From: Clostridia bacterium
GTDB taxonomy: Bacteria; Bacillota; Clostridia; Christensenellales; Aristaeellaceae
DNA: 60,574 nt
Assembly: GCA_017469265.1 (NCBI GenBank)
Contig: JAFUGS010000007.1
Coordinates: forward strand, 1-60,574
Reading direction: 5' to 3'
The position numbers and the translations under genes were made by a program. Shown here one piece after another: positions 1 to 60,574 of the stretch. Numbering within the stretch: the stretch's first letter is position 1; every line of letters starts with the position of its first letter. The notes below the pieces were generated by a model. The model was not told where the DNA came from, did no database searches, and worked only from the letters and a program-made list of their open reading frames with translations.

Positions 1-415
1 GATGAGGAAAACTACGGCATGATTTTCAGATTCCTGCCTTTTTTCCTATAGCCATTTCAAAAAGACTTATGTTTGTGTGAAATTTTCAAGGTTCGACCGT
101 ATCGACTTATGCCGGAACTGGCCTTATGACCCTGACATCATAGTATATGCTTTTTCATATCATTCCGCAATCCCACGTGCTGCGAAACTGATACCCTGTA
201 CTGAAGGCCTTCTTTCTGTCCGACTCGGCAAACATACGTCCGTAACTGGCAAATAAGATTCCATCTGGCGTTATTGATTCCGTTTTTTGACGAAAACGAC
301 TCCGAAAAAAGTTCGATCTGCCAAAAATTTGTCCTTGACTTTTGGACCGGTTTACGGCGCCGAAAAGGACAGGAAAAAAACCAGAAATGATATTGTATTT
401 ATAAAAAGAGTGGGA
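1..415. other. Left-edge region without a confident gene
   Basis: No convincing gene was found here. The first 51 bases stay open on the plus strand (DEENYGMIFRFLPFFL, then stop) and could be the tail of a gene starting outside the window. The rest is AT-richer than its surroundings, with many short stop-broken frames on both strands. A minus-strand frame of 117 codons at 155-508 lacks a ribosome site, has odd composition, and overlaps the better-supported small gene at 461. I treat it as chance. Confidence 0.4.
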
Positions 416-421
416 TACAAT
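393..421 (+). promoter_or_regulatory. Sigma-A-like promoter with palindromic ends
   Basis: TTGTAT (393-398), a 17 bp spacer and TACAAT (416-421). ATTGTAT and ATACAAT at the two ends are exact inverted repeats, so the promoter elements could also be an operator. It precedes the small ORF at 461 by about 40 bases. Confidence 0.5.
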
Positions 422-460
422 CCCTTGTGGTTTAAATGATCGGAAGGGAGTGCATAGCCC

Positions 461-598
461 ATGAATCAGGAGACAACGGAAACACAGATTTCCTGGGAGG
501 AATCCCACCCCTGGCTGTCCTTGCTGACGGTTTCGGAGGAGGATGACTCCGTGGATGAGACGCTCCGTTATACCCTGGACGAGCTGCGCCTGGCGTAA
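461..598 (+). CDS. Small acidic hypothetical protein, 45 aa
   Basis: Start ATG at 461 follows a ribosome site (GGAAGGGAG, about 442-450), and a promoter-like pair lies just upstream. The 45-residue product is strongly acidic with two tryptophans (SWEESHPWLSLLTVSEEDD). It has no signal peptide and no membrane segment. I do not recognise the family. Downstream is the terminator of the convergent GH43 gene, so this is a single-gene unit. The promoter, ribosome site and ORF together argue for a real gene, but coding bias cannot be judged at this length. It might be a regulatory or leader peptide. Confidence 0.45.
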   Translation: MNQETTETQISWEESHPWLSLLTVSEEDDSVDETLRYTLDELRLA

Positions 599-610
599 AA
601 AAGCATAAAA

Positions 611-632
611 AAGCCCCCCTGAAGGGGGCGTG
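611..632 (-). terminator. Rho-independent terminator of the GH43 gene
   Basis: Read on the minus strand: GCCCCC, loop TTCA, GGGGGGC, then TTTTTTATG. The stem is just past the stop codon of the minus-strand GH43 gene. On the plus strand there is no T-run, so it is directional. Confidence 0.75.
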
Positions 633-635
633 GAA

Positions 636-2039
636 TCAGTGGCCGAAGAAGATCCGGTTCAGATGAGGCTTTCCCGGGCCGCGGTATGTCAGGTACAAAG
701 CCTGGATGCCGTCCGGGAAAGCTGCTTCTGTTTCCCGCTTTTGCCAGATGTTGCTGCTGTCGAGGGGAATCTCCGCCAGCACCGGGCCATCCGGGGCGGC
801 TTTGATTTCGAATCTTCCATGTGCGTAGCCCCTGGTTTCGATACCGATGCGCTTTACATTTCTGCAGTCAAAGTATTTGAATCCGATGGTGACCCCGTCC
901 CGGATGCCGGCGATGTGGCCATCGATTTTATCGTCGTCCCGGCCGTCCTGGGTGACCATGGGACAGCCCGGGTCGCCCACGTAAAGGGGCTGGTTTTCCT
1001 CCACGAAAAGGTGGCAGGCGATATAGGCCGGATAGGCGCCTTCGCCCTTCAGCGGGCCGCCATTCAGTCCGCAGGAGGTCATCTCCACCTGGGAAAGCCT
1101 TCCGTCCGCGCCGAAGGACACCGGTTCCGCGCAGCCCTGACGGCTGTACCAGGTGCCGTTGGTATGCCGGTGATAAAAGATGTACCACTGGCCGGCGATT
1201 TCCACCAGGCTGCCATGATTGTTGCCGCCGAAGGCCATCGGGCGGCTTTTTTCTTTCCAGCCGCTGATGCCCACATCGTTGTTGCTGACGATAACGCCGC
1301 CGTAGGCAAAGGGCCCGCGTGGGGAAGCGGAGACGGCGTAGCACAGTTCATGCATGACCTGGGAGGAATAGACAAAGAGGTACTGATCCCGCCGCCGGCG
1401 GATGGAGGAGGCTTCAAAAAAGGCGTGCCCCTCAAAGCCTGTTCCCTCCGCGTACATTTCGCCGGGCACCACATAAACCGGATCTTCCTCGATGGTCAGC
1501 ATATCCGGCCCCAGGACGGTGCAGGTGGCGCCGTGACGGCTCTTGTCGCCATGACCGCAGAAACCGGTATACAGATAGGTTTTCGCCCCTTCGGTCAGGA
1601 CACCGGGATCAAACTGGGGTTCATCCCCGGGACGCTCGCCCAGACGGGTGCCATCCTTGTAATGAACATAGCCGAGAAACTGATACCGTCCGGCAGGAGC
1701 GTCACAGACAGCCACGGAAACAAAGTTCACCTTATCGTAGACATAGTACAGGTAGAATCGGCCATCCGGCCCCTGGGTCACGTCCGGGGCGTACAGGCAC
1801 ATGTGGCCGTCCGCGTTGACGGGGTCGCCGTTCCGGGGAAAGATGACCCCTTCGCAGCGCCAGTCGGACAGGTCGTCCACCGGGGCGGACCAGCCCATGT
1901 AATCGCCCTGACAGAAAACATAGCCATTGAACCAGTCGTGGCTGCCATAGACATACACCCGATTGCCGAAAACATGGGGCTCACCATCGGGAATATACTC
2001 CCAGGATGGCAGATAGGGATTAAAAGCCTGCTTTTTCAT
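636..2039 (-). CDS. Glycoside hydrolase family 43 (arabinosidase/xylosidase-like)
   Basis: A five-bladed beta-propeller glycosidase acting on arabino- or xylo-oligosaccharides. The product has 467 residues and no signal peptide, so it is probably cytoplasmic and works on imported oligomers. The expected GH43 acidic residues are visible: base Asp near residue 18 (PDGEPHVF), pKa-tuning Asp near 86 (YAPDV) and acid Glu near 209 (FFEASSIRR). The NNHGSLVEI and FYHRHT segments match the later blades. The last roughly 130 residues look like a beta-sandwich accessory domain. It is transcribed alone, divergent from the carboxylesterase 209 bases away, and ends at a strong terminator. Exact substrate is not assignable from sequence. 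Confidence 0.9.
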   Translation of the reverse strand: MKKQAFNPYLPSWEYIPDGEPHVFGNRVYVYGSHDWFNGYVFCQGDYMGWSAPVDDLSDWRCEGVIFPRNGDPVNADGHMCLYAPDVTQGPDGRFYLYYVYDKVNFVSVAVCDAPAGRYQFLGYVHYKDGTRLGERPGDEPQFDPGVLTEGAKTYLYTGFCGHGDKSRHGATCTVLGPDMLTIEEDPVYVVPGEMYAEGTGFEGHAFFEASSIRRRRDQYLFVYSSQVMHELCYAVSASPRGPFAYGGVIVSNNDVGISGWKEKSRPMAFGGNNHGSLVEIAGQWYIFYHRHTNGTWYSRQGCAEPVSFGADGRLSQVEMTSCGLNGGPLKGEGAYPAYIACHLFVEENQPLYVGDPGCPMVTQDGRDDDKIDGHIAGIRDGVTIGFKYFDCRNVKRIGIETRGYAHGRFEIKAAPDGPVLAEIPLDSSNIWQKRETEAAFPDGIQALYLTYRGPGKPHLNRIFFGH

Positions 2040-2248
2040 GCCGAAAAGGTTCCTTTCTCTGTCCGTTTCCGGATCCCGAAGGATCCGTATCCATTCTTCC
2101 TGGAATTATAGCAAAAAGACGCAGACGCCGCAATGTGGGAATCTCCGTTTTCCCCGCTTTCCGTTGCATCTTTGCGGGCCAGCTGATATAATCATGCGCA
2201 GAGAAACAGCCGAGGCAAATCGGGAAAGCCTGACAGGAGGGGAGAAGG

Positions 2249-3817
2249 ATGACCCATTCTTTCGCAAGGGATGCCGGGACCGCGGTGGTGACGACCGCAA
2301 AAGGGAAAATCCAGGGATATATGCATGACGGGCTGAACATTTTCAAGGGAATTCCCTATGCCACGGCGAAACGCTTTCACGCGCCGGAACCGGCGCAGCC
2401 CTGGGATGGGGTGCTGGATGCCTGCAGCTACGGATATGTGTGTCCGCTGATGACCAATGATCCGCCCTGCGGGGAGCTGTATGTGCCGCACCGCTTCTGG
2501 CCGATGGACGAGAACTGTCAGAACCTGAACCTGTGGACGCCGGGCCTGGACGACGGAAAGCGGCCGGTGCTGGTATGGCTGCATGGGGGTGGTTTTTCAG
2601 CGGGTTCCGCCATTGAGCATATCGCCTATGATGGCGCGAACATGAGCCGGATCGGCAACGCGGTGGTGGTGTCCATCAATCACCGGCTCAATGTTCTGGG
2701 CTATTTTGACCTGTCGGACTTTGGGGAGGAATACGCCAACTCCGGCAACGCGGGCGGAGATGATATCATTGCCGCGCTGCGATGGATCCGGGAAAACATC
2801 GCCGCATTCGGCGGCGATCCGGAAAATGTGACGGTCTTTGGCCAGTCCGGCGGCGGCGCCAAGGTGACAACGCTGCTTCAGTCCCCCGCGGCGGATGGGC
2901 TGTACGCGAAGGGGATCATCATGAGCGGCGTGATCGGCCCGGTGCTGGCGGACGCTGAGGGCAGCGGAAAGGAACTGGCCGAAGCGGTGATGCGGGAGCT
3001 GGGCATCGATGATGTAAAGTCGCTGGAAACCGTGGATTACGCGGCGCTGGCCGGCGCCTACCGGAAGGTAAGCCCCGCCCTGCGACAGGCTGGGAAGTAT
3101 GTGGGCTGCTGCCCGCATCCGAACGCGTATTATGCGGGCGAACCGGTCCGCCATGGATTCCGGAAGGAAACGAGCCAGGTGCCTTTGATGATTGGCAGCG
3201 TCTTCGGAGAATTTACCTCCTTCGCGCCCAAGCCCGGGGAGTGGGCGGGGCTCAGTGACGCTGCGCAGATCGAGACGATCCGGAAAGCCTGGGGAGAAGG
3301 CCCGGCGGCGGCATTGATCCCCCTGTTCCGGGAAGCTTACCCGGAACGGCCGGTGATCGATCTGCTGCGGCTGGACTTCGTCTTCCGCGGGCCGGAAGTG
3401 GCGTATATCGCGGAAAGAAGCAGGATTAACCGTCAGACCTGGTCCTATCTCTTTAACCTGGATCAGCCCATCGACGGGGGCAACACCCCGTGGCATTGCT
3501 GCGATATTCCCTATGTTTTCCACAACGTGGATCTGGTGGAATATCCGCATGGGGCAGGTCTGGACCCCGGCCTGGCCGAAAAAATACAGGAGCAGGCCTT
3601 CCGCTCCGTCATGGCCTTCGCTTCCGCTGGAGATCCGGCCAACGCGGCCATCCCCGCCTGGGCGCCGTGTGAACCAGGAAAGGAAAGGACGCTGATTCTG
3701 GACGCTGCGACCCGGGTCCGGGAGAACCATGACCATGCCCTGATGCACACGCTGGGTCAGTACGCGGAGGAAATCTCCCGGAAGATGTTTGAAGCGGCGG
3801 GAAACATTCAGCATTAA
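2249..3817 (+). CDS. Type-B carboxylesterase
   Basis: An alpha/beta-hydrolase of the carboxylesterase/cholinesterase family, 522 residues, which is normal length. ATG 2249 follows GGAGGGGAGAAGG. The oxyanion-hole segment HGGGF is near residue 112 and the nucleophile elbow is FGQSGGG with Ser about 200; most relatives have GESAGG. No signal peptide is seen, so it is likely intracellular. Such enzymes deacylate esters, and beside the GH43 gene a role in removing acyl decorations from plant oligosaccharides is a reasonable inference. The substrate is unknown. Nothing suggests truncation. Confidence 0.88.
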   Translation: MTHSFARDAGTAVVTTAKGKIQGYMHDGLNIFKGIPYATAKRFHAPEPAQPWDGVLDACSYGYVCPLMTNDPPCGELYVPHRFWPMDENCQNLNLWTPGLDDGKRPVLVWLHGGGFSAGSAIEHIAYDGANMSRIGNAVVVSINHRLNVLGYFDLSDFGEEYANSGNAGGDDIIAALRWIRENIAAFGGDPENVTVFGQSGGGAKVTTLLQSPAADGLYAKGIIMSGVIGPVLADAEGSGKELAEAVMRELGIDDVKSLETVDYAALAGAYRKVSPALRQAGKYVGCCPHPNAYYAGEPVRHGFRKETSQVPLMIGSVFGEFTSFAPKPGEWAGLSDAAQIETIRKAWGEGPAAALIPLFREAYPERPVIDLLRLDFVFRGPEVAYIAERSRINRQTWSYLFNLDQPIDGGNTPWHCCDIPYVFHNVDLVEYPHGAGLDPGLAEKIQEQAFRSVMAFASAGDPANAAIPAWAPCEPGKERTLILDAATRVRENHDHALMHTLGQYAEEISRKMFEAAGNIQH

Positions 3818-4079
3818 ACCTTGCGAAGAAGGATAAAACAGGCGTAACGACAGCAGGGCCTCAATGAAAGCCAACGATCATACGCACACCTTCCGCCGCA
3901 ACCATGCGGCGGGGTATGCAGAATGGGAATGCACGCGCCGGATGAAAAGCGCTTTCCCGTGAGACGGATCGCGATGATCAGGGGATGAAATGCTTTCAGA
4001 CGGCATGAACGACAGAACCTGGCTCCCGACAACAGATATCATGGCGGGGCTGACTGGAGAGGACGGGAAGAGGAGGACG
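3818..4079. other. Intergenic spacer with a stem-loop
   Basis: No gene is supported in these 262 bases. A perfect 8 bp hairpin (CCGCCGCA, loop ACCA, TGCGGCGG) lies at 3893-3912 without a T-run on either strand, so it is not an obvious terminator. The reading frame of the next gene stays open back to 3990 but has no ribosome site there. Confidence 0.4.
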
Positions 4080-4754
4080 ATGCGAATGATGAATATGCCT
4101 GGAGCAGCGCTGCTGCTGGCCGTGGGGTTATTTACAGGTGCCGTCTGGCGCTGTTTGGAAAAGGAGCGCCAGGCGCTCCGCCGGCGATCCGGGATCTCCA
4201 GAACCCTGTCCGCGGTTCTGGCCGTCCTGGTTCTGACAGCGGCCCTGTGCGGTCAGGCGATCTGGCCGGCCTCCGCATCCGCGGAAACGGGGGGAGCGGC
4301 CGCTGAGAGCGGAGACGATACCGCGCCGGATTTTACGCTGAGGGACCAGTACGGACAGGAACATACCCTGTCCGCGTACAGGGGAAAAGTCGTTTTTCTG
4401 AACTTCTGGACGACATGGTGCCCCTGGTGCATCCAGGAGATGCCGGAGATCGAGGAAATCTATCACGAGCTGGGTGAGAACCAGGGCGATGTTGTGATTC
4501 TGGGGGTGGCCGCTCCTGATTCCTATGACACCGTGGACGAGCAGGGAATCATAGACTTTCTGGCGGAGCACGGGTGGACCTATCCCGTTGTTATGGATTC
4601 GACCGGGAAATACTTCAACGCTTATGGAGCGCAGTCCCTGCCGACGACCTGGCTGATCCGGGCGGATGGAAAACTGATGGGCTATATTCCGGGAGCCATG
4701 GACAAGCCCGCGATGCTGGACGTGATTCAGCAGACGCTGGATGCCGGACAGTAA
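4080..4754 (+). CDS. TlpA/ResA-like membrane-anchored thioredoxin
   Basis: A thiol-disulfide oxidoreductase acting outside the membrane. The chosen ATG (4080) directly follows GGGAAGAGGAGG, giving 224 residues. Two hydrophobic segments (about 7-23 and 42-66) come first. The thioredoxin fold then begins at APDFTLRDQYG, with the redox motif WCPWC (Cys 114 and 117) and the cis-proline region SLPTTWLI. A partner CcdA-type electron donor is not visible nearby. Reduction of exported or heme-related thiols is the usual role of the family; here the client is unknown. The gene begins a same-strand run extending to 7798. Confidence 0.87.
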   Translation: MRMMNMPGAALLLAVGLFTGAVWRCLEKERQALRRRSGISRTLSAVLAVLVLTAALCGQAIWPASASAETGGAAAESGDDTAPDFTLRDQYGQEHTLSAYRGKVVFLNFWTTWCPWCIQEMPEIEEIYHELGENQGDVVILGVAAPDSYDTVDEQGIIDFLAEHGWTYPVVMDSTGKYFNAYGAQSLPTTWLIRADGKLMGYIPGAMDKPAMLDVIQQTLDAGQ

Positions 4755-4783
4755 ATGAAACAGGAATACGAGGAGGCGGCTTC

Positions 4784-5356
4784 ATGGAAAGGCTGACGCT
4801 TGAAAAAGCAAAAGAGCTGAATGCACGGATGGTTACGGAAGAGCACCTGATTCTTCATGCCGCTAATGTTTCCGCGGCCATGGAGGCAATGGCCGGGCAT
4901 TTCGGCGCGGATCCGGAACACTGGGCCGCCGTGGGCTGGCTGCATGACTATGATTATGAGCATTTTCCGGAGGAGCATCTGGCGCATACGGAAGTGCCGC
5001 TGAGGGAAGCCGGCGTTCCGGAGGAGGATATCCGGGCGATTCTGAGCCATGGGTATTCAATCTGTACGGATGTTGCGCCCGTGACGGATATGGAAAAAAG
5101 CCTGTTTACCGTGGATGAACTGACGGGTATCGTGCAGGCTGCGGCAAGAATGCGCCCGGCCGGAATCACGGACCTGGAAGTGAAAAGCTTCATGAAGAAA
5201 TGGAAGGATAAAAAGTTTGCCGCAAAGTGCAACCGGGAGCTGATCCTTCGCGGATGCGAAATGCTGGGAATGGATATCCGCGAAGTGGCGGAGATCGTGA
5301 TTGAGGGCATGAAAGCACACGCGGAGGAGCTGCACCTGACAGGAACAGACGCATAA
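4784..5356 (+). CDS. HD-domain phosphohydrolase-like protein
   Basis: A 190-residue HD-superfamily protein. ATG 4784 follows GAGGAGG; an earlier in-frame start inside the tlpA-like gene has no ribosome site. The metal-binding pattern is visible as His near 24, the pair HD in GWLHDYDYEH and a later His (SHGY). The family hydrolyses phosphate esters of nucleotides or small molecules using divalent metal. This short type, with the LHDYDYE signature, is common in Clostridia and its substrate is generally not known. It lies 29 bases behind the thioredoxin-like gene and is probably cotranscribed. Confidence 0.85.
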   Translation: MERLTLEKAKELNARMVTEEHLILHAANVSAAMEAMAGHFGADPEHWAAVGWLHDYDYEHFPEEHLAHTEVPLREAGVPEEDIRAILSHGYSICTDVAPVTDMEKSLFTVDELTGIVQAAARMRPAGITDLEVKSFMKKWKDKKFAAKCNRELILRGCEMLGMDIREVAEIVIEGMKAHAEELHLTGTDA

Positions 5357-5426
5357 GGCGAAAAGCCACGGGAACAGCGAACAGGAAGTCAGGACCCCTC
5401 AACGGAGAAAGGGGAGGAACGGACGG

Positions 5427-5990
5427 ATGAAGACAAGTTTCAGGCGAAGCGCGGCGGCGGGAATCCTGATCTGTATGGGCTGCATCGTCAATCTGAAAGC
5501 GGGCGGAGGTATTCCCGGCGCCGTGCTGTTCAGCGCCGGGCTGTGGTTTGTGGTGAACTTTGACGCGGAACTGTTTACCGGACGCGTCACGCGGAATGAT
5601 TATGATCTTCCGCAGAAAGCGGTCATGCTGGTCATGAACGTGCTGGCCGCGGGACTGTGCGGGTTCCTTGCTTCTGTTTTCCTGCCCGAGATTCGGGAGG
5701 CGGCCGGAAAGATTACCGCGGGTTACGCGGATCCGGTAAAGGTGCTTTGGCAGTCCGTGATGTGCGGAATCTGCATGTATCTGGCCACAACGCCGCCCAA
5801 AGGAGACGGAAGCCGGCTTCCGTTTGTCGTTTACGGAGTCGTACTTTTTATTCTTTCCGGCTATGGCCATTCCATCGCCCTGGCGGGATACGCGGGGATT
5901 GGCCGCTCGGTTGCCTGGTGGGTACTGCCGCTGGCGGCCGTGGGCAATGGGCTGGGAAGCTACGGCATGAAATGGCTCCTGAGCAAATAA
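5427..5990 (+). CDS. Short formate/nitrite-transporter-like membrane protein
   Basis: A 187-residue hydrophobic protein with about five to six membrane segments. AGILICMGCIVNL, FSAGLWFVVNFDAELFTG and the C-terminal WWVLPLAAVGNGLGSYG echo the FNT (formate/nitrite) channel family, including the ELFTG segment. FNT channels are usually about 260-290 residues, so this one is clearly short, with the middle reduced. ATG 5427 follows GGGGAGGAACGG. A transport role for small monovalent acids such as formate fits a fermenter, but the shortened form might be non-transporting. It sits in the same-strand run with the HD and phosphatase genes. Confidence 0.65.
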   Translation: MKTSFRRSAAAGILICMGCIVNLKAGGGIPGAVLFSAGLWFVVNFDAELFTGRVTRNDYDLPQKAVMLVMNVLAAGLCGFLASVFLPEIREAAGKITAGYADPVKVLWQSVMCGICMYLATTPPKGDGSRLPFVVYGVVLFILSGYGHSIALAGYAGIGRSVAWWVLPLAAVGNGLGSYGMKWLLSK

Positions 5991-6023
5991 GCGGGTGAAA
6001 GCGAAAAAAGGAGAAGGAAGATC

Positions 6024-6803
6024 ATGAAGGACGAACTGATTCGGATTGCCAGGGAAGCGGGACAGTTTTTTCTGAAACGATCCATCTCCCGCATATCGAG
6101 CAAGGAAGGGCACGCCAATTACGTGACCAATATAGACTGCATGGTGGAGGCGTACCTTGAGCAGGCGCTGTGCCAGCTTCTTCCCGGCTCAAAGTTTATC
6201 GGCGAGGAGCAGGAGAATCAGCGGCTGTCTGACGCACCGACATGGATTGTGGACCCGCTGGATGGGACAACGAATTTTATCCACGATTACAGGATGTCCT
6301 CCGTTTCCATCGCGCTTTGCGAAGGGAAGAAACCGGTCGCGGGGGTCATCTGGCAGCCGTACGGGAACGAACTGTTTTACGCGGAGCGGGGAAAGGGGGC
6401 AACGCTGAACAGCGAGCCGATTCATGTGGCTGACACGCCGTATTCCGAGGCACTGATCGCCTTTGGCACAGCGCCGTACTATGAGGAGCTGGAAGAGACG
6501 AGCATGCGGCTGGCCAGGGTATTTCTGCGGGACTGCGCGGATATCCGCCGAACCGGATCCGCGGCGATCGATCTGGCGAACCTGGCGGCGGGACGGACGG
6601 ACGCGTTCTTTGAAATGCGGCTGAAACCCTGGGATTATGCCGCTGGAAGCCTGATTGTCCAGGAAGCGGGAGGACTGGTCCGGATGCCGCTGCTGGATGC
6701 GCTGGATTATGATCAGAGCACCGCGGTTGTGGCGGCCACGCCCGCGATCATGGATCAGGTGATGGATGTTTTCCGGAGGTATCAGCCGCAGGGGAAAGCC
6801 TGA
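6024..6803 (+). CDS. Inositol monophosphatase family protein
   Basis: A Mg-dependent sugar/inositol phosphatase of the SuhB/IMPase superfamily, 259 residues, which is full length. Metal ligands are visible: Glu in FIGEEQE (about 61), WIVDPLDGTTNF (Asp 77 and 80) and the C-terminal KPWDYAAG. ATG 6024 follows AAAGGAGAAGG. Substrates in this family include myo-inositol-1-phosphate, fructose-1,6-bisphosphate and PAP. The sequence does not decide among them, so no gene name is given. It lies between the FNT-like gene and a NUDIX gene on the same strand. Confidence 0.92.
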   Translation: MKDELIRIAREAGQFFLKRSISRISSKEGHANYVTNIDCMVEAYLEQALCQLLPGSKFIGEEQENQRLSDAPTWIVDPLDGTTNFIHDYRMSSVSIALCEGKKPVAGVIWQPYGNELFYAERGKGATLNSEPIHVADTPYSEALIAFGTAPYYEELEETSMRLARVFLRDCADIRRTGSAAIDLANLAAGRTDAFFEMRLKPWDYAAGSLIVQEAGGLVRMPLLDALDYDQSTAVVAATPAIMDQVMDVFRRYQPQGKA

Positions 6804-6857
6804 CCGGGATGAAACGGCGAAAGAAAGGGAGAAGACACGCGGGGCGCGAGGCGGAGC

Positions 6858-7343
6858 ATGAAGTATTGTCAGGAATGTGGATCCATGCTGGAGGACAGAC
6901 CGCTTGAACATGAGGGAATCGTCCCCTTCTGTCCGAGTTGTCAGGAATACCGTTTTCCCATGTACAATGTGGCGGTCAGCATGATCGTGGTGAATGAGGC
7001 GAACGGAAAGCTGCTGCTGGTCAAGCAATACGGAAAAGACTTCAACCGGCTGGTGGCGGGATACGTGAACCGGGGAGAAAAGCTGGAGCACGCGGCCGCG
7101 CGGGAGCTGAATGAGGAAATGAACCTGACGGCCGCCGCCATTCATTTTAACCGCACGGCGTTTTACGAGCCGTCAAACACGCTGATGTGCAATTTCACGG
7201 TGTCCGTAGCGGACGACAGCGCCGCGGCTCCCAACTACGAGATTGATGAATACGCGTGGTTCACCCCGGAGGAGGCGCGGCAGGCTGTCAAGCCGGGTAC
7301 GCTGGCGGGCTTTTTCCTGAACAGATATCTGGAAGAGGGCTGA
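6858..7343 (+). CDS. NUDIX hydrolase with N-terminal zinc ribbon
   Basis: A 161-residue pyrophosphohydrolase resembling the NADH pyrophosphatase branch. The zinc ribbon is at residues 4-30 (CQECGS and CPSCQ). The Nudix box reads G-x5-E-x7-REL-NEE-MNL, with Asn where the last Gly normally stands. The catalytic acidic residues are kept. The ATG at 6858 has only a weak purine-rich site (GAGGCGGAGC) upstream. It probably cleaves a nucleoside diphosphate-linked metabolite. It is downstream of the inositol-phosphatase-like gene and 20 bases before the DUF523 gene. Confidence 0.88.
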   Translation: MKYCQECGSMLEDRPLEHEGIVPFCPSCQEYRFPMYNVAVSMIVVNEANGKLLLVKQYGKDFNRLVAGYVNRGEKLEHAAARELNEEMNLTAAAIHFNRTAFYEPSNTLMCNFTVSVADDSAAAPNYEIDEYAWFTPEEARQAVKPGTLAGFFLNRYLEEG

Positions 7344-7363
7344 AGGAAAGGAAGAAAACCATC

Positions 7364-7798
7364 ATGACCATCCTGATCAGCGCATGCCTGCTGGGGGAAA
7401 ACTGTAAGTACAACGGCGGAAACAACCTGCATCCGGAGCTGGCAAAGCTTCAGAAGGAACACAGGGTGATCCCGGTTTGTCCGGAGGTGCTTGGCGGGCT
7501 TCCAACGCCGCGCGTGCCGGCGGAGATTGTTCATGGCGTGGTCATGAACCGGGCCGGCGACTCCGTGGACGAGGCATTCCGGGCCGGCGCGGGCAGGGCG
7601 CTGGCGCTGGCCAAAGAAAACAAGCCTGACCTGATCATCCTCCAATCCCGCAGCCCCTCCTGCGGGGTGGGGCGGGTTTACGATGGAAGCTTTACAGGCA
7701 GGCTTGTTTCCGGAAACGGGATATTTGCGCAGATGGCGATGGAAGCCGGTTTCTCCGTTGTTGACGCGGAGGAATGGGAGCCCTCCGTACGCGCCTGA
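7364..7798 (+). CDS. DUF523 family protein
   Basis: A 144-residue protein of the DUF523 (YbbK-like) family, recognised by SACLLGENCKYNGG at the N-terminus, CPEVLGGLPTPR and SRSPSCGVGRVYDG. The conserved cysteines (in ACLLG..C, VCPEV, PSCG) suggest a metal or redox site, but the family function is not established. ATG 7364 follows AAGGAAAGGAAG. It is the last gene of the plus-strand run and stops only four bases before the end of the convergent secreted-protein gene. Confidence 0.9.
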   Translation: MTILISACLLGENCKYNGGNNLHPELAKLQKEHRVIPVCPEVLGGLPTPRVPAEIVHGVVMNRAGDSVDEAFRAGAGRALALAKENKPDLIILQSRSPSCGVGRVYDGSFTGRLVSGNGIFAQMAMEAGFSVVDAEEWEPSVRA

Positions 7799-7802
7799 TT
7801 TT

Positions 7803-9386
7803 TCAGCCGTTTCCGCCTTCCGAGGAATCGATGGTGGCATCGCGGAGCACAACCCGAACCATGGGGGCAGTCTGCACGACATATTTCACTTTCCGCTCCG
7901 GGTCGTTGTACAGCGTACCGTACATGGTGATGAAAGCCTCATCCCCGGAGACCCTGGTGTCCTCGTACCCGGTGTAATCGTATCCTTTCAGCATCCGCTC
8001 GCGGAGCTCTCCTTCCGTAATCAGGGTCGCGCCGGGATTCAGGTTTTCCTCAAAAGACCAGAGCATGAAGCTCAGATCCGCGCGCCAGGCGACGTACGGA
8101 TCCGTGTCCATTGCGTCCTCCCAGTATTCCGCCGCCGAGTCCAGACCGGTTTCAAGGTTTTCCAGACGGAGGACGGTTCCGCTGGTGCTGAAGGTCGTTG
8201 AGAACGCCGGGGTATCCGGTGATTCCGGCCGGGCGCCTTCAACGGTATAGGTTTCCTCCGCCTGGCTGGCGGACCAAAGCAGCTGATCCGCGCTGTCCAC
8301 CTTCAGTACATCCATCCCGGCGATCCGTTTCGCGTAGGCAATCGCTTCCTCCTGCGTGGAGATGGTTTCGTGCGCAAGCAGATCCGTGGACAGCGGGAAA
8401 TCGGGCAGGCCGTAATCCGCCCAGGACTGGTCTGTGAAGCCCAGGGGACTGATGAAGGGATAGCCTTCGATTTCTTTCTGGTTCCAGATCCGCTTTTCCT
8501 CGGGAACGACGTCCAGCATGACGGTGGTGCCGTAATCCTTTGCCTCCAGGGTGAAGGACACGGTCAGCGTACGTGTTTCCCAGCTCCGCAGGTGCAGCTG
8601 CAGAGCGGTATCGCAGGCGAGCTTCAGCAGCCGGCCTTCCGCGTCCAGCTGCGCGCTGACGCGCAGGCTCTCCGGCGCGATGGAGCGCAGCGTGTATAAA
8701 ATGCCCTGGGTGACGGTGGAAAAGTCCTCGATGGTCGCGTATCCCTCCACGGGAACATTGCTGTAGGAAAGGAACAGATACCGGCCGACCGCCTCCTGGT
8801 AGAACAGATTCAGCACGGGGCCGGCCAGGGCGGGAATGTCGCCCATGTCCCAGTCGAAATCAATCTGGAGACGCTCATCCGAGAAGACGGCGGAAACCTT
8901 GTCCTGCATCTGCTGGTCCAGCAGACGCGCGACCTCCTGTCCAAGCTCCAGAACCGCCATGGCGGAAACGGTGGGGCGAAGCGCGTGTTCCTTGGACGCG
9001 TTGCCGATCCCCTTGATATGATCCTTTCCACCGTAGGTTTCAATGGCGTATCCGCTGCCCTGCCGGTCCATGACGGCATAGCCGTTTTTCCGGATTCCGC
9101 CATGGATGGATGGCGATTCCAGGTCAATCTGCTGATAGGAGTTTTCGCCCTCCTGGGCATACAGGCCTTCCGCGTGCTTGAACTGGACACCGTCCAGCAG
9201 AAAATCCGCCTGGGCAGAGACCGTAAAATTCTTTTCCTCTGTCAGCAGAGCCTGTCCGGCTTCATAGAGCCGGAGAAGAGGACTGTCCGTGCCGGATTCC
9301 GCCAGCGCGGGGAAGCCCGGCAGCAGCGCGCCGGTCAGACACAGGGAGAGAAGAAGACAGAAAAACCGCCGTGCGCTTTTTTTCAT
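7803..9386 (-). CDS. Secreted protein of unknown function, 527 aa
   Basis: Start ATG (complement of 9384-9386) follows GAGGTGG. The N-terminus is a clear signal peptide: KKSARR, a hydrophobic core and an ALA cleavage site near residue 29. There is no lipobox cysteine. The mature part is mixed alpha/beta with alternating hydrophobic strands and no catalytic motif I recognise. It contains repeated long strands such as FTVSAQADFLLDG and LTVSFTLEAKDYG, which recall surface or lipoprotein-carrier-like beta domains. It is 42 bases downstream of the DUF4342-like membrane gene on the same strand, so an envelope role is plausible. Confidence 0.8.
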   Translation of the reverse strand: MKKSARRFFCLLLSLCLTGALLPGFPALAESGTDSPLLRLYEAGQALLTEEKNFTVSAQADFLLDGVQFKHAEGLYAQEGENSYQQIDLESPSIHGGIRKNGYAVMDRQGSGYAIETYGGKDHIKGIGNASKEHALRPTVSAMAVLELGQEVARLLDQQMQDKVSAVFSDERLQIDFDWDMGDIPALAGPVLNLFYQEAVGRYLFLSYSNVPVEGYATIEDFSTVTQGILYTLRSIAPESLRVSAQLDAEGRLLKLACDTALQLHLRSWETRTLTVSFTLEAKDYGTTVMLDVVPEEKRIWNQKEIEGYPFISPLGFTDQSWADYGLPDFPLSTDLLAHETISTQEEAIAYAKRIAGMDVLKVDSADQLLWSASQAEETYTVEGARPESPDTPAFSTTFSTSGTVLRLENLETGLDSAAEYWEDAMDTDPYVAWRADLSFMLWSFEENLNPGATLITEGELRERMLKGYDYTGYEDTRVSGDEAFITMYGTLYNDPERKVKYVVQTAPMVRVVLRDATIDSSEGGNG

Positions 9387-9428
9387 GGGTAAGCCACCTC
9401 ATTCCATATCTGATGGTTTCGTGTCCGG

Positions 9429-9980
9429 TCAGGACTGGTAACCGGCTTTCGGGCCGGAGACATCGTCGGCCGGGGCATCCTCCGAGGGAACCTTCAGGGT
9501 GGGTACGGAGCCGGCCGTCGCGGAATAAACGGTGTGATAGGTGGCGGGGTTGCCATGCAGGACGGAATCCATATGGGCCTGCAGATCCTCCACGATTTCC
9601 CTGTTTTCATGGATCGGTTCCGCCTGCTTCTCCACGGGTGTTACGGGCACTTCATGGGCGGACGCAGCGGAGCCGCTGCGGTTTTTGTCCACCTCCTGAC
9701 GGATGGTGCTGACCGCGGAGGCCGCGGTCTTCCGAATGGTTTCCGCCGCGCTGCGGACGGTTTCCTCCAGCTGTGTGTCATTCCCCTCGGACTCCAGACT
9801 GATGTGATAGCCCAGGATCAGGGAAAGCACGATGCCCGCGATGCTCATGTGGGGAGCAAAAAGCAGGCAGGGGATGCAAAACAGGCTGGAAAGGTTGACA
9901 ATGGTGGTTCCTTTCCGGTCAATCTTCAAACGATACCGGTAAAGCTTCTGCAGCAGGTTCAGTCCTTTTTTCTGTTCCAT
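9429..9980 (-). CDS. DUF4342-like membrane protein (paralogue of 48475-48939)
   Basis: A 183-residue protein. ATG (complement 9978-9980) follows CAGGAGGGTAA. The N-terminal 70 residues hold LLQKLYRYRLKIDRKG and a hydrophobic stretch (CIPCLLFAPHMSIAGIVLSL). This matches the layout of the gene at 48475: YRLK, then hydrophobic, then an acidic loop and a helix EETVRSAAETIRKTAASAVS aligning with KVRDAAEAVVNTAGRAARTIR. The C-terminal 90 residues are low-complexity and acidic. The DUF4342 assignment is by resemblance to that family's short hydrophobic-strand core. Function is unknown, probably envelope-associated. Confidence 0.78.
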   Translation of the reverse strand: MEQKKGLNLLQKLYRYRLKIDRKGTTIVNLSSLFCIPCLLFAPHMSIAGIVLSLILGYHISLESEGNDTQLEETVRSAAETIRKTAASAVSTIRQEVDKNRSGSAASAHEVPVTPVEKQAEPIHENREIVEDLQAHMDSVLHGNPATYHTVYSATAGSVPTLKVPSEDAPADDVSGPKAGYQS

Positions 9981-10279
9981 GGTATTACCCTCCTGTACTT
10001 TTGCGGATGCGTTCCTTTTCCCGATGGAATCGGAACAGATACAGCATACCGCAATCGGATGAAAAAAAACAGGGCGGAAACAGAAAAATAGCAAGATCTA
10101 ATCCGCTGTTGGCAAACGGCGGAGGAAAGGGGGAAAAGGGTGCACAGGGCTTTTTGCAGCAGGACTGCCGCCGCGGAGCCATGTGAAAAACAGGCGCGGC
10201 AGAAAGAGGACGGTTCCCCTGACGAGGGGAGCGGGTCCTGCGCCGGCAACAGGAAGATTTGCAAAAGGAGGAAAAATCA
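9981..10279. other. Divergent intergenic region
   Basis: This 299-base spacer separates the divergent DUF4342-like and MIF-like genes, so promoters for both should lie here. A small hairpin (TCCCCT, GACG, AGGGGA) is at 10215-10230 in the leader of the MIF-like gene. I could not identify a good -35/-10 pair with confidence. Confidence 0.35.
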
Positions 10280-10621
10280 ATGCCGTTTATCGATTCGAAG
10301 ATTACTGTGAAGATCAGCGATCAGCAGAAGGAAGAAATCAAGTCCGAGCTGGGAAGACTGATCACCACGCTGAACAAGAGCGAGACCTATCTGATGGTAG
10401 GGATTGAGGACGCCTATGATCTGTGGCTCGGCGGTAAAAAGCTGGACAAGGGCGCCTATGTCGCGGTCAGCCTGTATGGCGACGCGCCAAAAAAGGCGTA
10501 TGACAGGCTGACCGGCCAGATCTGCGATCTGCTGAGTGAGAAGCTTGGAATCCCGGGCAATGCCGTCTATGTGACATACCATCCGGTCAGCGACTGGGGC
10601 TGGAACGGGCAAAACTTCTAA
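10280..10621 (+). CDS. MIF-family tautomerase (macrophage migration inhibitory factor-like)
   Basis: A 113-residue protein of the tautomerase/MIF superfamily. Pro2 follows the initiator Met (MPFIDSK), which is the catalytic base of this family once Met is removed. Other family marks are SETYLMVGIED, the glycine-rich GGKKLDKGAYVAVSLYG and the C-terminal YHPVSDWGWNGQNF. Length matches eukaryotic MIF. ATG 10280 follows AAAGGAGGAAAA. Expected activity is phenylpyruvate keto-enol tautomerisation; the physiological substrate is unknown. It lacks the CxxC oxidoreductase motif of mammalian MIF. It is monocistronic and ends at a terminator. Confidence 0.9.
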   Translation: MPFIDSKITVKISDQQKEEIKSELGRLITTLNKSETYLMVGIEDAYDLWLGGKKLDKGAYVAVSLYGDAPKKAYDRLTGQICDLLSEKLGIPGNAVYVTYHPVSDWGWNGQNF

Positions 10622-10682
10622 AACGGGAAACAACCGTGCCGGTTTTATATCCGCCGTGCCGGTGGAAAGTGCTTCGCTTTCG

Positions 10683-10708
10683 CGTCAGCCATCCTGGCTG
10701 GCGTTTTC
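10683..10708 (+). terminator. Terminator of the MIF-like gene, overlapping the end of GH36
   Basis: CGTCAGCCA, loop TCC, TGGCTGGCG (one G-U pair), then TTTTC. The stem includes the last codons and stop of the convergent GH36 gene. Confidence 0.55.
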
Positions 10709-12817
10709 TGATGATGGCGCGGGAAGTTCAAGTCCGGCCTGAGCCGTTTCCTGGCCGGGCGCCAGGGTGATTTCGACGGTTTCCCGGCCGGAGGCACGCC
10801 ATTTTTCGGGAAGCAGAACCCGATAATGAGCGGAAACGGGGAGAATGGCGGGCTTTTCCAGAATCAGCCGGCCGTCCCGGATCTCCAGCCGGGTACATTC
10901 CGCGCCCATCGAATAGTGTCCGTCCGACGCGACGATGATCGGGCGGTTTTCCATGGCTTCTACCTTGACCACCGTGCCCGCGTGCGGCCGGAGAAGCCCA
11001 AGCTTCACGGTATCCGTGCTTTTCACGCCGGTGACATACATTCCGGAATAGAAATCGCAAACCACATAGCGCTTTGAGGCATCCAGCCGCAGGAGCTCCA
11101 GATTGACAGAGGCGTATTCGCTTTCCGTATCTGACCAGTTGATCAGGCAGAGGCAGTGCGCCTCTGTCTTTTTGATCAATACATCCACGCAGCCGGGAAA
11201 ACGGGCGGGAGACATCAGATCCAATGGCTGCACCCGGGTTTCCGTCACCGGGAGCAGATGGCGGATTTCCATCAGCCGGTCGTCCCCAATCCGGTCCAGC
11301 GGCTCCGTTTGGCACATGATTCCGCCGCCCGCGAACTGGTTGATCACGCTGGTCCGAACCTCATCATCGCTGAGCAGGCCGAGAGTCAGGCGCAGGCCGC
11401 GCTCCATCCCGGCGTTTTTCCGGATCATCAGGGCGTCCGGATCATTGGCCCACCACCGGTTCATGTAATAGCGCATCATACTCTGGCGGATGGTGTAGGG
11501 AGCGGTCTTTCCGCCCTGGCTGATATTTGAGCTCCACATGGACAGAACGTCCGAGCCGGTGCGCTGGGCGTCCACCAGGCCGATAATGGGATCATAGAGT
11601 CCGCCGCACATCAGGAAAAACGCGTCCTGGCCCATGCCTTCCCGGATGGCTTTCACCGCCTGATAATAGGCATGGGCCAGCGTGATGCGCCGGCTGGCGA
11701 AAGCGGCCTGCTCAAAGATCACAGCGGCCCGGGTAAAATCGAGTTTATGATAGGTATAGCCCCACTCAAAGGTGAAGCGGCGATACAGCTCCCTGAAATA
11801 GTCCCAGGTTTCCGCGCGGGTGATGTCAAATACATAATAGACGGTATCATTCATCGGAAACAGACAGGGATGGCCCTGCTGATCCCGCAGAATCCACTCC
11901 GGATGGCGTTTCCAGACGCTGGCTGTTTCATGGGCCACGAACGGGCTGGACCAGAGCCCCGGCACCAGCCCCGCATTCCGGATTTTCCGGGCAAGATCCG
12001 CCATGGGGATCGGGAACTTTGAATTCGGCTCATATTCTCCCAGGGTGATCTCCCAGCCTTCGTCCACCTGAAATACATCATAGGGCAGATGACGGCGGCG
12101 GATTATCTCGAGGTTGCGTTCCACATCCTCCAGGGTTACGCTCAGACCATAATAGTACCAGGTGCAGATGACCGAGGGATGGCGGGCGCAGCGCGCGCCG
12201 TACAGCTTCGCTTTCCGGGCGGCGAACTGTTCAATCTCCGCGGAGAGCTCCCGGGTCCTGGCAATGCGCAGACTTTCCGTCCGGACGGACTGCCCGGGCG
12301 CCAGCTCCACCGAGAAAAGCACGCTGCAGAGGACCCGCTGAATCTTAGCGTCCGCGTCCAGCAGGATTTCGGTTTCAAACAGCTGATCCCGGCCAGTGAG
12401 AAAGGCAAAGACCAGATTCATTCCGCCTCTGTCCCGAATGACGGTGAGATGATCACTGATCACCCGGTTGACCTTTCCGCCGCCGGCCATGGCGTCTCCG
12501 GCTTCCATCATTACGGAGGCCACATCCCGCAGACGCTCATCCGCAACGCCAGTCTCAAAAACGCCGGGCATGTCATTCTTATGCCGGCCGCTCCGGTAGA
12601 CGAGGTAAGGCCCGTCAGACAGACCGTACCCTGGCAGATCTTCCACATCTGCCAGGCACGCTCTTTCCAGCAATACCGTATGGTCGGACACATTGGTAAT
12701 CAGTCCGTGATATTCCAGATAATCCGTGCCGGAGGCCTCCAGCACGGTTTCTACCTGCAGCGCGGAAGGACATTTTCCGTCGCCATACCGGGCAAGAATC
12801 TGTGGCAGCGTGTTCAT
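10685..12817 (-). CDS. GH36 alpha-galactosidase
   Basis: A 710-residue alpha-galactosidase that hydrolyses terminal alpha-galactosides such as raffinose or galactomannan side chains. It has an N-terminal beta-sandwich, a central TIM barrel and a C-terminal sandwich. The barrel shows FQVDEGWE, the nucleophile strand YHKLDFTRA and the acid/base region RTGSDVLSMW. The start is placed at the ATG reading MNTLPQ, nine bases past GGAGGG; another ATG three codons earlier is too close to that site. No signal peptide is present, so it is cytosolic. It is the third gene after two exporter-type genes (67-base gap). Confidence 0.9.
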   Translation of the reverse strand: MNTLPQILARYGDGKCPSALQVETVLEASGTDYLEYHGLITNVSDHTVLLERACLADVEDLPGYGLSDGPYLVYRSGRHKNDMPGVFETGVADERLRDVASVMMEAGDAMAGGGKVNRVISDHLTVIRDRGGMNLVFAFLTGRDQLFETEILLDADAKIQRVLCSVLFSVELAPGQSVRTESLRIARTRELSAEIEQFAARKAKLYGARCARHPSVICTWYYYGLSVTLEDVERNLEIIRRRHLPYDVFQVDEGWEITLGEYEPNSKFPIPMADLARKIRNAGLVPGLWSSPFVAHETASVWKRHPEWILRDQQGHPCLFPMNDTVYYVFDITRAETWDYFRELYRRFTFEWGYTYHKLDFTRAAVIFEQAAFASRRITLAHAYYQAVKAIREGMGQDAFFLMCGGLYDPIIGLVDAQRTGSDVLSMWSSNISQGGKTAPYTIRQSMMRYYMNRWWANDPDALMIRKNAGMERGLRLTLGLLSDDEVRTSVINQFAGGGIMCQTEPLDRIGDDRLMEIRHLLPVTETRVQPLDLMSPARFPGCVDVLIKKTEAHCLCLINWSDTESEYASVNLELLRLDASKRYVVCDFYSGMYVTGVKSTDTVKLGLLRPHAGTVVKVEAMENRPIIVASDGHYSMGAECTRLEIRDGRLILEKPAILPVSAHYRVLLPEKWRASGRETVEITLAPGQETAQAGLELPAPSSENASQDG

Positions 12818-12884
12818 ATCATTCATCCCTCCGGTAATGATCGTGATTTCGTCTGTGGGAAAACGCCGGGGCGCCGCGCTGCTG

Positions 12885-14246
12885 TCAGGGCCTTCCGGAA
12901 GAGACAGGCTGCGCAAGGAGGCGCAGCCTGCGGTAGCATCCGGCGATGAGGAAAAGCCCCGCGCCGGCCCAGGCCGCGATTTCAGCCAGATAGACACCCC
13001 AGTAACCAATATACTTCGGGAGCAGCAGGGCGGAGCCGATCCGCAGGATAAGTTCCACAAAGCCGGAAAGCATGGGAATAACCGTGTCTCCGAGCCCCTG
13101 CAGCGTAGAACGGTAGATGAACAGCAGATACAGCATGGGCAGGCCGGCGGCCATCAGCCGCAGGAAATCATAACCGAACGCCATGACCTGATCGGAAACG
13201 CCGGCTTCCTCCCGGACCAGCAGGGACAGGAGGGGCTTTCCTAAGCAGATCATGATCAGTCCGATCAGGAGGGCGAGCCCGAAGCTGATCTGGGCGGACC
13301 TGCGCAGACCGGTTCTGACCCGATCCATTTTTCCCGCGCCGAAGTTCTGGCCGGTAAACGTGCCCGCGGCGTTTCCCATGGCGGTGCCCGCGATTTCGAT
13401 GACCCCCTGGAAACGTGCTGCCGCGTTGTAGCCGGCCATAAAGATAAAGCCAAAGGCGTTCACGACGCCCTGCAGCACCAGACCGCCGAGTGAAATGATC
13501 AGATTCTGGAAAGCAATCGGGAATCCGAGCCGCACCAGCCTGCGGATGATGCCCGGATCAGGACGATAATCAGCCCCGGCAGGTTTCAGCTCCGGAATTT
13601 TCAGTACCGCTTTCATACAGATCAAGGCGGAGATGAGCTGCGCGGTGATGGTTGCGTACGCGCCGCCATTGGTGCCCATTCCCAGCGAACCGACGAACCA
13701 CCAGTCCAGCGCGATATTGACCAGGGTGGAGCAGATCAGCGCCAGAAGAGGCGTCCGGCTGTTGCCAAGCGCATGCAGAAATCCGCTGAAAACGTTCAGG
13801 CCCATGACCACCGGCAGCCCGGCATAGATGATTCTCAGATAGCTCTCCGTCATGCGGATGGTCTCATCCGGGGAGTTCATCCACAGCAGGACGGGATGCA
13901 GCAGCAGCTGGCTGGCGGATTCCAGCACGACGGTCGCGGCGACGGAAATCAGATAGCTTTGGGCGACGGTTCTTTTCAGCTCATGGATACGCCGGCCGCC
14001 ATAGCATTGCGCCGCGTGAATGGCGTATCCCTGCGCGAGCCCCATGGGGATGGAGAGAACAGCCCAGTCCAGCCATCCGGAGGCGGAGACCGCCGTCAGC
14101 GCAGTGACGCCCAGAAGCTGGCCGATAATCAGGGAGTCCACCAGGCTGTAAAGCTGCTGCAGCATATTGCCGGCCAGGATCGGAAGCGCGAAAACCAGAA
14201 TCAGCTTCACGGGACTGCCGACGGTCATGTTTCTGGTCTGAGCCAA
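12885..14246 (-). CDS. MATE-family transporter
   Basis: A 453-residue multidrug and toxin extrusion (MATE) family protein with about twelve membrane segments in two repeats. The N-terminal signature GSPVKLILVFALPILAGNMLQQLYSLVDSLIIGQ (residues about 10-44) is typical, and the second repeat begins near LVRLGFPIAFQNLI. It would exchange Na+ or H+ for an organic solute. It lies 88 bases after the ABC exporter and 67 before the alpha-galactosidase, all on the minus strand. Its physiological substrate cannot be inferred. The start follows GAGGAGATC. Confidence 0.92.
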   Translation of the reverse strand: MAQTRNMTVGSPVKLILVFALPILAGNMLQQLYSLVDSLIIGQLLGVTALTAVSASGWLDWAVLSIPMGLAQGYAIHAAQCYGGRRIHELKRTVAQSYLISVAATVVLESASQLLLHPVLLWMNSPDETIRMTESYLRIIYAGLPVVMGLNVFSGFLHALGNSRTPLLALICSTLVNIALDWWFVGSLGMGTNGGAYATITAQLISALICMKAVLKIPELKPAGADYRPDPGIIRRLVRLGFPIAFQNLIISLGGLVLQGVVNAFGFIFMAGYNAAARFQGVIEIAGTAMGNAAGTFTGQNFGAGKMDRVRTGLRRSAQISFGLALLIGLIMICLGKPLLSLLVREEAGVSDQVMAFGYDFLRLMAAGLPMLYLLFIYRSTLQGLGDTVIPMLSGFVELILRIGSALLLPKYIGYWGVYLAEIAAWAGAGLFLIAGCYRRLRLLAQPVSSGRP

Positions 14247-14334
14247 AAAGATCTCCTCGTTTCAGTGGATATATGATCCGGGCGCTGCGGATAATGCTTC
14301 GGTTCCGCGCTTTCCGCAGCCGGGTCTGCGATTT

Positions 14335-16221
14335 TTACGCGGCTTCCTCCCGCACCTGGGCGGTGTAGAGCTGATAATACAGTCCGCGCTTCTGCATTAA
14401 TTCATCATGGCTTCCCATCTCGGCGATGCCCTTGCCGCTGATATACAGGATTTTATCACAGTTTTTGATGGTGGACAATCGATGGGCAACGATGATACTG
14501 GTGCGGCCTTTGAGCATTTCGGCGATCCCTTCCTGGAGCAGCTTCTCCGTCTGGGTATCAATGGAGGAGGTGGCCTCATCCAGGATCAGGATGGCGGGAT
14601 CGGATAAAAGGGTACGGGCGAAGGCCACCAGCTGTCTTTCTCCCTGACTCAGGTTGCTGCCGCGCTCCCTGACTTCGGTCTGATAGCCCTGGGGCATTTT
14701 GCGGATCAGCGCGTCCGCCCGCACCCGTCTGGCGGCTTCCATGACTTCACGGTCGGTGGCATCCAGCCGTCCGTAGCGGATGTTATCCATCAGCGTACCG
14801 GAGAAAATGAAACTGTCCTGGAGCATGATGCCCAGCTGGGAACGCAGAGAATGAAGCGTGACGCGGCTGATGTCATGCGTGGCGCCGTTCCTGTCATGCA
14901 GGAGAATTCTTCCGCCGTTCAGGTTATAAAAGCGGCACAGCAGGTTGATCACCGTACTCTTCCCGGCGCCGGTGGGGCCGACCAGCGCGATGCTCTCCCC
15001 GGCGTTCACATGCAGGTCCATATGTTCCAGCACGTTGACGCCTTCCTCATAAGCAAAGGTTACATCCTCAAAGTCCACCTCACCGCTGATTTCCGGCAAT
15101 TCCTCAGCCCCGGGCACATCGTCCACGATCACCGGTTCGTCCATGGTTTCAAAGATGCGCTCCAGATAGGCGATATTGTTGACGAAGGAATTGTAGATGT
15201 TTGCCAGGTTGGTAATGGGCTGCCAGAAGCGGCTGACGTACTGCCCCATGGCCAGAATTACGCCGAAGGATACCATGACGCCCCCGCCCATCCAGTAAAC
15301 GCTGGCGATGTACAGGAAAGTAAGCACCAGCTGCGTCATGGTTTCGCTGGAGAGCCACACCGTGTTGCTGATTTTCACCGCCCGCAGCCATGCCTGCCGG
15401 CAGGCGGATGCCAGCCGCTCCATGATGGAAACGTTGACCTCCTGCCGGTCAAACAGCTGGCTTACCCGAACGCCGTCGATGGACTCGGCCAGGTAGGCGT
15501 TATAATTGCTGTTCTTGTTGCTCTGGTTCTGCCAGGCTCGGCGCTGCCGGGGCTTGATCAGCAGGATAATGCCCACAAAAACAGGCAGTCCCGCCACGAT
15601 CACGGTGGCCAGGGTGGCGTTGGTGGAATACATGAATACGACGATGAAGATCAGGTTGATGATCTCCAGGATCATGTTGATGATCCCATTTGACAGGATA
15701 TCCGATACGGAGTTGACATAGTTAATCACCCGCACCAGGATTTTGCCGGCCGGGCGGCTGTCGTAATAGCTGAAGGGCAGCTTTTGCAGGTGGGCGAACA
15801 GATCGCTGCGATAATCGATATACGCCAGAAAGTGCCGGCACCAATCCAGATCGGCGCTCATGCGGGTCATCAGATCGCCGGTGCGGTGGCGGTCGAAAAA
15901 CAGCATGTCGCTGTACTGCATTTTTTCAAACAGGCTGCGGCGCAGGTTATAGATCACATTCTGGGAATCCGTTTCCAGAAAGATTACCATCATATAGCGC
16001 AGCCCTTCCCGGCCCAGCTTCACCACCAACATAATTGCAAGAATAAGCAAAAGCGGATCCGGGTTCCGGGCCACGATCACATCATCGATCAGCCGCTGGG
16101 ACAGGGCAGGATTTACCAGCAGCAGAAGGCAGGTGAAAGCGCAGATACACAGGGCGATCACGTGCCGGCGGCGAAAGGGAGCGTCCATATTCTCCCACAA
16201 CCAGGCCATTTGCTTTCTCAT
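14335..16221 (-). CDS. ABC exporter with a duplicated segment (apparent chimera)
   Basis: A 628-residue half-transporter with a six-helix membrane domain fused to an ATPase. The nucleotide domain has Walker A (GPTGAGKST), the signature NLSQGERQ and Walker B (ILILDEATS). Residues about 94-136 (RRSLFEKMQ..FFDRHRTGDLMTR..) and about 138-180 (RSDLFAHLQ..YYDSRPAGKILVR..) are two versions of the same cytoplasmic segment between helices 2 and 3. Relatives have one, and are near 580 residues. The front part resembles one partner of tandem ABC pairs and the rest resembles the other. This implies an in-frame fusion after deletion, or an assembly join. The substrate is unknown. Confidence 0.88.
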   Translation of the reverse strand: MRKQMAWLWENMDAPFRRRHVIALCICAFTCLLLLVNPALSQRLIDDVIVARNPDPLLLILAIMLVVKLGREGLRYMMVIFLETDSQNVIYNLRRSLFEKMQYSDMLFFDRHRTGDLMTRMSADLDWCRHFLAYIDYRSDLFAHLQKLPFSYYDSRPAGKILVRVINYVNSVSDILSNGIINMILEIINLIFIVVFMYSTNATLATVIVAGLPVFVGIILLIKPRQRRAWQNQSNKNSNYNAYLAESIDGVRVSQLFDRQEVNVSIMERLASACRQAWLRAVKISNTVWLSSETMTQLVLTFLYIASVYWMGGGVMVSFGVILAMGQYVSRFWQPITNLANIYNSFVNNIAYLERIFETMDEPVIVDDVPGAEELPEISGEVDFEDVTFAYEEGVNVLEHMDLHVNAGESIALVGPTGAGKSTVINLLCRFYNLNGGRILLHDRNGATHDISRVTLHSLRSQLGIMLQDSFIFSGTLMDNIRYGRLDATDREVMEAARRVRADALIRKMPQGYQTEVRERGSNLSQGERQLVAFARTLLSDPAILILDEATSSIDTQTEKLLQEGIAEMLKGRTSIIVAHRLSTIKNCDKILYISGKGIAEMGSHDELMQKRGLYYQLYTAQVREEAA

Positions 16222-16295
16222 ACTTCGATTCTCCCGTTTGGTTCAATCCGGCAGGCGGCAGGCGCGTGCCGGAATGCATTTTATAACAGTATTTC

Positions 16296-16324
16296 TTGCA
16301 TTTCTGCTGAAAAATCAATATAAT
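16296..16324 (+). promoter_or_regulatory. Sigma-A promoter for the AraC regulator
   Basis: TTGCAT (16296-16301), 17 bp spacer, TATAAT (16319-16324). The start codon is 45 bases further, after CGGAGGAGAA. Confidence 0.75.
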
Positions 16325-16368
16325 GCAGCCAAAACACTGATTTCTCAACACGGAGGAGAAAGAAGCGC

Positions 16369-17199
16369 ATGGCAAGACCGATTCCGAACCACGGCACGGA
16401 CGGCGTGCACGCCGAAACCAGGCTGCGGGATCAGCATTTTATCATGAAGGGGCATCACTGCCACAGCTGCTATGAGCTGTTTTATGTGGAGAGCGGAGGC
16501 TGCCGCTTCCTGGTGGATGAACATATTTTTGATCTGCATACGGGGGATTTTATCCTGCTGCCGCCCATGATGCTGCACTATTCCCGGTATGTGCACGGCC
16601 CCTGCAGGCGAACGGTCATTCTGTTCCGGGGAGAAGACGTGATGGACGAAGTTCGCGGTCTGATGCCCCGATCGGCCTTCTTCTTTTCTGAAACCGCGGT
16701 TTTTCAGGTGCCGGATCGTTATCGCGGACAGGTAGCTGACATCCTGAAGGAAATGGCGGCGGAGGATATCATGCGGGATGCCTGTTCCGCCGTGATGCTG
16801 AAAATGCTGCTGCAGACCCTGCTGCTGCTGTGCGGCAGGGTCTGCAGCTTTCTGTTTGAGCCGCCCGCGGATCTTCATACCACGGATCAGCAGATCCTGC
16901 AGGCGGCGCACTACATCTGCCAATCCTATATGGAGCCCCTGACCAGTGCCGATGTGGTCAGGGCCGTGGGTTTCAGCCCCAATTACCTGAGCCGGAAATT
17001 CCGCGCCGCAACCGGTATCGGTCTGCATGAATATATTGTATTCGTCCGCCTGCAGCACGCCGCCCAGGAGCTGGTTTCCACTTCGGATTCCATTACGACG
17101 ATCGCGCTGCGATGCGGTTTTTCGGACAGCAATTATTTCAAGGACTCCTTCAAAAAGAAGTATGGCGTTACCCCGAGAAACTACCGAAAAATGTTCTAA
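16369..17199 (+). CDS. AraC-family transcriptional regulator
   Basis: A 276-residue regulator with an N-terminal cupin (HHCHSCYELFYVESGG, then GDFILLPPMMLHYS) and a C-terminal AraC-type double helix-turn-helix (residues about 180-275: VVRAVGFSPNYLSRKFRAAT, then IALRCGFSDSNYFKDSFKKK and GVTPRNYRK). Such cupin-AraC proteins usually sense a sugar or glycoside. It is divergent from the ABC-MATE-GH36 group, 147 bases away, and is the obvious candidate to control it. The promoter and ribosome site are both clear. Confidence 0.93.
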   Translation: MARPIPNHGTDGVHAETRLRDQHFIMKGHHCHSCYELFYVESGGCRFLVDEHIFDLHTGDFILLPPMMLHYSRYVHGPCRRTVILFRGEDVMDEVRGLMPRSAFFFSETAVFQVPDRYRGQVADILKEMAAEDIMRDACSAVMLKMLLQTLLLLCGRVCSFLFEPPADLHTTDQQILQAAHYICQSYMEPLTSADVVRAVGFSPNYLSRKFRAATGIGLHEYIVFVRLQHAAQELVSTSDSITTIALRCGFSDSNYFKDSFKKKYGVTPRNYRKMF

Positions 17200-17617
17200 G
17201 AACCGATGAGATGTCTCTTTTTTTGTCGGCGAATCATCGCCGCTGGTGCTTTTTATCCAGGGCATTCTGTTTTTTTCAATCACAGATCGTCCCTTTTGGC
17301 GCAATCCGCTTACGTAATCGCTATACGTCAGACCGATGGCCGGATCAGCGGCAAAATGCCTTTTGCGCGAAAAAAGATCCCGGCGGGCGGAAATCCGTTT
17401 GATGATTCAAAAGGCTTCCCCCGCGTCCGGAGACAGCGCGTACCGTCAAACAATAAAAACGCAGAAAAAGCGGCGTGTACACCCGCCGGGGTCATTGCAG
17501 GAGTCTCGAGAATTCGCTATAATAAGGGGCGCTCAGAGCTGGCCTCTCACAGATGGGGCGGGGCCGCGGAAGCTGCCGCCGGCGAGGTTTCGCCGCGCAG
17601 GAGGAGGAGAAGAAACC
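17200..17617. other. Intergenic region between AraC gene and deacylase
   Basis: No gene is supported in these 418 bases. A short stem (CGGCGA, ATCA, TCGCCG at 17227-17242), followed by a T-rich stretch at 17250-17254, may terminate the AraC gene. The middle is unremarkable. The right end holds the next gene's promoter (17495-17523). Confidence 0.4.
17495..17523 (+). promoter_or_regulatory. Sigma-A promoter for the tRNA deacylase gene
   Basis: TTGCAG (17495-17500), 17 bp spacer, TATAAT (17518-17523). It gives a leader of about 85 bases before ATG 17618. Confidence 0.7.
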
Positions 17618-18169
17618 ATGGAGCTGCTGCACGGCTCTCCGACGGATTTGTCCGGACGAAGTGAACGGGAAAAGCGGTGCTATGCTTTTCTGGACTCGCT
17701 GGGCATATCCTTTGACCGGACCGATCATCCGGATCAGCCGGCCACCACGATGCAGGTGTGCGAGGCGGTGGACGCGGTGCTGGGTGTACGCATCTGCAAA
17801 AACCTGTTCCTCTGCAACCGACAGAAAACGAATTTCTATCTCCTGATCATGCCCGGCGACAAGCCCTTCAAGACGAAGGAGCTGTCGGGACAGCTGGGGA
17901 TCAGCCGGCTTTCCTTCGCGGAGGCGGCGGACATGGAAAAATATCTGGACGTCCATCCCGGCAGCGTGTCCGTGCTGGGCCTGCTGAACGACAGGGAGCA
18001 TCGGGTCCGGCTGGTAGTGGATGAGGACGTGCTGCGGGAGGAGCTGTTTGGGTGTCATCCCTGTGAGAACACCAGTTCCATCCGGTTCGCCACCAGGGAC
18101 CTGACGGAGAGGATTCTGCCCGCCATGGGTTTTACGCCGGAAATCGTTCATCTGGTTGGGACGGACTGA
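17618..18169 (+). CDS. Prolyl-tRNA editing deacylase-like protein (YbaK/ProX family)
   Basis: A 183-residue free-standing editing domain related to ProRS INS, which clears mischarged aminoacyl-tRNA (for example Ala-tRNA-Pro). Supporting segments are FLDSLGISFDRTDHPDQPA, GVRICKNLFLCNRQKTNFYL, the lysine-rich MPGDKPFKTKEL and the C-terminal LVVDEDV..GCHPCENTSSIRF. These match the PrdX/ProXp-ala branch in length. ATG 17618 follows GAGGAGGAGGAGA; longer in-frame extension upstream lacks a site. Likely monocistronic from its own promoter. Confidence 0.9.
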   Translation: MELLHGSPTDLSGRSEREKRCYAFLDSLGISFDRTDHPDQPATTMQVCEAVDAVLGVRICKNLFLCNRQKTNFYLLIMPGDKPFKTKELSGQLGISRLSFAEAADMEKYLDVHPGSVSVLGLLNDREHRVRLVVDEDVLREELFGCHPCENTSSIRFATRDLTERILPAMGFTPEIVHLVGTD

Positions 18170-18276
18170 CTGCCGCGCGGAGAAACATCGGAAAGCTTTT
18201 GACCGGTCCCGCGCGGAGCCCTGGCGGCTTCCGCCGCGGACCGAAAAAAAGAAAAACACAGACGGAGGGGAAAGAT

Positions 18277-19317
18277 ATGAACATGAAATCGCTGACAGCT
18301 GTACTGCTGACCCTGGCGCTGGCGCTGAGCGCAGTTTCCGGCGCCCTGGCGGTGAATGAGGACATTGAGGGCAAGGTGGTCATTTACACCTCCATGTATC
18401 CCTTCATGATCGACCAGATGACCGCGGCGCTGAAGGAAGAATTCCCGAATCTGGAGGCAAAGCTGGAGTATGGCGGTACCGGTGACCTGCAGACCAAGCT
18501 GGCCGGGGAAATGGGGGATGACCTGAAGGGACAGCTGAGCTGCGATATGCTGATGGTGGCGGAGCCCGCGTATTCGCTGGAGCTGAAGGAATACGGCTAT
18601 CTGGAGCCTGTAGAGATTGAGAATCCGGCGGATCTGCTGCGCTTTGATTACGATCCGGAGGGATACTGGTATCCCGTGCGGACGCTGAACATGGTCCTGG
18701 CCTACAATCCGGAGAAGTACAGCCTGGAGGAGGTTCCCACGACCTTCAAGGCCTTCGCGGAGGACAGGAGCCTGGACGGTCACATTTCCATGGGCAATCC
18801 GCTGACCTCCGGCACGGCCATGGCGGCGATTGTCGCCCTGTCCGACAAGTATGGCTATGACTATTTTAAAGCGCTGGGTGAGAACCATGTAATGATCGAA
18901 TCCGGCTCCACCGCGCTGGCCAAGCTGCAGACCGGGGAGTGCAAAGCGATTATGATTCTGGAGGAATCCGTGCTGAAGATCCGGAAGGAGGAGAATTCTC
19001 CCATCACCGTGATCTATCCGGAGGATGGCGTCATTCTCGTGCCCAGCACGGTTATGACCATCGCCGAGAACAGGAGTGCCAACGCGAATATTGAGGCCTG
19101 CGAGGCGGTCACGAACTGGCTCCTCAGCGAGGAAGGCCAGCGGTGCATTCTCTCCGGCTACATGCACGCCGTCCGGAAGGGCATGTCGGAATATCCCTAC
19201 GATTCCATGGATACGGATGCCCTGATTGAAAAGGATATGGGCGTGGACTGGGAACGCTGCTACCATGACCGGGACGAGATCCGCGGCCAGTTCCAGGAAG
19301 CCGTTACCATGCCCTGA
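18277..19317 (+). CDS. ABC-type substrate-binding protein (ferric/AfuA-like)
   Basis: A 346-residue periplasmic-type binding protein. A signal peptide (hydrophobic core LTAVLLTLALALSAVSGALA) precedes the mature start at VNEDIEGKVVIYTS. There is no lipobox cysteine, unusual for a Gram-positive binding protein, so anchoring is unclear. The fold resembles the FbpA/AfuA extracellular solute-binding family, which takes ferric iron or phosphorylated sugars or polyamines. Start ATG 18277 follows GGAGGGG. It begins a three-gene importer, with the permease 11 bases behind. The ligand cannot be fixed from sequence. Confidence 0.87.
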   Translation: MNMKSLTAVLLTLALALSAVSGALAVNEDIEGKVVIYTSMYPFMIDQMTAALKEEFPNLEAKLEYGGTGDLQTKLAGEMGDDLKGQLSCDMLMVAEPAYSLELKEYGYLEPVEIENPADLLRFDYDPEGYWYPVRTLNMVLAYNPEKYSLEEVPTTFKAFAEDRSLDGHISMGNPLTSGTAMAAIVALSDKYGYDYFKALGENHVMIESGSTALAKLQTGECKAIMILEESVLKIRKEENSPITVIYPEDGVILVPSTVMTIAENRSANANIEACEAVTNWLLSEEGQRCILSGYMHAVRKGMSEYPYDSMDTDALIEKDMGVDWERCYHDRDEIRGQFQEAVTMP

Positions 19318-19328
19318 GGTGAAAGACA

Positions 19329-21770
19329 TTGACGCGTAAAGCAAATCGGCAGCCTGCCAGGACCGTCCTGCTGACGGTTCTGGCGGGGCTGCTCCTTTTT
19401 TCATCGCTGATGATCGGCGGCGGCATCCACGGCATTTCCACATTTGACCGCTCCGGGTATACCACCGAGGATGTGTGGAGCTGGACGCTGCGGCTGGGCG
19501 GGGAGGCGGAGACCCTTTATCGGGAGTGGACAGCGCCGGAACTGGCGACGCTGCCGGAAGCGGAACAGGCAGGCGCCGCGCGGGCCGCGCGAAGGCTGCT
19601 GGCGGAAGCCTGGCACGTGAACGAAACCGACCTGGCGGAATATACGGACGCGCAGGTCTGGAAGCTGCTGTCCATGACCTATTCCTTCTCCCGGAAAAAA
19701 ATTTCCAGCGCGGGACGGAAATCCATCGCGGCGATTGAAGATCCGGCGGAAGCGGGAAAGCAGATGCTCTCTGTGCTGGCCGCGGGATCGGGCATCGCGG
19801 AGAACCCGGCGCTGTCCGGTCTGTCCGTGCTGGAAGGCGCGGACGCGGCGATGACGGCTCAGGTATTTCTGGCGGCGCGAAATGAGAACGCTACCGTGCT
19901 GTCGAAGGAAACGTCGCTGGCCTTTACCCGGGCTGCCGGGGATGAGGAGAAGGAAATCGAGGCGATGCAAGCCTGGGCGGCGGGAACCGTTTCCCCTCTG
20001 AACGCCTGGGTGACGGAGCATGCCAGGACGGTGATTCTGCTCGGCGCGCTGCTGATGCTGGATGTGATTCTGCTCTTCATCCTGCTGCGACAGGAAAAGA
20101 GCTGGCGGGTGGATCTCAAGTGGATGCTGATTCTGCTGATCGTGGACTTCCTGGTGGTTTTCCAGCTGCTTCCGCTGGTCTATCTGCTGATCCGGGCCTT
20201 CTTTCCCAGCGGCATGTTTTCGCTGGAGACCTTCCGGCGGCTGTATACCTACGCCATGAACTGGCAGGCGCTGACGAACACGCTGACCGCGTCCGCCTGC
20301 ACAATGGTGCTGGGAACGGCGATTGCCTATCCGCTGGCTTACCTGGTGGGGCGTACCAACCTGTACGGACGGAAGTTTTTCCGGTCCCTGTTCGTGCTGA
20401 CCTATATGGTGCCGCCGTATGTCGGCGCCATGGCCTGGCTGAGGCTGCTGAATAAGAACGTGGGCACCATCAATCTGCTGCTCCGTGGCCTGTTTGGACT
20501 GCGGATTACGGAAGGACCGCTGAACATTTATTCCCTGGGCGGGCTGATCTGGGTGCTGACCACCTTCTATTTCCCGTACGCGTTCATCACCATTTCCCGG
20601 GCCATGGAAAAGATGGATCCCTCCCTGGAGGAGGCATCCCGGATCGCGGGAGCCAGCCCCTTCCAGACGGTGCTGAAGATTACCCTGCCCATCATGACCC
20701 CGTCGCTGATCGCCGGGGCGCTGCTGGTCTTTGTCTGCGCGGCCAGCTGTTACGGCATTCCCTCTATTATCGGCGCGCCGGGAAATGTACATACCGTTAC
20801 CACCCGGATCATCGAGTACTACGGGCTGGGGGTGAAGGGAATCAACGACGCCACGGGCCTGGCTGTTTTCCTGATCCTGATCGCCCTGGTGGTGCTGTAC
20901 CTTTCTGATTTTGTGATGGCCAAAAAGCAGTATGTTACGGTCTCCGGCAAATCGACCCGCCCGGCCATGGTGGATCTGCGGAAGTGGCGCGTCCCCCTGA
21001 CGGTGATGATGGGGCTTTTTGCGGTAATCGCCGTGGCGGTTCCCTTCGCGACGATTCTGACCACCTCCTTCAAGGTGGATGTGGGCAAATCCCTGCTGGA
21101 GGAAGGCAACTTTACCCTGAACCAGTGGAATGCCCTTTTCCGGGATGAATCGCTGGGCTGCCTGAAAAACTCTCTGCTTTTCGGCGCTGCGGCCGCGACC
21201 ATCGGCGCGGTCATCTCCTGCGTCATGAGCTACCTGATGCAGCGAACCCGCATCCGCGGCCGGAAACTGCCGGATTTCCTGATTACGCTGGGATCCGGTA
21301 CGCCTTCCGTGGTCATTGCCCTGGGGCTGATCATGACCATGCGGGGGCAGTTTGGAGTCAACATTTATAACACGGCGGGCATCCTGATTGTGGCATACCT
21401 GATCAAATACCTGATGATGGGCATGCGCACGGTTTCCTCCGCCATGTCGCAGATTCATGTCTCCCTGGAGGAGTCCTCCCAGATTTCCGGCGCCGGATGG
21501 CTGCGGACCATGGTCCGGATCACCGGTCCGCTGATTATGCCCTCCATCGCGGCGGGATGGTTCCTGATCTTTATTCCCTGCTTCTATGAGCTGAGCATGA
21601 CCACGCTGCTGTATACCAGCGAAACCAAAACCATCGGATATCAGCTGTATCAGTACTGGACCTTTACCAGCCAGCCGCAGGCGTGCGCCATGGCCTTTGG
21701 CATTCTGCTGTTTGTGGTTGTGCTGAACTTTGTGCTGAACCGGCTGACCAAGGGCGAATTCACCATCTGA
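19329..21770 (+). CDS. Two-domain ABC permease with extra N-terminal domain
   Basis: An 813-residue fused permease (FbpB-like). It begins with TTG at 19329, after AGGTGAAAG. Each half has an EAA loop: EEASRIAGASPFQTVLKITLP and EESSQISGAGWLRTMVRITGP, marking the ATPase contacts. Unusually, residues about 38-225 form an extra domain between the first helix and the usual permease core. It is helix-rich and extracytoplasmic by the positive-inside pattern. Standard FbpB proteins are about 500-560 residues. It overlaps nothing and is followed 10 bases later by the ATPase. Confidence 0.9.
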   Translation: MTRKANRQPARTVLLTVLAGLLLFSSLMIGGGIHGISTFDRSGYTTEDVWSWTLRLGGEAETLYREWTAPELATLPEAEQAGAARAARRLLAEAWHVNETDLAEYTDAQVWKLLSMTYSFSRKKISSAGRKSIAAIEDPAEAGKQMLSVLAAGSGIAENPALSGLSVLEGADAAMTAQVFLAARNENATVLSKETSLAFTRAAGDEEKEIEAMQAWAAGTVSPLNAWVTEHARTVILLGALLMLDVILLFILLRQEKSWRVDLKWMLILLIVDFLVVFQLLPLVYLLIRAFFPSGMFSLETFRRLYTYAMNWQALTNTLTASACTMVLGTAIAYPLAYLVGRTNLYGRKFFRSLFVLTYMVPPYVGAMAWLRLLNKNVGTINLLLRGLFGLRITEGPLNIYSLGGLIWVLTTFYFPYAFITISRAMEKMDPSLEEASRIAGASPFQTVLKITLPIMTPSLIAGALLVFVCAASCYGIPSIIGAPGNVHTVTTRIIEYYGLGVKGINDATGLAVFLILIALVVLYLSDFVMAKKQYVTVSGKSTRPAMVDLRKWRVPLTVMMGLFAVIAVAVPFATILTTSFKVDVGKSLLEEGNFTLNQWNALFRDESLGCLKNSLLFGAAAATIGAVISCVMSYLMQRTRIRGRKLPDFLITLGSGTPSVVIALGLIMTMRGQFGVNIYNTAGILIVAYLIKYLMMGMRTVSSAMSQIHVSLEESSQISGAGWLRTMVRITGPLIMPSIAAGWFLIFIPCFYELSMTTLLYTSETKTIGYQLYQYWTFTSQPQACAMAFGILLFVVVLNFVLNRLTKGEFTI

Positions 21771-21780
21771 AGGAGAAAAA

Positions 21781-22854
21781 ATGGCGAAAGTAACGATTAA
21801 AAACCTGACGAAGAGCTATGGCACCGCGCAGGTGCTCAAGAGCCTGAACGCGGAGTTTCAGGACGGGGAATTCGTGACGCTGCTGGGTCCCTCCGGCTGC
21901 GGAAAAACCACCATTCTGCGGCTGATTGCCGGCTTCGAGCAGCCCACCTCGGGGGAAATCTGGATCGGTGACACGCTGGTGTCCGGGGGAAAAACGCTGC
22001 TGCCGCCGGAGAAACGGGACATCGGCATGGTGTTTCAGTCCTACGCGGTCTGGCCGCATATGTCGGTCTTTGAAAACGTTGCCTATCCGCTGCGGCTGAA
22101 GCATACCCCCAGGGAAGAAATCAACGAACGGGTGCACCGGATTCTGTCCGTTGTTCATCTGGAGCAGTATGCTTCCCGGCTGCCCAATCAGCTTTCCGGC
22201 GGACAGCAGCAGCGGGTCGCGCTGGCGCGGGCTCTGCTGGCCCGGCCGAAGCTGCTGCTGCTGGATGAGCCGCTGTCCAATCTGGACGCGAAACTGCGGG
22301 AATCCATGCGCTTCGAGATCAAGGATCTGGCCAGAGAACAGGGCATCACCGTTGTCTATGTCACCCATGACCAGAGCGAGGCCATGACCATGAGTGACCG
22401 CATCTTTCTGCTGAACAACGGCGAGGTGCAGCAGTGCGATACGCCCAGCGAAATTTACAATCATCCGGTGAACCCATTCGCCGCGGACTTTCTGGGAAAG
22501 GTATCCTTCTTCAGCGGGACGGCGGAAAAGGGACAGATTCTCCTCCCGGACTGGGAGCAGCGCATTCCCGGCCGGGAAGGGGATCCGGCCGGCCCGGTAA
22601 CCGTTGGGCTCCGGCCGGAAAACTTCCGGATGGAGAAGGACGGACAGGGAATTCCCGGCGTGATTTCCCGGATGTATTACCTGGGCGATACGACGGACTA
22701 CCGGATCCGGGTCGGCAAGGCGGAGGTGCGTGTCATCCTGGATGGCGCCTCACACCGGCGATTTCAGCCCGGAGACACGGTCCGCCTGGAAATCCTGGAC
22801 AGAATGGTGTTCGCCGGCGCGGATGTTCAGGATCAGCTGAAAATCCGCACCTGA
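21781..22854 (+). CDS. ABC transporter ATP-binding protein (ferric-type, TOBE domain)
   Basis: A 357-residue ATPase energising the upstream permease. Walker A is GPSGCGKT (residues about 36-43), the signature LSGGQQQRVALARAL, Walker B LLLLDEPLSNLD and the switch His in YVTHDQSEA. The C-terminal 110 residues form a TOBE-like regulatory domain (VGLRPENFRM, and a beta-rich tail). It closes the importer cassette with 10 bases between it and the permease. The start follows AAGGAGAAAA. Confidence 0.94.
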   Translation: MAKVTIKNLTKSYGTAQVLKSLNAEFQDGEFVTLLGPSGCGKTTILRLIAGFEQPTSGEIWIGDTLVSGGKTLLPPEKRDIGMVFQSYAVWPHMSVFENVAYPLRLKHTPREEINERVHRILSVVHLEQYASRLPNQLSGGQQQRVALARALLARPKLLLLDEPLSNLDAKLRESMRFEIKDLAREQGITVVYVTHDQSEAMTMSDRIFLLNNGEVQQCDTPSEIYNHPVNPFAADFLGKVSFFSGTAEKGQILLPDWEQRIPGREGDPAGPVTVGLRPENFRMEKDGQGIPGVISRMYYLGDTTDYRIRVGKAEVRVILDGASHRRFQPGDTVRLEILDRMVFAGADVQDQLKIRT

Positions 22855-22926
22855 GTAAAAGCGGCACGCCGGAAGTATGCCGGATGCGCGGAGCAGAAGA
22901 ATCAAACAGGCAGGAGGTGGCGAACC

Positions 22927-23664
22927 ATGCAGAAGGAAATGATTACCCAATACAGCGAGGCACTCCGCCGGGAGATGCATGTCATGGTATACGGATATGA
23001 CGGAGTGCCCTTTCTGTGCTTTCCGACCCAGGATTCCATGTGCCATAACTATGAGGATTTTGGCATGACGGATCAGCTGGCGGACTGGATCAATGACGGG
23101 CGGATTCAGCTGTACGTGGTGGACACGGTGGACCGGGAAAGCTGGTCCGCGCAGGACGGGGACAAAGCGGCCAGGGCGGAACGGCAGGAGCAGTACTTCC
23201 ACTATATTGTGGATGAGACGGTTCCGCTGATTCAGAGCAGAAATCCGCGGACACCCGCGGTGACCGGCTTCAGCATGGGGGCCAATCACTCGGTGATTAC
23301 CTTTCTCCGGCGGCCGGAGCTGTTCCGCGGCGTGATCGCGCTGTCCGGGGTGTACGACACGGATTACTTTTTTCAGGGATGGATGAATCCCACGCTGTAT
23401 GACAGCGCGCCGGACCGCTTCCTGCCCAACATGCCGGCGGATCATCCGTATGTGAAACTGTATAATGAGCGGAAAATGATCCTGTGCGTCGGCCAGGGCG
23501 CGTGGGAGGAGGACGGGGTCCGCTCCCTCCGGTATCTGGAAACGGTTTTTCGGGAGAAAGGGATTCATGCCTGGTGTGATTTCTGGGGCTTTGACGTGAA
23601 CCATGACTGGCCATGGTGGTTTAAGCAGATGCGGTACTTTGTGCCGAAGATGATAGAAGGGTGA
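22927..23664 (+). CDS. Esterase-like alpha/beta hydrolase
   Basis: A 245-residue protein of the esterase-D type alpha/beta-hydrolase family. The nucleophile elbow is GFSMGAN (Ser near residue 118), with a likely acid Asp and His in the C-terminal part (DFWGFDVNHDWPWW). No signal peptide is seen. ATG 22927 follows CAGGAGGTGG. Its stop codon overlaps the start of the ATP-grasp gene (TGATG), so the two are translationally coupled and probably act in one pathway. The substrate is unknown. Confidence 0.87.
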   Translation: MQKEMITQYSEALRREMHVMVYGYDGVPFLCFPTQDSMCHNYEDFGMTDQLADWINDGRIQLYVVDTVDRESWSAQDGDKAARAERQEQYFHYIVDETVPLIQSRNPRTPAVTGFSMGANHSVITFLRRPELFRGVIALSGVYDTDYFFQGWMNPTLYDSAPDRFLPNMPADHPYVKLYNERKMILCVGQGAWEEDGVRSLRYLETVFREKGIHAWCDFWGFDVNHDWPWWFKQMRYFVPKMIEG

Positions 23665-24860
23665 TGAAAACCGTGAAGAATTATGTCTTTGTTTCTCCGC
23701 ATTTCCCTCATACCTACTGGCAGTTCTGTGACCGGCTGCACCGGAACGGGATCAACGTGCTGGGAATTGGGGACGCGCCATACGACAGCCTGGAAGCGCC
23801 GCTGAAGGAGGCGCTGACGGAATATTATCGGGTGGACAGCCTGGAGGATTATGACAAGGTTTACCGGGCGGTGGCGTTCTTTGCTTTCAAGTATGGAAAA
23901 ATCGACTGGATCGAATCCATGAATGAGTACTGGCTGGAGCAGGACGCCCGGCTGCGGACGGATTTTAATCTTTCCACCGGCATTCGCTCAGACCGGATCG
24001 GCTTTATCAAGGAGAAAAAACTGATGAAACAGCTGTACCTGGAGGCGGGAATCCCCACGGCCAGACAGCACGTTGTGTCCGACTGGGCGGCGGGGAAAGC
24101 TTTTGTCCGCGAAGTGGGTTATCCCGTCATTGTGAAGCCGGATGTGGGTGTCGGCGCGACGCGCACCTGGAAGGTGGAGGACGAGGCCGGGCTGGACGCC
24201 TTCTATGACCGCCTGCCGGAGGTGCCCTACGTGATGGAGGAATTCATTCAGGGCGAAATCTGCTCCTACGACGCCATTCTCGATTCGCGGTGTGAGCCGC
24301 TGTTTGAAAGCATGACGGTCTGGCCGCCGGTGATGGATATCGTGAACAAGGATCTGGACCTGATGTATTATACCTGTCCGGAGGTACCGGAAAAGCTGCG
24401 GGCGCTGGGCCGGAAGACCGTCAAAGCCTTTGGCGTGGACCGCCGGTTTGTCCATCTGGAGTTTTTCCGGCTGACAAAGGCCCGGAAGGGGCTGGGCAGC
24501 GTCGGGGACTTTGTGGCGCTGGAGGTCAATATGCGCCCCGCCGGCGGCTATACACCGGACATGATAGATTTCGCGCACTCCACCGATGTTTATCAGATTT
24601 ACGCGGATATGGTGGCCTTTGACACCCGGAAGGTTCCGGAATCTACCGAGCATTTCTACTGCGTGTATGCCAGCCGCAAGGACGGGCATGTCTACGCGCA
24701 TACCCATGAGGAGATCATGGCCCAATATGGCGCCTTCATGATGATGCAGGAAGAGATGCCCCCGATGAACTGGCCACAGATGGGAAGATATATGTATACG
24801 GCCCGGCTGAAGACCTTTGAGGAGGCGCAGGCCTTCATCCGCTTTGTCCAGGGAGGCTGA
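23664..24860 (+). CDS. ATP-grasp ligase-like protein
   Basis: A 398-residue ATP-grasp enzyme (carbamoyl-phosphate synthase/biotin carboxylase-like), expected to make an acyl-phosphate and join it to an amine or thiol. The nucleotide-binding lysines are visible in GYPVIVKPDVGVGATRTWK and the acid loop in YVMEEFIQGE, with metal ligands at ALEVNMRPAGGY. I use ATG 23664 because it overlaps the previous stop; GTG 23661 is one codon earlier and almost equivalent. The N-terminal 100 residues form the pre-grasp domain. Partner substrates are unknown; the coupled esterase is the best clue. Confidence 0.85.
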   Translation: MKTVKNYVFVSPHFPHTYWQFCDRLHRNGINVLGIGDAPYDSLEAPLKEALTEYYRVDSLEDYDKVYRAVAFFAFKYGKIDWIESMNEYWLEQDARLRTDFNLSTGIRSDRIGFIKEKKLMKQLYLEAGIPTARQHVVSDWAAGKAFVREVGYPVIVKPDVGVGATRTWKVEDEAGLDAFYDRLPEVPYVMEEFIQGEICSYDAILDSRCEPLFESMTVWPPVMDIVNKDLDLMYYTCPEVPEKLRALGRKTVKAFGVDRRFVHLEFFRLTKARKGLGSVGDFVALEVNMRPAGGYTPDMIDFAHSTDVYQIYADMVAFDTRKVPESTEHFYCVYASRKDGHVYAHTHEEIMAQYGAFMMMQEEMPPMNWPQMGRYMYTARLKTFEEAQAFIRFVQGG

Positions 24861-24988
24861 GCGCCGCGTGCCTCCGGATGGATGGCTCAAGGAAACGCGG
24901 CGAAAAACAAACCGCCTATGGGTCGGCGCGGAATCATCTGACCGGGTGAAGCGGATCCGGACGAATGGGGAATATACAGTGTGTCATT

Positions 24989-25015
24989 GAAACGCTCCTG
25001 TGGAGCGTTTCTTTC
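24989..25015 (+). terminator. Stem-loop terminator after the ATP-grasp gene
   Basis: A perfect 10 bp stem: GAAACGCTCC (24989-24998), loop TGT, GGAGCGTTTC (25002-25011), then TTTC. The T-tail is short, but the stem is strong and isolates the next operon. Confidence 0.65.
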
Positions 25016-25125
25016 ATGGGCGAGAAAAATGCCGCCTCTGTTTTCCGTTTTAGTTTCTTTTTAAGTGCGCGTGGTATTTTCCTGCTGTCCGAAAGGACGA
25101 TGAAGCGAACGAAGGAGTGAGGACA

Positions 25126-26268
25126 GTGAAGAAAAGCCCTGTTTTACGAAATATACTGATCGATATCGCGCTCACCGGAGTGGCCCTGGTCATCTTTGCC
25201 CTGTTTCATCATGTGCTGCCCAGACAGCAGCAGGGAATGGGGATCGTGATCAGCAATCCCTACGCGACGGAGACCCCGGCGGAGGATGTGGGGCTGGCTT
25301 TGCCGGAAAACGCGGCACTGCTGGCTTCGGCCGGTACGAGTGACGTGCTGACGATGGATGGAGCTTCTGTCGCGGCGGCCAGGGGCCGGAAGGAGAACGG
25401 CGGCGGAAAAAACGGCTCAAACGGCAAGGGGGGGAGCGCGCTGAGCGAGAGCGGCACGGAAGCCGAGAGCGACGCGGAAACGACAGAGGCGGATGACACC
25501 CCTATCGCGGAGAAATTTACGGACCGATATACGGATACGGTCGTGGTGACCGAAAACAGCTATTCCAGCCCGGATATCTCCATCACCGTGACCGAGGAAA
25601 CCCTGGGGCGCACGACCTATTATCTGGCGGATATCTACGTGCGGGATATCACCTGCTTCCAGTCCGCGCTGGCCCGTGACACCTATGGCAGTGGTTACCG
25701 GGACAGCATCACGGACATGGCGGCGCTAAACGACGCGCTGGTGGCCGTCAACGGGGACTATTACGGCAATACCAACGAGGGGGTCGTGATCCGCAACGGC
25801 GTTATTTACCGCGCGAACAACACCAGCTGTGATGTATGCGTGCTGTATTATGACGGAACCATGCGGGTGATGCCGGGCTCCGCGTTCACCGTGGAGGAGG
25901 CCATCGCGGATGGGGCGTGGCAGGCATGGACCTTTGGACCGGCGCTGCTGGATACGGATGGCAGCGTGCTGACCTCCTTTGCCAGCACCGGCCGCATTAT
26001 TTCTGCCAATCCGCGTACCGCGATCGGTTATTATGAGCCGGGGCATTACTGCATGGTCGTGGTGGACGGACGGGGCGAATCGGCGGGCATCAGCCTGCCG
26101 GATCTGAGCCAGCTGTTTTATGATCTTGGCTGCGTGGCAGCCTATAACCTGGATGGCGGCAACTCCTCCATCATGGTATGGCGTGACGCGGTGATTAATC
26201 AGCCCTCCGGCGGAGGAAGGGAAAGCAGCGACGCCCTGCTGATCGCGGAGGTGAACAGCCGTGAATAA
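25126..26268 (+). CDS. Membrane-anchored phosphodiester glycosidase-domain protein (NAGPA/DUF2233-like)
   Basis: A 380-residue protein anchored by an N-terminal helix (IDIALTGVALVIFALFHHV). A low-complexity Gly/Ser/Glu linker follows, then a phosphodiester glycosidase fold (VNGDYYGN, FGPALLDTDGS, NPRTAIGYYEPG, YNLDGGNSSIM). This family removes GlcNAc from phosphodiester-linked sugars (NAGPA) or acts on bacterial glycans. GTG 25126 is preferred because GAAGGAG lies eight bases upstream; GTG 25117 is too close. A tiny GTCC-GAAA-GGAC hairpin (25087-25098) sits in the leader. First gene of the seven-gene operon. Confidence 0.85.
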   Translation: MKKSPVLRNILIDIALTGVALVIFALFHHVLPRQQQGMGIVISNPYATETPAEDVGLALPENAALLASAGTSDVLTMDGASVAAARGRKENGGGKNGSNGKGGSALSESGTEAESDAETTEADDTPIAEKFTDRYTDTVVVTENSYSSPDISITVTEETLGRTTYYLADIYVRDITCFQSALARDTYGSGYRDSITDMAALNDALVAVNGDYYGNTNEGVVIRNGVIYRANNTSCDVCVLYYDGTMRVMPGSAFTVEEAIADGAWQAWTFGPALLDTDGSVLTSFASTGRIISANPRTAIGYYEPGHYCMVVVDGRGESAGISLPDLSQLFYDLGCVAAYNLDGGNSSIMVWRDAVINQPSGGGRESSDALLIAEVNSRE

Positions 26269-26452
26269 GCTCTATCGCCTGCTGAGTCACACGACTTTCA
26301 TCCTGGCCCTGATGTTCCTGGTGTTCCTGGTGCTGGATCAGTTTAACCCCATGATGAACTTTATCGACAACAATATTTCCCGGTGGCTGCTGGCTGCCCT
26401 TTGCGGGAGCGGAATCGGCCAGAGTATGCTGCACTGGCATTTTCAGAAATAG
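26261..26452 (+). CDS. Small membrane protein, 63 aa
   Basis: GTG 26261 overlaps the previous stop by eight bases, with GCGGAGGTGAAC as ribosome site. The 63-residue product has two hydrophobic segments: THTTFILALMFLVFLVLD-like near residues 10-27 (as encoded, SHTTFILALMFLVFL) and SRWLLAALCGSGIG near 40-53. I do not recognise the family. The overlap with its upstream partner and the short gap (16 bases) to the next gene put it firmly in the operon. It may be a membrane chaperone or regulator of the polymer enzymes. Confidence 0.72.
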   Translation: MNKLYRLLSHTTFILALMFLVFLVLDQFNPMMNFIDNNISRWLLAALCGSGIGQSMLHWHFQK

Positions 26453-26468
26453 AAAGGAAGCGGAGACA

Positions 26469-28142
26469 ATGAAACGGAATTCTCTCCACGCGGCGGCGCT
26501 GGCGCTGGCGCTGCTCTGTGCCATGATTCTGCGCCCGGCGGCGGCGGAGAGCGCGCTGGATGTTTCAACCTTGTACAAGAATAAGGATGTGGACGCGGAC
26601 TGGAGCGCGTCCGAGGCCAGTGTGATTGATCTGAACGCGCTGGAGGAGGATACGCTGATCCTGACGGAAAAAGGGGATTACGTCCTTTCCGGTGACTGGA
26701 ATGGGCAGATCGTGATCGAGGCGGATACGGAGGAAAAGGTTCGTCTGATCCTGAACGGCGTCTCCATCACCAGCCCGCAGGGTCCCGCCATCTATGAAAA
26801 GCAGGCGGACAAGCTGATCATCACGCTGGCGGAGGGAACGGAAAACACCCTGACGGACGGCGCCGCGGTAACGGATGGAGATGATACCATCAGCGCGGCC
26901 CTGTACGCGGAGGATGATCTTTCCATCAACGGCAGTGGCAGCCTGATGATCCAGGGGACGCAGAAGCATGGGATCCAGTCCAAAGCGGATCTGATTGTCG
27001 CTGGAGGAGAAATCCAGGTAAATGCCGTTCTCGATGGCCTCCGGGGGCGCAATTCCGTGCTGGTGCTGGACGGAAACCTGATGATGACCTGTGGCGGGGA
27101 CGGGATCGTTTCGACCCGCGCGGACGCCGAGGGAAAGGGCTGGATCGTTCTGGCGGGCGGCAGCGTCACCATCAAAACGGGGGATGGCGCTGGCGCGGTA
27201 CGCACATCCGCCAACGCCATGGGTGGTTTTGGCGGCCGGGGACGCTGGGATGACTGGGGTGATACGCAGAACGGGTCGGACAGCGAAGTTTCCCAGAAGG
27301 CTGTCAAGGCGGCCACTGATCTGACGGTGCTGGACGGCACGTATTGTTTTGACTGTGCCGATGACGGGCTGCATGGCGTTAATGTGACGGTTCAGGGCGG
27401 TAATTTCGAAATCCAGTCCGGCGATGATGGTATGCACGCGGATGAAGAGATGACGGTGAACGGCGGAAGCATCTCCATTTCCCAGTGCTATGAGGGCCTG
27501 GAAGGGAAGAATGTGACGGTGAACGGCGGTGAGATCCGTATTGTCGCGTCGGACGACGGCATCAACGCTTCCGGCGGCAATGACGGTTCCGGCTTTGGCG
27601 GCTGGGGCCGGGGCGGCGGATACGCGGCCTCCGGTGAAGGCGGCATGCTGACCATTACAGGCGGTCAGACCGCTGTGACCGCGGGCGGCGATGGGCTGGA
27701 CAGCAATGGAAGCATCGCGCTGACCGGCGGGGTGGTCGGCATCTGGACGGAAAGTGAAATGCATGAGGGGCCGATTGACTTTAACGGAACCGGTACGCTG
27801 TCCGGTGTGAACCTGATCATTGCCAGCACGGGCGGCATGATGCAGGATATGATGGGGTTGAGCGGCCAGAGTATCATGTCCCTCTCCACGACAGGAACGG
27901 TGCAGGCGGGCGGGGAAATCAGCCTGCTGGATGAAAATGGCAATGTGCTGGCGACCTTTGCCCCGGAAAATGAGTTTAACACGGTAATGGTATCCTCCGG
28001 CAGCCTGCCGGAAGGCGCGGGCTGTCAGGTTCTGTGCGACGGCACGGAGATTTACAGCGGAGAAATGAGCAACAATCTGACAGCCTCCGGAAACGATGGC
28101 GCAGACCGCGGCTTTGGGAGACAGAACCGGAAGGGAAGGTAA
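26469..28142 (+). CDS. Secreted beta-helix carbohydrate-binding-like protein (Cthe_2159/DUF4353-like)
   Basis: A 557-residue exported protein. A signal peptide (ALALALLCAMILRPAAA) precedes a long run of beta-helix coils rich in Gly, Asp and Asn: GDWNGQIVIEADTEEK, VNGGSISISQC, VNGGEIRIVASDDG and ITGGQTAVTAGGDG. This pattern matches the polysaccharide-binding beta-helix family of Cthe_2159. It has no catalytic motif. The Gly-rich loops (GGFGGRGRWDDWG and GFGGWGRGGG) interrupt the coils. It is three bases before the VTC gene. It probably binds an acidic or crystalline surface polymer at the cell surface. Confidence 0.83.
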   Translation: MKRNSLHAAALALALLCAMILRPAAAESALDVSTLYKNKDVDADWSASEASVIDLNALEEDTLILTEKGDYVLSGDWNGQIVIEADTEEKVRLILNGVSITSPQGPAIYEKQADKLIITLAEGTENTLTDGAAVTDGDDTISAALYAEDDLSINGSGSLMIQGTQKHGIQSKADLIVAGGEIQVNAVLDGLRGRNSVLVLDGNLMMTCGGDGIVSTRADAEGKGWIVLAGGSVTIKTGDGAGAVRTSANAMGGFGGRGRWDDWGDTQNGSDSEVSQKAVKAATDLTVLDGTYCFDCADDGLHGVNVTVQGGNFEIQSGDDGMHADEEMTVNGGSISISQCYEGLEGKNVTVNGGEIRIVASDDGINASGGNDGSGFGGWGRGGGYAASGEGGMLTITGGQTAVTAGGDGLDSNGSIALTGGVVGIWTESEMHEGPIDFNGTGTLSGVNLIIASTGGMMQDMMGLSGQSIMSLSTTGTVQAGGEISLLDENGNVLATFAPENEFNTVMVSSGSLPEGAGCQVLCDGTEIYSGEMSNNLTASGNDGADRGFGRQNRKGR

Positions 28143-28145
28143 GCG

Positions 28146-28895
28146 ATGGAAGAGAGCTTTGCCAGGGTGGAAACCAAATACATGCTGACGCCGGCGCAGG
28201 AAGCCGCCATGGAAAGGGGCCTGCGGGCATATGGGTTCCGATGGATGGACTTCGGCAGCCCGGCTGTGCAGAGCCTGTATTATGATACTGCCGTGCATCA
28301 GCTGATCCGGACCTCGCTGGACCGGCCGGCGTACAAGGAAAAGCTTCGCCTGCGGACCTACGGCCTGCCCGGCGCGCAGACCATGTCCTTTGTGGAAGTG
28401 AAGAAGAAATACAACGGCGTGGTATACAAACGGCGGACCGCGCTGCCCTTCGCGGAGGCGTATCACTGCCTGGCGAAGGGACAGCTGCCGGAGGAGACGG
28501 GCCAGGTCGGCCGGGAAGCGGTCTGGATGGTGAAACGCTACGGCCTCATTCCCAGCACAGTGATCGCCTATGACCGCCATGCATGGTTCAGTAACCGGGA
28601 ACCGGACATCCGGATTACCTTTGACCGGAATCTGGCCTTCCGGACCTTTGACCTGAACCTGGCCAGCCAGGCGGAGAACACCGTATTCACGCAGCCGGAT
28701 CAAAGACTGATGGAAATCAAAACCGGCGGCGTTTATCCCCTGTGGCTGACAAGGCTGCTGGAGGAGGTCGGCGCTGAGCGCATCCACTACTCCAAGTATG
28801 GATATGCTTATCAGCATTATATTGCACAAAAGGATCCGGCGGGAGAGAGGAGCGATGAAACGTGTTTGAAAGCATTTTTTCCAAAGGCAGTCTGA
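28146..28895 (+). CDS. VTC-domain polyphosphate polymerase
   Basis: A 249-residue VTC-family (triphosphate tunnel metalloenzyme) catalytic domain. The basic and acidic tunnel residues expected are visible: VETKYML at the N-terminus, SLYYDT, EKLRLRTYG, FVEVKKKYNGVVYKRR, YDRHAW and LMEIKTGGVYPLW. In the family, it builds polyphosphate from ATP; bacterial homologues often lack the yeast SPX domain, as here. The stop overlaps the DUF4956 gene by 34 bases in another frame, strong evidence of coupling. ATG 28146 lies three bases after the beta-helix stop. Confidence 0.9.
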   Translation: MEESFARVETKYMLTPAQEAAMERGLRAYGFRWMDFGSPAVQSLYYDTAVHQLIRTSLDRPAYKEKLRLRTYGLPGAQTMSFVEVKKKYNGVVYKRRTALPFAEAYHCLAKGQLPEETGQVGREAVWMVKRYGLIPSTVIAYDRHAWFSNREPDIRITFDRNLAFRTFDLNLASQAENTVFTQPDQRLMEIKTGGVYPLWLTRLLEEVGAERIHYSKYGYAYQHYIAQKDPAGERSDETCLKAFFPKAV

Positions 28896-29533
28896 CGGCG
28901 GAAAGCGTGCTGCTGGCGCTGGGCATGGCCCTGGCGCTGGGGATCGCGGCAGCGTTGTATTATGTCAGGAGCAACCGGACAACGACCCGCTCCTTCGCCC
29001 TGACGGTGGCTGTGCTTCCTTTGATCACGGCCACCGTAATCATGGTGGTCAACGGCAATCTCGGTGCCGGGATCGCGGTAGCGGGTTCCTTCAGCCTGAT
29101 CCGTTTCCGGTCCGTTCAGGGGAGCGGACAGGAAATTCTGGCGGTGTTTTTATCCGCCTCCCTGGGTCTGTGCCTTGGCGCCGGATATGTGGGTATTGCC
29201 TGCCTGCTGCTGGTTCTGTACATCGCGGCGATGCTGCTGCTGCGCGCTGCCCATTTCGGGGAAACCGCCGAACAGATGAGGGAGCTGCGAATCTCGCTGC
29301 CGGAAGCGCTGGAATATGACGGCCTGTTTGATGACCTGCTGAAAAGCTATTTCACTGTCTGCGAGCTGCAGCAGGTGCGCACCATTGAAATGGGCACGGC
29401 CTATCAGCTGATTTACCGGGTGATGCCGAAAAATCCCCGCGATGATCAGGCGTTCCTGAACGCGGTACGGGAGCGGAACGGCAATCTGCCGGTTTCCCTG
29501 GGCAGGGTGCCCGATGTCCGGCAAAGCATGTGA
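28862..29533 (+). CDS. DUF4956 membrane protein
   Basis: A 223-residue protein with four hydrophobic segments (residues about 15-35, 45-60, 65-80, 100-125) followed by a cytoplasmic domain. The DUF4956 mark is SFSLIRFRS after the second helix group. It starts GTG 28862 inside the VTC gene. DUF4956 proteins commonly travel with VTC enzymes and are suspected to be membrane partners for polymer handling. That is an association, not a known biochemistry. It ends 49 bases before the response regulator. Confidence 0.87.
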   Translation: MFESIFSKGSLTAESVLLALGMALALGIAAALYYVRSNRTTTRSFALTVAVLPLITATVIMVVNGNLGAGIAVAGSFSLIRFRSVQGSGQEILAVFLSASLGLCLGAGYVGIACLLLVLYIAAMLLLRAAHFGETAEQMRELRISLPEALEYDGLFDDLLKSYFTVCELQQVRTIEMGTAYQLIYRVMPKNPRDDQAFLNAVRERNGNLPVSLGRVPDVRQSM

Positions 29534-29582
29534 CAGGTGACAGGAGAAACGTTCTGTGATATGCTGATAAAGGGTGAGAAGC

Positions 29583-30257
29583 ATGAGAATTCTGTTTGCG
29601 GAGGATGACCGCGACCTGAACCGGGCGGTTAAAACCCTGCTGGAAAGATCCGGATATCAGGTGGATCCTGTTTTTAACGGCGCGGACGCAGCCTCGTACG
29701 CGGCGGCGGAAGCTTACGACGGGATGATCCTGGACTGGATGATGCCGGAGATGGACGGCATCGACGCCCTGCGGCAGATTCGCGGCAGGGGAATTTCCGC
29801 GCCCTGTCTGATGCTGACCGCCAGGGACGCGGTGGAGGACCGGGTCATGGGGCTGGATGCCGGGGCGGACGATTATCTGCCCAAGCCCTTTGACGCCAGC
29901 GAACTGCTGGCCCGGGTGCGCGCCATGCTGCGGCGGCGGGAAGCCTATGTGCCGGATCAGATTACCTTTGAGGATCTGACGCTGGATAAGGGCAAAAATG
30001 AACTGCGCTGCGGTGAAAAAGCGGCGCAGCTGACCGGAAAAAGCTATCAGATGATGGAAATCCTGATGGAAAATCCCCGCATCATCTTTTCTGTCCAGCA
30101 GCTGATGGACCGGATTTGGGGCTGGGACGCGGAGGCGGAGATCAACGTGGTGTGGGTGAATATATCCCAGCTGCGAAAAAGGCTGAATGAGCTGGGATCG
30201 CAGACGGAAATCCGAATGCACCGTGGGACGGGTTACTCTCTGGAGAAAAAGGCATGA
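29583..30257 (+). CDS. OmpR-family response regulator
   Basis: A 224-residue two-component regulator. The receiver has DD at 8-9, phospho-acceptor Asp51 (MILDWMMPEMDG), and Lys in YLPKPFD. The winged helix-turn-helix is at the C-terminus (VVWVNISQLRKRLNE, RGTGYSLE). The chosen ATG (29583) follows GGGTGAG; an alternative GTG at 29574 has a poor site. It overlaps the kinase start by four bases (ATGA). As the sixth gene of the operon it may self-regulate it. Confidence 0.95.
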   Translation: MRILFAEDDRDLNRAVKTLLERSGYQVDPVFNGADAASYAAAEAYDGMILDWMMPEMDGIDALRQIRGRGISAPCLMLTARDAVEDRVMGLDAGADDYLPKPFDASELLARVRAMLRRREAYVPDQITFEDLTLDKGKNELRCGEKAAQLTGKSYQMMEILMENPRIIFSVQQLMDRIWGWDAEAEINVVWVNISQLRKRLNELGSQTEIRMHRGTGYSLEKKA

Positions 30258-31504
30258 TCAAAAAGCTGCAGAAGAGGTTTATCCGCATTGCCGTTATGGC
30301 GCTGACCGTGGCCATGGTGCTGGTGGTAAGCATTGTCAACATCGCCAACTGGATCAGCGTGCGCGGCGAGCTGGACGAAACGCTGACATTTCTGACGGAG
30401 AATGAGATCGCGGAACCAAAGATGGGGATGGGTACCCGCCTGATGGGCAGGAACAAGCACGCCCGGAACCTGGTCAACGAATCCCGGTGGTTTTCCGTCT
30501 CCTTTGACGAAGAAGAAAACCAGCGCGGCATCAATCTGGACCACATGGCGGAATCTGACAGCGAGGCCGCCGCTGCCCTGGGAAAGCAGGCGCTGGAAAG
30601 CGGCAGGGGAAAGGCTTTTTTACAGGATTACTATTTCCGGGCGCTGGAAACGGCGGAAGGTGGAAAAACCATTTTTTTCCTGAACTGTGAGACCAAGATC
30701 ACCGCGGTACGCACGCTGGCTTGGATTTCCGCGGGCGCCTGCGTGGGCGGGATCCTGCTGGCATGGCTGATCGTTTTCCTGGCCAGCCGCAAAGCCGTGG
30801 CGCCGACGATCCGCAACATGGAACAGCAAAAGCAGTTCATCACCAACGCCAGCCATGAACTGAAAACACCGCTGACGGTGATTTCCACCAATATGGAGCT
30901 GCTGAACATGGAAACACCGGATAATCCCTGGATCCGCAGCACCCAAAAACAGACGGCGCAAATGCGCCATCTGGTGGATGAACTGGTGTATCTTTCCCGC
31001 ATGGAGGAGGAAAATGGACCGCTGAAGACGGAAAAACTGAATCTCAGCTCGCTGGCGGCGGATACGGCGGCGCCTTTCGCGGATATGGCGGAATACAGAG
31101 GGCGGGAGATGAAAATGGACCTGGAAGATTCCCTGTTCATCTTCGCCGACCGCGCGTCCATGGAGCGGCTGATTTCCACCCTGTGCGACAACGCGGTGAA
31201 ATATGCCGCCGGAGAAGCGCCGATCCGGATCCGGACCAGAGGGGAAGGGCGGACCGCTGTGCTTTCGGTCTCCAATGAAGTGGCGGAGCCCCTGAGCAGG
31301 GAGCAGTGCGATCAGCTTTTCAACCGCTTTTACCGCGCGGAGTCATCCCGAAACAAGGAAAAACAGAATGGCTTTGGCATCGGCCTGGCCATTGCCGCGG
31401 CGATCGTGGAAAAGCATGGCGGAAGCATCGGCGCGGCCATGACGGAACCGCGGACGCTGACCTTCACCTGTCAGCTTCCCAGGCAGACGGGAAAAACCGC
31501 GTGA
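30254..31504 (+). CDS. Sensor histidine kinase
   Basis: A 416-residue kinase. It has two membrane helices (about 13-32 and 154-177) flanking an extracytoplasmic sensor of about 120 residues, then the phospho-accepting helix (NASHELKTPL, His201), N box (LCDNAVKYA) and G box (NGFGIGLAIAAAI). The sensor holds no recognised ligand domain. Its ATGA overlap with the regulator gives a standard pair. An envelope signal is the natural guess from the rest of the operon. Confidence 0.95.
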   Translation: MIKKLQKRFIRIAVMALTVAMVLVVSIVNIANWISVRGELDETLTFLTENEIAEPKMGMGTRLMGRNKHARNLVNESRWFSVSFDEEENQRGINLDHMAESDSEAAAALGKQALESGRGKAFLQDYYFRALETAEGGKTIFFLNCETKITAVRTLAWISAGACVGGILLAWLIVFLASRKAVAPTIRNMEQQKQFITNASHELKTPLTVISTNMELLNMETPDNPWIRSTQKQTAQMRHLVDELVYLSRMEEENGPLKTEKLNLSSLAADTAAPFADMAEYRGREMKMDLEDSLFIFADRASMERLISTLCDNAVKYAAGEAPIRIRTRGEGRTAVLSVSNEVAEPLSREQCDQLFNRFYRAESSRNKEKQNGFGIGLAIAAAIVEKHGGSIGAAMTEPRTLTFTCQLPRQTGKTA

Positions 31505-31520
31505 CCATGCGGCAGCGGTT

Positions 31521-31859
31521 TTATTGCTTCGCGAGGAAATCCTCCCGGGCGGGGGTGAAGACATCCAGCAGGACACCTTTTTCCAGGCACACGGTTCCAT
31601 GCACCAGTCCGCCGGGAACCACGATGGAGTCTCCGGGGGATAATTCAACGCTTTCTTCTTCCACCGTATAGCTGAACTTTCCGCTGAGCACATAGCTGCA
31701 CTGGGTATGCGGATGCGTATGCGGCGCGCCGATGGCGCCGGGGTCAAAGCTGACTTCCGCCGCCATCAGCTGATCATTCCACGCCAGAACGCGGCGCGCG
31801 GTGCCGCCGCCAAGATCCTGCAAAGCTGTTTCTTCGTGATACCGGACAATTCCTTTCAT
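31521..31859 (-). CDS. Small cupin-domain protein
   Basis: A 112-residue single-domain cupin. The metal-binding motif is HTHPHTQCSYVLSGKF, with a later His in PGGLVHG. ATG follows AAGGAGGTTCATC. The function cannot be assigned: small cupins range from sugar isomerases to sensors. It converges on the histidine kinase gene, with 16 bases between the stops. Confidence 0.87.
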   Translation of the reverse strand: MKGIVRYHEETALQDLGGGTARRVLAWNDQLMAAEVSFDPGAIGAPHTHPHTQCSYVLSGKFSYTVEEESVELSPGDSIVVPGGLVHGTVCLEKGVLLDVFTPAREDFLAKQ

Positions 31860-32162
31860 GATGAACCTCCTTTGAAGTGCTCCCTTCGGAAAGGGAAAAT
31901 GCTTTCAGCATGATGCAGCAGCGAAAGACGGTATTCCCGCTCTGACCGCTGCGCGGACGGCCGCGCGCTTCTTCAGGTATACGCGCATCCTCTTTGCCGC
32001 CTCCCTCTGCCATTGTAACAGGGTTTTTGTTTAAATCAATGTTTTTCCGCTTTTGCGAAGGAGCATGTCCGGCCCGGGATAAGGAGCGTGGAAGCCGGCC
32101 GTCTTTTATGATTTAATGCTCCCCATCTTTGACTGACAGCGCAGGAAAGGAAGGAAAAGAAG
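31860..32162. other. Divergent intergenic region, cupin / ABC exporter
   Basis: No gene is supported. On the minus strand a promoter-like pair TTGATT (complement of 32034-32039), 16 bp, TACAAT (complement of 32012-32017) could serve the cupin gene. For the plus-strand ABC gene I see only its ribosome site. Confidence 0.4.
32012..32039 (-). promoter_or_regulatory. Candidate promoter for the cupin gene
   Basis: Read on the minus strand: TTGATT, 16 bp spacer, TACAAT. It would give a leader of roughly 145 bases before the cupin start. Confidence 0.4.
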
Positions 32163-34025
32163 ATGCCAGGACCTGGAGGACCCCGCGGCCGGGCAAATTT
32201 CCTCACGGAGGAAGAGAAGAAGAACACTCCCCGGATTACCAGAGCCCTGCTGGAAAGGGTGCTTTCCTACCTGAAACCCTACTGGAAGCAGCTGGCGCTG
32301 GTGCTGTGCTGCATCGTGGTTTCCTCCGTATGCAGCCTGTTTCCCTCCATCCTGACGGGCAACATTATCGATGTGCTGACGGGAAAGGACATGGGCGGGT
32401 GGTTTGGAGCCGGCCTGTCCGCGCTGATCCGGCTGATTCTGCTGTCCCTGGCGCTGCACCTGGTGTCCAACCTGATCGGTGTCGGGGAGTCCTACCTGAG
32501 CACCTGGATCGCCCAGCATATTTCCTACGACATGCGGAACCAGATGTACCGCCATCTGCAGAAGATGTCCCAGCGCTTTTTCACGTCCGCCAATCAGGGG
32601 GATATTATCACGCGGATGACCAGCGATATCTCCGGGGTGGAATCGGTGGTAACCAATACCTTTACAAGCATCCTTTCCAATATCATCACGCTGGCGGTGG
32701 CGGTAACGGCCATGTTCCAGAAGAACTGGATTCTGGCGCTGGTGGGGATCGCGGTGGTGCCGCTTTTTACCCTGCCCACCCGGATGGCCGGGAAGCGGCG
32801 ATGGAAGCTGGCGGGAGAAGCCCAGGCATGCAACGATGAGATCAACGGCATCCTGAATGAAACCCTTTCCGTCAGCGGACAGCTGCTGGTGAAGCTTTTC
32901 GGGCGGGAAGCGCACGAATACGGACGATATGAAGAGGCCAACGGCCGGATGATCCGGCTGAATATCCGGGAGCGGATGGCCGGACGGTGGTTTTTCATGC
33001 TGCTGAGCACGCTGACAACCATCGGGCCGATGCTGCTGTACCTGGTGGGCGGGATCCTGATGATGGAGCGGGACAGCGCCCTGACCGTCGGCGATATTAC
33101 CGTGCTGGTGGCCCTGCTGGGCCGGATGTACGGCCCGGTGAACAGCCTGCTGAACATCCAGGTGGACTGGATCCGGTCCATGGCCATGTTTACCCGGATT
33201 TTCGAATACTATGATATGAAGCCGGAGATCGATGATCTTCCTGGCGCCGCGGAGCTGACAGACGCGAAGGGAGAAATCACGTTTGACCATGTGAGCTTTT
33301 CCTACGACGGGGAAAGAAACGTGCTGAAGGATATCTCCTTCACCCTGCACAGCGGGGACTGCGTTGCCATCGTAGGACCCAGCGGCAGCGGAAAAAGCAC
33401 GATTGTCAACCTGATTCCCCGGCTGTGGGAAGCGGGCAGCGGACAGGTGCTTTTTGACGGGAAGGATGTGCGGGAATGGACGCTGCATTCCCTTCGGGAT
33501 GAGATTGGCATCGTAACCCAGGAAACCTATCTGTTTAACGGCACCATCCGGGAGAACCTGCTGTACGCGAAGCCGGAGGCTACGGAGGAGGAAATGCGCC
33601 AGGCCTGCAGACAGGCAAATATTCTGGATTTCATTGAAAAACAGCCGGAAGGACTCGACACGATGGTGGGCAATCGGGGACTGAAGCTGTCCGGCGGTGA
33701 AAAGCAGCGTATCTCCATTGCCCGGGCGCTGCTGAAGGATCCGGCGCTGCTGATCTTTGACGAGGCGACTTCCGCGCTGGATTCCATCTCGGAGGCGGCG
33801 ATTCAGGCTGCCATCAATCCGCTGATCGAAGAGCGAACCTCCATTCTGATCGCGCACCGGCTGTCCACCATTCTGGCCGCGGACGAGATTCTGGTGGTCC
33901 GGGACGGCGCCATCGTGGAGCGGGGAACACACCGGGATCTGGTGCACGCGGGCGGGACCTATCAGGAGCTGTATGAGACACAGTTCAGCAAGGCGCTGGA
34001 TGACAATGGTGCTGCAGACCGGTAA
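32163..34025 (+). CDS. ABC exporter (fused membrane and ATPase domains)
   Basis: A 620-residue half-transporter of the multidrug/lipid exporter type. Six membrane segments (from about residue 35) precede the ATPase domain with Walker A GPSGSGKST, signature KLSGGEKQR and Walker B LLIFDEATSALD. The N-terminus is Pro/Gly-rich (MPGPGGPRGRANFLTEEEKK). ATG 32163 follows AAGGAAGGAAAAGA. Substrate unknown. It is not duplicated like the gene at 14335, and needs a homodimer or a partner not in the window. Confidence 0.93.
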   Translation: MPGPGGPRGRANFLTEEEKKNTPRITRALLERVLSYLKPYWKQLALVLCCIVVSSVCSLFPSILTGNIIDVLTGKDMGGWFGAGLSALIRLILLSLALHLVSNLIGVGESYLSTWIAQHISYDMRNQMYRHLQKMSQRFFTSANQGDIITRMTSDISGVESVVTNTFTSILSNIITLAVAVTAMFQKNWILALVGIAVVPLFTLPTRMAGKRRWKLAGEAQACNDEINGILNETLSVSGQLLVKLFGREAHEYGRYEEANGRMIRLNIRERMAGRWFFMLLSTLTTIGPMLLYLVGGILMMERDSALTVGDITVLVALLGRMYGPVNSLLNIQVDWIRSMAMFTRIFEYYDMKPEIDDLPGAAELTDAKGEITFDHVSFSYDGERNVLKDISFTLHSGDCVAIVGPSGSGKSTIVNLIPRLWEAGSGQVLFDGKDVREWTLHSLRDEIGIVTQETYLFNGTIRENLLYAKPEATEEEMRQACRQANILDFIEKQPEGLDTMVGNRGLKLSGGEKQRISIARALLKDPALLIFDEATSALDSISEAAIQAAINPLIEERTSILIAHRLSTILAADEILVVRDGAIVERGTHRDLVHAGGTYQELYETQFSKALDDNGAADR

Positions 34026-34065
34026 GGGCCGTACCGCCGCTTCTGCGGAAAATGAAGGAGGGATC

Positions 34066-34095
34066 TTGCATTCCCCCCTAAAACCGTAGTAAAAT
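34066..34095 (+). promoter_or_regulatory. Promoter of the buk-pta operon
   Basis: TTGCAT (34066-34071), 18 bp spacer, TAAAAT (34090-34095). The predicted transcription start falls within the inverted repeat at 34102. Confidence 0.6.
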
Positions 34096-34101
34096 AGCGC
34101 G

Positions 34102-34121
34102 ATACTACGTGAAAGTAGTAT
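34102..34121 (+). promoter_or_regulatory. Palindromic operator-like site at the start of the buk-pta transcript
   Basis: ATACTAC, spacer GTGAAA, GTAGTAT: a perfect 7+7 inverted repeat overlapping the predicted +1. Placement would let a bound repressor block initiation. It could instead form a leader hairpin. Not a match to the Rex consensus. Confidence 0.5.
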
Positions 34122-34148
34122 CCAGTATACAGTTTGTGAGGAATGAAT

Positions 34149-35261
34149 ATGGAACAAATGTTTCGTCTGCTGATCATCAACCCCGGATCGACCTCCACCA
34201 AGATCAGCGTTTTCGAAAATGAAAAGTCCGTCTTTGAGCAGAGCCGGTTCCATGACGCGCCGCTGCTGCTGCAGTACCCGCATGTCAACGATCAGGTTCC
34301 CTTCCGCTACAGCGTCATGCTGGAGATGCTGAAGGAAGGCGGGATTGATCCTGCGACAATCGACGTGGCGGTCGGCCGCGGCGGAAGCGCGCATACGCAG
34401 CTCAGCGGCGTGACGGTGATTGATCAGAAGCTTTACGATGATACGCTGGCCGCGGTGGGCGGCAGTGAGCATGCCGCGAAGCTGGGGGTCCTGCTGGCCT
34501 GGAAGTTCGCGCTCGAATATCGGAAGCCCGCCTATACCCTGAATCCCACCAATGTGGATGAATACTGCGATTATGCCCGGCTGACGGGGATCCGCGGCAT
34601 CTACCGCTTCGGCCACTCCCATGTGCTGAATCAGAAAGCGGTGGCGGAGGCCCACGCCGAGGCCATGGGCCGTCGGTATGAGGACTGCCGTTTTATCGTG
34701 GCGCATATTGACGGCGGCGTAACGGTCGGCGCGCATGAGTACGGCCGTATGGTGGACGGCAATATGGGCGCGGACGGGGAAGGCGCCTTCTCCCCGACCC
34801 GCATCGGCTATGTGCCAGTGCTGGAGCTGCTGGATTATCTTGAGGAACATCCCATGGATGAAGTCAGGCGCATGTGCTCCAGAGCGGGTGGATTCGTCAG
34901 CCTGTTTGGCACCTCCAACTCCGATACCATCCACGCCCTGGTGGATCAGGGAGACCGGAAGGCAACACTGGTCTGGAACACGATGATTTACCAGATCTGC
35001 AAGAATATTGGCGAGATGAGCGCCGTGCTCTGCGGAAAAGTGGATGCCATTCTGCTGACCGGCGGCCTGATGCGGTTTGATGACATCACCGCGGGGATCC
35101 GGGAGCGCTGCGGCTGGATCGCGCCGATCCATGTCTATCCGGGAGAGCTGGAGCAGGAAGCGCTGGCGCTGTCCACGCTGAAGGTGCTGCGGGGCCAGAC
35201 GGAAGCCAGGATCTACAGTGGAAAGCCGGTCTGGCAGGGCTTTGAGGGCATTACATTCTGA
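34149..35261 (+). CDS. buk: Butyrate kinase
   Basis: An acetate/sugar kinase-fold enzyme (370 residues) converting butyryl-phosphate and ADP to butyrate and ATP. The N-terminus RLLIINPGSTSTKISVFE and VGRGG, plus HIDGGVTVGAHE and the SLFGTSNSDTIH stretch, match butyrate kinases rather than acetate kinases, which begin with a different LVINSGSSS. ATG 34149 is preferred; ATG 34143 sits directly on the ribosome site GTGAGGA. The stop is 19 bases before pta. Pairing with Pta instead of Ptb is odd. Branched-chain or acetate specificity is possible. Confidence 0.87.
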   Translation: MEQMFRLLIINPGSTSTKISVFENEKSVFEQSRFHDAPLLLQYPHVNDQVPFRYSVMLEMLKEGGIDPATIDVAVGRGGSAHTQLSGVTVIDQKLYDDTLAAVGGSEHAAKLGVLLAWKFALEYRKPAYTLNPTNVDEYCDYARLTGIRGIYRFGHSHVLNQKAVAEAHAEAMGRRYEDCRFIVAHIDGGVTVGAHEYGRMVDGNMGADGEGAFSPTRIGYVPVLELLDYLEEHPMDEVRRMCSRAGGFVSLFGTSNSDTIHALVDQGDRKATLVWNTMIYQICKNIGEMSAVLCGKVDAILLTGGLMRFDDITAGIRERCGWIAPIHVYPGELEQEALALSTLKVLRGQTEARIYSGKPVWQGFEGITF

Positions 35262-35280
35262 CGGAAAGGAATGAAAAAAG

Positions 35281-36291
35281 ATGAGCATGATTGAGCGGGT
35301 ATGGGCGAAAGCCCGTCAGAACCAAAAGACCATTGTGCTGCCGGAAGGGGAGGAACCCCGCACCATACGGGCCGCGGCCAGGACGCGGGATGAGGGGATC
35401 GCGAATCCCATCCTGCTGGGTGCCCCTGAAAAAATCCGCGCTGTGGCGGAAGCATCCGGAACGGATCTGAAGGGCATCACACTGATCGATCCCGCTCACA
35501 GCCCCAAAGCCGACGCCTACGCGGAGACGCTGTATGAACTGCGCAAGGCAAAAGGACTGAGCCGGGAGGAAGCTGTACGCCTGACGGCGGATCCCATGTA
35601 TTTCGGCATGCTGATGGTCAAACTGGGAGACGCGGACGGCCTGGTTTCCGGGGCGGTCCATTCCACAGGGGACATGCTGCGGCCGGCGCTGCAGATCATC
35701 CGGACCCGGCCCGGCATTCAGATTGTCTCATCCAGCTTCCTGATGAACTGTCCCAATCCCGCCCTGGGCGAGAACGGGCTGCTGGTCTACGCCGACTGCG
35801 TGGTTGTACCATGCCCAAGTGCGGAGGAACTGGCGCAGATCGCCATTTCCGCGGCGGATACGGCCCGCGTCCTGTGCGGGATCGAGGAACCCAGGGTCGC
35901 GATGCTGTCCTTTTCGACCAAGGGAAGCGCGAAGCATGAGCTGGTGGACAAGGTGCGCCGGGCAACGGAGATCGCGCATGAGCTGGCGCCGGAGCTGCTG
36001 CTGGACGGCGAAATGCAATTGGACGCGGCGCTGATCCCGGAGGTCGGACAGCTGAAAGCACTCGAAAGCAAGGTGGCGGGCCGTGCCAATGTCCTGATCT
36101 TCCCCGATCTGCAGTCCGGCAACATTGGTTATAAGATTACCCAGCGCATTGGCGGCGCGGAGTGCTACGCGGTGCTTCAGGGCCTCGCGAAGCCCTGCAA
36201 TGATCTGTCCCGCGGATGCAGCGTGGAGGACATTGTCAACACCATCGCGCTGACCGCGGTGCAGGCCGGGTCTGTACAGATGGCTCGGTAA
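35281..36291 (+). CDS. pta: Phosphate acetyltransferase
   Basis: A 336-residue Pta that exchanges acetyl-CoA and phosphate for acetyl-phosphate. The start is ATG 35281 after GAAAGGAATG. Recognised segments are IVLPEGEEPRTIRAA, LVSGAVHSTGDMLRPAL, FSTKGSAKHELVDKV, IFPDLQSGNIGYKI and the C-terminal SRGCSVEDIVNTIALTA, which mark Pta rather than Ptb (about 300 residues). It follows buk and ends at a terminator, forming a two-gene acyl-phosphate unit. Confidence 0.92.
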   Translation: MSMIERVWAKARQNQKTIVLPEGEEPRTIRAAARTRDEGIANPILLGAPEKIRAVAEASGTDLKGITLIDPAHSPKADAYAETLYELRKAKGLSREEAVRLTADPMYFGMLMVKLGDADGLVSGAVHSTGDMLRPALQIIRTRPGIQIVSSSFLMNCPNPALGENGLLVYADCVVVPCPSAEELAQIAISAADTARVLCGIEEPRVAMLSFSTKGSAKHELVDKVRRATEIAHELAPELLLDGEMQLDAALIPEVGQLKALESKVAGRANVLIFPDLQSGNIGYKITQRIGGAECYAVLQGLAKPCNDLSRGCSVEDIVNTIALTAVQAGSVQMAR

Positions 36292-36317
36292 CGGACTCGC
36301 CCTGATGGACGGAAATA

Positions 36318-36366
36318 ACCGCCTCGGCTGATCAGAAAAGGCTGATCAGCCAGCGGCGTTTTTTCA
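36318..36366 (+). terminator. Rho-independent terminator after pta
   Basis: Perfect stem GGCTGATCAG (36326-36335), loop AAAAGG, CTGATCAGCC (36342-36351), with an outer CGC/GCG extension and a T-run near 36359. Confidence 0.85.
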
Positions 36367-36409
36367 TGCTCTGCAGCTTGAAAGGAGCTGGCTTTCCAGA
36401 CGCTGAGGC

Positions 36410-36438
36410 TGGACAAGCAAAAGTCTGTGCGGTACAAT
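36410..36438 (+). promoter_or_regulatory. Promoter for the lysophospholipase-like gene
   Basis: TGGACA (36410-36415), 17 bp spacer, TACAAT (36433-36438). The start at ATG 36466 is selected by the AGGGGG site and this promoter; an earlier GTG at 36427 would lie inside it. Confidence 0.6.
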
Positions 36439-36465
36439 GTCGGGGACAGAAGGGGGTATCATATT

Positions 36466-37392
36466 ATGAAAACGCGGGACTTTGGGTTTCCGTCGGAAAC
36501 CGGGACTGGAGAAATCTTTGGCAGGATTTATTCTCCGGAGCAGGAGATCAGGGCGGTGCTGGTGATTCATCATGGCATGGCGGAACATCAGCAGCGGTAC
36601 CTGCCGTTTTTGACATATATGACCGAGAACGGCGTTTGCTGCTATATGCATGACATGGCCAACCATGGCGCGTCAAACCGCGATCCGGAGGAGACCGGGT
36701 GGTTCGGGGCAAAGGACGGATGGCAGGCGCTGGTCCGGGATTTTCAGACGGTGATCCGGCGCGCGCAGACGGACAACCCGGGGCGTCCGCTTTTTGTCAT
36801 GGGCCATTCCATGGGTTCCTTTATCTGCCGCGCTTACTGCGCGTCCGACCCGAAGGAGCAGATCGCGGGGGCGGTTTTCATGGGTACGGGCGGCCCCAAC
36901 CCCGCGGCGGGGGCCGGCAAGCTTATGGCGAGCCAGATCGGCCTTGTGAAGGGGAAAAAGCATAAGAGCAAAATACTGGACCGGATGGCGTTTGGAAGCT
37001 ACAATAAGCGCTTTGAGGGCCGGACAGGCTTTGACTGGCTGACACGGGATCAGCAGATTGTGGATCAGTACATCGCGGATCCGTACTGCGGGTTCCTGTT
37101 CACGGTGCAGGGAATGCATGACCTGATCAGCGTCAACGAGACGGTGAACCAGCAGGCCTGGTACGGAAAGATTCCGCAGGCACTCCCCATCCTGCTGACC
37201 AGCGGCGAGGAGGATCCTGTCGGGGATTACGGCAAGGGCGTGCGGACGGTGGCGGAGAAGCTGAAAGAGACCGGGCACAGCAAGGTGACTCTGCAGCTGT
37301 ACCCGGGATGCCGCCATGAAATCCTGAACGAAACCAACCGGGCCCAGGTGATGAAGGATCTGCTGGTGTGGATGCAGGCTCAGCAGAATTGA
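36466..37392 (+). CDS. Monoacylglycerol-lipase/lysophospholipase-like hydrolase
   Basis: A 308-residue alpha/beta hydrolase. The nucleophile elbow GHSMGSF (Ser near 107) and oxyanion-forming VIHHGMAEHQQRY place it with monoacylglycerol lipase/lysophospholipase enzymes. Catalytic Asp and His are likely in GEEDPVGDY and CRHEILNE near the end. No signal peptide. The downstream GH31 gene begins 18 bases later, so they are probably cotranscribed. Confidence 0.88.
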   Translation: MKTRDFGFPSETGTGEIFGRIYSPEQEIRAVLVIHHGMAEHQQRYLPFLTYMTENGVCCYMHDMANHGASNRDPEETGWFGAKDGWQALVRDFQTVIRRAQTDNPGRPLFVMGHSMGSFICRAYCASDPKEQIAGAVFMGTGGPNPAAGAGKLMASQIGLVKGKKHKSKILDRMAFGSYNKRFEGRTGFDWLTRDQQIVDQYIADPYCGFLFTVQGMHDLISVNETVNQQAWYGKIPQALPILLTSGEEDPVGDYGKGVRTVAEKLKETGHSKVTLQLYPGCRHEILNETNRAQVMKDLLVWMQAQQN

Positions 37393-37410
37393 TACAGGGG
37401 GAAAAACGGA

Positions 37411-39798
37411 ATGATTGATCCGCATCTGATCGCGCGGACCGCACCGGTGGCAGCGCCTCAGAACCAGGTCATATGGAAGCATCTTCGAATTACGGTTTTA
37501 GGGGAAAGGCTGTTCCGTCTGGAGGCCCTCCGGGAGACAGGAGAACAGGGGGAGAAGCAGGGCTTCTGCGATGAGGCGACACAGACCGTGTGGTTTCGGA
37601 ATATGCCGCCGGTTCCCTTTCAACACGCGGAGACGGAAGCAATGTGCGTGGTGGAAACCGCGAAGGCGCGGATGGAAGTAATCCCGGAACTGTGGGAGAG
37701 CCGCGTTCAGCTGAAGCGTCCGGACGGTTCCCTGGAGGATCCGGTCAGGCTGGCGGATGACGCGCGGCTCCCGGGGACCTACCGCACGCTGGACAATTTC
37801 AACGGGCGGATCAAGATTCCCTATGGCGGGGATCTGACCAGGGCTTTCGAGATCGTTCTGGACAAGGGCGTTACCTCCCGGAACGGCGTCGCGGTGCTGG
37901 ATGACAGCGGAACGCTGATTCTCGGGCCGGACGGAATGCCCTGCTCGCGGACAGGGGCGGAAACAGATCTGTATGTTTTCGCGTATGGCCATGATTACCG
38001 GGCAGCGGTACAGGCCCTGTTCATGCTGTGTCAGGCGCCTCCGGTGATTCCGCGTTTTGCGCTGGGAAACTGGTGGAGCCGCTACCACGCCTATACACAG
38101 AAGGAATATCTGGATCTGATGGACTCCTTCGCGGACCGGGGCATTCCCTTTACGGTGGCCACGGTTGACATGGACTGGCATCCGTCCCATGACCTTCCGG
38201 GCGGCGCGGACGGCTGGACCGGATACAGCTGGAACCGCTCCCTGTTTCCGGACTACAGGGGCTTTCTGCGTTCACTGCACGAGCGGAATCTGCGTGTCAC
38301 CCTGAACCTGCATCCGGCGCTGGGGGTCAGGAGCTTTGAGGACCCGTATCCGGAGATGGCGGCCCGCATGGGGATTGATCCGGAAAGCGGAAAAACGATC
38401 GCCTTTGACCTGACGAATGAAAAGTTTATTAATGCGTACTTTGACGTGCTGCATAAACCCTACGAGCATGAGGGTGTTGATTTCTGGTGGATCGACTGGC
38501 AGCAGGGGGAAGCGTCCGCGCTGGCCGGTCTGGATCCGCTATGGGCACTGAATCATTATCACTGGCTGGATATGGCCAGGGAACGGGAAGGACTGATCCT
38601 TTCCCGGTACGCCGGGGTGGGCTCCCACCGTTACCCCATCGGGTTTTCCGGCGATACCCATATGACCTGGGACACGCTGCGCTTCCTGCCGGAGTTTACG
38701 GCCTGCGCGACCAACGTGGGGTATACCTGGTGGAGCCATGACATTGGCGGGCATATGCTGGGCTACAAGGATGATGAGCTGTATGTGCGGTTTATTCAGT
38801 TCGGCGTGTTCAGCCCGATCAACCGCATTCACAGCAGCGACAACCCCATGCTGGTCAAGGATCCGGCATATTATCCCGGCGGAGCGGGGCTGATTGCCCG
38901 GGAGTTCCTGAGGATGCGCCATGCCATGCTGCCCTTCCTCTATACCGCCTCGAGGCGTACCGCGGAGGAAGGCCTGGCACTGATCGAACCCATGTACTAT
39001 GGCTGGCCGGAGGAACCGGACGCGTATGCCTGCCCGGGACAGTATCTGTTTGGACAGCAGATGATCGCGGCGCCCATCACGGAGAAAACCGCGCCGTGCG
39101 GAACAGCGGTGAAGGATGTCTGGCTGCCGGAAGGCAGCTGGGTGGATGTTTTCACGGGCAGCCGGTACCGGGGCGGCGGATGGCGGCGGATGGTGCGGGG
39201 GCTGGATCGTTTTCCGCTGCTGCTGAAGGAAGGCGGCTTCCTGGTGCTGGACGGTGCGCCGGAAGGGAACAGCATCCTGCTCCCGAAACGGCTGCGGGTT
39301 CTGCTGGCCGGCGGGGACGGGGAGTATACTCTGGAAGAGGAAGAGAACGGGAACATCCTTCGGACCTTTTTCCGGATGAAGCGGGCTGACGCGGACACGC
39401 TTCAGGTCCGCATCCGGACCGGGCGCGCAATGTCCCTGGACCTGGAAAGCAGAACCACGCTGGAAGGAGAGGCATCGCTGACGGTGAACGGGCAGTCGAT
39501 GCCATGCGCTGTCCGCAGGAGAATGGATTATACGGTCGTCCAACTTGGGGAGATTCCGGCCATGGCCGAGGTTGAGATCGTGATTCGGGAAACCGCGGAT
39601 GGGACGGAACAGAAAAAAGCGGCAGCGGAACGGGCGCTGCTGCCGATTCAGTGCGACAATGGCGTCAAGGCTGATCTGTACGCCAGGATGCTGGAGGTCA
39701 AAACCCGGATGGAATATCGGGCGCTGGTCAGCGTCAGCGGGCTTTCGGAGCATGACTGCCTCCGGATGCTGGAAGAAGAGGACGCTTTTTCAGAATGA
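37411..39798 (+). CDS. GH31 alpha-glucosidase/alpha-xylosidase
   Basis: A 795-residue glycosidase acting on alpha-linked glucose or xylose. The catalytic barrel shows TVDMDWHPS, the nucleophile in DFWWIDWQQG and the acid/base region FSGDTHMTW, then WWSHDIGGH and RIHSSDNPM. N- and C-terminal beta-sandwiches are present. It lacks a signal peptide, so it works on imported oligosaccharides. ATG 37411 follows GGGGGAAAAACGG. The C-terminal 40 residues (ADLYARMLEVKTRMEYRAL) look like an added helical tail. Confidence 0.93.
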   Translation: MIDPHLIARTAPVAAPQNQVIWKHLRITVLGERLFRLEALRETGEQGEKQGFCDEATQTVWFRNMPPVPFQHAETEAMCVVETAKARMEVIPELWESRVQLKRPDGSLEDPVRLADDARLPGTYRTLDNFNGRIKIPYGGDLTRAFEIVLDKGVTSRNGVAVLDDSGTLILGPDGMPCSRTGAETDLYVFAYGHDYRAAVQALFMLCQAPPVIPRFALGNWWSRYHAYTQKEYLDLMDSFADRGIPFTVATVDMDWHPSHDLPGGADGWTGYSWNRSLFPDYRGFLRSLHERNLRVTLNLHPALGVRSFEDPYPEMAARMGIDPESGKTIAFDLTNEKFINAYFDVLHKPYEHEGVDFWWIDWQQGEASALAGLDPLWALNHYHWLDMAREREGLILSRYAGVGSHRYPIGFSGDTHMTWDTLRFLPEFTACATNVGYTWWSHDIGGHMLGYKDDELYVRFIQFGVFSPINRIHSSDNPMLVKDPAYYPGGAGLIAREFLRMRHAMLPFLYTASRRTAEEGLALIEPMYYGWPEEPDAYACPGQYLFGQQMIAAPITEKTAPCGTAVKDVWLPEGSWVDVFTGSRYRGGGWRRMVRGLDRFPLLLKEGGFLVLDGAPEGNSILLPKRLRVLLAGGDGEYTLEEEENGNILRTFFRMKRADADTLQVRIRTGRAMSLDLESRTTLEGEASLTVNGQSMPCAVRRRMDYTVVQLGEIPAMAEVEIVIRETADGTEQKKAAAERALLPIQCDNGVKADLYARMLEVKTRMEYRALVSVSGLSEHDCLRMLEEEDAFSE

Positions 39799-39909
39799 GC
39801 CCGTGAAAGGCGTTTCCGGCTGGGATGCCTTCCAGGGAAGACCGAGACGGTACCCCCAGCAACCAATCATCAGTACAAAACAGAAGAGCCAGACGACGGG
39901 ATAACGCAT
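39790..39909 (-). CDS. Possible 39-residue membrane peptide
   Basis: Minus-strand ATG (complement 39907-39909) after AAGGAG, with spacing of only one base, which is poor. The product has one hydrophobic helix (VVWLFCFVLMIGCWG) and a proline-rich tail, and overlaps the GH31 end by nine bases. It might be chance; the space it fills (39799-39969) has no other content. Confidence 0.2.
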   Translation of the reverse strand: MRYPVVWLFCFVLMIGCWGYRLGLPWKASQPETPFTGSF

Positions 39910-39969
39910 GCTCCTTCGGGTAAGACACAATCCAGTGGCATGGCTGGGAGAGCATCGACGGCGGTTTTC

Positions 39970-39999
39970 TTGACAAAAGGAAAATGCCGGTTGTACAAT
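39970..39999 (+). promoter_or_regulatory. Promoter for the flavin-binding-like gene
   Basis: TTGACA (39970-39975), 18 bp spacer, TACAAT (39994-39999). The -35 is a perfect consensus match. Confidence 0.75.
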
Positions 40000-40043
40000 A
40001 AAACGCCTGAGGGAAGCAAGATAAGAAAGGAAGGATTCAAGCG

Positions 40044-40445
40044 ATGGAAGGAATCGAAAAAGTCTGTAAATTCCTGGATGATGCGAAGACCTACTACCTG
40101 GCGACCGTTGAGGACGATCAGCCCCGGGTCCGCCCCTTCGGCACCGCGCTGGTGTATGAGGGGAAACTGTATATCCAGACCGGCAAGGTAAAGGATGTGT
40201 CCAGACAGCTGGCGGCCAACCCGAAGGCGGAGATCTGCGCTTTCAATGGCGGGCAGTGGCTGCGGGTGGCCGGCGAGCTGATCAACGATGACCGGATCGG
40301 GCCAAAGGAAGCCATGCTGGAAAAGCATCCCAGCCTGAAGAGCATGTACAGGGCGGATGATGACAATACCCAGGTGCTGTATTTCCAGAACGCGACAGCG
40401 ACGTTCAGTTCCTTTACCGCCGCGCCGGAAACCTTCCAGTTCTGA
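40044..40445 (+). CDS. Pyridoxamine 5'-phosphate oxidase-family protein
   Basis: A 133-residue split-barrel flavin-binding protein. Typical segments are YYLATVEDDQPRVRPFG, LYIQTGKVKDVSRQL, NPKAEICAF and WLRVAGEL. Proteins of this size are FMN- or F420-linked reductases or heme-handling proteins and not true PdxH. ATG 40044 follows GGAAGGATTCAAGCG. Own promoter; monocistronic, with a stem-loop downstream. Confidence 0.88.
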   Translation: MEGIEKVCKFLDDAKTYYLATVEDDQPRVRPFGTALVYEGKLYIQTGKVKDVSRQLAANPKAEICAFNGGQWLRVAGELINDDRIGPKEAMLEKHPSLKSMYRADDDNTQVLYFQNATATFSSFTAAPETFQF

Positions 40446-40471
40446 TTGAACATATAATCACATTGCCCGGG

Positions 40472-40510
40472 AACGAGGGGATGGAACGAACAGGACCGTC
40501 CCCTCGTTTC
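40472..40510 (+). terminator. Stem-loop after the flavin-binding-like gene
   Basis: AACGAGGGGA (40472-40481), a 17-base loop, TCCCCTCGTT (40499-40508), then TTC. A perfect 10 bp stem but little T-tail. Confidence 0.45.
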
Positions 40511-40624
40511 AGTACCTGCGGACCGGGCTCCAGCAGCATAAAGACAAGGACAAAGCCTGCAGCGGGCATCTGCGGATGTCCCGCGAAGACGTGAAAGACG
40601 ACAACAAAAGACGGAGGAAAGATC

Positions 40625-41434
40625 ATGCGGCATGAAATCATTACCCTGCCGGAAACCGGCCTGGAGCTGGAAACCTATCTGACGGACAACCGGGCGGTAG
40701 AACCGGAAAGAAGAAAACCGCTGGCCCTGATTTTTCCCGGCGGAGCCTATGCCTGGCGGAGCGACCGGGAGGCGGAGCCTGTGGCGCTGCGCCTTCAGTC
40801 CCTGGGGATCCAGGCTGTCGTGGTCCGGTACTCCGTCGCGCCGGCCCGGTATCCAAAGGCCCTGAAGGAAGCCGCGGAAGCGGTGGCCTACGCGAGGGCG
40901 CACGCGGAAGAATGGCTCTGCGATCCGCACAAAATCGCGGTGGTCGGTTTTTCCGCCGGCGGGCATGCTGCGGCCCATATCGGCACGAAGTGGCACCTGA
41001 TGCCGCAGGGGAAAAGCTGTCGTCCGGACGCCATGATCCTCGCGTATCCGGTGATTACCTCCGGAGAATACGCGCATCAGGGATCCATCGAAAACCTTCT
41101 GGGCGAAGATTACGCGAAGCTGAAGGAAGAAATGTCCCTGGAGAAATTTGTGACGAAGGATACGCCGCCCACCTTCCTGTGGCATACGCGGGAGGACGGG
41201 GCGGTTCCCCCGGAAAACAGCCTGCTGTTCGCGTCAGCACTGTGCCGGGAGGGCGTCGCCTTTGAGCTGCATATCTGGCAGCACGGCGGCCACGGTATGT
41301 CCCTGGGCAATGACCAGGTTTATCCGCCTCAGGATGAAAACATCCATCTGGAGTGCCAGGAATGGATTGAGATGGCGGCCCGCTGGCTGCGGGAACTGGC
41401 GGCCGGGAAAAACACGGAAAAGGAAAGCGTGTGA
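40625..41434 (+). CDS. Acetyl-xylan/feruloyl esterase-like hydrolase (BD-FAE type)
   Basis: A 269-residue alpha/beta hydrolase. The oxyanion segment is FPGGAYAWRSDREAEP, the nucleophile elbow VVGFSAGGHAA (Ser about 104). The likely Asp and His are in HTREDGAVPPENS and WQHGGHGMSLG. This pattern matches bifunctional acetyl-xylan/feruloyl esterases of gut anaerobes. It has no signal peptide. ATG 40625 follows ACGGAGGAAAG. It sits three bases before the nuclease-like gene, probably by chance of operon packing. Confidence 0.87.
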   Translation: MRHEIITLPETGLELETYLTDNRAVEPERRKPLALIFPGGAYAWRSDREAEPVALRLQSLGIQAVVVRYSVAPARYPKALKEAAEAVAYARAHAEEWLCDPHKIAVVGFSAGGHAAAHIGTKWHLMPQGKSCRPDAMILAYPVITSGEYAHQGSIENLLGEDYAKLKEEMSLEKFVTKDTPPTFLWHTREDGAVPPENSLLFASALCREGVAFELHIWQHGGHGMSLGNDQVYPPQDENIHLECQEWIEMAARWLRELAAGKNTEKESV

Positions 41435-41437
41435 CGG

Positions 41438-42169
41438 ATGGCCATCACGAAAACGGATTTTATGCGCGGCATGCAGTGCCGCAAAATGCTTTGGCTGGAC
41501 AAGCATAAACCCGGCCTGCGGGTCATTCCGCCGGAGGTGCAGGCCCGGCTGGACGCCGGGAACGACTTCGGTGACCAGGCCATGGGCATGTTCGGCCCTT
41601 ATGAGGAGATGACGGTTTATCTGCCCGGAAAGCGGATCCCGGATAAAAAAGCGATGCTGGCCAACACACAGGACGCGCTGGCCCGCGGCGTGGAGGTGAT
41701 CTGCGAGGCGGCTTTCAGCAATTACAACAATTACTGCGCGGTGGACATTCTTCGAAAAACAGAGAAGGGGCATGACTTCTATGAGGTTAAGAACGCGCCG
41801 GAAGTTCATGAGCAGTTTATCCGGGACGCCGGATTCCAGTACTATATCATCACCCGAAGCGGGCTGAAGATCGATCGGATCTTCATCGTGATTCACGGGC
41901 AGGAGGAGGAGAATCCTTTCGTACCGGTCGATGTGACAACGCAGGCCAAGGGATATTATCACTGGATCAATGATCATATCTGGGACCTGAACCGGATGCA
42001 GAAGGAAGCGGATGAGGTGCAGGCGGAACCCGGTGAACAGTGCAGCAATCCGTATGAATGCTGGTATTATGGCTACTGTCACGGAGAAAAAAACAGGGAT
42101 GACACGGAACAGCTCAGCTGCGTGCCGCTGGACGGAACGGCCTCAGAGACGGGAAAGGGGACAGCATGA
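41438..42169 (+). CDS. PD-(D/E)XK nuclease-like Fe-S protein (DUF2779 N-domain/Cas4-like)
   Basis: A 243-residue protein. An N-terminal Cys (QCRKMLW), the nuclease core with Asp (CAVDILRK) and EVK (FYEVKNAP), and a C-terminal Cys cluster (QCSNPYECWYYGYC) match the Cas4/RecB-type Fe-S exonuclease layout. The closest arrangement I know is the N-domain of DUF2779 proteins, which are about 480-500 residues with a second domain that is missing here. No CRISPR or addAB genes are near. It is three bases after an esterase and overlaps a GNAT gene by four bases. A role in DNA processing is inferred. Confidence 0.72.
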   Translation: MAITKTDFMRGMQCRKMLWLDKHKPGLRVIPPEVQARLDAGNDFGDQAMGMFGPYEEMTVYLPGKRIPDKKAMLANTQDALARGVEVICEAAFSNYNNYCAVDILRKTEKGHDFYEVKNAPEVHEQFIRDAGFQYYIITRSGLKIDRIFIVIHGQEEENPFVPVDVTTQAKGYYHWINDHIWDLNRMQKEADEVQAEPGEQCSNPYECWYYGYCHGEKNRDDTEQLSCVPLDGTASETGKGTA

Positions 42170-43212
42170 AAAAGACAGGAACACAGCGGCTGGAGACACA
42201 CAGGCTGATTTTGCGGCCCTTCCGGCTGGAAGACGCGGAGGATATGTACGCCAACTGGGCATCGGATCCGGAGGTAACCCGCTTCCTGACCTGGCCGGTG
42301 CATCCCTCTGTGGAGGTAACCCGGACGGTGCTGAAGGAATGGGTCTCCCATTATACGGACGGCGGATTCTTCAACTGGGCCATTGAATGGCGGGAGAGCG
42401 GACGGGTGATCGGCGGCATCTCCGTGGTTCGGCTGGAGGAAGCGATCGGGGAAGCGGAGATCGGGTACTGTCTGGGAAGCGCCTTCTGGGGTATGGGCAT
42501 CATGCCGGAAGCGCTGCGGGCCGTGGCGGACTATCTGTTCGACGCGGCGGAAATGAACCGGATCACCGCCGGGCACGATGTGAAAAATCCCAAATCTGGC
42601 CGGGTGATGGAAAAAGCGGGCATGAAAAAGGAAGGCGTCCGCCGGCAGGGAGGCCTGAACAATCAGGGAATCTGTGATGTGGTCTGCTACAGCCTGCTTC
42701 GGGATGACCGGACCCCCGCGCCGCGGCGGGAAAAGCTCTCCGCCATTACGGTCCGGCTGGCGCGGGAGGAGGACCTGGAAAGCATCAACGAACTGCGCAG
42801 ACAGGTGAACGCGCTGCATGTGGCCGGAAAGCCGGAGGTGTTTAAGCCCGGCTTCTGCGATGCCCTGCGGGATCATATATACACCATCTGGAAGGATCCC
42901 AGGCAGCGGATCGCCGTGGCGGAGCAGGCGGGTAACATCGTGGGCTTCGCCGTGCTGAACCACATTAACCGGCCGGAAAATCCCTGTATGTTTGAGCGGG
43001 ATTTTCTGGACGTGGATGAGTTCTGCGTGGATGAAACGTTCCGGAGACAGGGCGCGGGCAGCGCGATGATTGATTTTATCCGGCATTACGCGAAAGAAAA
43101 GGGCTTCCGCCGGATTGAACTGAACATGTGGGAGTTCAACCGGGGAGCCCTGGCGTTCTATGAGACCGCAGGCTTTACAACCTACAGAAGGTATATGGAG
43201 ATCAGAATCTGA
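42166..43212 (+). CDS. Double GNAT acetyltransferase fusion
   Basis: A 348-residue protein with two GNAT domains. Residues 1-180 are RimJ-like (LETHRLILRPFRLEDAE, RVIGGISVVRLEE, GMGIMPEALRAV). Residues about 190-348 are a second GNAT (ITVRLAREEDLESINELR, DEFCVDETFRRQGAGSAMI, LNMWEFNRGALAFYETAGF). Both keep the acetyl-CoA loop (xxRRQGAG in the second). Start overlaps the nuclease gene by ATGA. The acceptors (protein N-termini or amines) are unknown. It is the last gene of a translationally coupled run. Confidence 0.9.
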   Translation: MKKTGTQRLETHRLILRPFRLEDAEDMYANWASDPEVTRFLTWPVHPSVEVTRTVLKEWVSHYTDGGFFNWAIEWRESGRVIGGISVVRLEEAIGEAEIGYCLGSAFWGMGIMPEALRAVADYLFDAAEMNRITAGHDVKNPKSGRVMEKAGMKKEGVRRQGGLNNQGICDVVCYSLLRDDRTPAPRREKLSAITVRLAREEDLESINELRRQVNALHVAGKPEVFKPGFCDALRDHIYTIWKDPRQRIAVAEQAGNIVGFAVLNHINRPENPCMFERDFLDVDEFCVDETFRRQGAGSAMIDFIRHYAKEKGFRRIELNMWEFNRGALAFYETAGFTTYRRYMEIRI

Positions 43213-43243
43213 GTGCCGTACCGGAAGTACCGGAGTCAATGGA

Positions 43244-43432
43244 TCAGAACCGGACCGGGTGAAGCACGCCGGGATCCATGTGCTTCAGATCCGGTGTGCC
43301 GGTGCGGGCCATGATTCCCCGGAGTTCCAGGGCCATCCGGCGAAGGAATTCGGCAACGCCCCGGCTGCCCTCCTTCATGCAGGGCTCCATCAACGGCCTG
43401 CCCACGCAGACCAGATCCGCCCCCAGGGCCCG
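43244..43432 (-). pseudogene. C-terminal remnant of an FMN-dependent alpha-hydroxy-acid oxidase
   Basis: Minus-strand frame, 62 codons plus stop: RALGADLVCVGRPLMEP, GSRGVAEFLRRMALELRG and MARTGTPDLKHMDPGVL. These match the last 60 residues of the FMN-dependent alpha-hydroxy acid dehydrogenase family (lactate/glycolate oxidase-like), where the family reads ALGAD.V.IGRP and later G...L. Immediately upstream (43433-43440 onward) similarity stops and no start exists, so about 300 residues are lost. Confidence 0.72.
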
Positions 43433-43445
43433 TGTATGAAAAATA

Positions 43446-43474
43446 TTGATGCATCGGCTTCAGAGGCATAATAT
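43446..43474 (+). promoter_or_regulatory. Promoter for zapA
   Basis: TTGATG (43446-43451), 17 bp spacer, TAATAT (43469-43474), about 75 bases before the TTG start. Confidence 0.55.
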
Positions 43475-43548
43475 GGAAACCACGCGGCAGAGAAAATGCT
43501 GCCGCAGCGCCAATGTATAAAGCGAATGACCTGAAAAGGGGAGTAAGC

Positions 43549-43908
43549 TTGGAAAAGAGAAGCGTAACCATTCAGATTGGCGGACAGCCGTGCCGCTTTT
43601 TTTCCGATGATTCCGAGGAGTACCTTTCCGCCCTGGAGGAAAGGGCGAACGCGGTGATGAGAGAAACCGCCCGGTTTTCAGGACCGTCAAACCGCGCGAA
43701 CGCGATTCTCGCGGTGCTTTCCCTGACCGATACGCTGCTCCGGACGGAGCAGAAAGCGGCGGAAACAGCTTCGGAACCGGAAAAGACGGAAGGCAGGCGG
43801 CCTCCCGCCCGGAAAACCCCGGAGAGAAACACGGCGACGGAGAAAGGCCAGCTTTCCGTGTGGGATCTGCTGGAGGGAAAGCCCGGAAAGCCTGAAACAG
43901 ATACATGA
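43549..43908 (+). CDS. zapA: Cell division protein ZapA
   Basis: A Z-ring stabilising coiled-coil protein, 119 residues from TTG 43549, which has GGGGAG six bases upstream. The N-terminus (EKRSVTIQIGGQPCRFFSDDSEEY) is typical of ZapA; an ATG at 43513 would add 12 residues with no ribosome site. The helix NAILAVLSLTDTLLRTEQKAA is followed by a charged tail longer than usual. ATGA overlap with the MFS gene. The tail's composition is Lys/Glu/Pro-rich. Confidence 0.85.
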   Translation: MEKRSVTIQIGGQPCRFFSDDSEEYLSALEERANAVMRETARFSGPSNRANAILAVLSLTDTLLRTEQKAAETASEPEKTEGRRPPARKTPERNTATEKGQLSVWDLLEGKPGKPETDT

Positions 43909-45206
43909 GCGTGGAAGAAAAGATGCAATCTGAGCAGCCCGGACGGGCATGCCGTGGGGATCCGGAAACCCGAGAACGGAAAGGAAGCAATCACGTGAAC
44001 GCTGGGAAAAAGCGGTTTTATGGCTGGATCGTCGTGCTGGGCGGAGCGGTTGTGCTGGGCGTGAGCCATGGGGTGGTCAGCAACTGCTTCAGCCTGTACA
44101 TCATTCCGGTGTCCACGGCGCTGGGGATCAACCGGGATACGTTCAGCGTCTGCAGTATGATTATTAACGGGCTGTATGCCGTGACGTCCTTCCTGGCCGG
44201 CGCAATTTACCGCAGGCTGCAGCTGCGGAACACGATCCGCGTGGCCGCGGTGGCGCTGCCGGCCAGCTATTTCTGCTATTCCCTGTGCAGAACGCCGGCG
44301 GCACTGTACGCGGTTTCGGTGGCAGTGGGACTCAGCCTTTCGTTCATTTCCTTTGTACCCTTTACGACCATTATTGGAAACTGGTTTGAGGAGAAACGTG
44401 GGACGGCCATGGGCCTTTGCTTCATGGGCAGCGGACTGGGCGGTATGATCATGAATTCGCTGACCGCGGTGCTGCTGGAACGCTGCGGATGGGAGCGAAC
44501 CTATCAGATTACCGCGGGGATCATGCTGGTGACGCTGGTGAGCATGATCTTTCTGGTGGTTCGAGTGAGCCCGCGGGAAATGGGACTCAGCCCGCTGGGC
44601 TTAAAGCGCGGAGAGCAGGAGCGGATTTACGGCCCGGAAGCAAAGCGGGCCATCCGGTCCGGTTCCTTTGCCGCGCTGATGATGGTGGCGCTGGTCGTGG
44701 GACTGAACAGCAGCGTGATCTCCGTCCTGATCGCGCCGCATATGATGGATCTTGGATACGATGCCCTGTTCGCGGCGGGGGTTACGTCGGCATATCTGGG
44801 CTGCCTGGCGCTGGCCAAGGTGCTGCTGGGCCGCGTCTTTGACCGGGTTGGCGCGGTCCGGGGCACCGCGCTGTCCATGCTGGGATTTCTGGGCGGCTTT
44901 CTGGGCTTGTACCTGTGCAGGGCACGCTGGGCGATCCCGCTGATCATGCTGACCGCCCTGGGTACCGCGGCCAGCAATGTCTCCTATCCCGTGACCACCC
45001 GATACGCCTTCGGAACCCGGGCCTATACGACGCTGTACGGATATATGATGGGTATCAATTTTGTGCTCAGTTCCTTTGGCGCGGTTATTGCCAACGGAAT
45101 CTTTACCTCCACCGGATCCTATAATCCCATGATCCTGATCTGCATGGGCGCCAGCGTGATTGGCCTGCTGAGCCTGCGATTCATGCGTCCGGTGGAGAAT
45201 GATTGA
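43905..45206 (+). CDS. MFS transporter (OFA-like)
   Basis: A major-facilitator protein with twelve membrane helices, beginning FYGWIVVLGGAVVLGVS. The loop signature GNWFEEKRGTAMGL resembles the oxalate/formate antiporter branch. 433 residues from ATG 43905 (ATGA overlap with zapA). A GTG at 43995 with AAGGAAG upstream would give 403 residues, closer to family length, and is a serious alternative. Substrate unknown, possibly an organic acid. Confidence 0.88.
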   Translation: MSVEEKMQSEQPGRACRGDPETRERKGSNHVNAGKKRFYGWIVVLGGAVVLGVSHGVVSNCFSLYIIPVSTALGINRDTFSVCSMIINGLYAVTSFLAGAIYRRLQLRNTIRVAAVALPASYFCYSLCRTPAALYAVSVAVGLSLSFISFVPFTTIIGNWFEEKRGTAMGLCFMGSGLGGMIMNSLTAVLLERCGWERTYQITAGIMLVTLVSMIFLVVRVSPREMGLSPLGLKRGEQERIYGPEAKRAIRSGSFAALMMVALVVGLNSSVISVLIAPHMMDLGYDALFAAGVTSAYLGCLALAKVLLGRVFDRVGAVRGTALSMLGFLGGFLGLYLCRARWAIPLIMLTALGTAASNVSYPVTTRYAFGTRAYTTLYGYMMGINFVLSSFGAVIANGIFTSTGSYNPMILICMGASVIGLLSLRFMRPVEND

Positions 45207-45259
45207 ACTCACAGCGAACGGACAAAAGCAGAGAAAAGGGAAACGAGGAGGAACCCGCA

Positions 45260-46411
45260 ATGAACTACAGACGGCTTGGAAAAACGGGACTGATGGTGAG
45301 CGAGATCGGCTTTGGCGGAGAATGGCTGGAGCGACATGACGAGGCGCATTCCGTCGCGCTGGTGAAATATGCCCACAGCATGGGCATCAATATCATCGAC
45401 TGCTGGATGCCGGATCCGAAATCCCGTGATATCATTGGCGAAGCCATCGCGGAGGACCGGGAAGGATGGTATGTGCAGGGGCATATCGGTTCCACCTATC
45501 AGAACGGACAGTATACGAGAACCAGGGATGTTGAACAATGCAGGATCGCCTTCGAGGATCTGTTGAAAAGGCTGAAGACCTCCTATATTGATCTGGGGAT
45601 GATCCATTACGTGGATCTGGAAAGCGACTGGGAGCTGGTGTCCCATCCGGGCCCTTATCAGGACTATGTATTTGAGCTGAAGGAGAAAGGCGTCATCCGG
45701 CATATCGGGCTTTCCACCCATAACCCTGTGATCGCGAAAAAGGCCGCGGAGAGCGGCCTTGTCGAGATGATTCTTTTCAGCGTAAACCCCGCTTTCGATC
45801 TGATGCCGCCGACGGATAATCTGGAGCATTACTTTGCTGAGGAATACGCGGAGGGACTGAACGGGGTGGATCCCTCCCGGGTGGAGATGTATAAGGTATG
45901 CGAGCAGAACGATGTGGGCATCACCTGCATGAAGCCCTTCGCGGGGGGCAGGCTGTTCGACGCCGGGAGATCGCCCTTTGGGGTGGCGCTGACACCGGTG
46001 CAGTGCATCCACTACGCGCTGACCAAGCCGGGCGTCGCTTCCGTGCTGTGCGGATACGACACGGCGGAGCAGGTGGACGCGGCCCTTGCGTACGAAACCG
46101 CGGCGGAAGCGGAGAAGGATTATGCCACCATTCTGGCCAGCGCGCCGCAGCATACCTTCGCTGGCGGCGCGTGCACATACTGCGGCCACTGCAAGCCCTG
46201 CCCGGTGAACATTGATATTGCCATGGTGAACAAGCTGTATGACCTGGCCGTGATGCAGCCGGAGGTACCGGCTTCCCTGAAGGCGCATTACCTGTCGCTG
46301 GAGCATCAGGCTGGCGAATGCGTCGGATGCCGGGGCTGCGAAAGCCGCTGCCCCTTCGGCGTGAAAGTCGCCTCCCGGATGATCCGGACCGCGGAGCTGT
46401 TCGGCAGATAA
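45260..46411 (+). CDS. Aldo/keto reductase-fold protein with two [4Fe-4S] sites
   Basis: A 383-residue TIM barrel with C-terminal ferredoxin segment. ATG 45260 follows GAGGAGGAACC. The barrel keeps NIIDCW (the Asp position), but the Tyr position of the AKR tetrad is replaced (IIDCWMPDP instead of DTA..YG) and the Lys strand reads YVQGHIG instead of .ATKVG; only His in MIHYVD is clear. The C-terminus has CTYCGHCKPC and CVGCRGCESRC. So it probably carries clusters but may not be a classical reductase. Cotranscribed loosely after MFS (53 bases). Confidence 0.85.
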   Translation: MNYRRLGKTGLMVSEIGFGGEWLERHDEAHSVALVKYAHSMGINIIDCWMPDPKSRDIIGEAIAEDREGWYVQGHIGSTYQNGQYTRTRDVEQCRIAFEDLLKRLKTSYIDLGMIHYVDLESDWELVSHPGPYQDYVFELKEKGVIRHIGLSTHNPVIAKKAAESGLVEMILFSVNPAFDLMPPTDNLEHYFAEEYAEGLNGVDPSRVEMYKVCEQNDVGITCMKPFAGGRLFDAGRSPFGVALTPVQCIHYALTKPGVASVLCGYDTAEQVDAALAYETAAEAEKDYATILASAPQHTFAGGACTYCGHCKPCPVNIDIAMVNKLYDLAVMQPEVPASLKAHYLSLEHQAGECVGCRGCESRCPFGVKVASRMIRTAELFGR

Positions 46412-46412
46412 A

Positions 46413-46480
46413 CGGCGGAGCAACTCCGCCCGCGGCTCAGAGCAGGGCCATCAAAAAAAGCCGCTGACGGACAGCGGCCG
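46413..46480 (-). terminator. Two stem-loops between convergent genes
   Basis: GGCGGAG-CAA-CTCCGCC (46414-46430) follows the AKR stop. GCCGCTG-ACGGA-CAGCGGC (46460-46478) on the minus strand is followed by a T-run (TTTTTTT), a standard terminator for the ketopantoate-reductase-like gene. Confidence 0.7.
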
Positions 46481-46509
46481 GGTATACGCTCTCTGACGGG
46501 CGGGAAAAA

Positions 46510-47520
46510 CTACCGGATGGAAATCAGATCCAGATTGGACGCGGCCAGGGGCAGTTCCCCCCGCTCCTCCCGGTGGATGATCTCCACAATCTGGTCATTG
46601 ATGGGGGTCGGGACACGCAGCTTTTTCCCCCACGCGCAGATGACCCCGTTGATGGCTTCCACCTCGCAGGGCTTATGTTTTTTCAGATCCTGCAGCATGG
46701 AAGGCTCGATCAGCCGGTGCTTTTTCATGGCAATCGGCAGCAGGCATTCCCCGAAAAAGCGCTTCACCGGCGTATGCCAGTCAAAGAGCGCCGTAATATT
46801 CTTTCCCTGCACAGGCGCGAAGGTGACGCCGGCCGCCCGGCCTGTATCGATACATTCCTTCATGCAGCGAATCGCGATCTTCCGGGCTTTCGGCGTTTCC
46901 GAAACATCGCCGAATAGACCGCCCATGACGGTGCCCAGGCCTGAAAAGGTCGCGTTAATCAACAGTTTGGACCATCTGGCGCCCATCAGGTTATCCTCGA
47001 CAATGACGGGGCACATTTTTTCCAGAAGCGCGCGCACCTCGGCGAATATTTCGTCCCGGACTCCCTCCATCCGGCCCATATGAAAACTCAGCCCCGCGGG
47101 ATCACTGGTCAGCTGGCAGCAGCCGGGCGCGGTCATCGTGGCGCCCCATTCCACCACGCAGCCGATGGTCCGATCCTGCCCAATGATTTCGGCAATCTCC
47201 GGCTCCGGCAGTCCATTCTGCAGGGTGACCAGCACGCCGTCCGGCGCCAGAAGTGGCTTCAGGAAGGAAACGGTTTCCCGGTTGCTCAGCTGCTTGGTCA
47301 TCAAAAGAATGATCCTGTAGGGCCCCCGCATTTCCTCAGGGTACAGGGCTTTTACCGGAATGGTCTTCTGAACAGTGCCTGTAATGATCGCGCCGTTTTT
47401 CCGCAACGCTTCCACATGCGCGGCGTTCCGGTTTACCAGTTCGATTTCTTCACCGGCTTCCGACAGATAAGCGCCAAGGACTGTTCCCAGGGATCCGGCA
47501 CCGTAAATGGCATACTTCAT
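46510..47520 (-). CDS. Ketopantoate reductase family protein (PanE/ApbA-like)
   Basis: A 336-residue NADPH-dependent reductase, named for PanE, which reduces 2-dehydropantoate. The Rossmann motif is YAIYGAGSLGTVLGAYLSEAG, the substrate Lys is in RWSKLLINATF and the C-domain has CEVEAINGVICAWGK. Many members are not PanE and act on other 2-keto acids. ATG at 47520 (complement), with GGAAAGAGTGAGC upstream; an extra four-codon GTG start is possible. Single gene ending at a terminator. Confidence 0.87.
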   Translation of the reverse strand: MKYAIYGAGSLGTVLGAYLSEAGEEIELVNRNAAHVEALRKNGAIITGTVQKTIPVKALYPEEMRGPYRIILLMTKQLSNRETVSFLKPLLAPDGVLVTLQNGLPEPEIAEIIGQDRTIGCVVEWGATMTAPGCCQLTSDPAGLSFHMGRMEGVRDEIFAEVRALLEKMCPVIVEDNLMGARWSKLLINATFSGLGTVMGGLFGDVSETPKARKIAIRCMKECIDTGRAAGVTFAPVQGKNITALFDWHTPVKRFFGECLLPIAMKKHRLIEPSMLQDLKKHKPCEVEAINGVICAWGKKLRVPTPINDQIVEIIHREERGELPLAASNLDLISIR

Positions 47521-47739
47521 GACTTTGCTCACTCTTTCCGCTTAATTCGGAAAACAAACCGCGGCCCCAGGCCCCGGTTCTCTGTTTTCCAGCGTAAGAT
47601 CATAATCAATTGCGCGAAAAAAATCAACCCAAATCCGGACCACTGGGTCTGGACGCGGCCTGGATTATTACGCCAGAAAAAGAAAAATAGACGGCAGTAT
47701 CCTCCGGTTCTGATCCTTTTATTTGTGGAAGAACTGTCC

Positions 47740-47745
47740 TATAAT
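47740..47745 (+). promoter_or_regulatory. -10 element of the envelope cluster
   Basis: TATAAT at 47740-47745, with TTTTAT as a poor -35 at 47717-47722 (17 bp). It leads into the three genes from 47813. Confidence 0.4.
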
Positions 47746-47812
47746 GTTCCCGTGATCAGGAGGAAAGGAATTCCGGAGATGGTCACAGAGTTCAGAAAGG
47801 AGGACTCGTAAG

Positions 47813-48175
47813 ATGTATATGAATTGGGGAATGGGTCCTCGCGGCCCGATGTATGGCGGATACGGCCCCATGAGGGGCCGGGGATTCGGCCCGATGGATC
47901 ATCGCCCGAGGGGATGCTATCGCCGCCCGGTGGGCTTCTTCCCGATGGGCGGGCTGCTGATCCTTCCCGCGGTGATGTTCGGCGGCTGGATCGCGCTGGC
48001 GGTGCTGGGCGGCATCCTGGGACTGGTTGGCAGCATCATCGGCGGTATTTTTGAGGGCCTTGGCGCGCTGGCTTCCGGCGCCTTTTCCGGCGGTGGGCTG
48101 GCGGTCGGAATTGTGATCGGGCTGGCAGCCTACTATGTGATCCGGAACCGGAAAGCAAAGGATATGGAGGAGTAA
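47813..48175 (+). CDS. Gly/Met-rich membrane protein
   Basis: A 120-residue protein. The first 45 residues are Gly/Met/Pro/Arg-rich (GMGPRGPMYGGYGPM), likely disordered, then two or three hydrophobic segments (LLILPAVMFGGWIALAVLGG, GLVGSIIGGIFEGLG, LAVGIVIGLAAYYV). It is not assigned to a family. ATG 47813 follows GAAAGGAGGACTC. The stop is three bases before the PspC-domain gene, so the three are cotranscribed. Composition differs from its neighbours. Confidence 0.72.
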   Translation: MYMNWGMGPRGPMYGGYGPMRGRGFGPMDHRPRGCYRRPVGFFPMGGLLILPAVMFGGWIALAVLGGILGLVGSIIGGIFEGLGALASGAFSGGGLAVGIVIGLAAYYVIRNRKAKDMEE

Positions 48176-48178
48176 AAG

Positions 48179-48445
48179 ATGAGCAGGATCATGACCATTG
48201 CGATCGGTGTGGCGATCGGGTATTTCATTTATCAGTATTTCATGAGCAACGGCCAGGGAAGGACCAACGGCCGGATCCATAAGAGCGCCGGGGACAAGAA
48301 AATCTGCGGCGTATGCGGCGGCATCGCGGAATGGCTGGGCGTGGATCCGACTGTGATCCGAATCGCCTGGGCTGTACTGGCCTGCGGCTGGGGAACCGGC
48401 ATTCTGCTGTACTTCATCTGTTCCTTTGTGCTGCCGGAGGAGTAA
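48179..48445 (+). CDS. PspC-domain protein
   Basis: An 88-residue protein. After a basic loop, the PspC core is KKICGVCGGIAEWLGVDPTVIRIAWAVLACG and a final hydrophobic helix (GILLYFICSFVLPEE). PspC proteins sense membrane stress in Gram-negatives and are widespread in Firmicutes. An N-terminal helix (MTIAIGVAIGYFIYQYFM) precedes the core, giving a membrane-anchored form. ATG 48179 follows GGAGGAG. It is 29 bases before the DUF4342 gene. Confidence 0.9.
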   Translation: MSRIMTIAIGVAIGYFIYQYFMSNGQGRTNGRIHKSAGDKKICGVCGGIAEWLGVDPTVIRIAWAVLACGWGTGILLYFICSFVLPEE

Positions 48446-48474
48446 ACAAAACGAAATCACAGGAGGAAATGAAC

Positions 48475-48939
48475 ATGGAAAACAAGAGCATTCTGGAAAC
48501 CCTGGCGCAGTATCGTCTGAAGGTGGAAAAGGACGGAAAACCCATCGTGGATGTTCCCGGCCTTCTGGCCCTGCCGGGCCTGCTGATGGCGCCGAAGCTG
48601 AGCCTTACCGGACTGGTGGCCGCCCCGCTGCTGGGGTGCCAGGTTCATCTGGAAGGCGAGGATGGGAAGGCCGTGGACGTGGAAGGCAAAGTGCGGGACG
48701 CGGCGGAAGCAGTGGTGAATACCGCGGGCCGGGCGGCCAGAACCATCCGGGAAGAAGTGGAAAAGGCCTGGGAGGCCATGTCCGCGGATGATCCCGCGGA
48801 AGAACCGGACGCGGAGAAGGACGCGAAGAACACGCAGGAGGATGAAACCGTACAGGACATCGTGGAGGACCTGGAAAAACAGGCCAAGAGCGAGATCCCA
48901 ACCATCCAGGTAAATCCGGACGATTCCACGCGGGCCTGA
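48475..48939 (+). CDS. DUF4342-like membrane protein (paralogue of 9429-9980)
   Basis: A 154-residue protein. ATG 48475 is eight bases after AGGAGG; ATG 48469 is too near. It reads YRLKVEKDGKPIVDVPGLL, then a hydrophobic hairpin (LALPGLLMAPKLSLTGLVAAPLLG), an acidic loop, a helix (RDAAEAVVNTAGRAARTIR) and a long acidic tail. The core resembles DUF4342, which reads as K.G..I.EIP and a hydrophobic pair. It is a clear paralogue of the gene at 9429. A role with PspC in membrane stress is plausible. Confidence 0.8.
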   Translation: MENKSILETLAQYRLKVEKDGKPIVDVPGLLALPGLLMAPKLSLTGLVAAPLLGCQVHLEGEDGKAVDVEGKVRDAAEAVVNTAGRAARTIREEVEKAWEAMSADDPAEEPDAEKDAKNTQEDETVQDIVEDLEKQAKSEIPTIQVNPDDSTRA

Positions 48940-48991
48940 GCGAACAGCTGACACGCCGTAATAACGGAACCGGCGGGGTGCCTGAAATATA

Positions 48992-49025
48992 CCCCGGGAG
49001 CGAAAACGCTTCCGGGGATTTTTGG
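48992..49025 (+). terminator. Rho-independent terminator after the PspC/DUF4342 cluster
   Basis: CCCCGGGAGCG (48992-49002), loop AAAA, CGCTTCCGGGG (49007-49017, one G-U), then ATTTTTGG. Confidence 0.85.
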
Positions 49026-49063
49026 ATGGCTGCCGAGGCTGCCATCATAAACGGCGGTTTCTG

Positions 49064-49092
49064 TTGACATCCACCGGCAGGTGGAATAAACT
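49064..49092 (+). promoter_or_regulatory. Promoter of the sugar isomerase gene
   Basis: TTGACA (49064-49069), 17 bp spacer, TAAACT (49087-49092). The leader to ATG 49198 is about 100 bases. Confidence 0.7.
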
Positions 49093-49113
49093 GTGCCTGG
49101 AATCGGAAAGAAC

Positions 49114-49155
49114 AGCCCCCATTTCTCCTGAACGAGAGGGGGCTTTGCTTCCTTG
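49114..49155 (+). promoter_or_regulatory. Leader stem-loop (attenuator candidate)
   Basis: AGCCCCC ... TCTC-loop-GAGA ... GGGGGCT, followed by TTGCTTCCTT. It lies wholly within the leader between the promoter and start codon, and looks like a terminator with a weak U-tract. No aptamer consensus was recognised. Confidence 0.5.
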
Positions 49156-49197
49156 AAGAACGAAACACGCGCGCAGCGCATCTAAAGGAGTCCCCAA

Positions 49198-50049
49198 ATG
49201 AAAACACCCCAGATTTTTGCTTTCGCCGATGAATCCGGCGCCATGATCGACCACCAGATCGAAGCCATGCTTCGCAACCATCTGCAGGGGCTGGAAATCC
49301 GGAACGTGGATGGGGAGAACATCTCCGCCATTTCCCTGGAAAAAGCCCGTGAGGTCCGCCGCAAGCTGGATGACGCCGGGCTGATCACCTGGTCCATCGG
49401 TTCCCCGCTGGGAAAGATCGACATTGAAAAGGATGATTTTGAAGCCCACCTGGACGCGCTTCGCCACACCCTGGAGCTGGCAGACATTCTCGGCGCGAAA
49501 AACATCCGGATGTTCTCCTTCTTCATTCCCGCCGGGAAGGATCCCGCCGCCTTCCGGAATGAGGTTCTGGATCGGCTGCACCGGATGGCGGAGGTCAGCG
49601 CGGGCTCCGGAATTGCCCTGTGCCACGAGAATGAAAAGGGCATTTACGGCGATACGGCGTCCCGCTGCCATGACCTGCTGACGGAGGTGCCGGAGCTGCG
49701 GGGCGTCTTTGACCCCGCGAACTTCGTCCAGTGCGGGCAGGACACCCTGGAGGCCTGGGATCTGCTGAAGGACCGGATCTATTACATGCATATCAAGGAC
49801 GCCCTCTTCCGGGACAGCAGCGTGGTGCCGGCGGGCAAGGGGGACGGGCATGTGCGGGAGGTGCTCAGCGCCTTCCTGGCTCAGGGCGGGGCGCACCTGA
49901 CCGTGGAGCCTCATCTGGCGGTTTTTGACGGCCTGAAGGGCCTGGAACGCAAGGGCGACCGCAGCATTGTCGGCGGAGGGGAATACGTCTTCGAGTCCAA
50001 CGACGCCGCGTTCGATGCCGCCTGCGCCGCGCTGCGTGCGATGCTGTAA
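49198..50049 (+). CDS. Sugar phosphate isomerase/epimerase (TIM barrel)
   Basis: A 283-residue xylose-isomerase-like TIM barrel. The metal-binding pattern Glu/Asp/His/Glu can be seen in ALCHENEKGIYGD, GVFDPANFVQCG, YMHIKDALF and LTVEPHLAVF. Such proteins isomerise or epimerise keto-sugars or inosose. ATG 49198 follows AAAGGAG. It lies upstream of a Gfo/Idh dehydrogenase that has its own promoter, so together they suggest inositol- or sugar-oxidation functions. Substrate unknown. Confidence 0.9.
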   Translation: MKTPQIFAFADESGAMIDHQIEAMLRNHLQGLEIRNVDGENISAISLEKAREVRRKLDDAGLITWSIGSPLGKIDIEKDDFEAHLDALRHTLELADILGAKNIRMFSFFIPAGKDPAAFRNEVLDRLHRMAEVSAGSGIALCHENEKGIYGDTASRCHDLLTEVPELRGVFDPANFVQCGQDTLEAWDLLKDRIYYMHIKDALFRDSSVVPAGKGDGHVREVLSAFLAQGGAHLTVEPHLAVFDGLKGLERKGDRSIVGGGEYVFESNDAAFDAACAALRAML

Positions 50050-50084
50050 GGCATAAACGACCGTGTCAAAAGGAACGATTGTCG

Positions 50085-50112
50085 TTGCTTTTCAGCTGGT
50101 TTGATGTATAAT
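50085..50112 (+). promoter_or_regulatory. Promoter of the Gfo/Idh gene
   Basis: TTGCTT (50085-50090), 16 bp spacer, TATAAT (50107-50112), about 105 bases before ATG 50218. Confidence 0.55.
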
Positions 50113-50217
50113 GAGCTTAAATTCTGCGGAAAAACCGGCATGCCGGTTCCTGAACCCGGGGCCGGGAAAACCGGAACCGGCGGCGATCCATGCCGGGAAA
50201 ACAGGAGGATTGGGAAA

Positions 50218-51384
50218 ATGCCCGCACAGGTCAGACTGGGAATTATTGGAATCGGAAATCAGGGTTCCACTTACGCGCGCCGCCTGGTGAAGGAAAACTG
50301 GGTGCCGGAGATCCGGCTCACCGCCATCGCGGATATCAATCCGGAGCGGATCGCCTGGGCCCGGGAAGCCGTTTCCCCGGACATCACTTACTTTGACGAC
50401 GCCATGGCCATGCTGGACAGCGGGCTGATTGATGCCTGCGTTGTCGCCATTCCCCACTATGATCACCCGAAATATGTCATCGCCTGCCTGCGCCGGGGGA
50501 TCCACGTCCTCTGCGAAAAGCCCGCCGGGGTTTATACCGCCCAGGTCCGGGAGATGAACGAGGAAGCGGAAAAGCATCCGGATGTGGTGTACGCCATGAT
50601 GTTCAATCAGCGCACGAACTGCGTCTACCGGAAGATGCGGGAGATGATCCGGAGCGGAAAATACGGCCGGGTCCGCCGGGCCAACTGGCTGATCACCAAC
50701 TGGTACCGCAGCCAGTATTACTATGACAGCGGCGACTGGCGGGCCACCTGGTCCGGGGAGGGCGGCGGCGTCCTGCTGAATCAGTGCCCTCACCAGCTGG
50801 ATCTCTGGCAGTGGATCCTGGGCATGCCGAAACGCGTCCACTCCTTCATGCATTACGGCCTGTGGCATGACGTGGAGGTGGAGGACGATGTGACCACCTA
50901 CATGGAGTATGAGGACGGGCATACGGGGGTGTTCATTACTTCCACCGGCGATCCCCATGGCTCCAACCGCTTTGAGGTTCAGATGGACGGCGCCCAGCTG
51001 ATCTGCGAGAACGATAAGCTCTTTGTCGCGGAGCTTTCCCAGCTGGAACAGGACTGGACAAAGACCAACAAACAGCCCTTTGGCTCCGTGCCCGCGCGGG
51101 AGATGGAAGTGGAAACCGACGGCCTGAACCCGCAGCATCAGGGCGTTTTCGAAGCCTTCGCCGGCGCGATTCTCCGGGGTGAGCCGCTGGTCGCCGGCGG
51201 TGAGGAAGGCATCCATGGCCTGACTCTTTCCAACGCCATGCATCTCTCGGCTTTCCTGGGCCAGCCTGTGGAAATTCCCTTCGATGAAAAACGATACTAC
51301 GATGAGCTGATGAAGCGCGTCGCGCACTCCCACCGTAAGACGCCGGCCAAAGCTGTTTTCGCAAACACGGAAGGCACCTACTGA
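50218..51384 (+). CDS. Gfo/Idh/MocA oxidoreductase
   Basis: A 388-residue NAD(P)-linked sugar or inositol dehydrogenase. Rossmann motif GIIGIGNQGSTYARR, substrate Lys in CEKPAGVYT (standard EKP), and the C-domain beginning with MMFNQRTNCVYRKM. The later GEGGGVLLNQCPHQLDLWQW holds the Asp/His needed for hydride transfer (DxxxH-type here QLD). ATG 50218 follows ACAGGAGGATTGG; an open frame extends to 50101 without a site. It is followed 23 bases later by a GNAT gene. Confidence 0.9.
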   Translation: MPAQVRLGIIGIGNQGSTYARRLVKENWVPEIRLTAIADINPERIAWAREAVSPDITYFDDAMAMLDSGLIDACVVAIPHYDHPKYVIACLRRGIHVLCEKPAGVYTAQVREMNEEAEKHPDVVYAMMFNQRTNCVYRKMREMIRSGKYGRVRRANWLITNWYRSQYYYDSGDWRATWSGEGGGVLLNQCPHQLDLWQWILGMPKRVHSFMHYGLWHDVEVEDDVTTYMEYEDGHTGVFITSTGDPHGSNRFEVQMDGAQLICENDKLFVAELSQLEQDWTKTNKQPFGSVPAREMEVETDGLNPQHQGVFEAFAGAILRGEPLVAGGEEGIHGLTLSNAMHLSAFLGQPVEIPFDEKRYYDELMKRVAHSHRKTPAKAVFANTEGTY

Positions 51385-51407
51385 TCCTGATCGGACTGAA
51401 AGGAAAT

Positions 51408-51920
51408 ATGAAAATCAGAAAATCAACCCCTCAGGATTTGGACCGGATGATGGCCATTTATGCCTTCGCCAGGGAATATATGGCCCGGCACGGCAACCCG
51501 GATCAGTGGGGCCCAACCCACTGGCCGCCGGAAACGCTGATCCGGAAGGATATCGCGGAGGGCAACAGCTATGTCTGCCTGAACGACGCGGAAAAGGTGA
51601 TCGGCACGTTCTTCTTCGTTCAGGGGGACAACATTGAGCCGACGTACCGGGAGATTACGGACGGGGCCTGGCTGGATAACAGTCCTTACGGCGTTGTGCA
51701 CCGGATCGCCTCGGATGGGTCCCAAAAAGGCGTCGGCACATTCTGCCTGAACTGGGCCTATGCGCAGTGCGGCCATTTGCGGATTGACACCCATGGGGAC
51801 AATACGGTCATGCAGCATCTTGTGACCAGGCTGGGTTTTATCCACTGCGGTACGATCCATGTGGAAGAGGACAGCGCGCCAAGGCTGGCCTATGAGAAAT
51901 CCGGGAAGACAACGTTGTAA
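51408..51920 (+). CDS. GNAT acetyltransferase
   Basis: A 170-residue single GNAT domain. The start, KIRKSTPQDLDRMMAIYAFAREYM, and the pyrophosphate-loop area with GSQKGVGTFCLNWAYAQ support it, followed by NTVMQHLVTRLGFIHCGTIHV. The substrate is unknown. ATG 51408 follows AAAGGAAAT. Likely cotranscribed with the Gfo/Idh gene and ended by the shared terminator at 52058. Confidence 0.87.
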   Translation: MKIRKSTPQDLDRMMAIYAFAREYMARHGNPDQWGPTHWPPETLIRKDIAEGNSYVCLNDAEKVIGTFFFVQGDNIEPTYREITDGAWLDNSPYGVVHRIASDGSQKGVGTFCLNWAYAQCGHLRIDTHGDNTVMQHLVTRLGFIHCGTIHVEEDSAPRLAYEKSGKTTL

Positions 51921-52057
51921 CGGAACGGGTGCGCCATCGATGGAATGGGGTATCTGCCTGCCGGGGCTGGGGAGGCTTCCGACGGATCCGGGCTGCCGTC
52001 CGTTTGGCGGATATCCAGTTGGTACGGTTCTTCGGCGTACGCCGATCCCCGTCAGGA

Positions 52058-52094
52058 CAGAAAAGCCGGCCGCTTAGCGCGGCCGGCTTTTCTG
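52058..52094. terminator. Bidirectional terminator, 16 bp perfect stem
   Basis: CAGAAAAGCCGGCCGC (52058-52073), loop TTAGC, GCGGCCGGCTTTTCTG (52079-52094). A-rich and T-rich outer stem on both sides, so it serves both strands. The stop codon of the minus-strand radical SAM gene is in the loop. Confidence 0.85.
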
Positions 52095-53198
52095 TTCCAG
52101 GCTGGCGATATACAGGATCCGCTCGGCAGCATAATCAAAGAACATCTGAAAAGCGGCGCACAAACCGTTTTCCAGGTTTTCCGGCATACCTTCCCAGTCC
52201 CGGGGACAACCGCCCCTGCACAGCCTGAAATAACGGCAGGAAGCGCATTTTCGCGGCTTTCGGAGGCTTCGCTGCCGGAAACGCCGCATTGTTTCTCCGG
52301 TCAGGAGCGCCTTGAGGTCGTCCGCGACACTGCCCAGCCTCCATTCGTCCAGCACATAGAAATCGCAGGGATACAGGCTTCCATCCGCCTCGGCCACCAG
52401 GTATCCGCCGCACTGCCCGCTGGAGGCGCAGGTGCCGGGCGGCATCCCCATGGCCAGGTGTACCCAGTCATCAAACTGGCGAACGCTGACATACTGCCCA
52501 CGTTCCCAATCCCTGTACCAGTCGTCAAACACACCGCACAGGAAGCGGCCGTACCCTTCCGCTGTCAGGGACCAGTCCATGGAACCCCGCGGCTTTCCCA
52601 GGGGATCCAGGCAGGGAATGAACTGCAGGTATCCCGTGCCCAGCGCCTTCAGCGCGCGATAAACCTTCTTGGGGCTTTGCGCTGTCTGGCCGTTTACCAC
52701 GCACAGAATGTTGGTCTCCACCTTCTTCTCCAGCAGCAGCGCGACCTTTTCCGTCACCCGTTCCCAGGTGCCGTTTCCCGCCGCGTCCGGCCGAAAACGG
52801 TCATGCAGCGTCCGGTCGCCGTCCACGGAAATACCTACCATAAAACGGTGCGCGTGCAGCAGGTCCGCCCATTCCGCGTTCAGGTTCAGCCCGTTGGTCT
52901 GGATCGAGAAACGGACCGGCAGGCCCGAAGTATTCCGATCCGCGACCATCGCGGTAAAATCCCGGAAAAAATCCAGTCCCGCTATGGTCGGCTCACCGCC
53001 CTGAAAGGAAAAGCTTACCTCGCCCCGCTTTCCCGCCAGCGCGAACATGGCGTCTATGGTTTGCCGGGCTGTTTCCCGGGTCATGATGCCCATGCTTTTC
53101 AGCATCCGGTGCTCCGATTCATCCGCGTAGAAACAATAGCGGCATCGCATATTGCACAGGCTGGATGCCGGCTTGATCAGAATGTTCGCGTATCCCAT
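52074..53198 (-). CDS. Radical SAM/SPASM enzyme (anaerobic sulfatase maturase-like)
   Basis: A 374-residue radical SAM enzyme. The SAM cluster motif is CNMRCRYCFY (residues about 15-24), GGEP is at SFQGGEPTI, and the SPASM clusters in CASSGQCGGYLVAEADGSLYPCDF and CASCRYFRLCRGGCPRDW. This layout is the anSME type that makes formylglycine in sulfatases, but no sulfatase lies in the window. The start follows GGAGGGAAAGATCG. The minus-strand promoter is TTGCAA-16-TAAGAT (53220-53247). Alternative: a peptide-modifying SPASM enzyme. Confidence 0.9.
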   Translation of the reverse strand: MGYANILIKPASSLCNMRCRYCFYADESEHRMLKSMGIMTRETARQTIDAMFALAGKRGEVSFSFQGGEPTIAGLDFFRDFTAMVADRNTSGLPVRFSIQTNGLNLNAEWADLLHAHRFMVGISVDGDRTLHDRFRPDAAGNGTWERVTEKVALLLEKKVETNILCVVNGQTAQSPKKVYRALKALGTGYLQFIPCLDPLGKPRGSMDWSLTAEGYGRFLCGVFDDWYRDWERGQYVSVRQFDDWVHLAMGMPPGTCASSGQCGGYLVAEADGSLYPCDFYVLDEWRLGSVADDLKALLTGETMRRFRQRSLRKPRKCASCRYFRLCRGGCPRDWEGMPENLENGLCAAFQMFFDYAAERILYIASLEQKSRPR

Positions 53199-53219
53199 CG
53201 ATCTTTCCCTCCTGCCTCC

Positions 53220-53247
53220 ATCTTACTCCGAAATGCCGGAATTGCAA
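53220..53247 (-). promoter_or_regulatory. Promoter of the radical SAM gene
   Basis: Minus strand: TTGCAA (complement of 53242-53247), 16 bp, TAAGAT (complement 53220-53225). Confidence 0.55.
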
Positions 53248-53291
53248 CAAAGCGGGCGGTATCCGCGTTTCTTTTTCAGCTGTTTTTTTCG

Positions 53292-53320
53292 TTGCCGGTA
53301 TTCGCGGAATATGGTATGCT
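53292..53320 (+). promoter_or_regulatory. Promoter of the second Gfo/Idh-like gene
   Basis: TTGCCG (53292-53297), 17 bp spacer, TATGCT (53315-53320). Divergent to the radical SAM promoter. Confidence 0.5.
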
Positions 53321-53360
53321 TTGGAGGAACAAGCTTTTCTGCATGGATGAGGAGGAAAGA

Positions 53361-54446
53361 ATGACTTGTAAATACGCGCTGGTCGGTACAGGATGGCGGG
53401 CGGGCTTTTTCGCGGATCTGGCCCGGAGAATGCCGGAACGGTTTGAGATGACAGGTGTACTCTGCCACAGCGCCGCAGGCCGTGAGCGCGCGCTCAGCCT
53501 GTGGCAGGCCAGAATCTATGAAAGCCCGGAGGAAATCGTGGCGGATCAGCCGGATTTCGTGATCGCGTCCGTTCCCGGAAGCGCGGTACCGGAGCTGGCG
53601 CTGTTTTTCGCGGAGCGGGATCTTCCGGTTCTTTTCGAAACGTACTGCTCCCGGTCCGTGGAGGAGATGGAGAATCTGTACCGCAGGACGGGAGGGGCCC
53701 GGATTCAGCTGGCGGAGCAGTACCCATTCCAGCCGATGCACGCGGCGCGGATTGCCGTCGCGGCTTCCGGCGCGCTGGGACGCGTTTATCAGGCGAGGGC
53801 ATCCTTTATCCAGAATTATCATACGCTGGCGGTGCTCCGGCGGCTGCTGGGAATCGGGATGGAGCTTCCGCTGGTCATGGCGTGGCAGGGGGAGAACCGG
53901 CGAGCTGCTCCTTCCACGCGGGCGGGAGATCCGGCACAGGACGTGCTGGAGACCGCAAAACAGGAGACCTTTCTGCTGGATTACGGAGATAAGACCGCTT
54001 TCGGCGATTATGAATCCATGCAGCAGCGATCCTGGATCCGTCATCCGATTGTTCAGGTCAGAGGAGAGCGGGGAGAAATCCTGAACGATCAGGTCACCTT
54101 CCTGGAGGATTACCTGACTCCCGTTTCCTACCGCCTGATCCGGTCCCAGACAGGGATTGAGGGCAATCTGGAAGGCTTCGATCTGAAGGGGATCCAGGGA
54201 AACGGAACATGGGTGTACCGAAACCCCTACCGCCATGTCCGGATGATGGATGATGAAATCGCCGTAGCGACATGTGTGGACCGCATGAGGGAATTCGCTT
54301 CCGGAGGCCGTGGCTTCTATCCGCTGGAGGAGGCTTTTCAGGATCACTATATCTGCCTGCTGATTCAGGAAGCCGCGAGGACGCGTCGCCCCGTGCGGGC
54401 GGAGAAACAGATCTGGCAGGTTTCCCGCGCTCCAGGTTTCTGCTGA
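53361..54446 (+). CDS. Gfo/Idh/MocA-like protein lacking the EKP lysine
   Basis: A 361-residue oxidoreductase-fold protein. The Rossmann start is YALVGTGWRAGFFADLARR. The place of the catalytic EKP motif reads PVLFETYCSRSVEEM, so the Lys is absent. The C-domain continues QLAEQYPFQPMHAARIAV. ATG 53361 follows GAGGAGGAAAG; the frame is open far upstream but codes nothing credible there. It may bind a dinucleotide without standard catalysis, or be a sugar sensor. It is divergent from the maturase by about 160 bases. Confidence 0.82.
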   Translation: MTCKYALVGTGWRAGFFADLARRMPERFEMTGVLCHSAAGRERALSLWQARIYESPEEIVADQPDFVIASVPGSAVPELALFFAERDLPVLFETYCSRSVEEMENLYRRTGGARIQLAEQYPFQPMHAARIAVAASGALGRVYQARASFIQNYHTLAVLRRLLGIGMELPLVMAWQGENRRAAPSTRAGDPAQDVLETAKQETFLLDYGDKTAFGDYESMQQRSWIRHPIVQVRGERGEILNDQVTFLEDYLTPVSYRLIRSQTGIEGNLEGFDLKGIQGNGTWVYRNPYRHVRMMDDEIAVATCVDRMREFASGGRGFYPLEEAFQDHYICLLIQEAARTRRPVRAEKQIWQVSRAPGFC

Positions 54447-54528
54447 TTCCTGAACCGGAAAACAGAAACCCTGGAGCGGCGAAAAAGGGATACCGTTTTA
54501 TGCGCAATCGCGAAAGGAAGGACAGGGC

Positions 54529-54654
54529 ATGGAGCTGCACAGGTATCATGATGTAAACAGAAGAGGGACCGTCGAAAGGCTTTTCTGTGTCACGAAAGAT
54601 GAAAACGGCACCTCGTTTTCCAGATACGCGAACATGTATCTTCCTTTGAAGTGA
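54529..54654 (+). CDS. 41-residue protein upstream of dinB
   Basis: ATG 54529 follows AAAGGAAGGACAGGG, and the stop is 10 bases before the dinB start, so it is probably cotranscribed. The product (41 residues, basic) reads MELHRYHDVNRRGTVER and ends NMYLPLK. No match is recognised. A LexA-like site of 11/14 positions (54629-54642) falls near its end. It may be a genuine short gene or leader peptide. Confidence 0.4.
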   Translation: MELHRYHDVNRRGTVERLFCVTKDENGTSFSRYANMYLPLK

Positions 54655-54664
54655 GGCACAGAAA

Positions 54665-55909
54665 GTGGACCGGATCATTATCCATGTGGATATGGATGCT
54701 TTCTACGCCTCTGTCGAAACCAGGGACAATCCCGCCCTGCGCGGAAAACCCCTGATCATCGGTTCCCTGCCGCAGGAACGCGGGGTGGTGGCTACCTGCA
54801 GCTATGAAGCAAGGAGATACGGCGTACACTCCGCGATGAATGTCAAGGAGGCATACCGGTTATGCCCGAATGGCATTTATATGCACCCCGATTTTGAAAA
54901 GTACAGGGCTGTGTCCAGCCAGCTGCATGAAATCTGGAACACCTACGCTACCGCCGCTGAGTATATCGCGCTGGACGAAGCCTATCTGGACGTGACGCGG
55001 AGCGCGGGCACGTGGGAGCGGGCCTGCGGGTTTGCCCGTGAAATCAAACGGCGCACGCGGGAGGAGCTGTCCCTGACCTGTTCGGTGGGCATCGCGTATT
55101 CCAAGACGGCGGCGAAAACCGCCAGTGAGGAGAAAAAGCCGGACGGGTATTTTGAGATCCCCACCCCGGCGGATTTTGTAAAGCTGATTATTGACCGGGA
55201 TGTGCGCGTGCTGTACACTGTCGGGGCCAAGACGGCGGAAAAGCTGAACCGGGCGGGGATCCGCACGGTCCGGGATATTCAGCAGCGACAGGAGGAAGTG
55301 ATCCGCTCCTTTGGCAAGCAGGGACAATGGATGGTCCAGATTGCCCACGGGATCGATGACAGGGCCGTCAGTCCCTATAATCCGGAGGACGCGAAATCCA
55401 TCAGCCGGGAGATCACATTCCAGGAGGATGTGGATGATTACCGTTTCATCCGGGACGTGCTGCTGCTGTTGTCCATCAGCGTTGAACGCAGGGCGGAGCG
55501 GGTTGGACTGTACGGGGAAGGCGTCACGCTGAAGCTGACCTATTCGGACATGAAAAGCATTACCCGATCCCGCCTGATTCCGTCCTCAAGATCCGCCGCG
55601 GTCATCTACGCGGAAGCGGACAGGCTCCTGGACCAGGTGAATCAGAAAGCGGTTCGCCTGGTCGGCGTCGGGGTGTATCATCTGGTGGGAGAGTACGGAA
55701 GGCAGATGCGGATGGATGATTATCTGCCGGAGATCCAGACACGGCGGCAGGCGGAAATCGACACCGCGTTAGCTGCTCTTGGCCATCGCTACGGGCTTGA
55801 TTTTGCGGGAAATCTGGACAGGATCTTTCATGGGGAAACGCTCTACAGGACGATTGAATATATGAGAAAGCACCGTTCAGGCGTACCGCCGCAGACCTCA
55901 TTCACGTAG
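54665..55909 (+). CDS. dinB: DNA polymerase IV
   Basis: A Y-family translesion polymerase of 414 residues. Motifs: IIHVDMDAFYASVE at the N-terminus, YSYEARRYGVHSAM-like CSYEARRYGVHSAM, and YIALDEAYLDVT with the catalytic acidic pair. The little-finger region (RSRLIPSSRSAAVI) follows. GTG 54665 has GAGGCACAG as a weak ribosome site, consistent with coupling to the small ORF upstream. The last eight bases overlap the convergent UlaG-like gene. SOS control is likely in general but the LexA site here is weak. Confidence 0.93.
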   Translation: MDRIIIHVDMDAFYASVETRDNPALRGKPLIIGSLPQERGVVATCSYEARRYGVHSAMNVKEAYRLCPNGIYMHPDFEKYRAVSSQLHEIWNTYATAAEYIALDEAYLDVTRSAGTWERACGFAREIKRRTREELSLTCSVGIAYSKTAAKTASEEKKPDGYFEIPTPADFVKLIIDRDVRVLYTVGAKTAEKLNRAGIRTVRDIQQRQEEVIRSFGKQGQWMVQIAHGIDDRAVSPYNPEDAKSISREITFQEDVDDYRFIRDVLLLLSISVERRAERVGLYGEGVTLKLTYSDMKSITRSRLIPSSRSAAVIYAEADRLLDQVNQKAVRLVGVGVYHLVGEYGRQMRMDDYLPEIQTRRQAEIDTALAALGHRYGLDFAGNLDRIFHGETLYRTIEYMRKHRSGVPPQTSFT

Positions 55910-56720
55910 CTTTGCTGCCGACGCGAATTTCCTCCAGATACCGGGGAATCCGGACGGGAACCCGGCCGGCATACTTTGCCTCCAGATAATCCGCGAAGGC
56001 GGCCGGGTCGCCGGGATTGTCCCGGAACATGTCCCAGTGCCCCGGGATGACCAGCCCGGGAGACAGTTCGCCGGCCAGATCCGCCGCTTCCTGGAAGGTC
56101 ATATTGCCGATGCAGTTCCGGCGGTAGCGCCGGCCATCCCGTCCGTTGATGGGCAGAAGGGCGGCGTCCGGGGGACCGAAGGAAAGAAGGCGGGGCAGCA
56201 TCCCCTCATATCGAAGGGTGTCGCCGGCGTGATAGATCCGGACGCCGTTGCCTTCGATGATATACTGCAGACAGGGATAGAAGCCGGTTTCAGGATCCGG
56301 ATCCAGAAACTCGTGGGCCGCAGCGACCGCGTGTACCGTAACATCCCTGAACAGAACGCTTTTTCCATCCGTCAGGCCGAGACAACGATCCTGCGGAATG
56401 CCGTCCGCCAGAATGCCGGGCTCATGCAGCGCTGGAAAAACGAACTTCGCTTCGGGACAGGTGTGGGCCCAGATGCGCCAGGCGGCGTGATCAATGTGAT
56501 CCAGATGATCATGGGTGCCGAGAATGAGATCGACACCGGACAACTCCTCCGCCGGAATCGGTGGGGGAACCTGCCGGTCTTGCCGCTCTGAGGCAAAATA
56601 ATCCACGCACAGAACCGTATTTCCGATTTTCATCAGAAGACCCATCTGGCCCAGCCACCAGAGAAAGGCGGTTCCGTAAGGAACGGAGAGACGCAGTACG
56701 GATGAAAGGAAAGTGTTCAT
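55902..56720 (-). CDS. UlaG-like metallo-beta-lactamase-fold hydrolase
   Basis: A 272-residue MBL-fold enzyme, related to L-ascorbate-6-phosphate lactonase. The metal site is THDHLDHID; YHAGDTLRYEG and the C-terminal VIPGHWDMF provide further ligands. Other ula genes are absent, so the substrate (a phosphorylated sugar lactone) is uncertain. The start is the ATG at 56720 (complement), with GGGAGGAATG upstream; a nearer ATG at 56726 is too close to the site. Converges with dinB, overlapping by eight bases. Confidence 0.87.
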   Translation of the reverse strand: MNTFLSSVLRLSVPYGTAFLWWLGQMGLLMKIGNTVLCVDYFASERQDRQVPPPIPAEELSGVDLILGTHDHLDHIDHAAWRIWAHTCPEAKFVFPALHEPGILADGIPQDRCLGLTDGKSVLFRDVTVHAVAAAHEFLDPDPETGFYPCLQYIIEGNGVRIYHAGDTLRYEGMLPRLLSFGPPDAALLPINGRDGRRYRRNCIGNMTFQEAADLAGELSPGLVIPGHWDMFRDNPGDPAAFADYLEAKYAGRVPVRIPRYLEEIRVGSKAT

Positions 56721-56808
56721 GATCATTCCTCCCGAAGATTGTTTTTGAGCGTCAGAATCCTCATCTCAGATATGAAGACTGCTGTGTATCAGACGAAATG
56801 CGGGTCGG

Positions 56809-57525
56809 TCAGGCGTCATCGTTTTCGTCCAGCAACCGTTTCAAAAACCCGTGCCGGTTCCGGAGAAACATCTCTGTGATCCTGTAGCTTTCTGTTTCCT
56901 CATATTCGATCGGATGAATGGTGCCGGAATCAAAGCTCAGAATCTCCGAATCCGGCATTCCCAGCAAAATCGGGGAATGCGTTACCACAATAAACTGAGC
57001 ATTTTCTCTGGCGCAATGAACCATCTCCAGCATCAGTGTCAGCTGCCGCTGCGGCGACAGCGCCGCTTCCGGTTCGTCCAGCAGGTAGATTCCGTTTCCT
57101 TTAAAGTTATCCTGCACGACAGCCAGGAAGCTTTCACCATGGGATTTCCTGTGATACTCTCTGGAAACCTCCGCGTATTCCTCCTCGGCGGTTGCGACAT
57201 TGTAAAAGCTTTCCGCCCGAAGGAAATAACCCCGCCTTGCCCTGGCCGGATTTCGGACCAGACGGATCGCGCCGCACAGTTCACTGTGCGTATCCTTTGT
57301 GGAAAAGTGATAGTTTCGTGTTCCGCCTTCCGGATTGAACCCATAGGTGATCGCGATGGCCTCCAGGAGCGTTGATTTTCCGCTGCCGTTTTCTCCTACA
57401 AAGAAAGTGATGGGCTTCCTGAACTGAAGCGCATCAAGATCGCGAATCGCCTCGATCTGACGCAGATAGCTGTCCCGGTCAATTTCCTGCCAGTCAATGG
57501 AAAACCCCCGAATATAAATTCCCAT
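56809..57525 (-). CDS. Standalone AAA/ABC-type ATPase
   Basis: A 238-residue ATPase of the AAA_21/RecF-like type. Walker A is FFVGENGSGKST (residues about 41-52), the signature-like region LSPQRQ and Walker B GIYLLDEPEAAL, then the switch His in IVVTHSPILLG. It lacks the coiled coil of SMC proteins and is shorter. No partner nuclease (such as TOPRIM) sits nearby. These are often part of defence or repair modules but here it is alone. Start follows GGAAAGGAGTAACGC. Confidence 0.88.
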   Translation of the reverse strand: MGIYIRGFSIDWQEIDRDSYLRQIEAIRDLDALQFRKPITFFVGENGSGKSTLLEAIAITYGFNPEGGTRNYHFSTKDTHSELCGAIRLVRNPARARRGYFLRAESFYNVATAEEEYAEVSREYHRKSHGESFLAVVQDNFKGNGIYLLDEPEAALSPQRQLTLMLEMVHCARENAQFIVVTHSPILLGMPDSEILSFDSGTIHPIEYEETESYRITEMFLRNRHGFLKRLLDENDDA

Positions 57526-58008
57526 GCGTTACTCCTTTCCGGACAGTACCCGCGAAAGTACCTATTTCCAGATGCGGGCTCCACCGCAGCCGCCATTCCA
57601 TCGAGAATGATGTCCATTGTTGACAGTATGGCATGCTGCGGCTCACTTGGCAAGGGGAAACTGCCACTTTGCTTTTTCTTCAGGGTTAAGAAAACGTTGA
57701 TGAAAGCTCCCCCCGCGAAGCGGGGGAGCAGGAAAACCCTTTCAAATCAACAAAGTAAGCGGAATGCTTTTACGCTGATCTGAATCAATCAGCGTTTCCT
57801 TAAAGTGGATGAAACAGGTGCGGACAACCTGATTGGGCAGATTATCGTATGCTGACGCGCATGGCGATGGGTATGACAGTACCGACCATAGTTCAAAAAG
57901 CGTCTGCTTATTCGCTATAGAAAAAACTGCCAGGAGGGGAGAAAGCTTCGTATGAAGAAAGGGTGGGATGATGAAGCACCCTATAAGAAAGCCGAGGAGG
58001 AAATGAAA
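57526..58008. other. Intergenic region with hairpin
   Basis: About 480 bases without a supported gene. A stem-loop (GCTCCCCC, then GGGGGAGC at 57706-57729) lies next to a T-run on the minus strand. A weak promoter (TTCAAA 57892-57897, 18 bp, TATAGA 57916-57921) could serve the secreted protein. An upstream ATG at 57952 has AGGAGGGGAG before it and reads in frame with the next gene. Confidence 0.4.
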
Positions 58009-58632
58009 ATGAGCAAAAAATGGATTTCTTTCGTACTCGCGATGCTGATGATGTTCACGGTGTCCCTGGCGATGGCGAAGACCGTGGAGCCGGAGGATCC
58101 GGAAACCGAGCGGCTGGCCGGGAAGACGGTATCCGCGACCGTTGGGGAATATGATGATATTTGGCGCGCCTTCCGGGTGAGCGTATATGAAAAGGACCGG
58201 TTTGACGAGGATGATATCGAAGCACTGGCCGCGGGAGATATCCTGCTGGCCAACGGACGGCCGTACACGGTAAAGGAAATGACGAAGGCTCCTTACGGGG
58301 AACTGATGGCCGTGACAGAGGACGGGAGCGAAATTGTGTTTGAGAAGGAAGACGATGAGTATATCGCCCGCTTCACGGATGACGACAGGCTGTGCATGCA
58401 CGCGATCGCGGTGCTGCTTTTGCCGCCGGCGGCCGGCATCGTCTATGAGGACAACACCGACCCGGATCTGGACGCGCAGATGAAAGTGGTGGAGGGATTG
58501 GAAGCGATTCTGAAGGCCAAGGCGGAGAAAGAAGAGACCAGCATCGGCTTTGACTTCTATGCCACCACGGTTACGCTGAACGAAAAGCTGGAGATTGTCA
58601 GGATCCATCAGAATTTTGATGTGGCGCAGTAA
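58009..58632 (+). CDS. Secreted protein of unknown function, 207 aa
   Basis: ATG 58009 lies eight bases after GAGGAGG and gives a clean signal peptide (KKWISFVLAMLMMFTVSLAMA). The mature part is acidic with short strands (DDIEALAAGDILLANGRPYT, EIVFEKEDDEYIARF). No family recognised. A frame-matching ATG at 57952, also with a ribosome site, would add 19 residues (MKKGWDDEAPYKKAEEE..) that would hide the signal peptide. The first is therefore preferred, but initiation at both is possible. Confidence 0.8.
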   Translation: MSKKWISFVLAMLMMFTVSLAMAKTVEPEDPETERLAGKTVSATVGEYDDIWRAFRVSVYEKDRFDEDDIEALAAGDILLANGRPYTVKEMTKAPYGELMAVTEDGSEIVFEKEDDEYIARFTDDDRLCMHAIAVLLLPPAAGIVYEDNTDPDLDAQMKVVEGLEAILKAKAEKEETSIGFDFYATTVTLNEKLEIVRIHQNFDVAQ

Positions 58633-58662
58633 TGCGAAAGAATAGATACAAAAAAACTTTCA

Positions 58663-58690
58663 CGGCGGGCAGGGAAGAACCTGTCCGCCG
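58663..58690 (+). terminator. Stem-loop after the secreted protein
   Basis: CGGCGGGCAGG (58663-58673), loop GAAGAA-type, CCTGTCCGCCG (58680-58690). An 11 bp stem with one G-U pair. On the minus strand a T-run follows, on the plus strand only TATTT. Confidence 0.55.
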
Positions 58691-58776
58691 CCGTATTTAC
58701 AGGATGGAATGGTATTGCGCATCCCTGCTTTTGCGATGATGACGGGGGAGAGGCGCCTTTGACGCGAAAGAGAAAC

Positions 58777-58789
58777 ATATGAATCATAT
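58777..58789 (+). promoter_or_regulatory. Palindrome upstream of the thioesterase gene
   Basis: ATATGA-A-TCATAT, a perfect 6+6 inverted repeat 36 bases before ATG 58825. Could be an operator; no clear -35/-10 pair fits around it. Confidence 0.3.
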
Positions 58790-58824
58790 TCCGCGGCGTG
58801 AGGGGAAGGGGGGAACAAAAGAAA

Positions 58825-59268
58825 ATGGAAAAAACAACGACGGTTCAGATCGTCATGCCGCAGCACTGCAACGGCTATGCCATGCCCCGCCTGTTTGGCG
58901 GGCAGATCATGGCGTGGATTGACGTGGTGGGCGCGGTCGCGGCCCGCAGGTATACGCAGACGGGGGTCACGACAGTTTGCATCGATCATCTGACGTTTCT
59001 GAAGCCGGCGTATCTGAATGATACGGTGGTACAGGAAGCGGTTGTGACCTGGACGGGCAGGACTTCCCTGGAGGTCCGGGTGGACAGCATGGTGGAACGT
59101 CTGGACGGGAGCCGGGAGCTGATCAACCGGGCATATGCGGTGTTTGTTGCGCTGAACGAGGAGGATCGGCCGACGGCCGTGCCGCCCTTCACGCCGGAGA
59201 CAGAGGAAGAAAAGGAAGAATACGCGAACGCGGAACGGCGGCGCAAAAACCGGATGGAAGGCCGGTGA
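58825..59268 (+). CDS. Hotdog-fold acyl-CoA thioesterase
   Basis: A 147-residue thioesterase of the BFIT/YciA group. The hotdog helix and active site read RLFGGQIMAWIDVVGAVAA, followed by CIDHLTFLKPAYLND. The tail is charged and helical (EEEKEEYANAERRRK). ATG 58825 follows AAGGGGGGAACAAAAGAAAA. It would hydrolyse acyl-CoAs to control fatty-acid or CoA pools. It is 30 bases before the second isomerase gene. Confidence 0.9.
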   Translation: MEKTTTVQIVMPQHCNGYAMPRLFGGQIMAWIDVVGAVAARRYTQTGVTTVCIDHLTFLKPAYLNDTVVQEAVVTWTGRTSLEVRVDSMVERLDGSRELINRAYAVFVALNEEDRPTAVPPFTPETEEEKEEYANAERRRKNRMEGR

Positions 59269-59298
59269 GCGCCGGGAAAGAAAGAAAAGGGGGACATT

Positions 59299-60129
59299 AT
59301 GAGACTTGGCGGCACAGTATGCTACGGGCATATCTCAGAGTTTGAAGCGAAACTGACCGCGTCCGGATTCAGGGCGATTACGGCTCCTTTTACCTGCGAA
59401 ACACCCCGGGAGGAGATCGATCGCTATCTGGAGATTGCCCGTAAGCACGATGTCCGGATCGCCGAGGTCGGCGTATGGCGGAATCCCTTCGACCGCGAGA
59501 ACGGAAGGGCCAACCTGGAGTATGCCGCGCGCCAGCTGAAGCTGGCGGATGAGCTGGAAATTCCCTGCTGCGTCAACATCGTGGGCACGGAAGGAAGCGC
59601 GGGATGGGACGCCGCGGATCCGGGCAATTTCACGGACGGGATGTATGAAAAGATTGTTTCCTCCATCCGGGAAATCATCGACGGGGTTCATCCACGGAGC
59701 GCATTCTACTGTATTGAGCCGATGCCCTGGATGATCCCGGACGGGCCGGATGAATACCTGCGGCTGATCAGGGATGTGGACCGGAAGCAGTTCGCCGTGC
59801 ATATGGATTTCGTAAATATGATCAACTGCCCGCGGAGATTCCTGGCGGCGGAAAGCTTTATAGAGGAGTGCTTCCGAAAGCTGGGCCCCTGGATTAAAAG
59901 CACCCATATGAAGGACAGCCGGATGGATCCGAGACAGCTGACGACGATCCTGAACGAATGTGCCCCGGGAGAGGGATCCCTGGATTTTGTGAAGGTGCTC
60001 CGGATCCTGGACAGATATCTCGACGCGGACGCACCCGTACTGCTGGAGCATATGAGCACCTTCGAGGAGTACCGGAAGGCCTACGCCTATGTGGCGGCCA
60101 GGGCCGGAGAAGCGCATGTCCAAATCTGA
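59299..60129 (+). CDS. Sugar phosphate isomerase/epimerase-like TIM barrel
   Basis: A 276-residue xylose-isomerase-like barrel. The metal-ligand pattern (Glu in YCIEPMPWM, Asp in VHMDFVNM, His in STHMKD, Glu in VLLEHM) is complete. It differs considerably from the gene at 49198. ATG 59299 follows AAGGGGGACATT. Substrate unknown. Likely cotranscribed with the thioesterase. Confidence 0.9.
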   Translation: MRLGGTVCYGHISEFEAKLTASGFRAITAPFTCETPREEIDRYLEIARKHDVRIAEVGVWRNPFDRENGRANLEYAARQLKLADELEIPCCVNIVGTEGSAGWDAADPGNFTDGMYEKIVSSIREIIDGVHPRSAFYCIEPMPWMIPDGPDEYLRLIRDVDRKQFAVHMDFVNMINCPRRFLAAESFIEECFRKLGPWIKSTHMKDSRMDPRQLTTILNECAPGEGSLDFVKVLRILDRYLDADAPVLLEHMSTFEEYRKAYAYVAARAGEAHVQI

Positions 60130-60161
60130 GACAACGGTCATTTGTTCATGTGGAGGTTCCA

Positions 60162-60443
60162 ATGATTATTGCGACGGTCACTTTACGACTACATGCCCCC
60201 TGGGTGCACAGCCTGAAGGAGAAGAGAATGGTTGTCAAAAGCCTTGTCGCCCAGCTGCAGAACCGGTTTCATGTTTCCGCAGCCGAAATTGATGAGCAGG
60301 ACACGCACCAGATCATTGTACTCGGCGCTGCGGCCATCGTGCCGCATAACGCGATGGCGGATCGTCTTATGGAGGAGATATCCGCTTTCGTGGATGAAAA
60401 CACCGAAGCCGAGATTCTGGACGAGCAGAGAGAAATAGTGTGA
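60162..60443 (+). CDS. DUF503 (YlxP-like) protein
   Basis: A 93-residue protein with the DUF503 start MIIATVTLRLHAPWVHSLKEKR and the strand-helix pattern NRFHVSAAEIDEQDTHQ. YlxP proteins are linked by context to ribosome assembly (often near rbfA). Here it is beside a sugar isomerase instead. ATG 60162 follows TGGAGGTTCC. Ends at a short terminator. Confidence 0.9.
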   Translation: MIIATVTLRLHAPWVHSLKEKRMVVKSLVAQLQNRFHVSAAEIDEQDTHQIIVLGAAAIVPHNAMADRLMEEISAFVDENTEAEILDEQREIV

Positions 60444-60499
60444 AAACATCGTTTGCCAGTCGAGCAGGCCCAGATCCCAAAGAAGGGTATAGAAAACAA

Positions 60500-60522
60500 G
60501 CCTCTACGAGGCAAGATTTTTG
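60500..60522 (+). terminator. Short terminator after YlxP
   Basis: GCCTC, loop TAC, GAGGC (60500-60512), then AAGATTTTTT. Confidence 0.5.
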
Positions 60523-60536
60523 AAGGAGGTGCTAGC

Positions 60537-60574
60537 CTGCGAGCGACAAAGAATCCAGAGAAATCGACCCATCA
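60537..60574 (+). CDS. Partial reading frame at the right edge, possible recombinase start
   Basis: AAGGAGGTG lies five bases before a CTG that reads LRATKNPEKSTH to the window end. The TKNPEK opening recalls N-termini of some serine recombinases, and is too short to prove. CTG is a rare start. Confidence 0.2.
   Translation, partial: MRATKNPEKSTH

Follow-up and report, generated by a model that had tools for sequence, protein, structure and literature searches.

The closest described counterparts of the locus reported here are the CotH-VTC-DUF4956 gene set of Gram-positive pel loci (excerpts of PMC7112168), the yeast VTC complex (Vtc4), the streptococcal two-component system CiaRH, the Cthe_2159 beta-helix proteins (PDB 4peu, 4phb) and the NAGPA/DUF2233 glycosidases (PDB 3ohg, 6pku). 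We analyzed a 60,574-nt window, i.e., the whole of the forward-strand stretch 1 to 60,574 of contig JAFUGS010000007.1 from a gut Clostridia bacterium (GCA_017469265.1). Like the pel set, it has an adjoining VTC-type polymerase gene and DUF4956 gene in what appears to be a surface-polymer setting; unlike it, the locus has no CotH and carries a beta-helix gene, a NAGPA-like gene paired with a small membrane protein gene, and a sensor pair. The features are as follows.

24990..25010, forward strand: terminator-like hairpin AAACGCTCC-TGT-GGAGCGTTT, read from the sequence
25049..25065, forward strand: CiaR-type direct repeat TTTAGT-TTCTT-TTTAAG, putative response regulator binding site (2 mismatches in 12 to TTTAAG-N5-TTTAAG)
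25075..25080, forward strand: weak -10-like hexamer TATTTT, nine bases past the repeat, read from the sequence
25126..26268, forward strand: NAGPA-family (phosphodiester glycosidase) protein (PF09992, E 1e-32)
26261..26452, forward strand: 63-aa membrane protein, partner of the NAGPA-like gene (alignment A3)
26469..28142, forward strand: secreted beta-helix protein, Cthe_2159 family (PF14262, E 2.7e-76)
28146..28895, forward strand: VTC-domain (triphosphate-tunnel) putative polyphosphate polymerase (PF09359, E 3e-33)
28862..29533, forward strand: DUF4956 membrane protein (PF16316, E 2.5e-12)
29583 (or 29574)..30257, forward strand: OmpR-family response regulator (Response_reg 99 bits, Trans_reg_C 69 bits)
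30254..31504, forward strand: membrane-bound sensor histidine kinase; extracytoplasmic domain small and PAS-like (HisKA 51 bits, HATPase_c 61 bits)

The original prediction had described seven packed or overlapping genes with overlaps of 8, 34, and 4 bases. All seven ORFs were present on the forward strand between 25126 and 31504 (ORF calls and sequence reading), and the measured overlaps were identical. Its gene identities stood for six of the seven products, which matched Pfam families over the cut-off, while the 63-aa protein matched no family at that level. Gene order and exact overlaps recur in relatives, bearing out the idea of a conserved operon of coupled genes that includes a dedicated two-component system, and the neighborhood was kept in related genomes. 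The seven-gene order is complete also in two other genomes (L062 and L063), and the NAGPA/63-aa overlap was 8 bases in all 12 loci in which both starts could be placed (the window counted). The 34-base VTC/DUF4956 overlap was found also in L044, L045, L053, L060 (the same as L040), L061, L062, and L063 (the same as L046); it was 8 bases in L041 and L042, and ambiguous in L043 because of its start codon. This recurrence is more than chance. Upstream, the hairpin at 24990 to 25010, a putative terminator that was absent from the list of a consensus terminator scan, may set the operon apart from the preceding genes. The VTC gene is separable from the other parts, since L167 (G036) has the NAGPA-like, 63-aa, beta-helix, regulator, and kinase genes without VTC-DUF4956, and L165 and L166 have the NAGPA/63-aa pair alone.

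We propose, with a probability of roughly one half, that this is a single operon that switches itself on through a CiaR-type box, that VTC and DUF4956 make and perhaps export polyphosphate, and that the secreted proteins act outside. Put more broadly, a phosphate polymer is the operon's probable product and the cell surface its probable place of action. Its own OmpR-type regulator would turn it on through the box at 25049 to 25065, giving positive feedback, since the regulator and kinase genes are the last two of the operon. VTC would act as a cytosolic, ATP-driven polyphosphate polymerase working on DUF4956, a membrane protein that would anchor VTC there and may also release the polymer to the exterior. 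Beyond the membrane, the NAGPA-like enzyme, tethered to it and paired with its 63-aa partner, would cleave sugar-phosphodiester linkages in surface glycans; the beta-helix protein would bind acidic polysaccharide, and the kinase would detect an envelope condition via its PAS-like domain. We infer that the envelope product could be polyphosphate or phosphoglycan.

The VTC product scored 115.8 bits against PF09359 (cut-off 23), and its profile matched yeast Vtc4 (PDB 3g3q) with E 9e-9. It shares with the yeast protein the tunnel domain and residues aligned with the catalytic R264, R266, E426, and K458, but it consists of the tunnel domain alone (249 aa; no SPX and no hydrophobic segment by Pfam and hydropathy), so that the membrane part would be DUF4956. 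R68, R70, E190, and K217 were invariant in 19 of 19 aligned VTC sequences; the mapping of E190 and K217 to E426 and K458 depends on a second, C-terminal HMMER segment whose own score (-2.4 to -3.4 bits) falls short of significance. The original prediction had been staked on conserved tunnel residues, and each of the four Vtc4 counterparts was kept in 101 of 102 alignment rows, the remaining row being a gap. Tunnel enzymes of the same fold differ in activity, and an acidic patch marks the tunnel phosphatases (excerpts of PMC4641920). The protein might therefore be a tripolyphosphatase or other tunnel enzyme, with the operon handling nucleotide phosphate under envelope stress, and E9 of the clade, which aligns with Vtc4 T198 (in an alignment that AtTTM3 lies outside), would fit such a role. 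We nevertheless consider this very unlikely, as the basic residues R7, K192, and K95/R97, aligned with Vtc4 R196, K428, and K294/R296, are kept, as is the K458 counterpart, whose matching lysine is of little weight in the phosphatase (excerpts of PMC4641920), and a PDB profile search to E 1 matched only Vtc proteins and no phosphatase. Our preferred assignment is a predicted polymerase that synthesizes polyphosphate from ATP; in our literature search, no bacterial VTC was found reported as a polymerase or given any activity.

In a VTC tree, the window clade was separate from the clade of the CotH-linked VTC genes sampled here with 100/100 support; the tree was built without L040, L046, the odd-numbered loci beginning with L065, and the pel-linked genes, and it came with warnings that branches were long and that the bootstrap had not settled. 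Clostridia commonly carry VTC genes of the window clade; one peptide pattern alone matched at least 593 relatives. Of these, the best 80 were surveyed, a choice that over-represents the window clade; the loci are not independent, as L040 is the same contig as L060 and L046 the same as L063, one isolate gave both L124 and L135, and L072/L073 and L098/L101/L129 are close relatives. Of the 80 loci, 75 had DUF4956 and one had CotH (CotH was also seen in L169); close to VTC, 47 had a Cthe_2159 beta-helix and 32 a histidine kinase. The statement that VTC and DUF4956 usually occur with CotH thus fits another VTC clade. Because its clade is mostly without CotH and often has the beta-helix and kinase, the window arrangement is a variant of a module widespread in Clostridia, and bacterial VTC genes now fall into two clades, one linked to CotH and the other to the beta-helix and sensor pair.

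The absence of CotH from the window locus had been predicted correctly: the genome has four CotH matches, none on the window contig, and a canonical CotH-DUF4956-VTC locus lies on another contig (C91). PPK1 had no match in the genome (assembly 92% complete), while PPK2 and Ppx-GppA were present, and its two VTC genes are for this reason the best polymerase candidates. Within the genus, 14 of 19 VTC-clade genomes also carry PPK1. The comparison singles out genomes, the present one among them, in which VTC is the only obvious polyphosphate polymerase.

The DUF4956 protein scored 47.3 bits against PF16316 (cut-off 30.6), and all 67 aligned relatives matched this family at E ≤0.05. An AlphaFold2 model (mean pLDDT 90.5) has five predicted helices and a C-terminal ferredoxin-like (ACT-type) domain; a fold search gave no match over the whole length, and neither the model nor the fold matches gave any sign of a channel. 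Among the matches to the C-terminal fold were MgtC C-domains, which raises a reading as phosphate, Mg, or ATP homeostasis: DUF4956 would be an MgtC-like regulator, VTC would make or sense short intracellular phosphate chains with no export, and the secreted proteins would merely be co-regulated. We regard this as unlikely, as folds of the ACT/ferredoxin-like type are widespread and MgtC is equaled or outscored by many unrelated proteins, while the MgtC profile (PF02308) did not match the window protein at E 0.05 and matched only 2 of its 67 relatives, weakly and under the curated cut-off. Two partners with N-terminal surface signals, and other box sites in the genome mostly ahead of predicted secreted proteins (see below), also favor action at the surface.

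One of these partners, the beta-helix protein, has a hydrophobic N-terminal signal (hydropathy), scored 256.8 bits against PF14262 (cut-off 25.8), and matched 4peu/4phb with E 4.7e-32. The Cthe_2159 family covers its residues 60 to 321; the window protein is longer than the known structures and has a Gly-rich insert. We take the family to be polysaccharide-binding, as its Pfam name also says. The other, the NAGPA-like protein, starts at GTG 25126 (another GTG in the same frame, at 25117, shares bases with the AAGGAG ribosome-binding site), scored 114.1 bits against PF09992 (cut-off 25), and matched 3ohg at E 6e-10 and the animal NAGPA structure 6pku at E 4e-6. It shares with these glycosidases a C-terminal domain with the NLDGG(N/G)S motif, but this putative enzyme is membrane-anchored through a single N-terminal segment (hydropathy), probably extracytoplasmic, and has a fixed 63-aa partner with a conserved LDQFNPMMNF motif (alignment A3). 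The two genes adjoined in all 15 carrier genomes of the same genus, each of which also had the window VTC clade, and in all 6 of the more remote genomes in which the 63-aa protein had a strong match. The pair is an older one and is the lineage-specific part of the module. The NAGPA reading frame of L173 was split in two, and L141, which is one of the two copies in G073, stops short of the gene.

Both protein families fit glycans, and VTC-DUF4956 might instead supply a phosphate donor or phosphorylated product for a surface glycan or exopolysaccharide, with the NAGPA-like enzyme trimming sugar-1-phosphodiesters, in line with a possible CotH-VTC-DUF4956 role at pel loci. CotH, a polyphosphate polymerase, and DUF4956 lie beside pelDEADAFG in streptococci and clostridia (excerpts of PMC7112168), and streptococcal genes for teichoic acid are under the control of CiaRH (excerpts of PMC8317062). 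With neither a glycosyltransferase nor a polymer synthase in the operon, and no CotH at the locus, this reading seems improbable to us.

Returning to the self-switched polyphosphate operon, its regulator and kinase genes lie in tandem with a 4-base overlap (OmpR-type regulator, HisKA/HATPase kinase), as in the membrane kinase-regulator pair CiaRH. Across the VTC loci, kinase genes clustered 1 to 2 kb upstream of VTC (17 in 70 kb versus 2 in about 240 kb at 5 to 10 kb upstream; own profile, E 1e-15). The regulator's recognition helix VVWVNISQLRKRL was identical to the published CiaR helix at 7 of 13 positions, a comparison of the helix alone that is not discriminating. The CiaR box is TTTAAG-N5-TTTAAG with a -10 element ten bases on (excerpts of PMC3091779). 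The original prediction had proposed testing for regulator binding upstream of 25126, and a likely site lies at 25049 to 25065, the only place in the 60,574 bases that comes within two mismatches of the related TTTTAAG/11-bp form. Relatives of the window have promoters of the CiaRH form TTTAAG-N5-TTTAAG-N10-TATAAT, but organisms and target genes differ, and the window box itself has two mismatches and a weak -10 at N9.

A new finding is that VTC genes of Clostridia can be preceded by a promoter box, TTTAAG-N5-TTTAAG with a -10 element. The scan always took the region upstream of VTC, though VTC is not the first gene in some loci (e.g., L060, L062, L063). Box and -10 (≤2 mismatches) were found ahead of 30 of 80 VTC genes, compared to an average of 0.27 for each shuffled set over 30 rounds of dinucleotide shuffling, and in 1 of 628 other long ORFs of the same loci, picked by script and not annotated genes (hypergeometric tail 4e-30, phylogeny ignored); the shuffles are the fairer test because the ORF control also includes genes inside operons. 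A genus/order set gave the box in 11 of 20 VTC regions versus 0 of 138 other ORFs. The half-site gap had its optimum at N5 (0, 5, 18, 1, and 0 loci with ≤1 mismatch at gaps 3 to 7), and judged by its sequence, the promoter box of the VTC clade is the published CiaR box. Where regulators carried another recognition helix, ATDDTVRRLRQKL, the box was present in 0 of 6 loci versus 14 of 21 for the remaining readable helices. Box and adjacent regulator are not one-to-one, since 50 of the 80 upstream regions were without box and -10, and 12 of 47 loci in which no regulator was found still carry them. L042 (G027) had an adjacent kinase of another kind and no box.

These results extend the CiaR-type operator to Clostridia and give the beta-helix/sensor-pair VTC clade a predicted regulator and a predicted operator, and the product and site of bacterial VTC-DUF4956 action become directly testable. 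A bolder version, doubtful on present evidence and offered tentatively, is that VTC and DUF4956 are the bacterial counterpart of the yeast machine that synthesizes and translocates polyphosphate, placing it on the cell surface in gut Clostridia through a CiaR-type switch, where it would work alongside the acidic-polymer-binding beta-helix protein, the phosphodiester glycosidase, and Gly-rich surface proteins that form a regulon. In the window's genome the bare repeat was not enriched (37 sites versus 130 for the reversed control); 6 of the 37 had a -10 at 9 to 11 bases, lying ahead of the window operon, four predicted secreted Gly-rich protein genes, and one MATE transporter gene. The same box sits ahead of the module in relatives, some of which have the variant half-site TTTCAG.

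Reading of the open reading frames (ORFs) in window 25126..31504 (+) bore out the order, strand and overlaps that the original prediction had claimed for seven genes, encoding NAGPA, a 63-residue membrane protein, a secreted Cthe_2159-family beta-helix protein, VTC, DUF4956, an OmpR-type response regulator and a sensor histidine kinase. The families it had named also held, with six of the seven ORFs scoring over curated cut-offs in a profile search. The seven genes almost certainly form one operon, and the following features were recorded around it:

25126, + strand: GTG, the likely start of the NAGPA gene (an alternative GTG at 25117 overlaps the ribosome-binding site)
24990-25010: terminator-like hairpin between the operon and the upstream genes
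Just past the kinase gene, opposite strand: end of a cupin gene

The upstream neighbours (18199-24860) encode a solute-binding protein, a fused double permease and an ABC ATPase, then an esterase and an ATP-grasp protein, and at 34143-36291 an acetate/butyrate-type kinase gene adjoins one for a phosphate acetyl/butyryl transferase.

With the window VTC as query, 61 genomes and then 45 genus genomes were searched. The VTC genes fell in two sets, close (35-100% identity) and distant (near 25%), the close set being present in 19 of the 45 genus genomes (E 1e-20; in G010 the gene is incomplete, lying at the end of a contig). Twenty neighbourhoods were fetched, 19 from the close set and L059 from the distant one; VTC and DUF4956 occurred together in all 20, and a beta-helix gene was nearby in 15. 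The exact seven-gene order recurred in L063/L046 (genome G032) and L062 (UBA4379), while L041 had the module minus only the beta-helix gene, and in L040/L060 and L053, where contig ends cut the module, the remaining genes were kept. A GTDB scan gave at least 593 VTC relatives, and in the best 80 of these, DUF4956 was found in 75 loci, a beta-helix gene within 4.5 kb of VTC in 47, a kinase within 4 kb in 32, NAGPA in 6 and CotH in 1 (L110). When only the 48 loci whose two flanks both reached 4.5 kb or more were counted, DUF4956 was present in 45, the beta-helix in 27 and the kinase in 22. Kinase genes clustered 1-2 kb 5' of VTC (17 in 70 kb), with nearly none past 5 kb. The operon is real and conserved; its regulation and clade structure are more interesting than its gene list.

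A 72-row VTC tree separated the window's clade (60 rows) from another (12 rows) with 100/100 support, in a bootstrap that was not fully settled. Among 11 second-clade loci, with a flank of only ~1.5 kb, CotH was a neighbour in 6 and a beta-helix gene in 2. CotH was also near VTC of the window's clade in L110 and L169, and the split, though strong, therefore has exceptions. The window's genome has one VTC locus from each clade, the second being canonical:

L009 (G000, C91:5000-21000), genes 2764-8409: NAGPA-like, CotH with lamin-tail domains, DUF4956, VTC

A second NAGPA-like gene at this locus is divergent.

The tandem repeat upstream of the module's first gene is the CiaR box of published reports (PMC3091779, PMC8317062, PMC4938410), according to which a Bacillus relative of CiaR also binds upstream regions that contain this sequence. 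Using TTTAAG-N5-TTTAAG followed 9-11 bases on by TA...T, with at most two mismatches, the box was found in 30 of the VTC upstream regions of the 80 loci (best 80 of at least 593), vs a mean of 0.27 in 30 rounds of dinucleotide shuffling; of 628 further long ORFs from these loci, taken as control, 1 had it upstream. The best repeat spacing was 5. In the genus/order set, it preceded the first gene in 11 of 20 upstream regions (two cut by contig ends), vs 0 of 138 control ORFs. Loci whose adjacent response regulator was of another recognition-helix class had the box in 0 of 6 cases, vs 14 of 21 among the remaining loci with a readable helix (tail 0.006), and four of six further regulator loci, with the helix unreadable, had it. 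We put the probability that the operon is controlled by its own response regulator through the box at about 0.75. The box was still present in 12 of 47 loci where no response regulator was found, and control in trans is therefore likely there; in G021, the box is at the VTC locus and an orthologous kinase (65% identity) is on a different contig.

A half-site variant, TTTCAG, was seen upstream of VTC in L069, L071, L076, L090, L116, L124 and L135. Regulator helices with ...SFLRKKL tended to pair with TTTCAG and those with ...SFLRRKL with TTTAAG (few cases; L099 was mixed), a pairing that may represent a specificity switch. In L042 (G027), where the adjacent kinase is of a different kind, the corresponding position upstream of NAGPA is occupied by another tandem repeat, TTCAAT...TTTCAAT.

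The window's genome holds 37 repeat sites with at most two mismatches, six of them with a -10 at 9-11 bases. One of the six precedes the VTC operon, and box and -10 also lie ahead of:

C19 (L215), 4586-6505, - strand: secreted esterase-like protein with Gly-rich linker (BD-FAE, 34 bits)
C46 (L216), 138-698, - strand: short secreted Gly-rich ORF, apparently cut short, no Pfam family
C69 (L226), 2226-3263, - strand: secreted Gly/Pro/Gln-rich protein, no Pfam family over cut-off
C11 (L227), 1650-3236, - strand: secreted protein with Gly/Pro-rich head and beta-helix-like repeats, no Pfam family over cut-off
C64: MATE transporter

Four boxes thus stand before predicted secreted Gly-rich proteins, as judged by eye from translations with no control set, which suggests, without proving, a surface-protein regulon in this genome.

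The 63-residue protein is highly conserved, with 24 invariant positions among 12 aligned sequences. It was found in 15 of the 45 genus genomes, all among the 19 VTC-clade genomes (hypergeometric 1.1e-8, ignoring kinship). Its gene was inside the VTC module in 12 of these carriers and unlinked to VTC in G009, G020 and G036; the VTC-clade genomes without it were G010, G014, G022 and G028, and in the first two of these the contig stops within the VTC locus. At class level, matches occurred in 10 of 291 genomes (the window's own, six other strong and three weak, E 0.006-0.009). NAGPA was directly upstream in all six strong genomes, and VTC was not found near the gene in the five for which wider flanks were fetched. 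The pair, which elsewhere occurs without VTC, is thus an older unit of two genes, recruited into the VTC module in the lineage studied here. L167 (G036, C6) has NAGPA, the membrane protein, beta-helix, regulator and kinase genes with VTC-DUF4956 missing; the operon is therefore built of cassettes, among which the VTC pair seems to be one that can be removed. We lean toward NAGPA and the beta-helix protein acting on a surface glycan.

All matches of a profile search with VTC were Vtc proteins, yeast Vtc4 (3g3q, E 9e-9) among them. R68/R70 align with Vtc4 R264/R266, and E190 and K217 with E426 and K458 through a C-terminal segment not significant alone; each of the four is kept in 101 of 102 rows, the remaining row being a gap. 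In published work, joint mutation of R264, R266 and E426 was used to inactivate Vtc4 (PMC9911596) and K458 is termed catalytic (PMC4641920). VTC probably makes polyphosphate, although E9 at the Vtc4 T198 position counts against a simple equation with Vtc4. PPK1 had no match in the window's genome (assembly about 92% complete) and was matched in 32 of 45 genus genomes, including 14 of the 19 in the VTC clade, and VTC is therefore not simply a PPK1 replacement. Three PPK2 matches (two on one ORF) and one Ppx-GppA were found in the window's genome, which, in this assembly, has polyphosphate users without the usual synthase.

The DUF4956 model (67 sequences, pLDDT 90.5) shows five long helices together with a domain of ferredoxin/ACT-like type. 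Its invariant R81 and R83, at the end of helix 3, may line a path for a polyanion; passage of the polymer through the membrane with the help of DUF4956 is a tentative suggestion. Fold matches were confined to the C-terminal domain and included MgtC C-domains, ribosomal S6 and many ACT domains.
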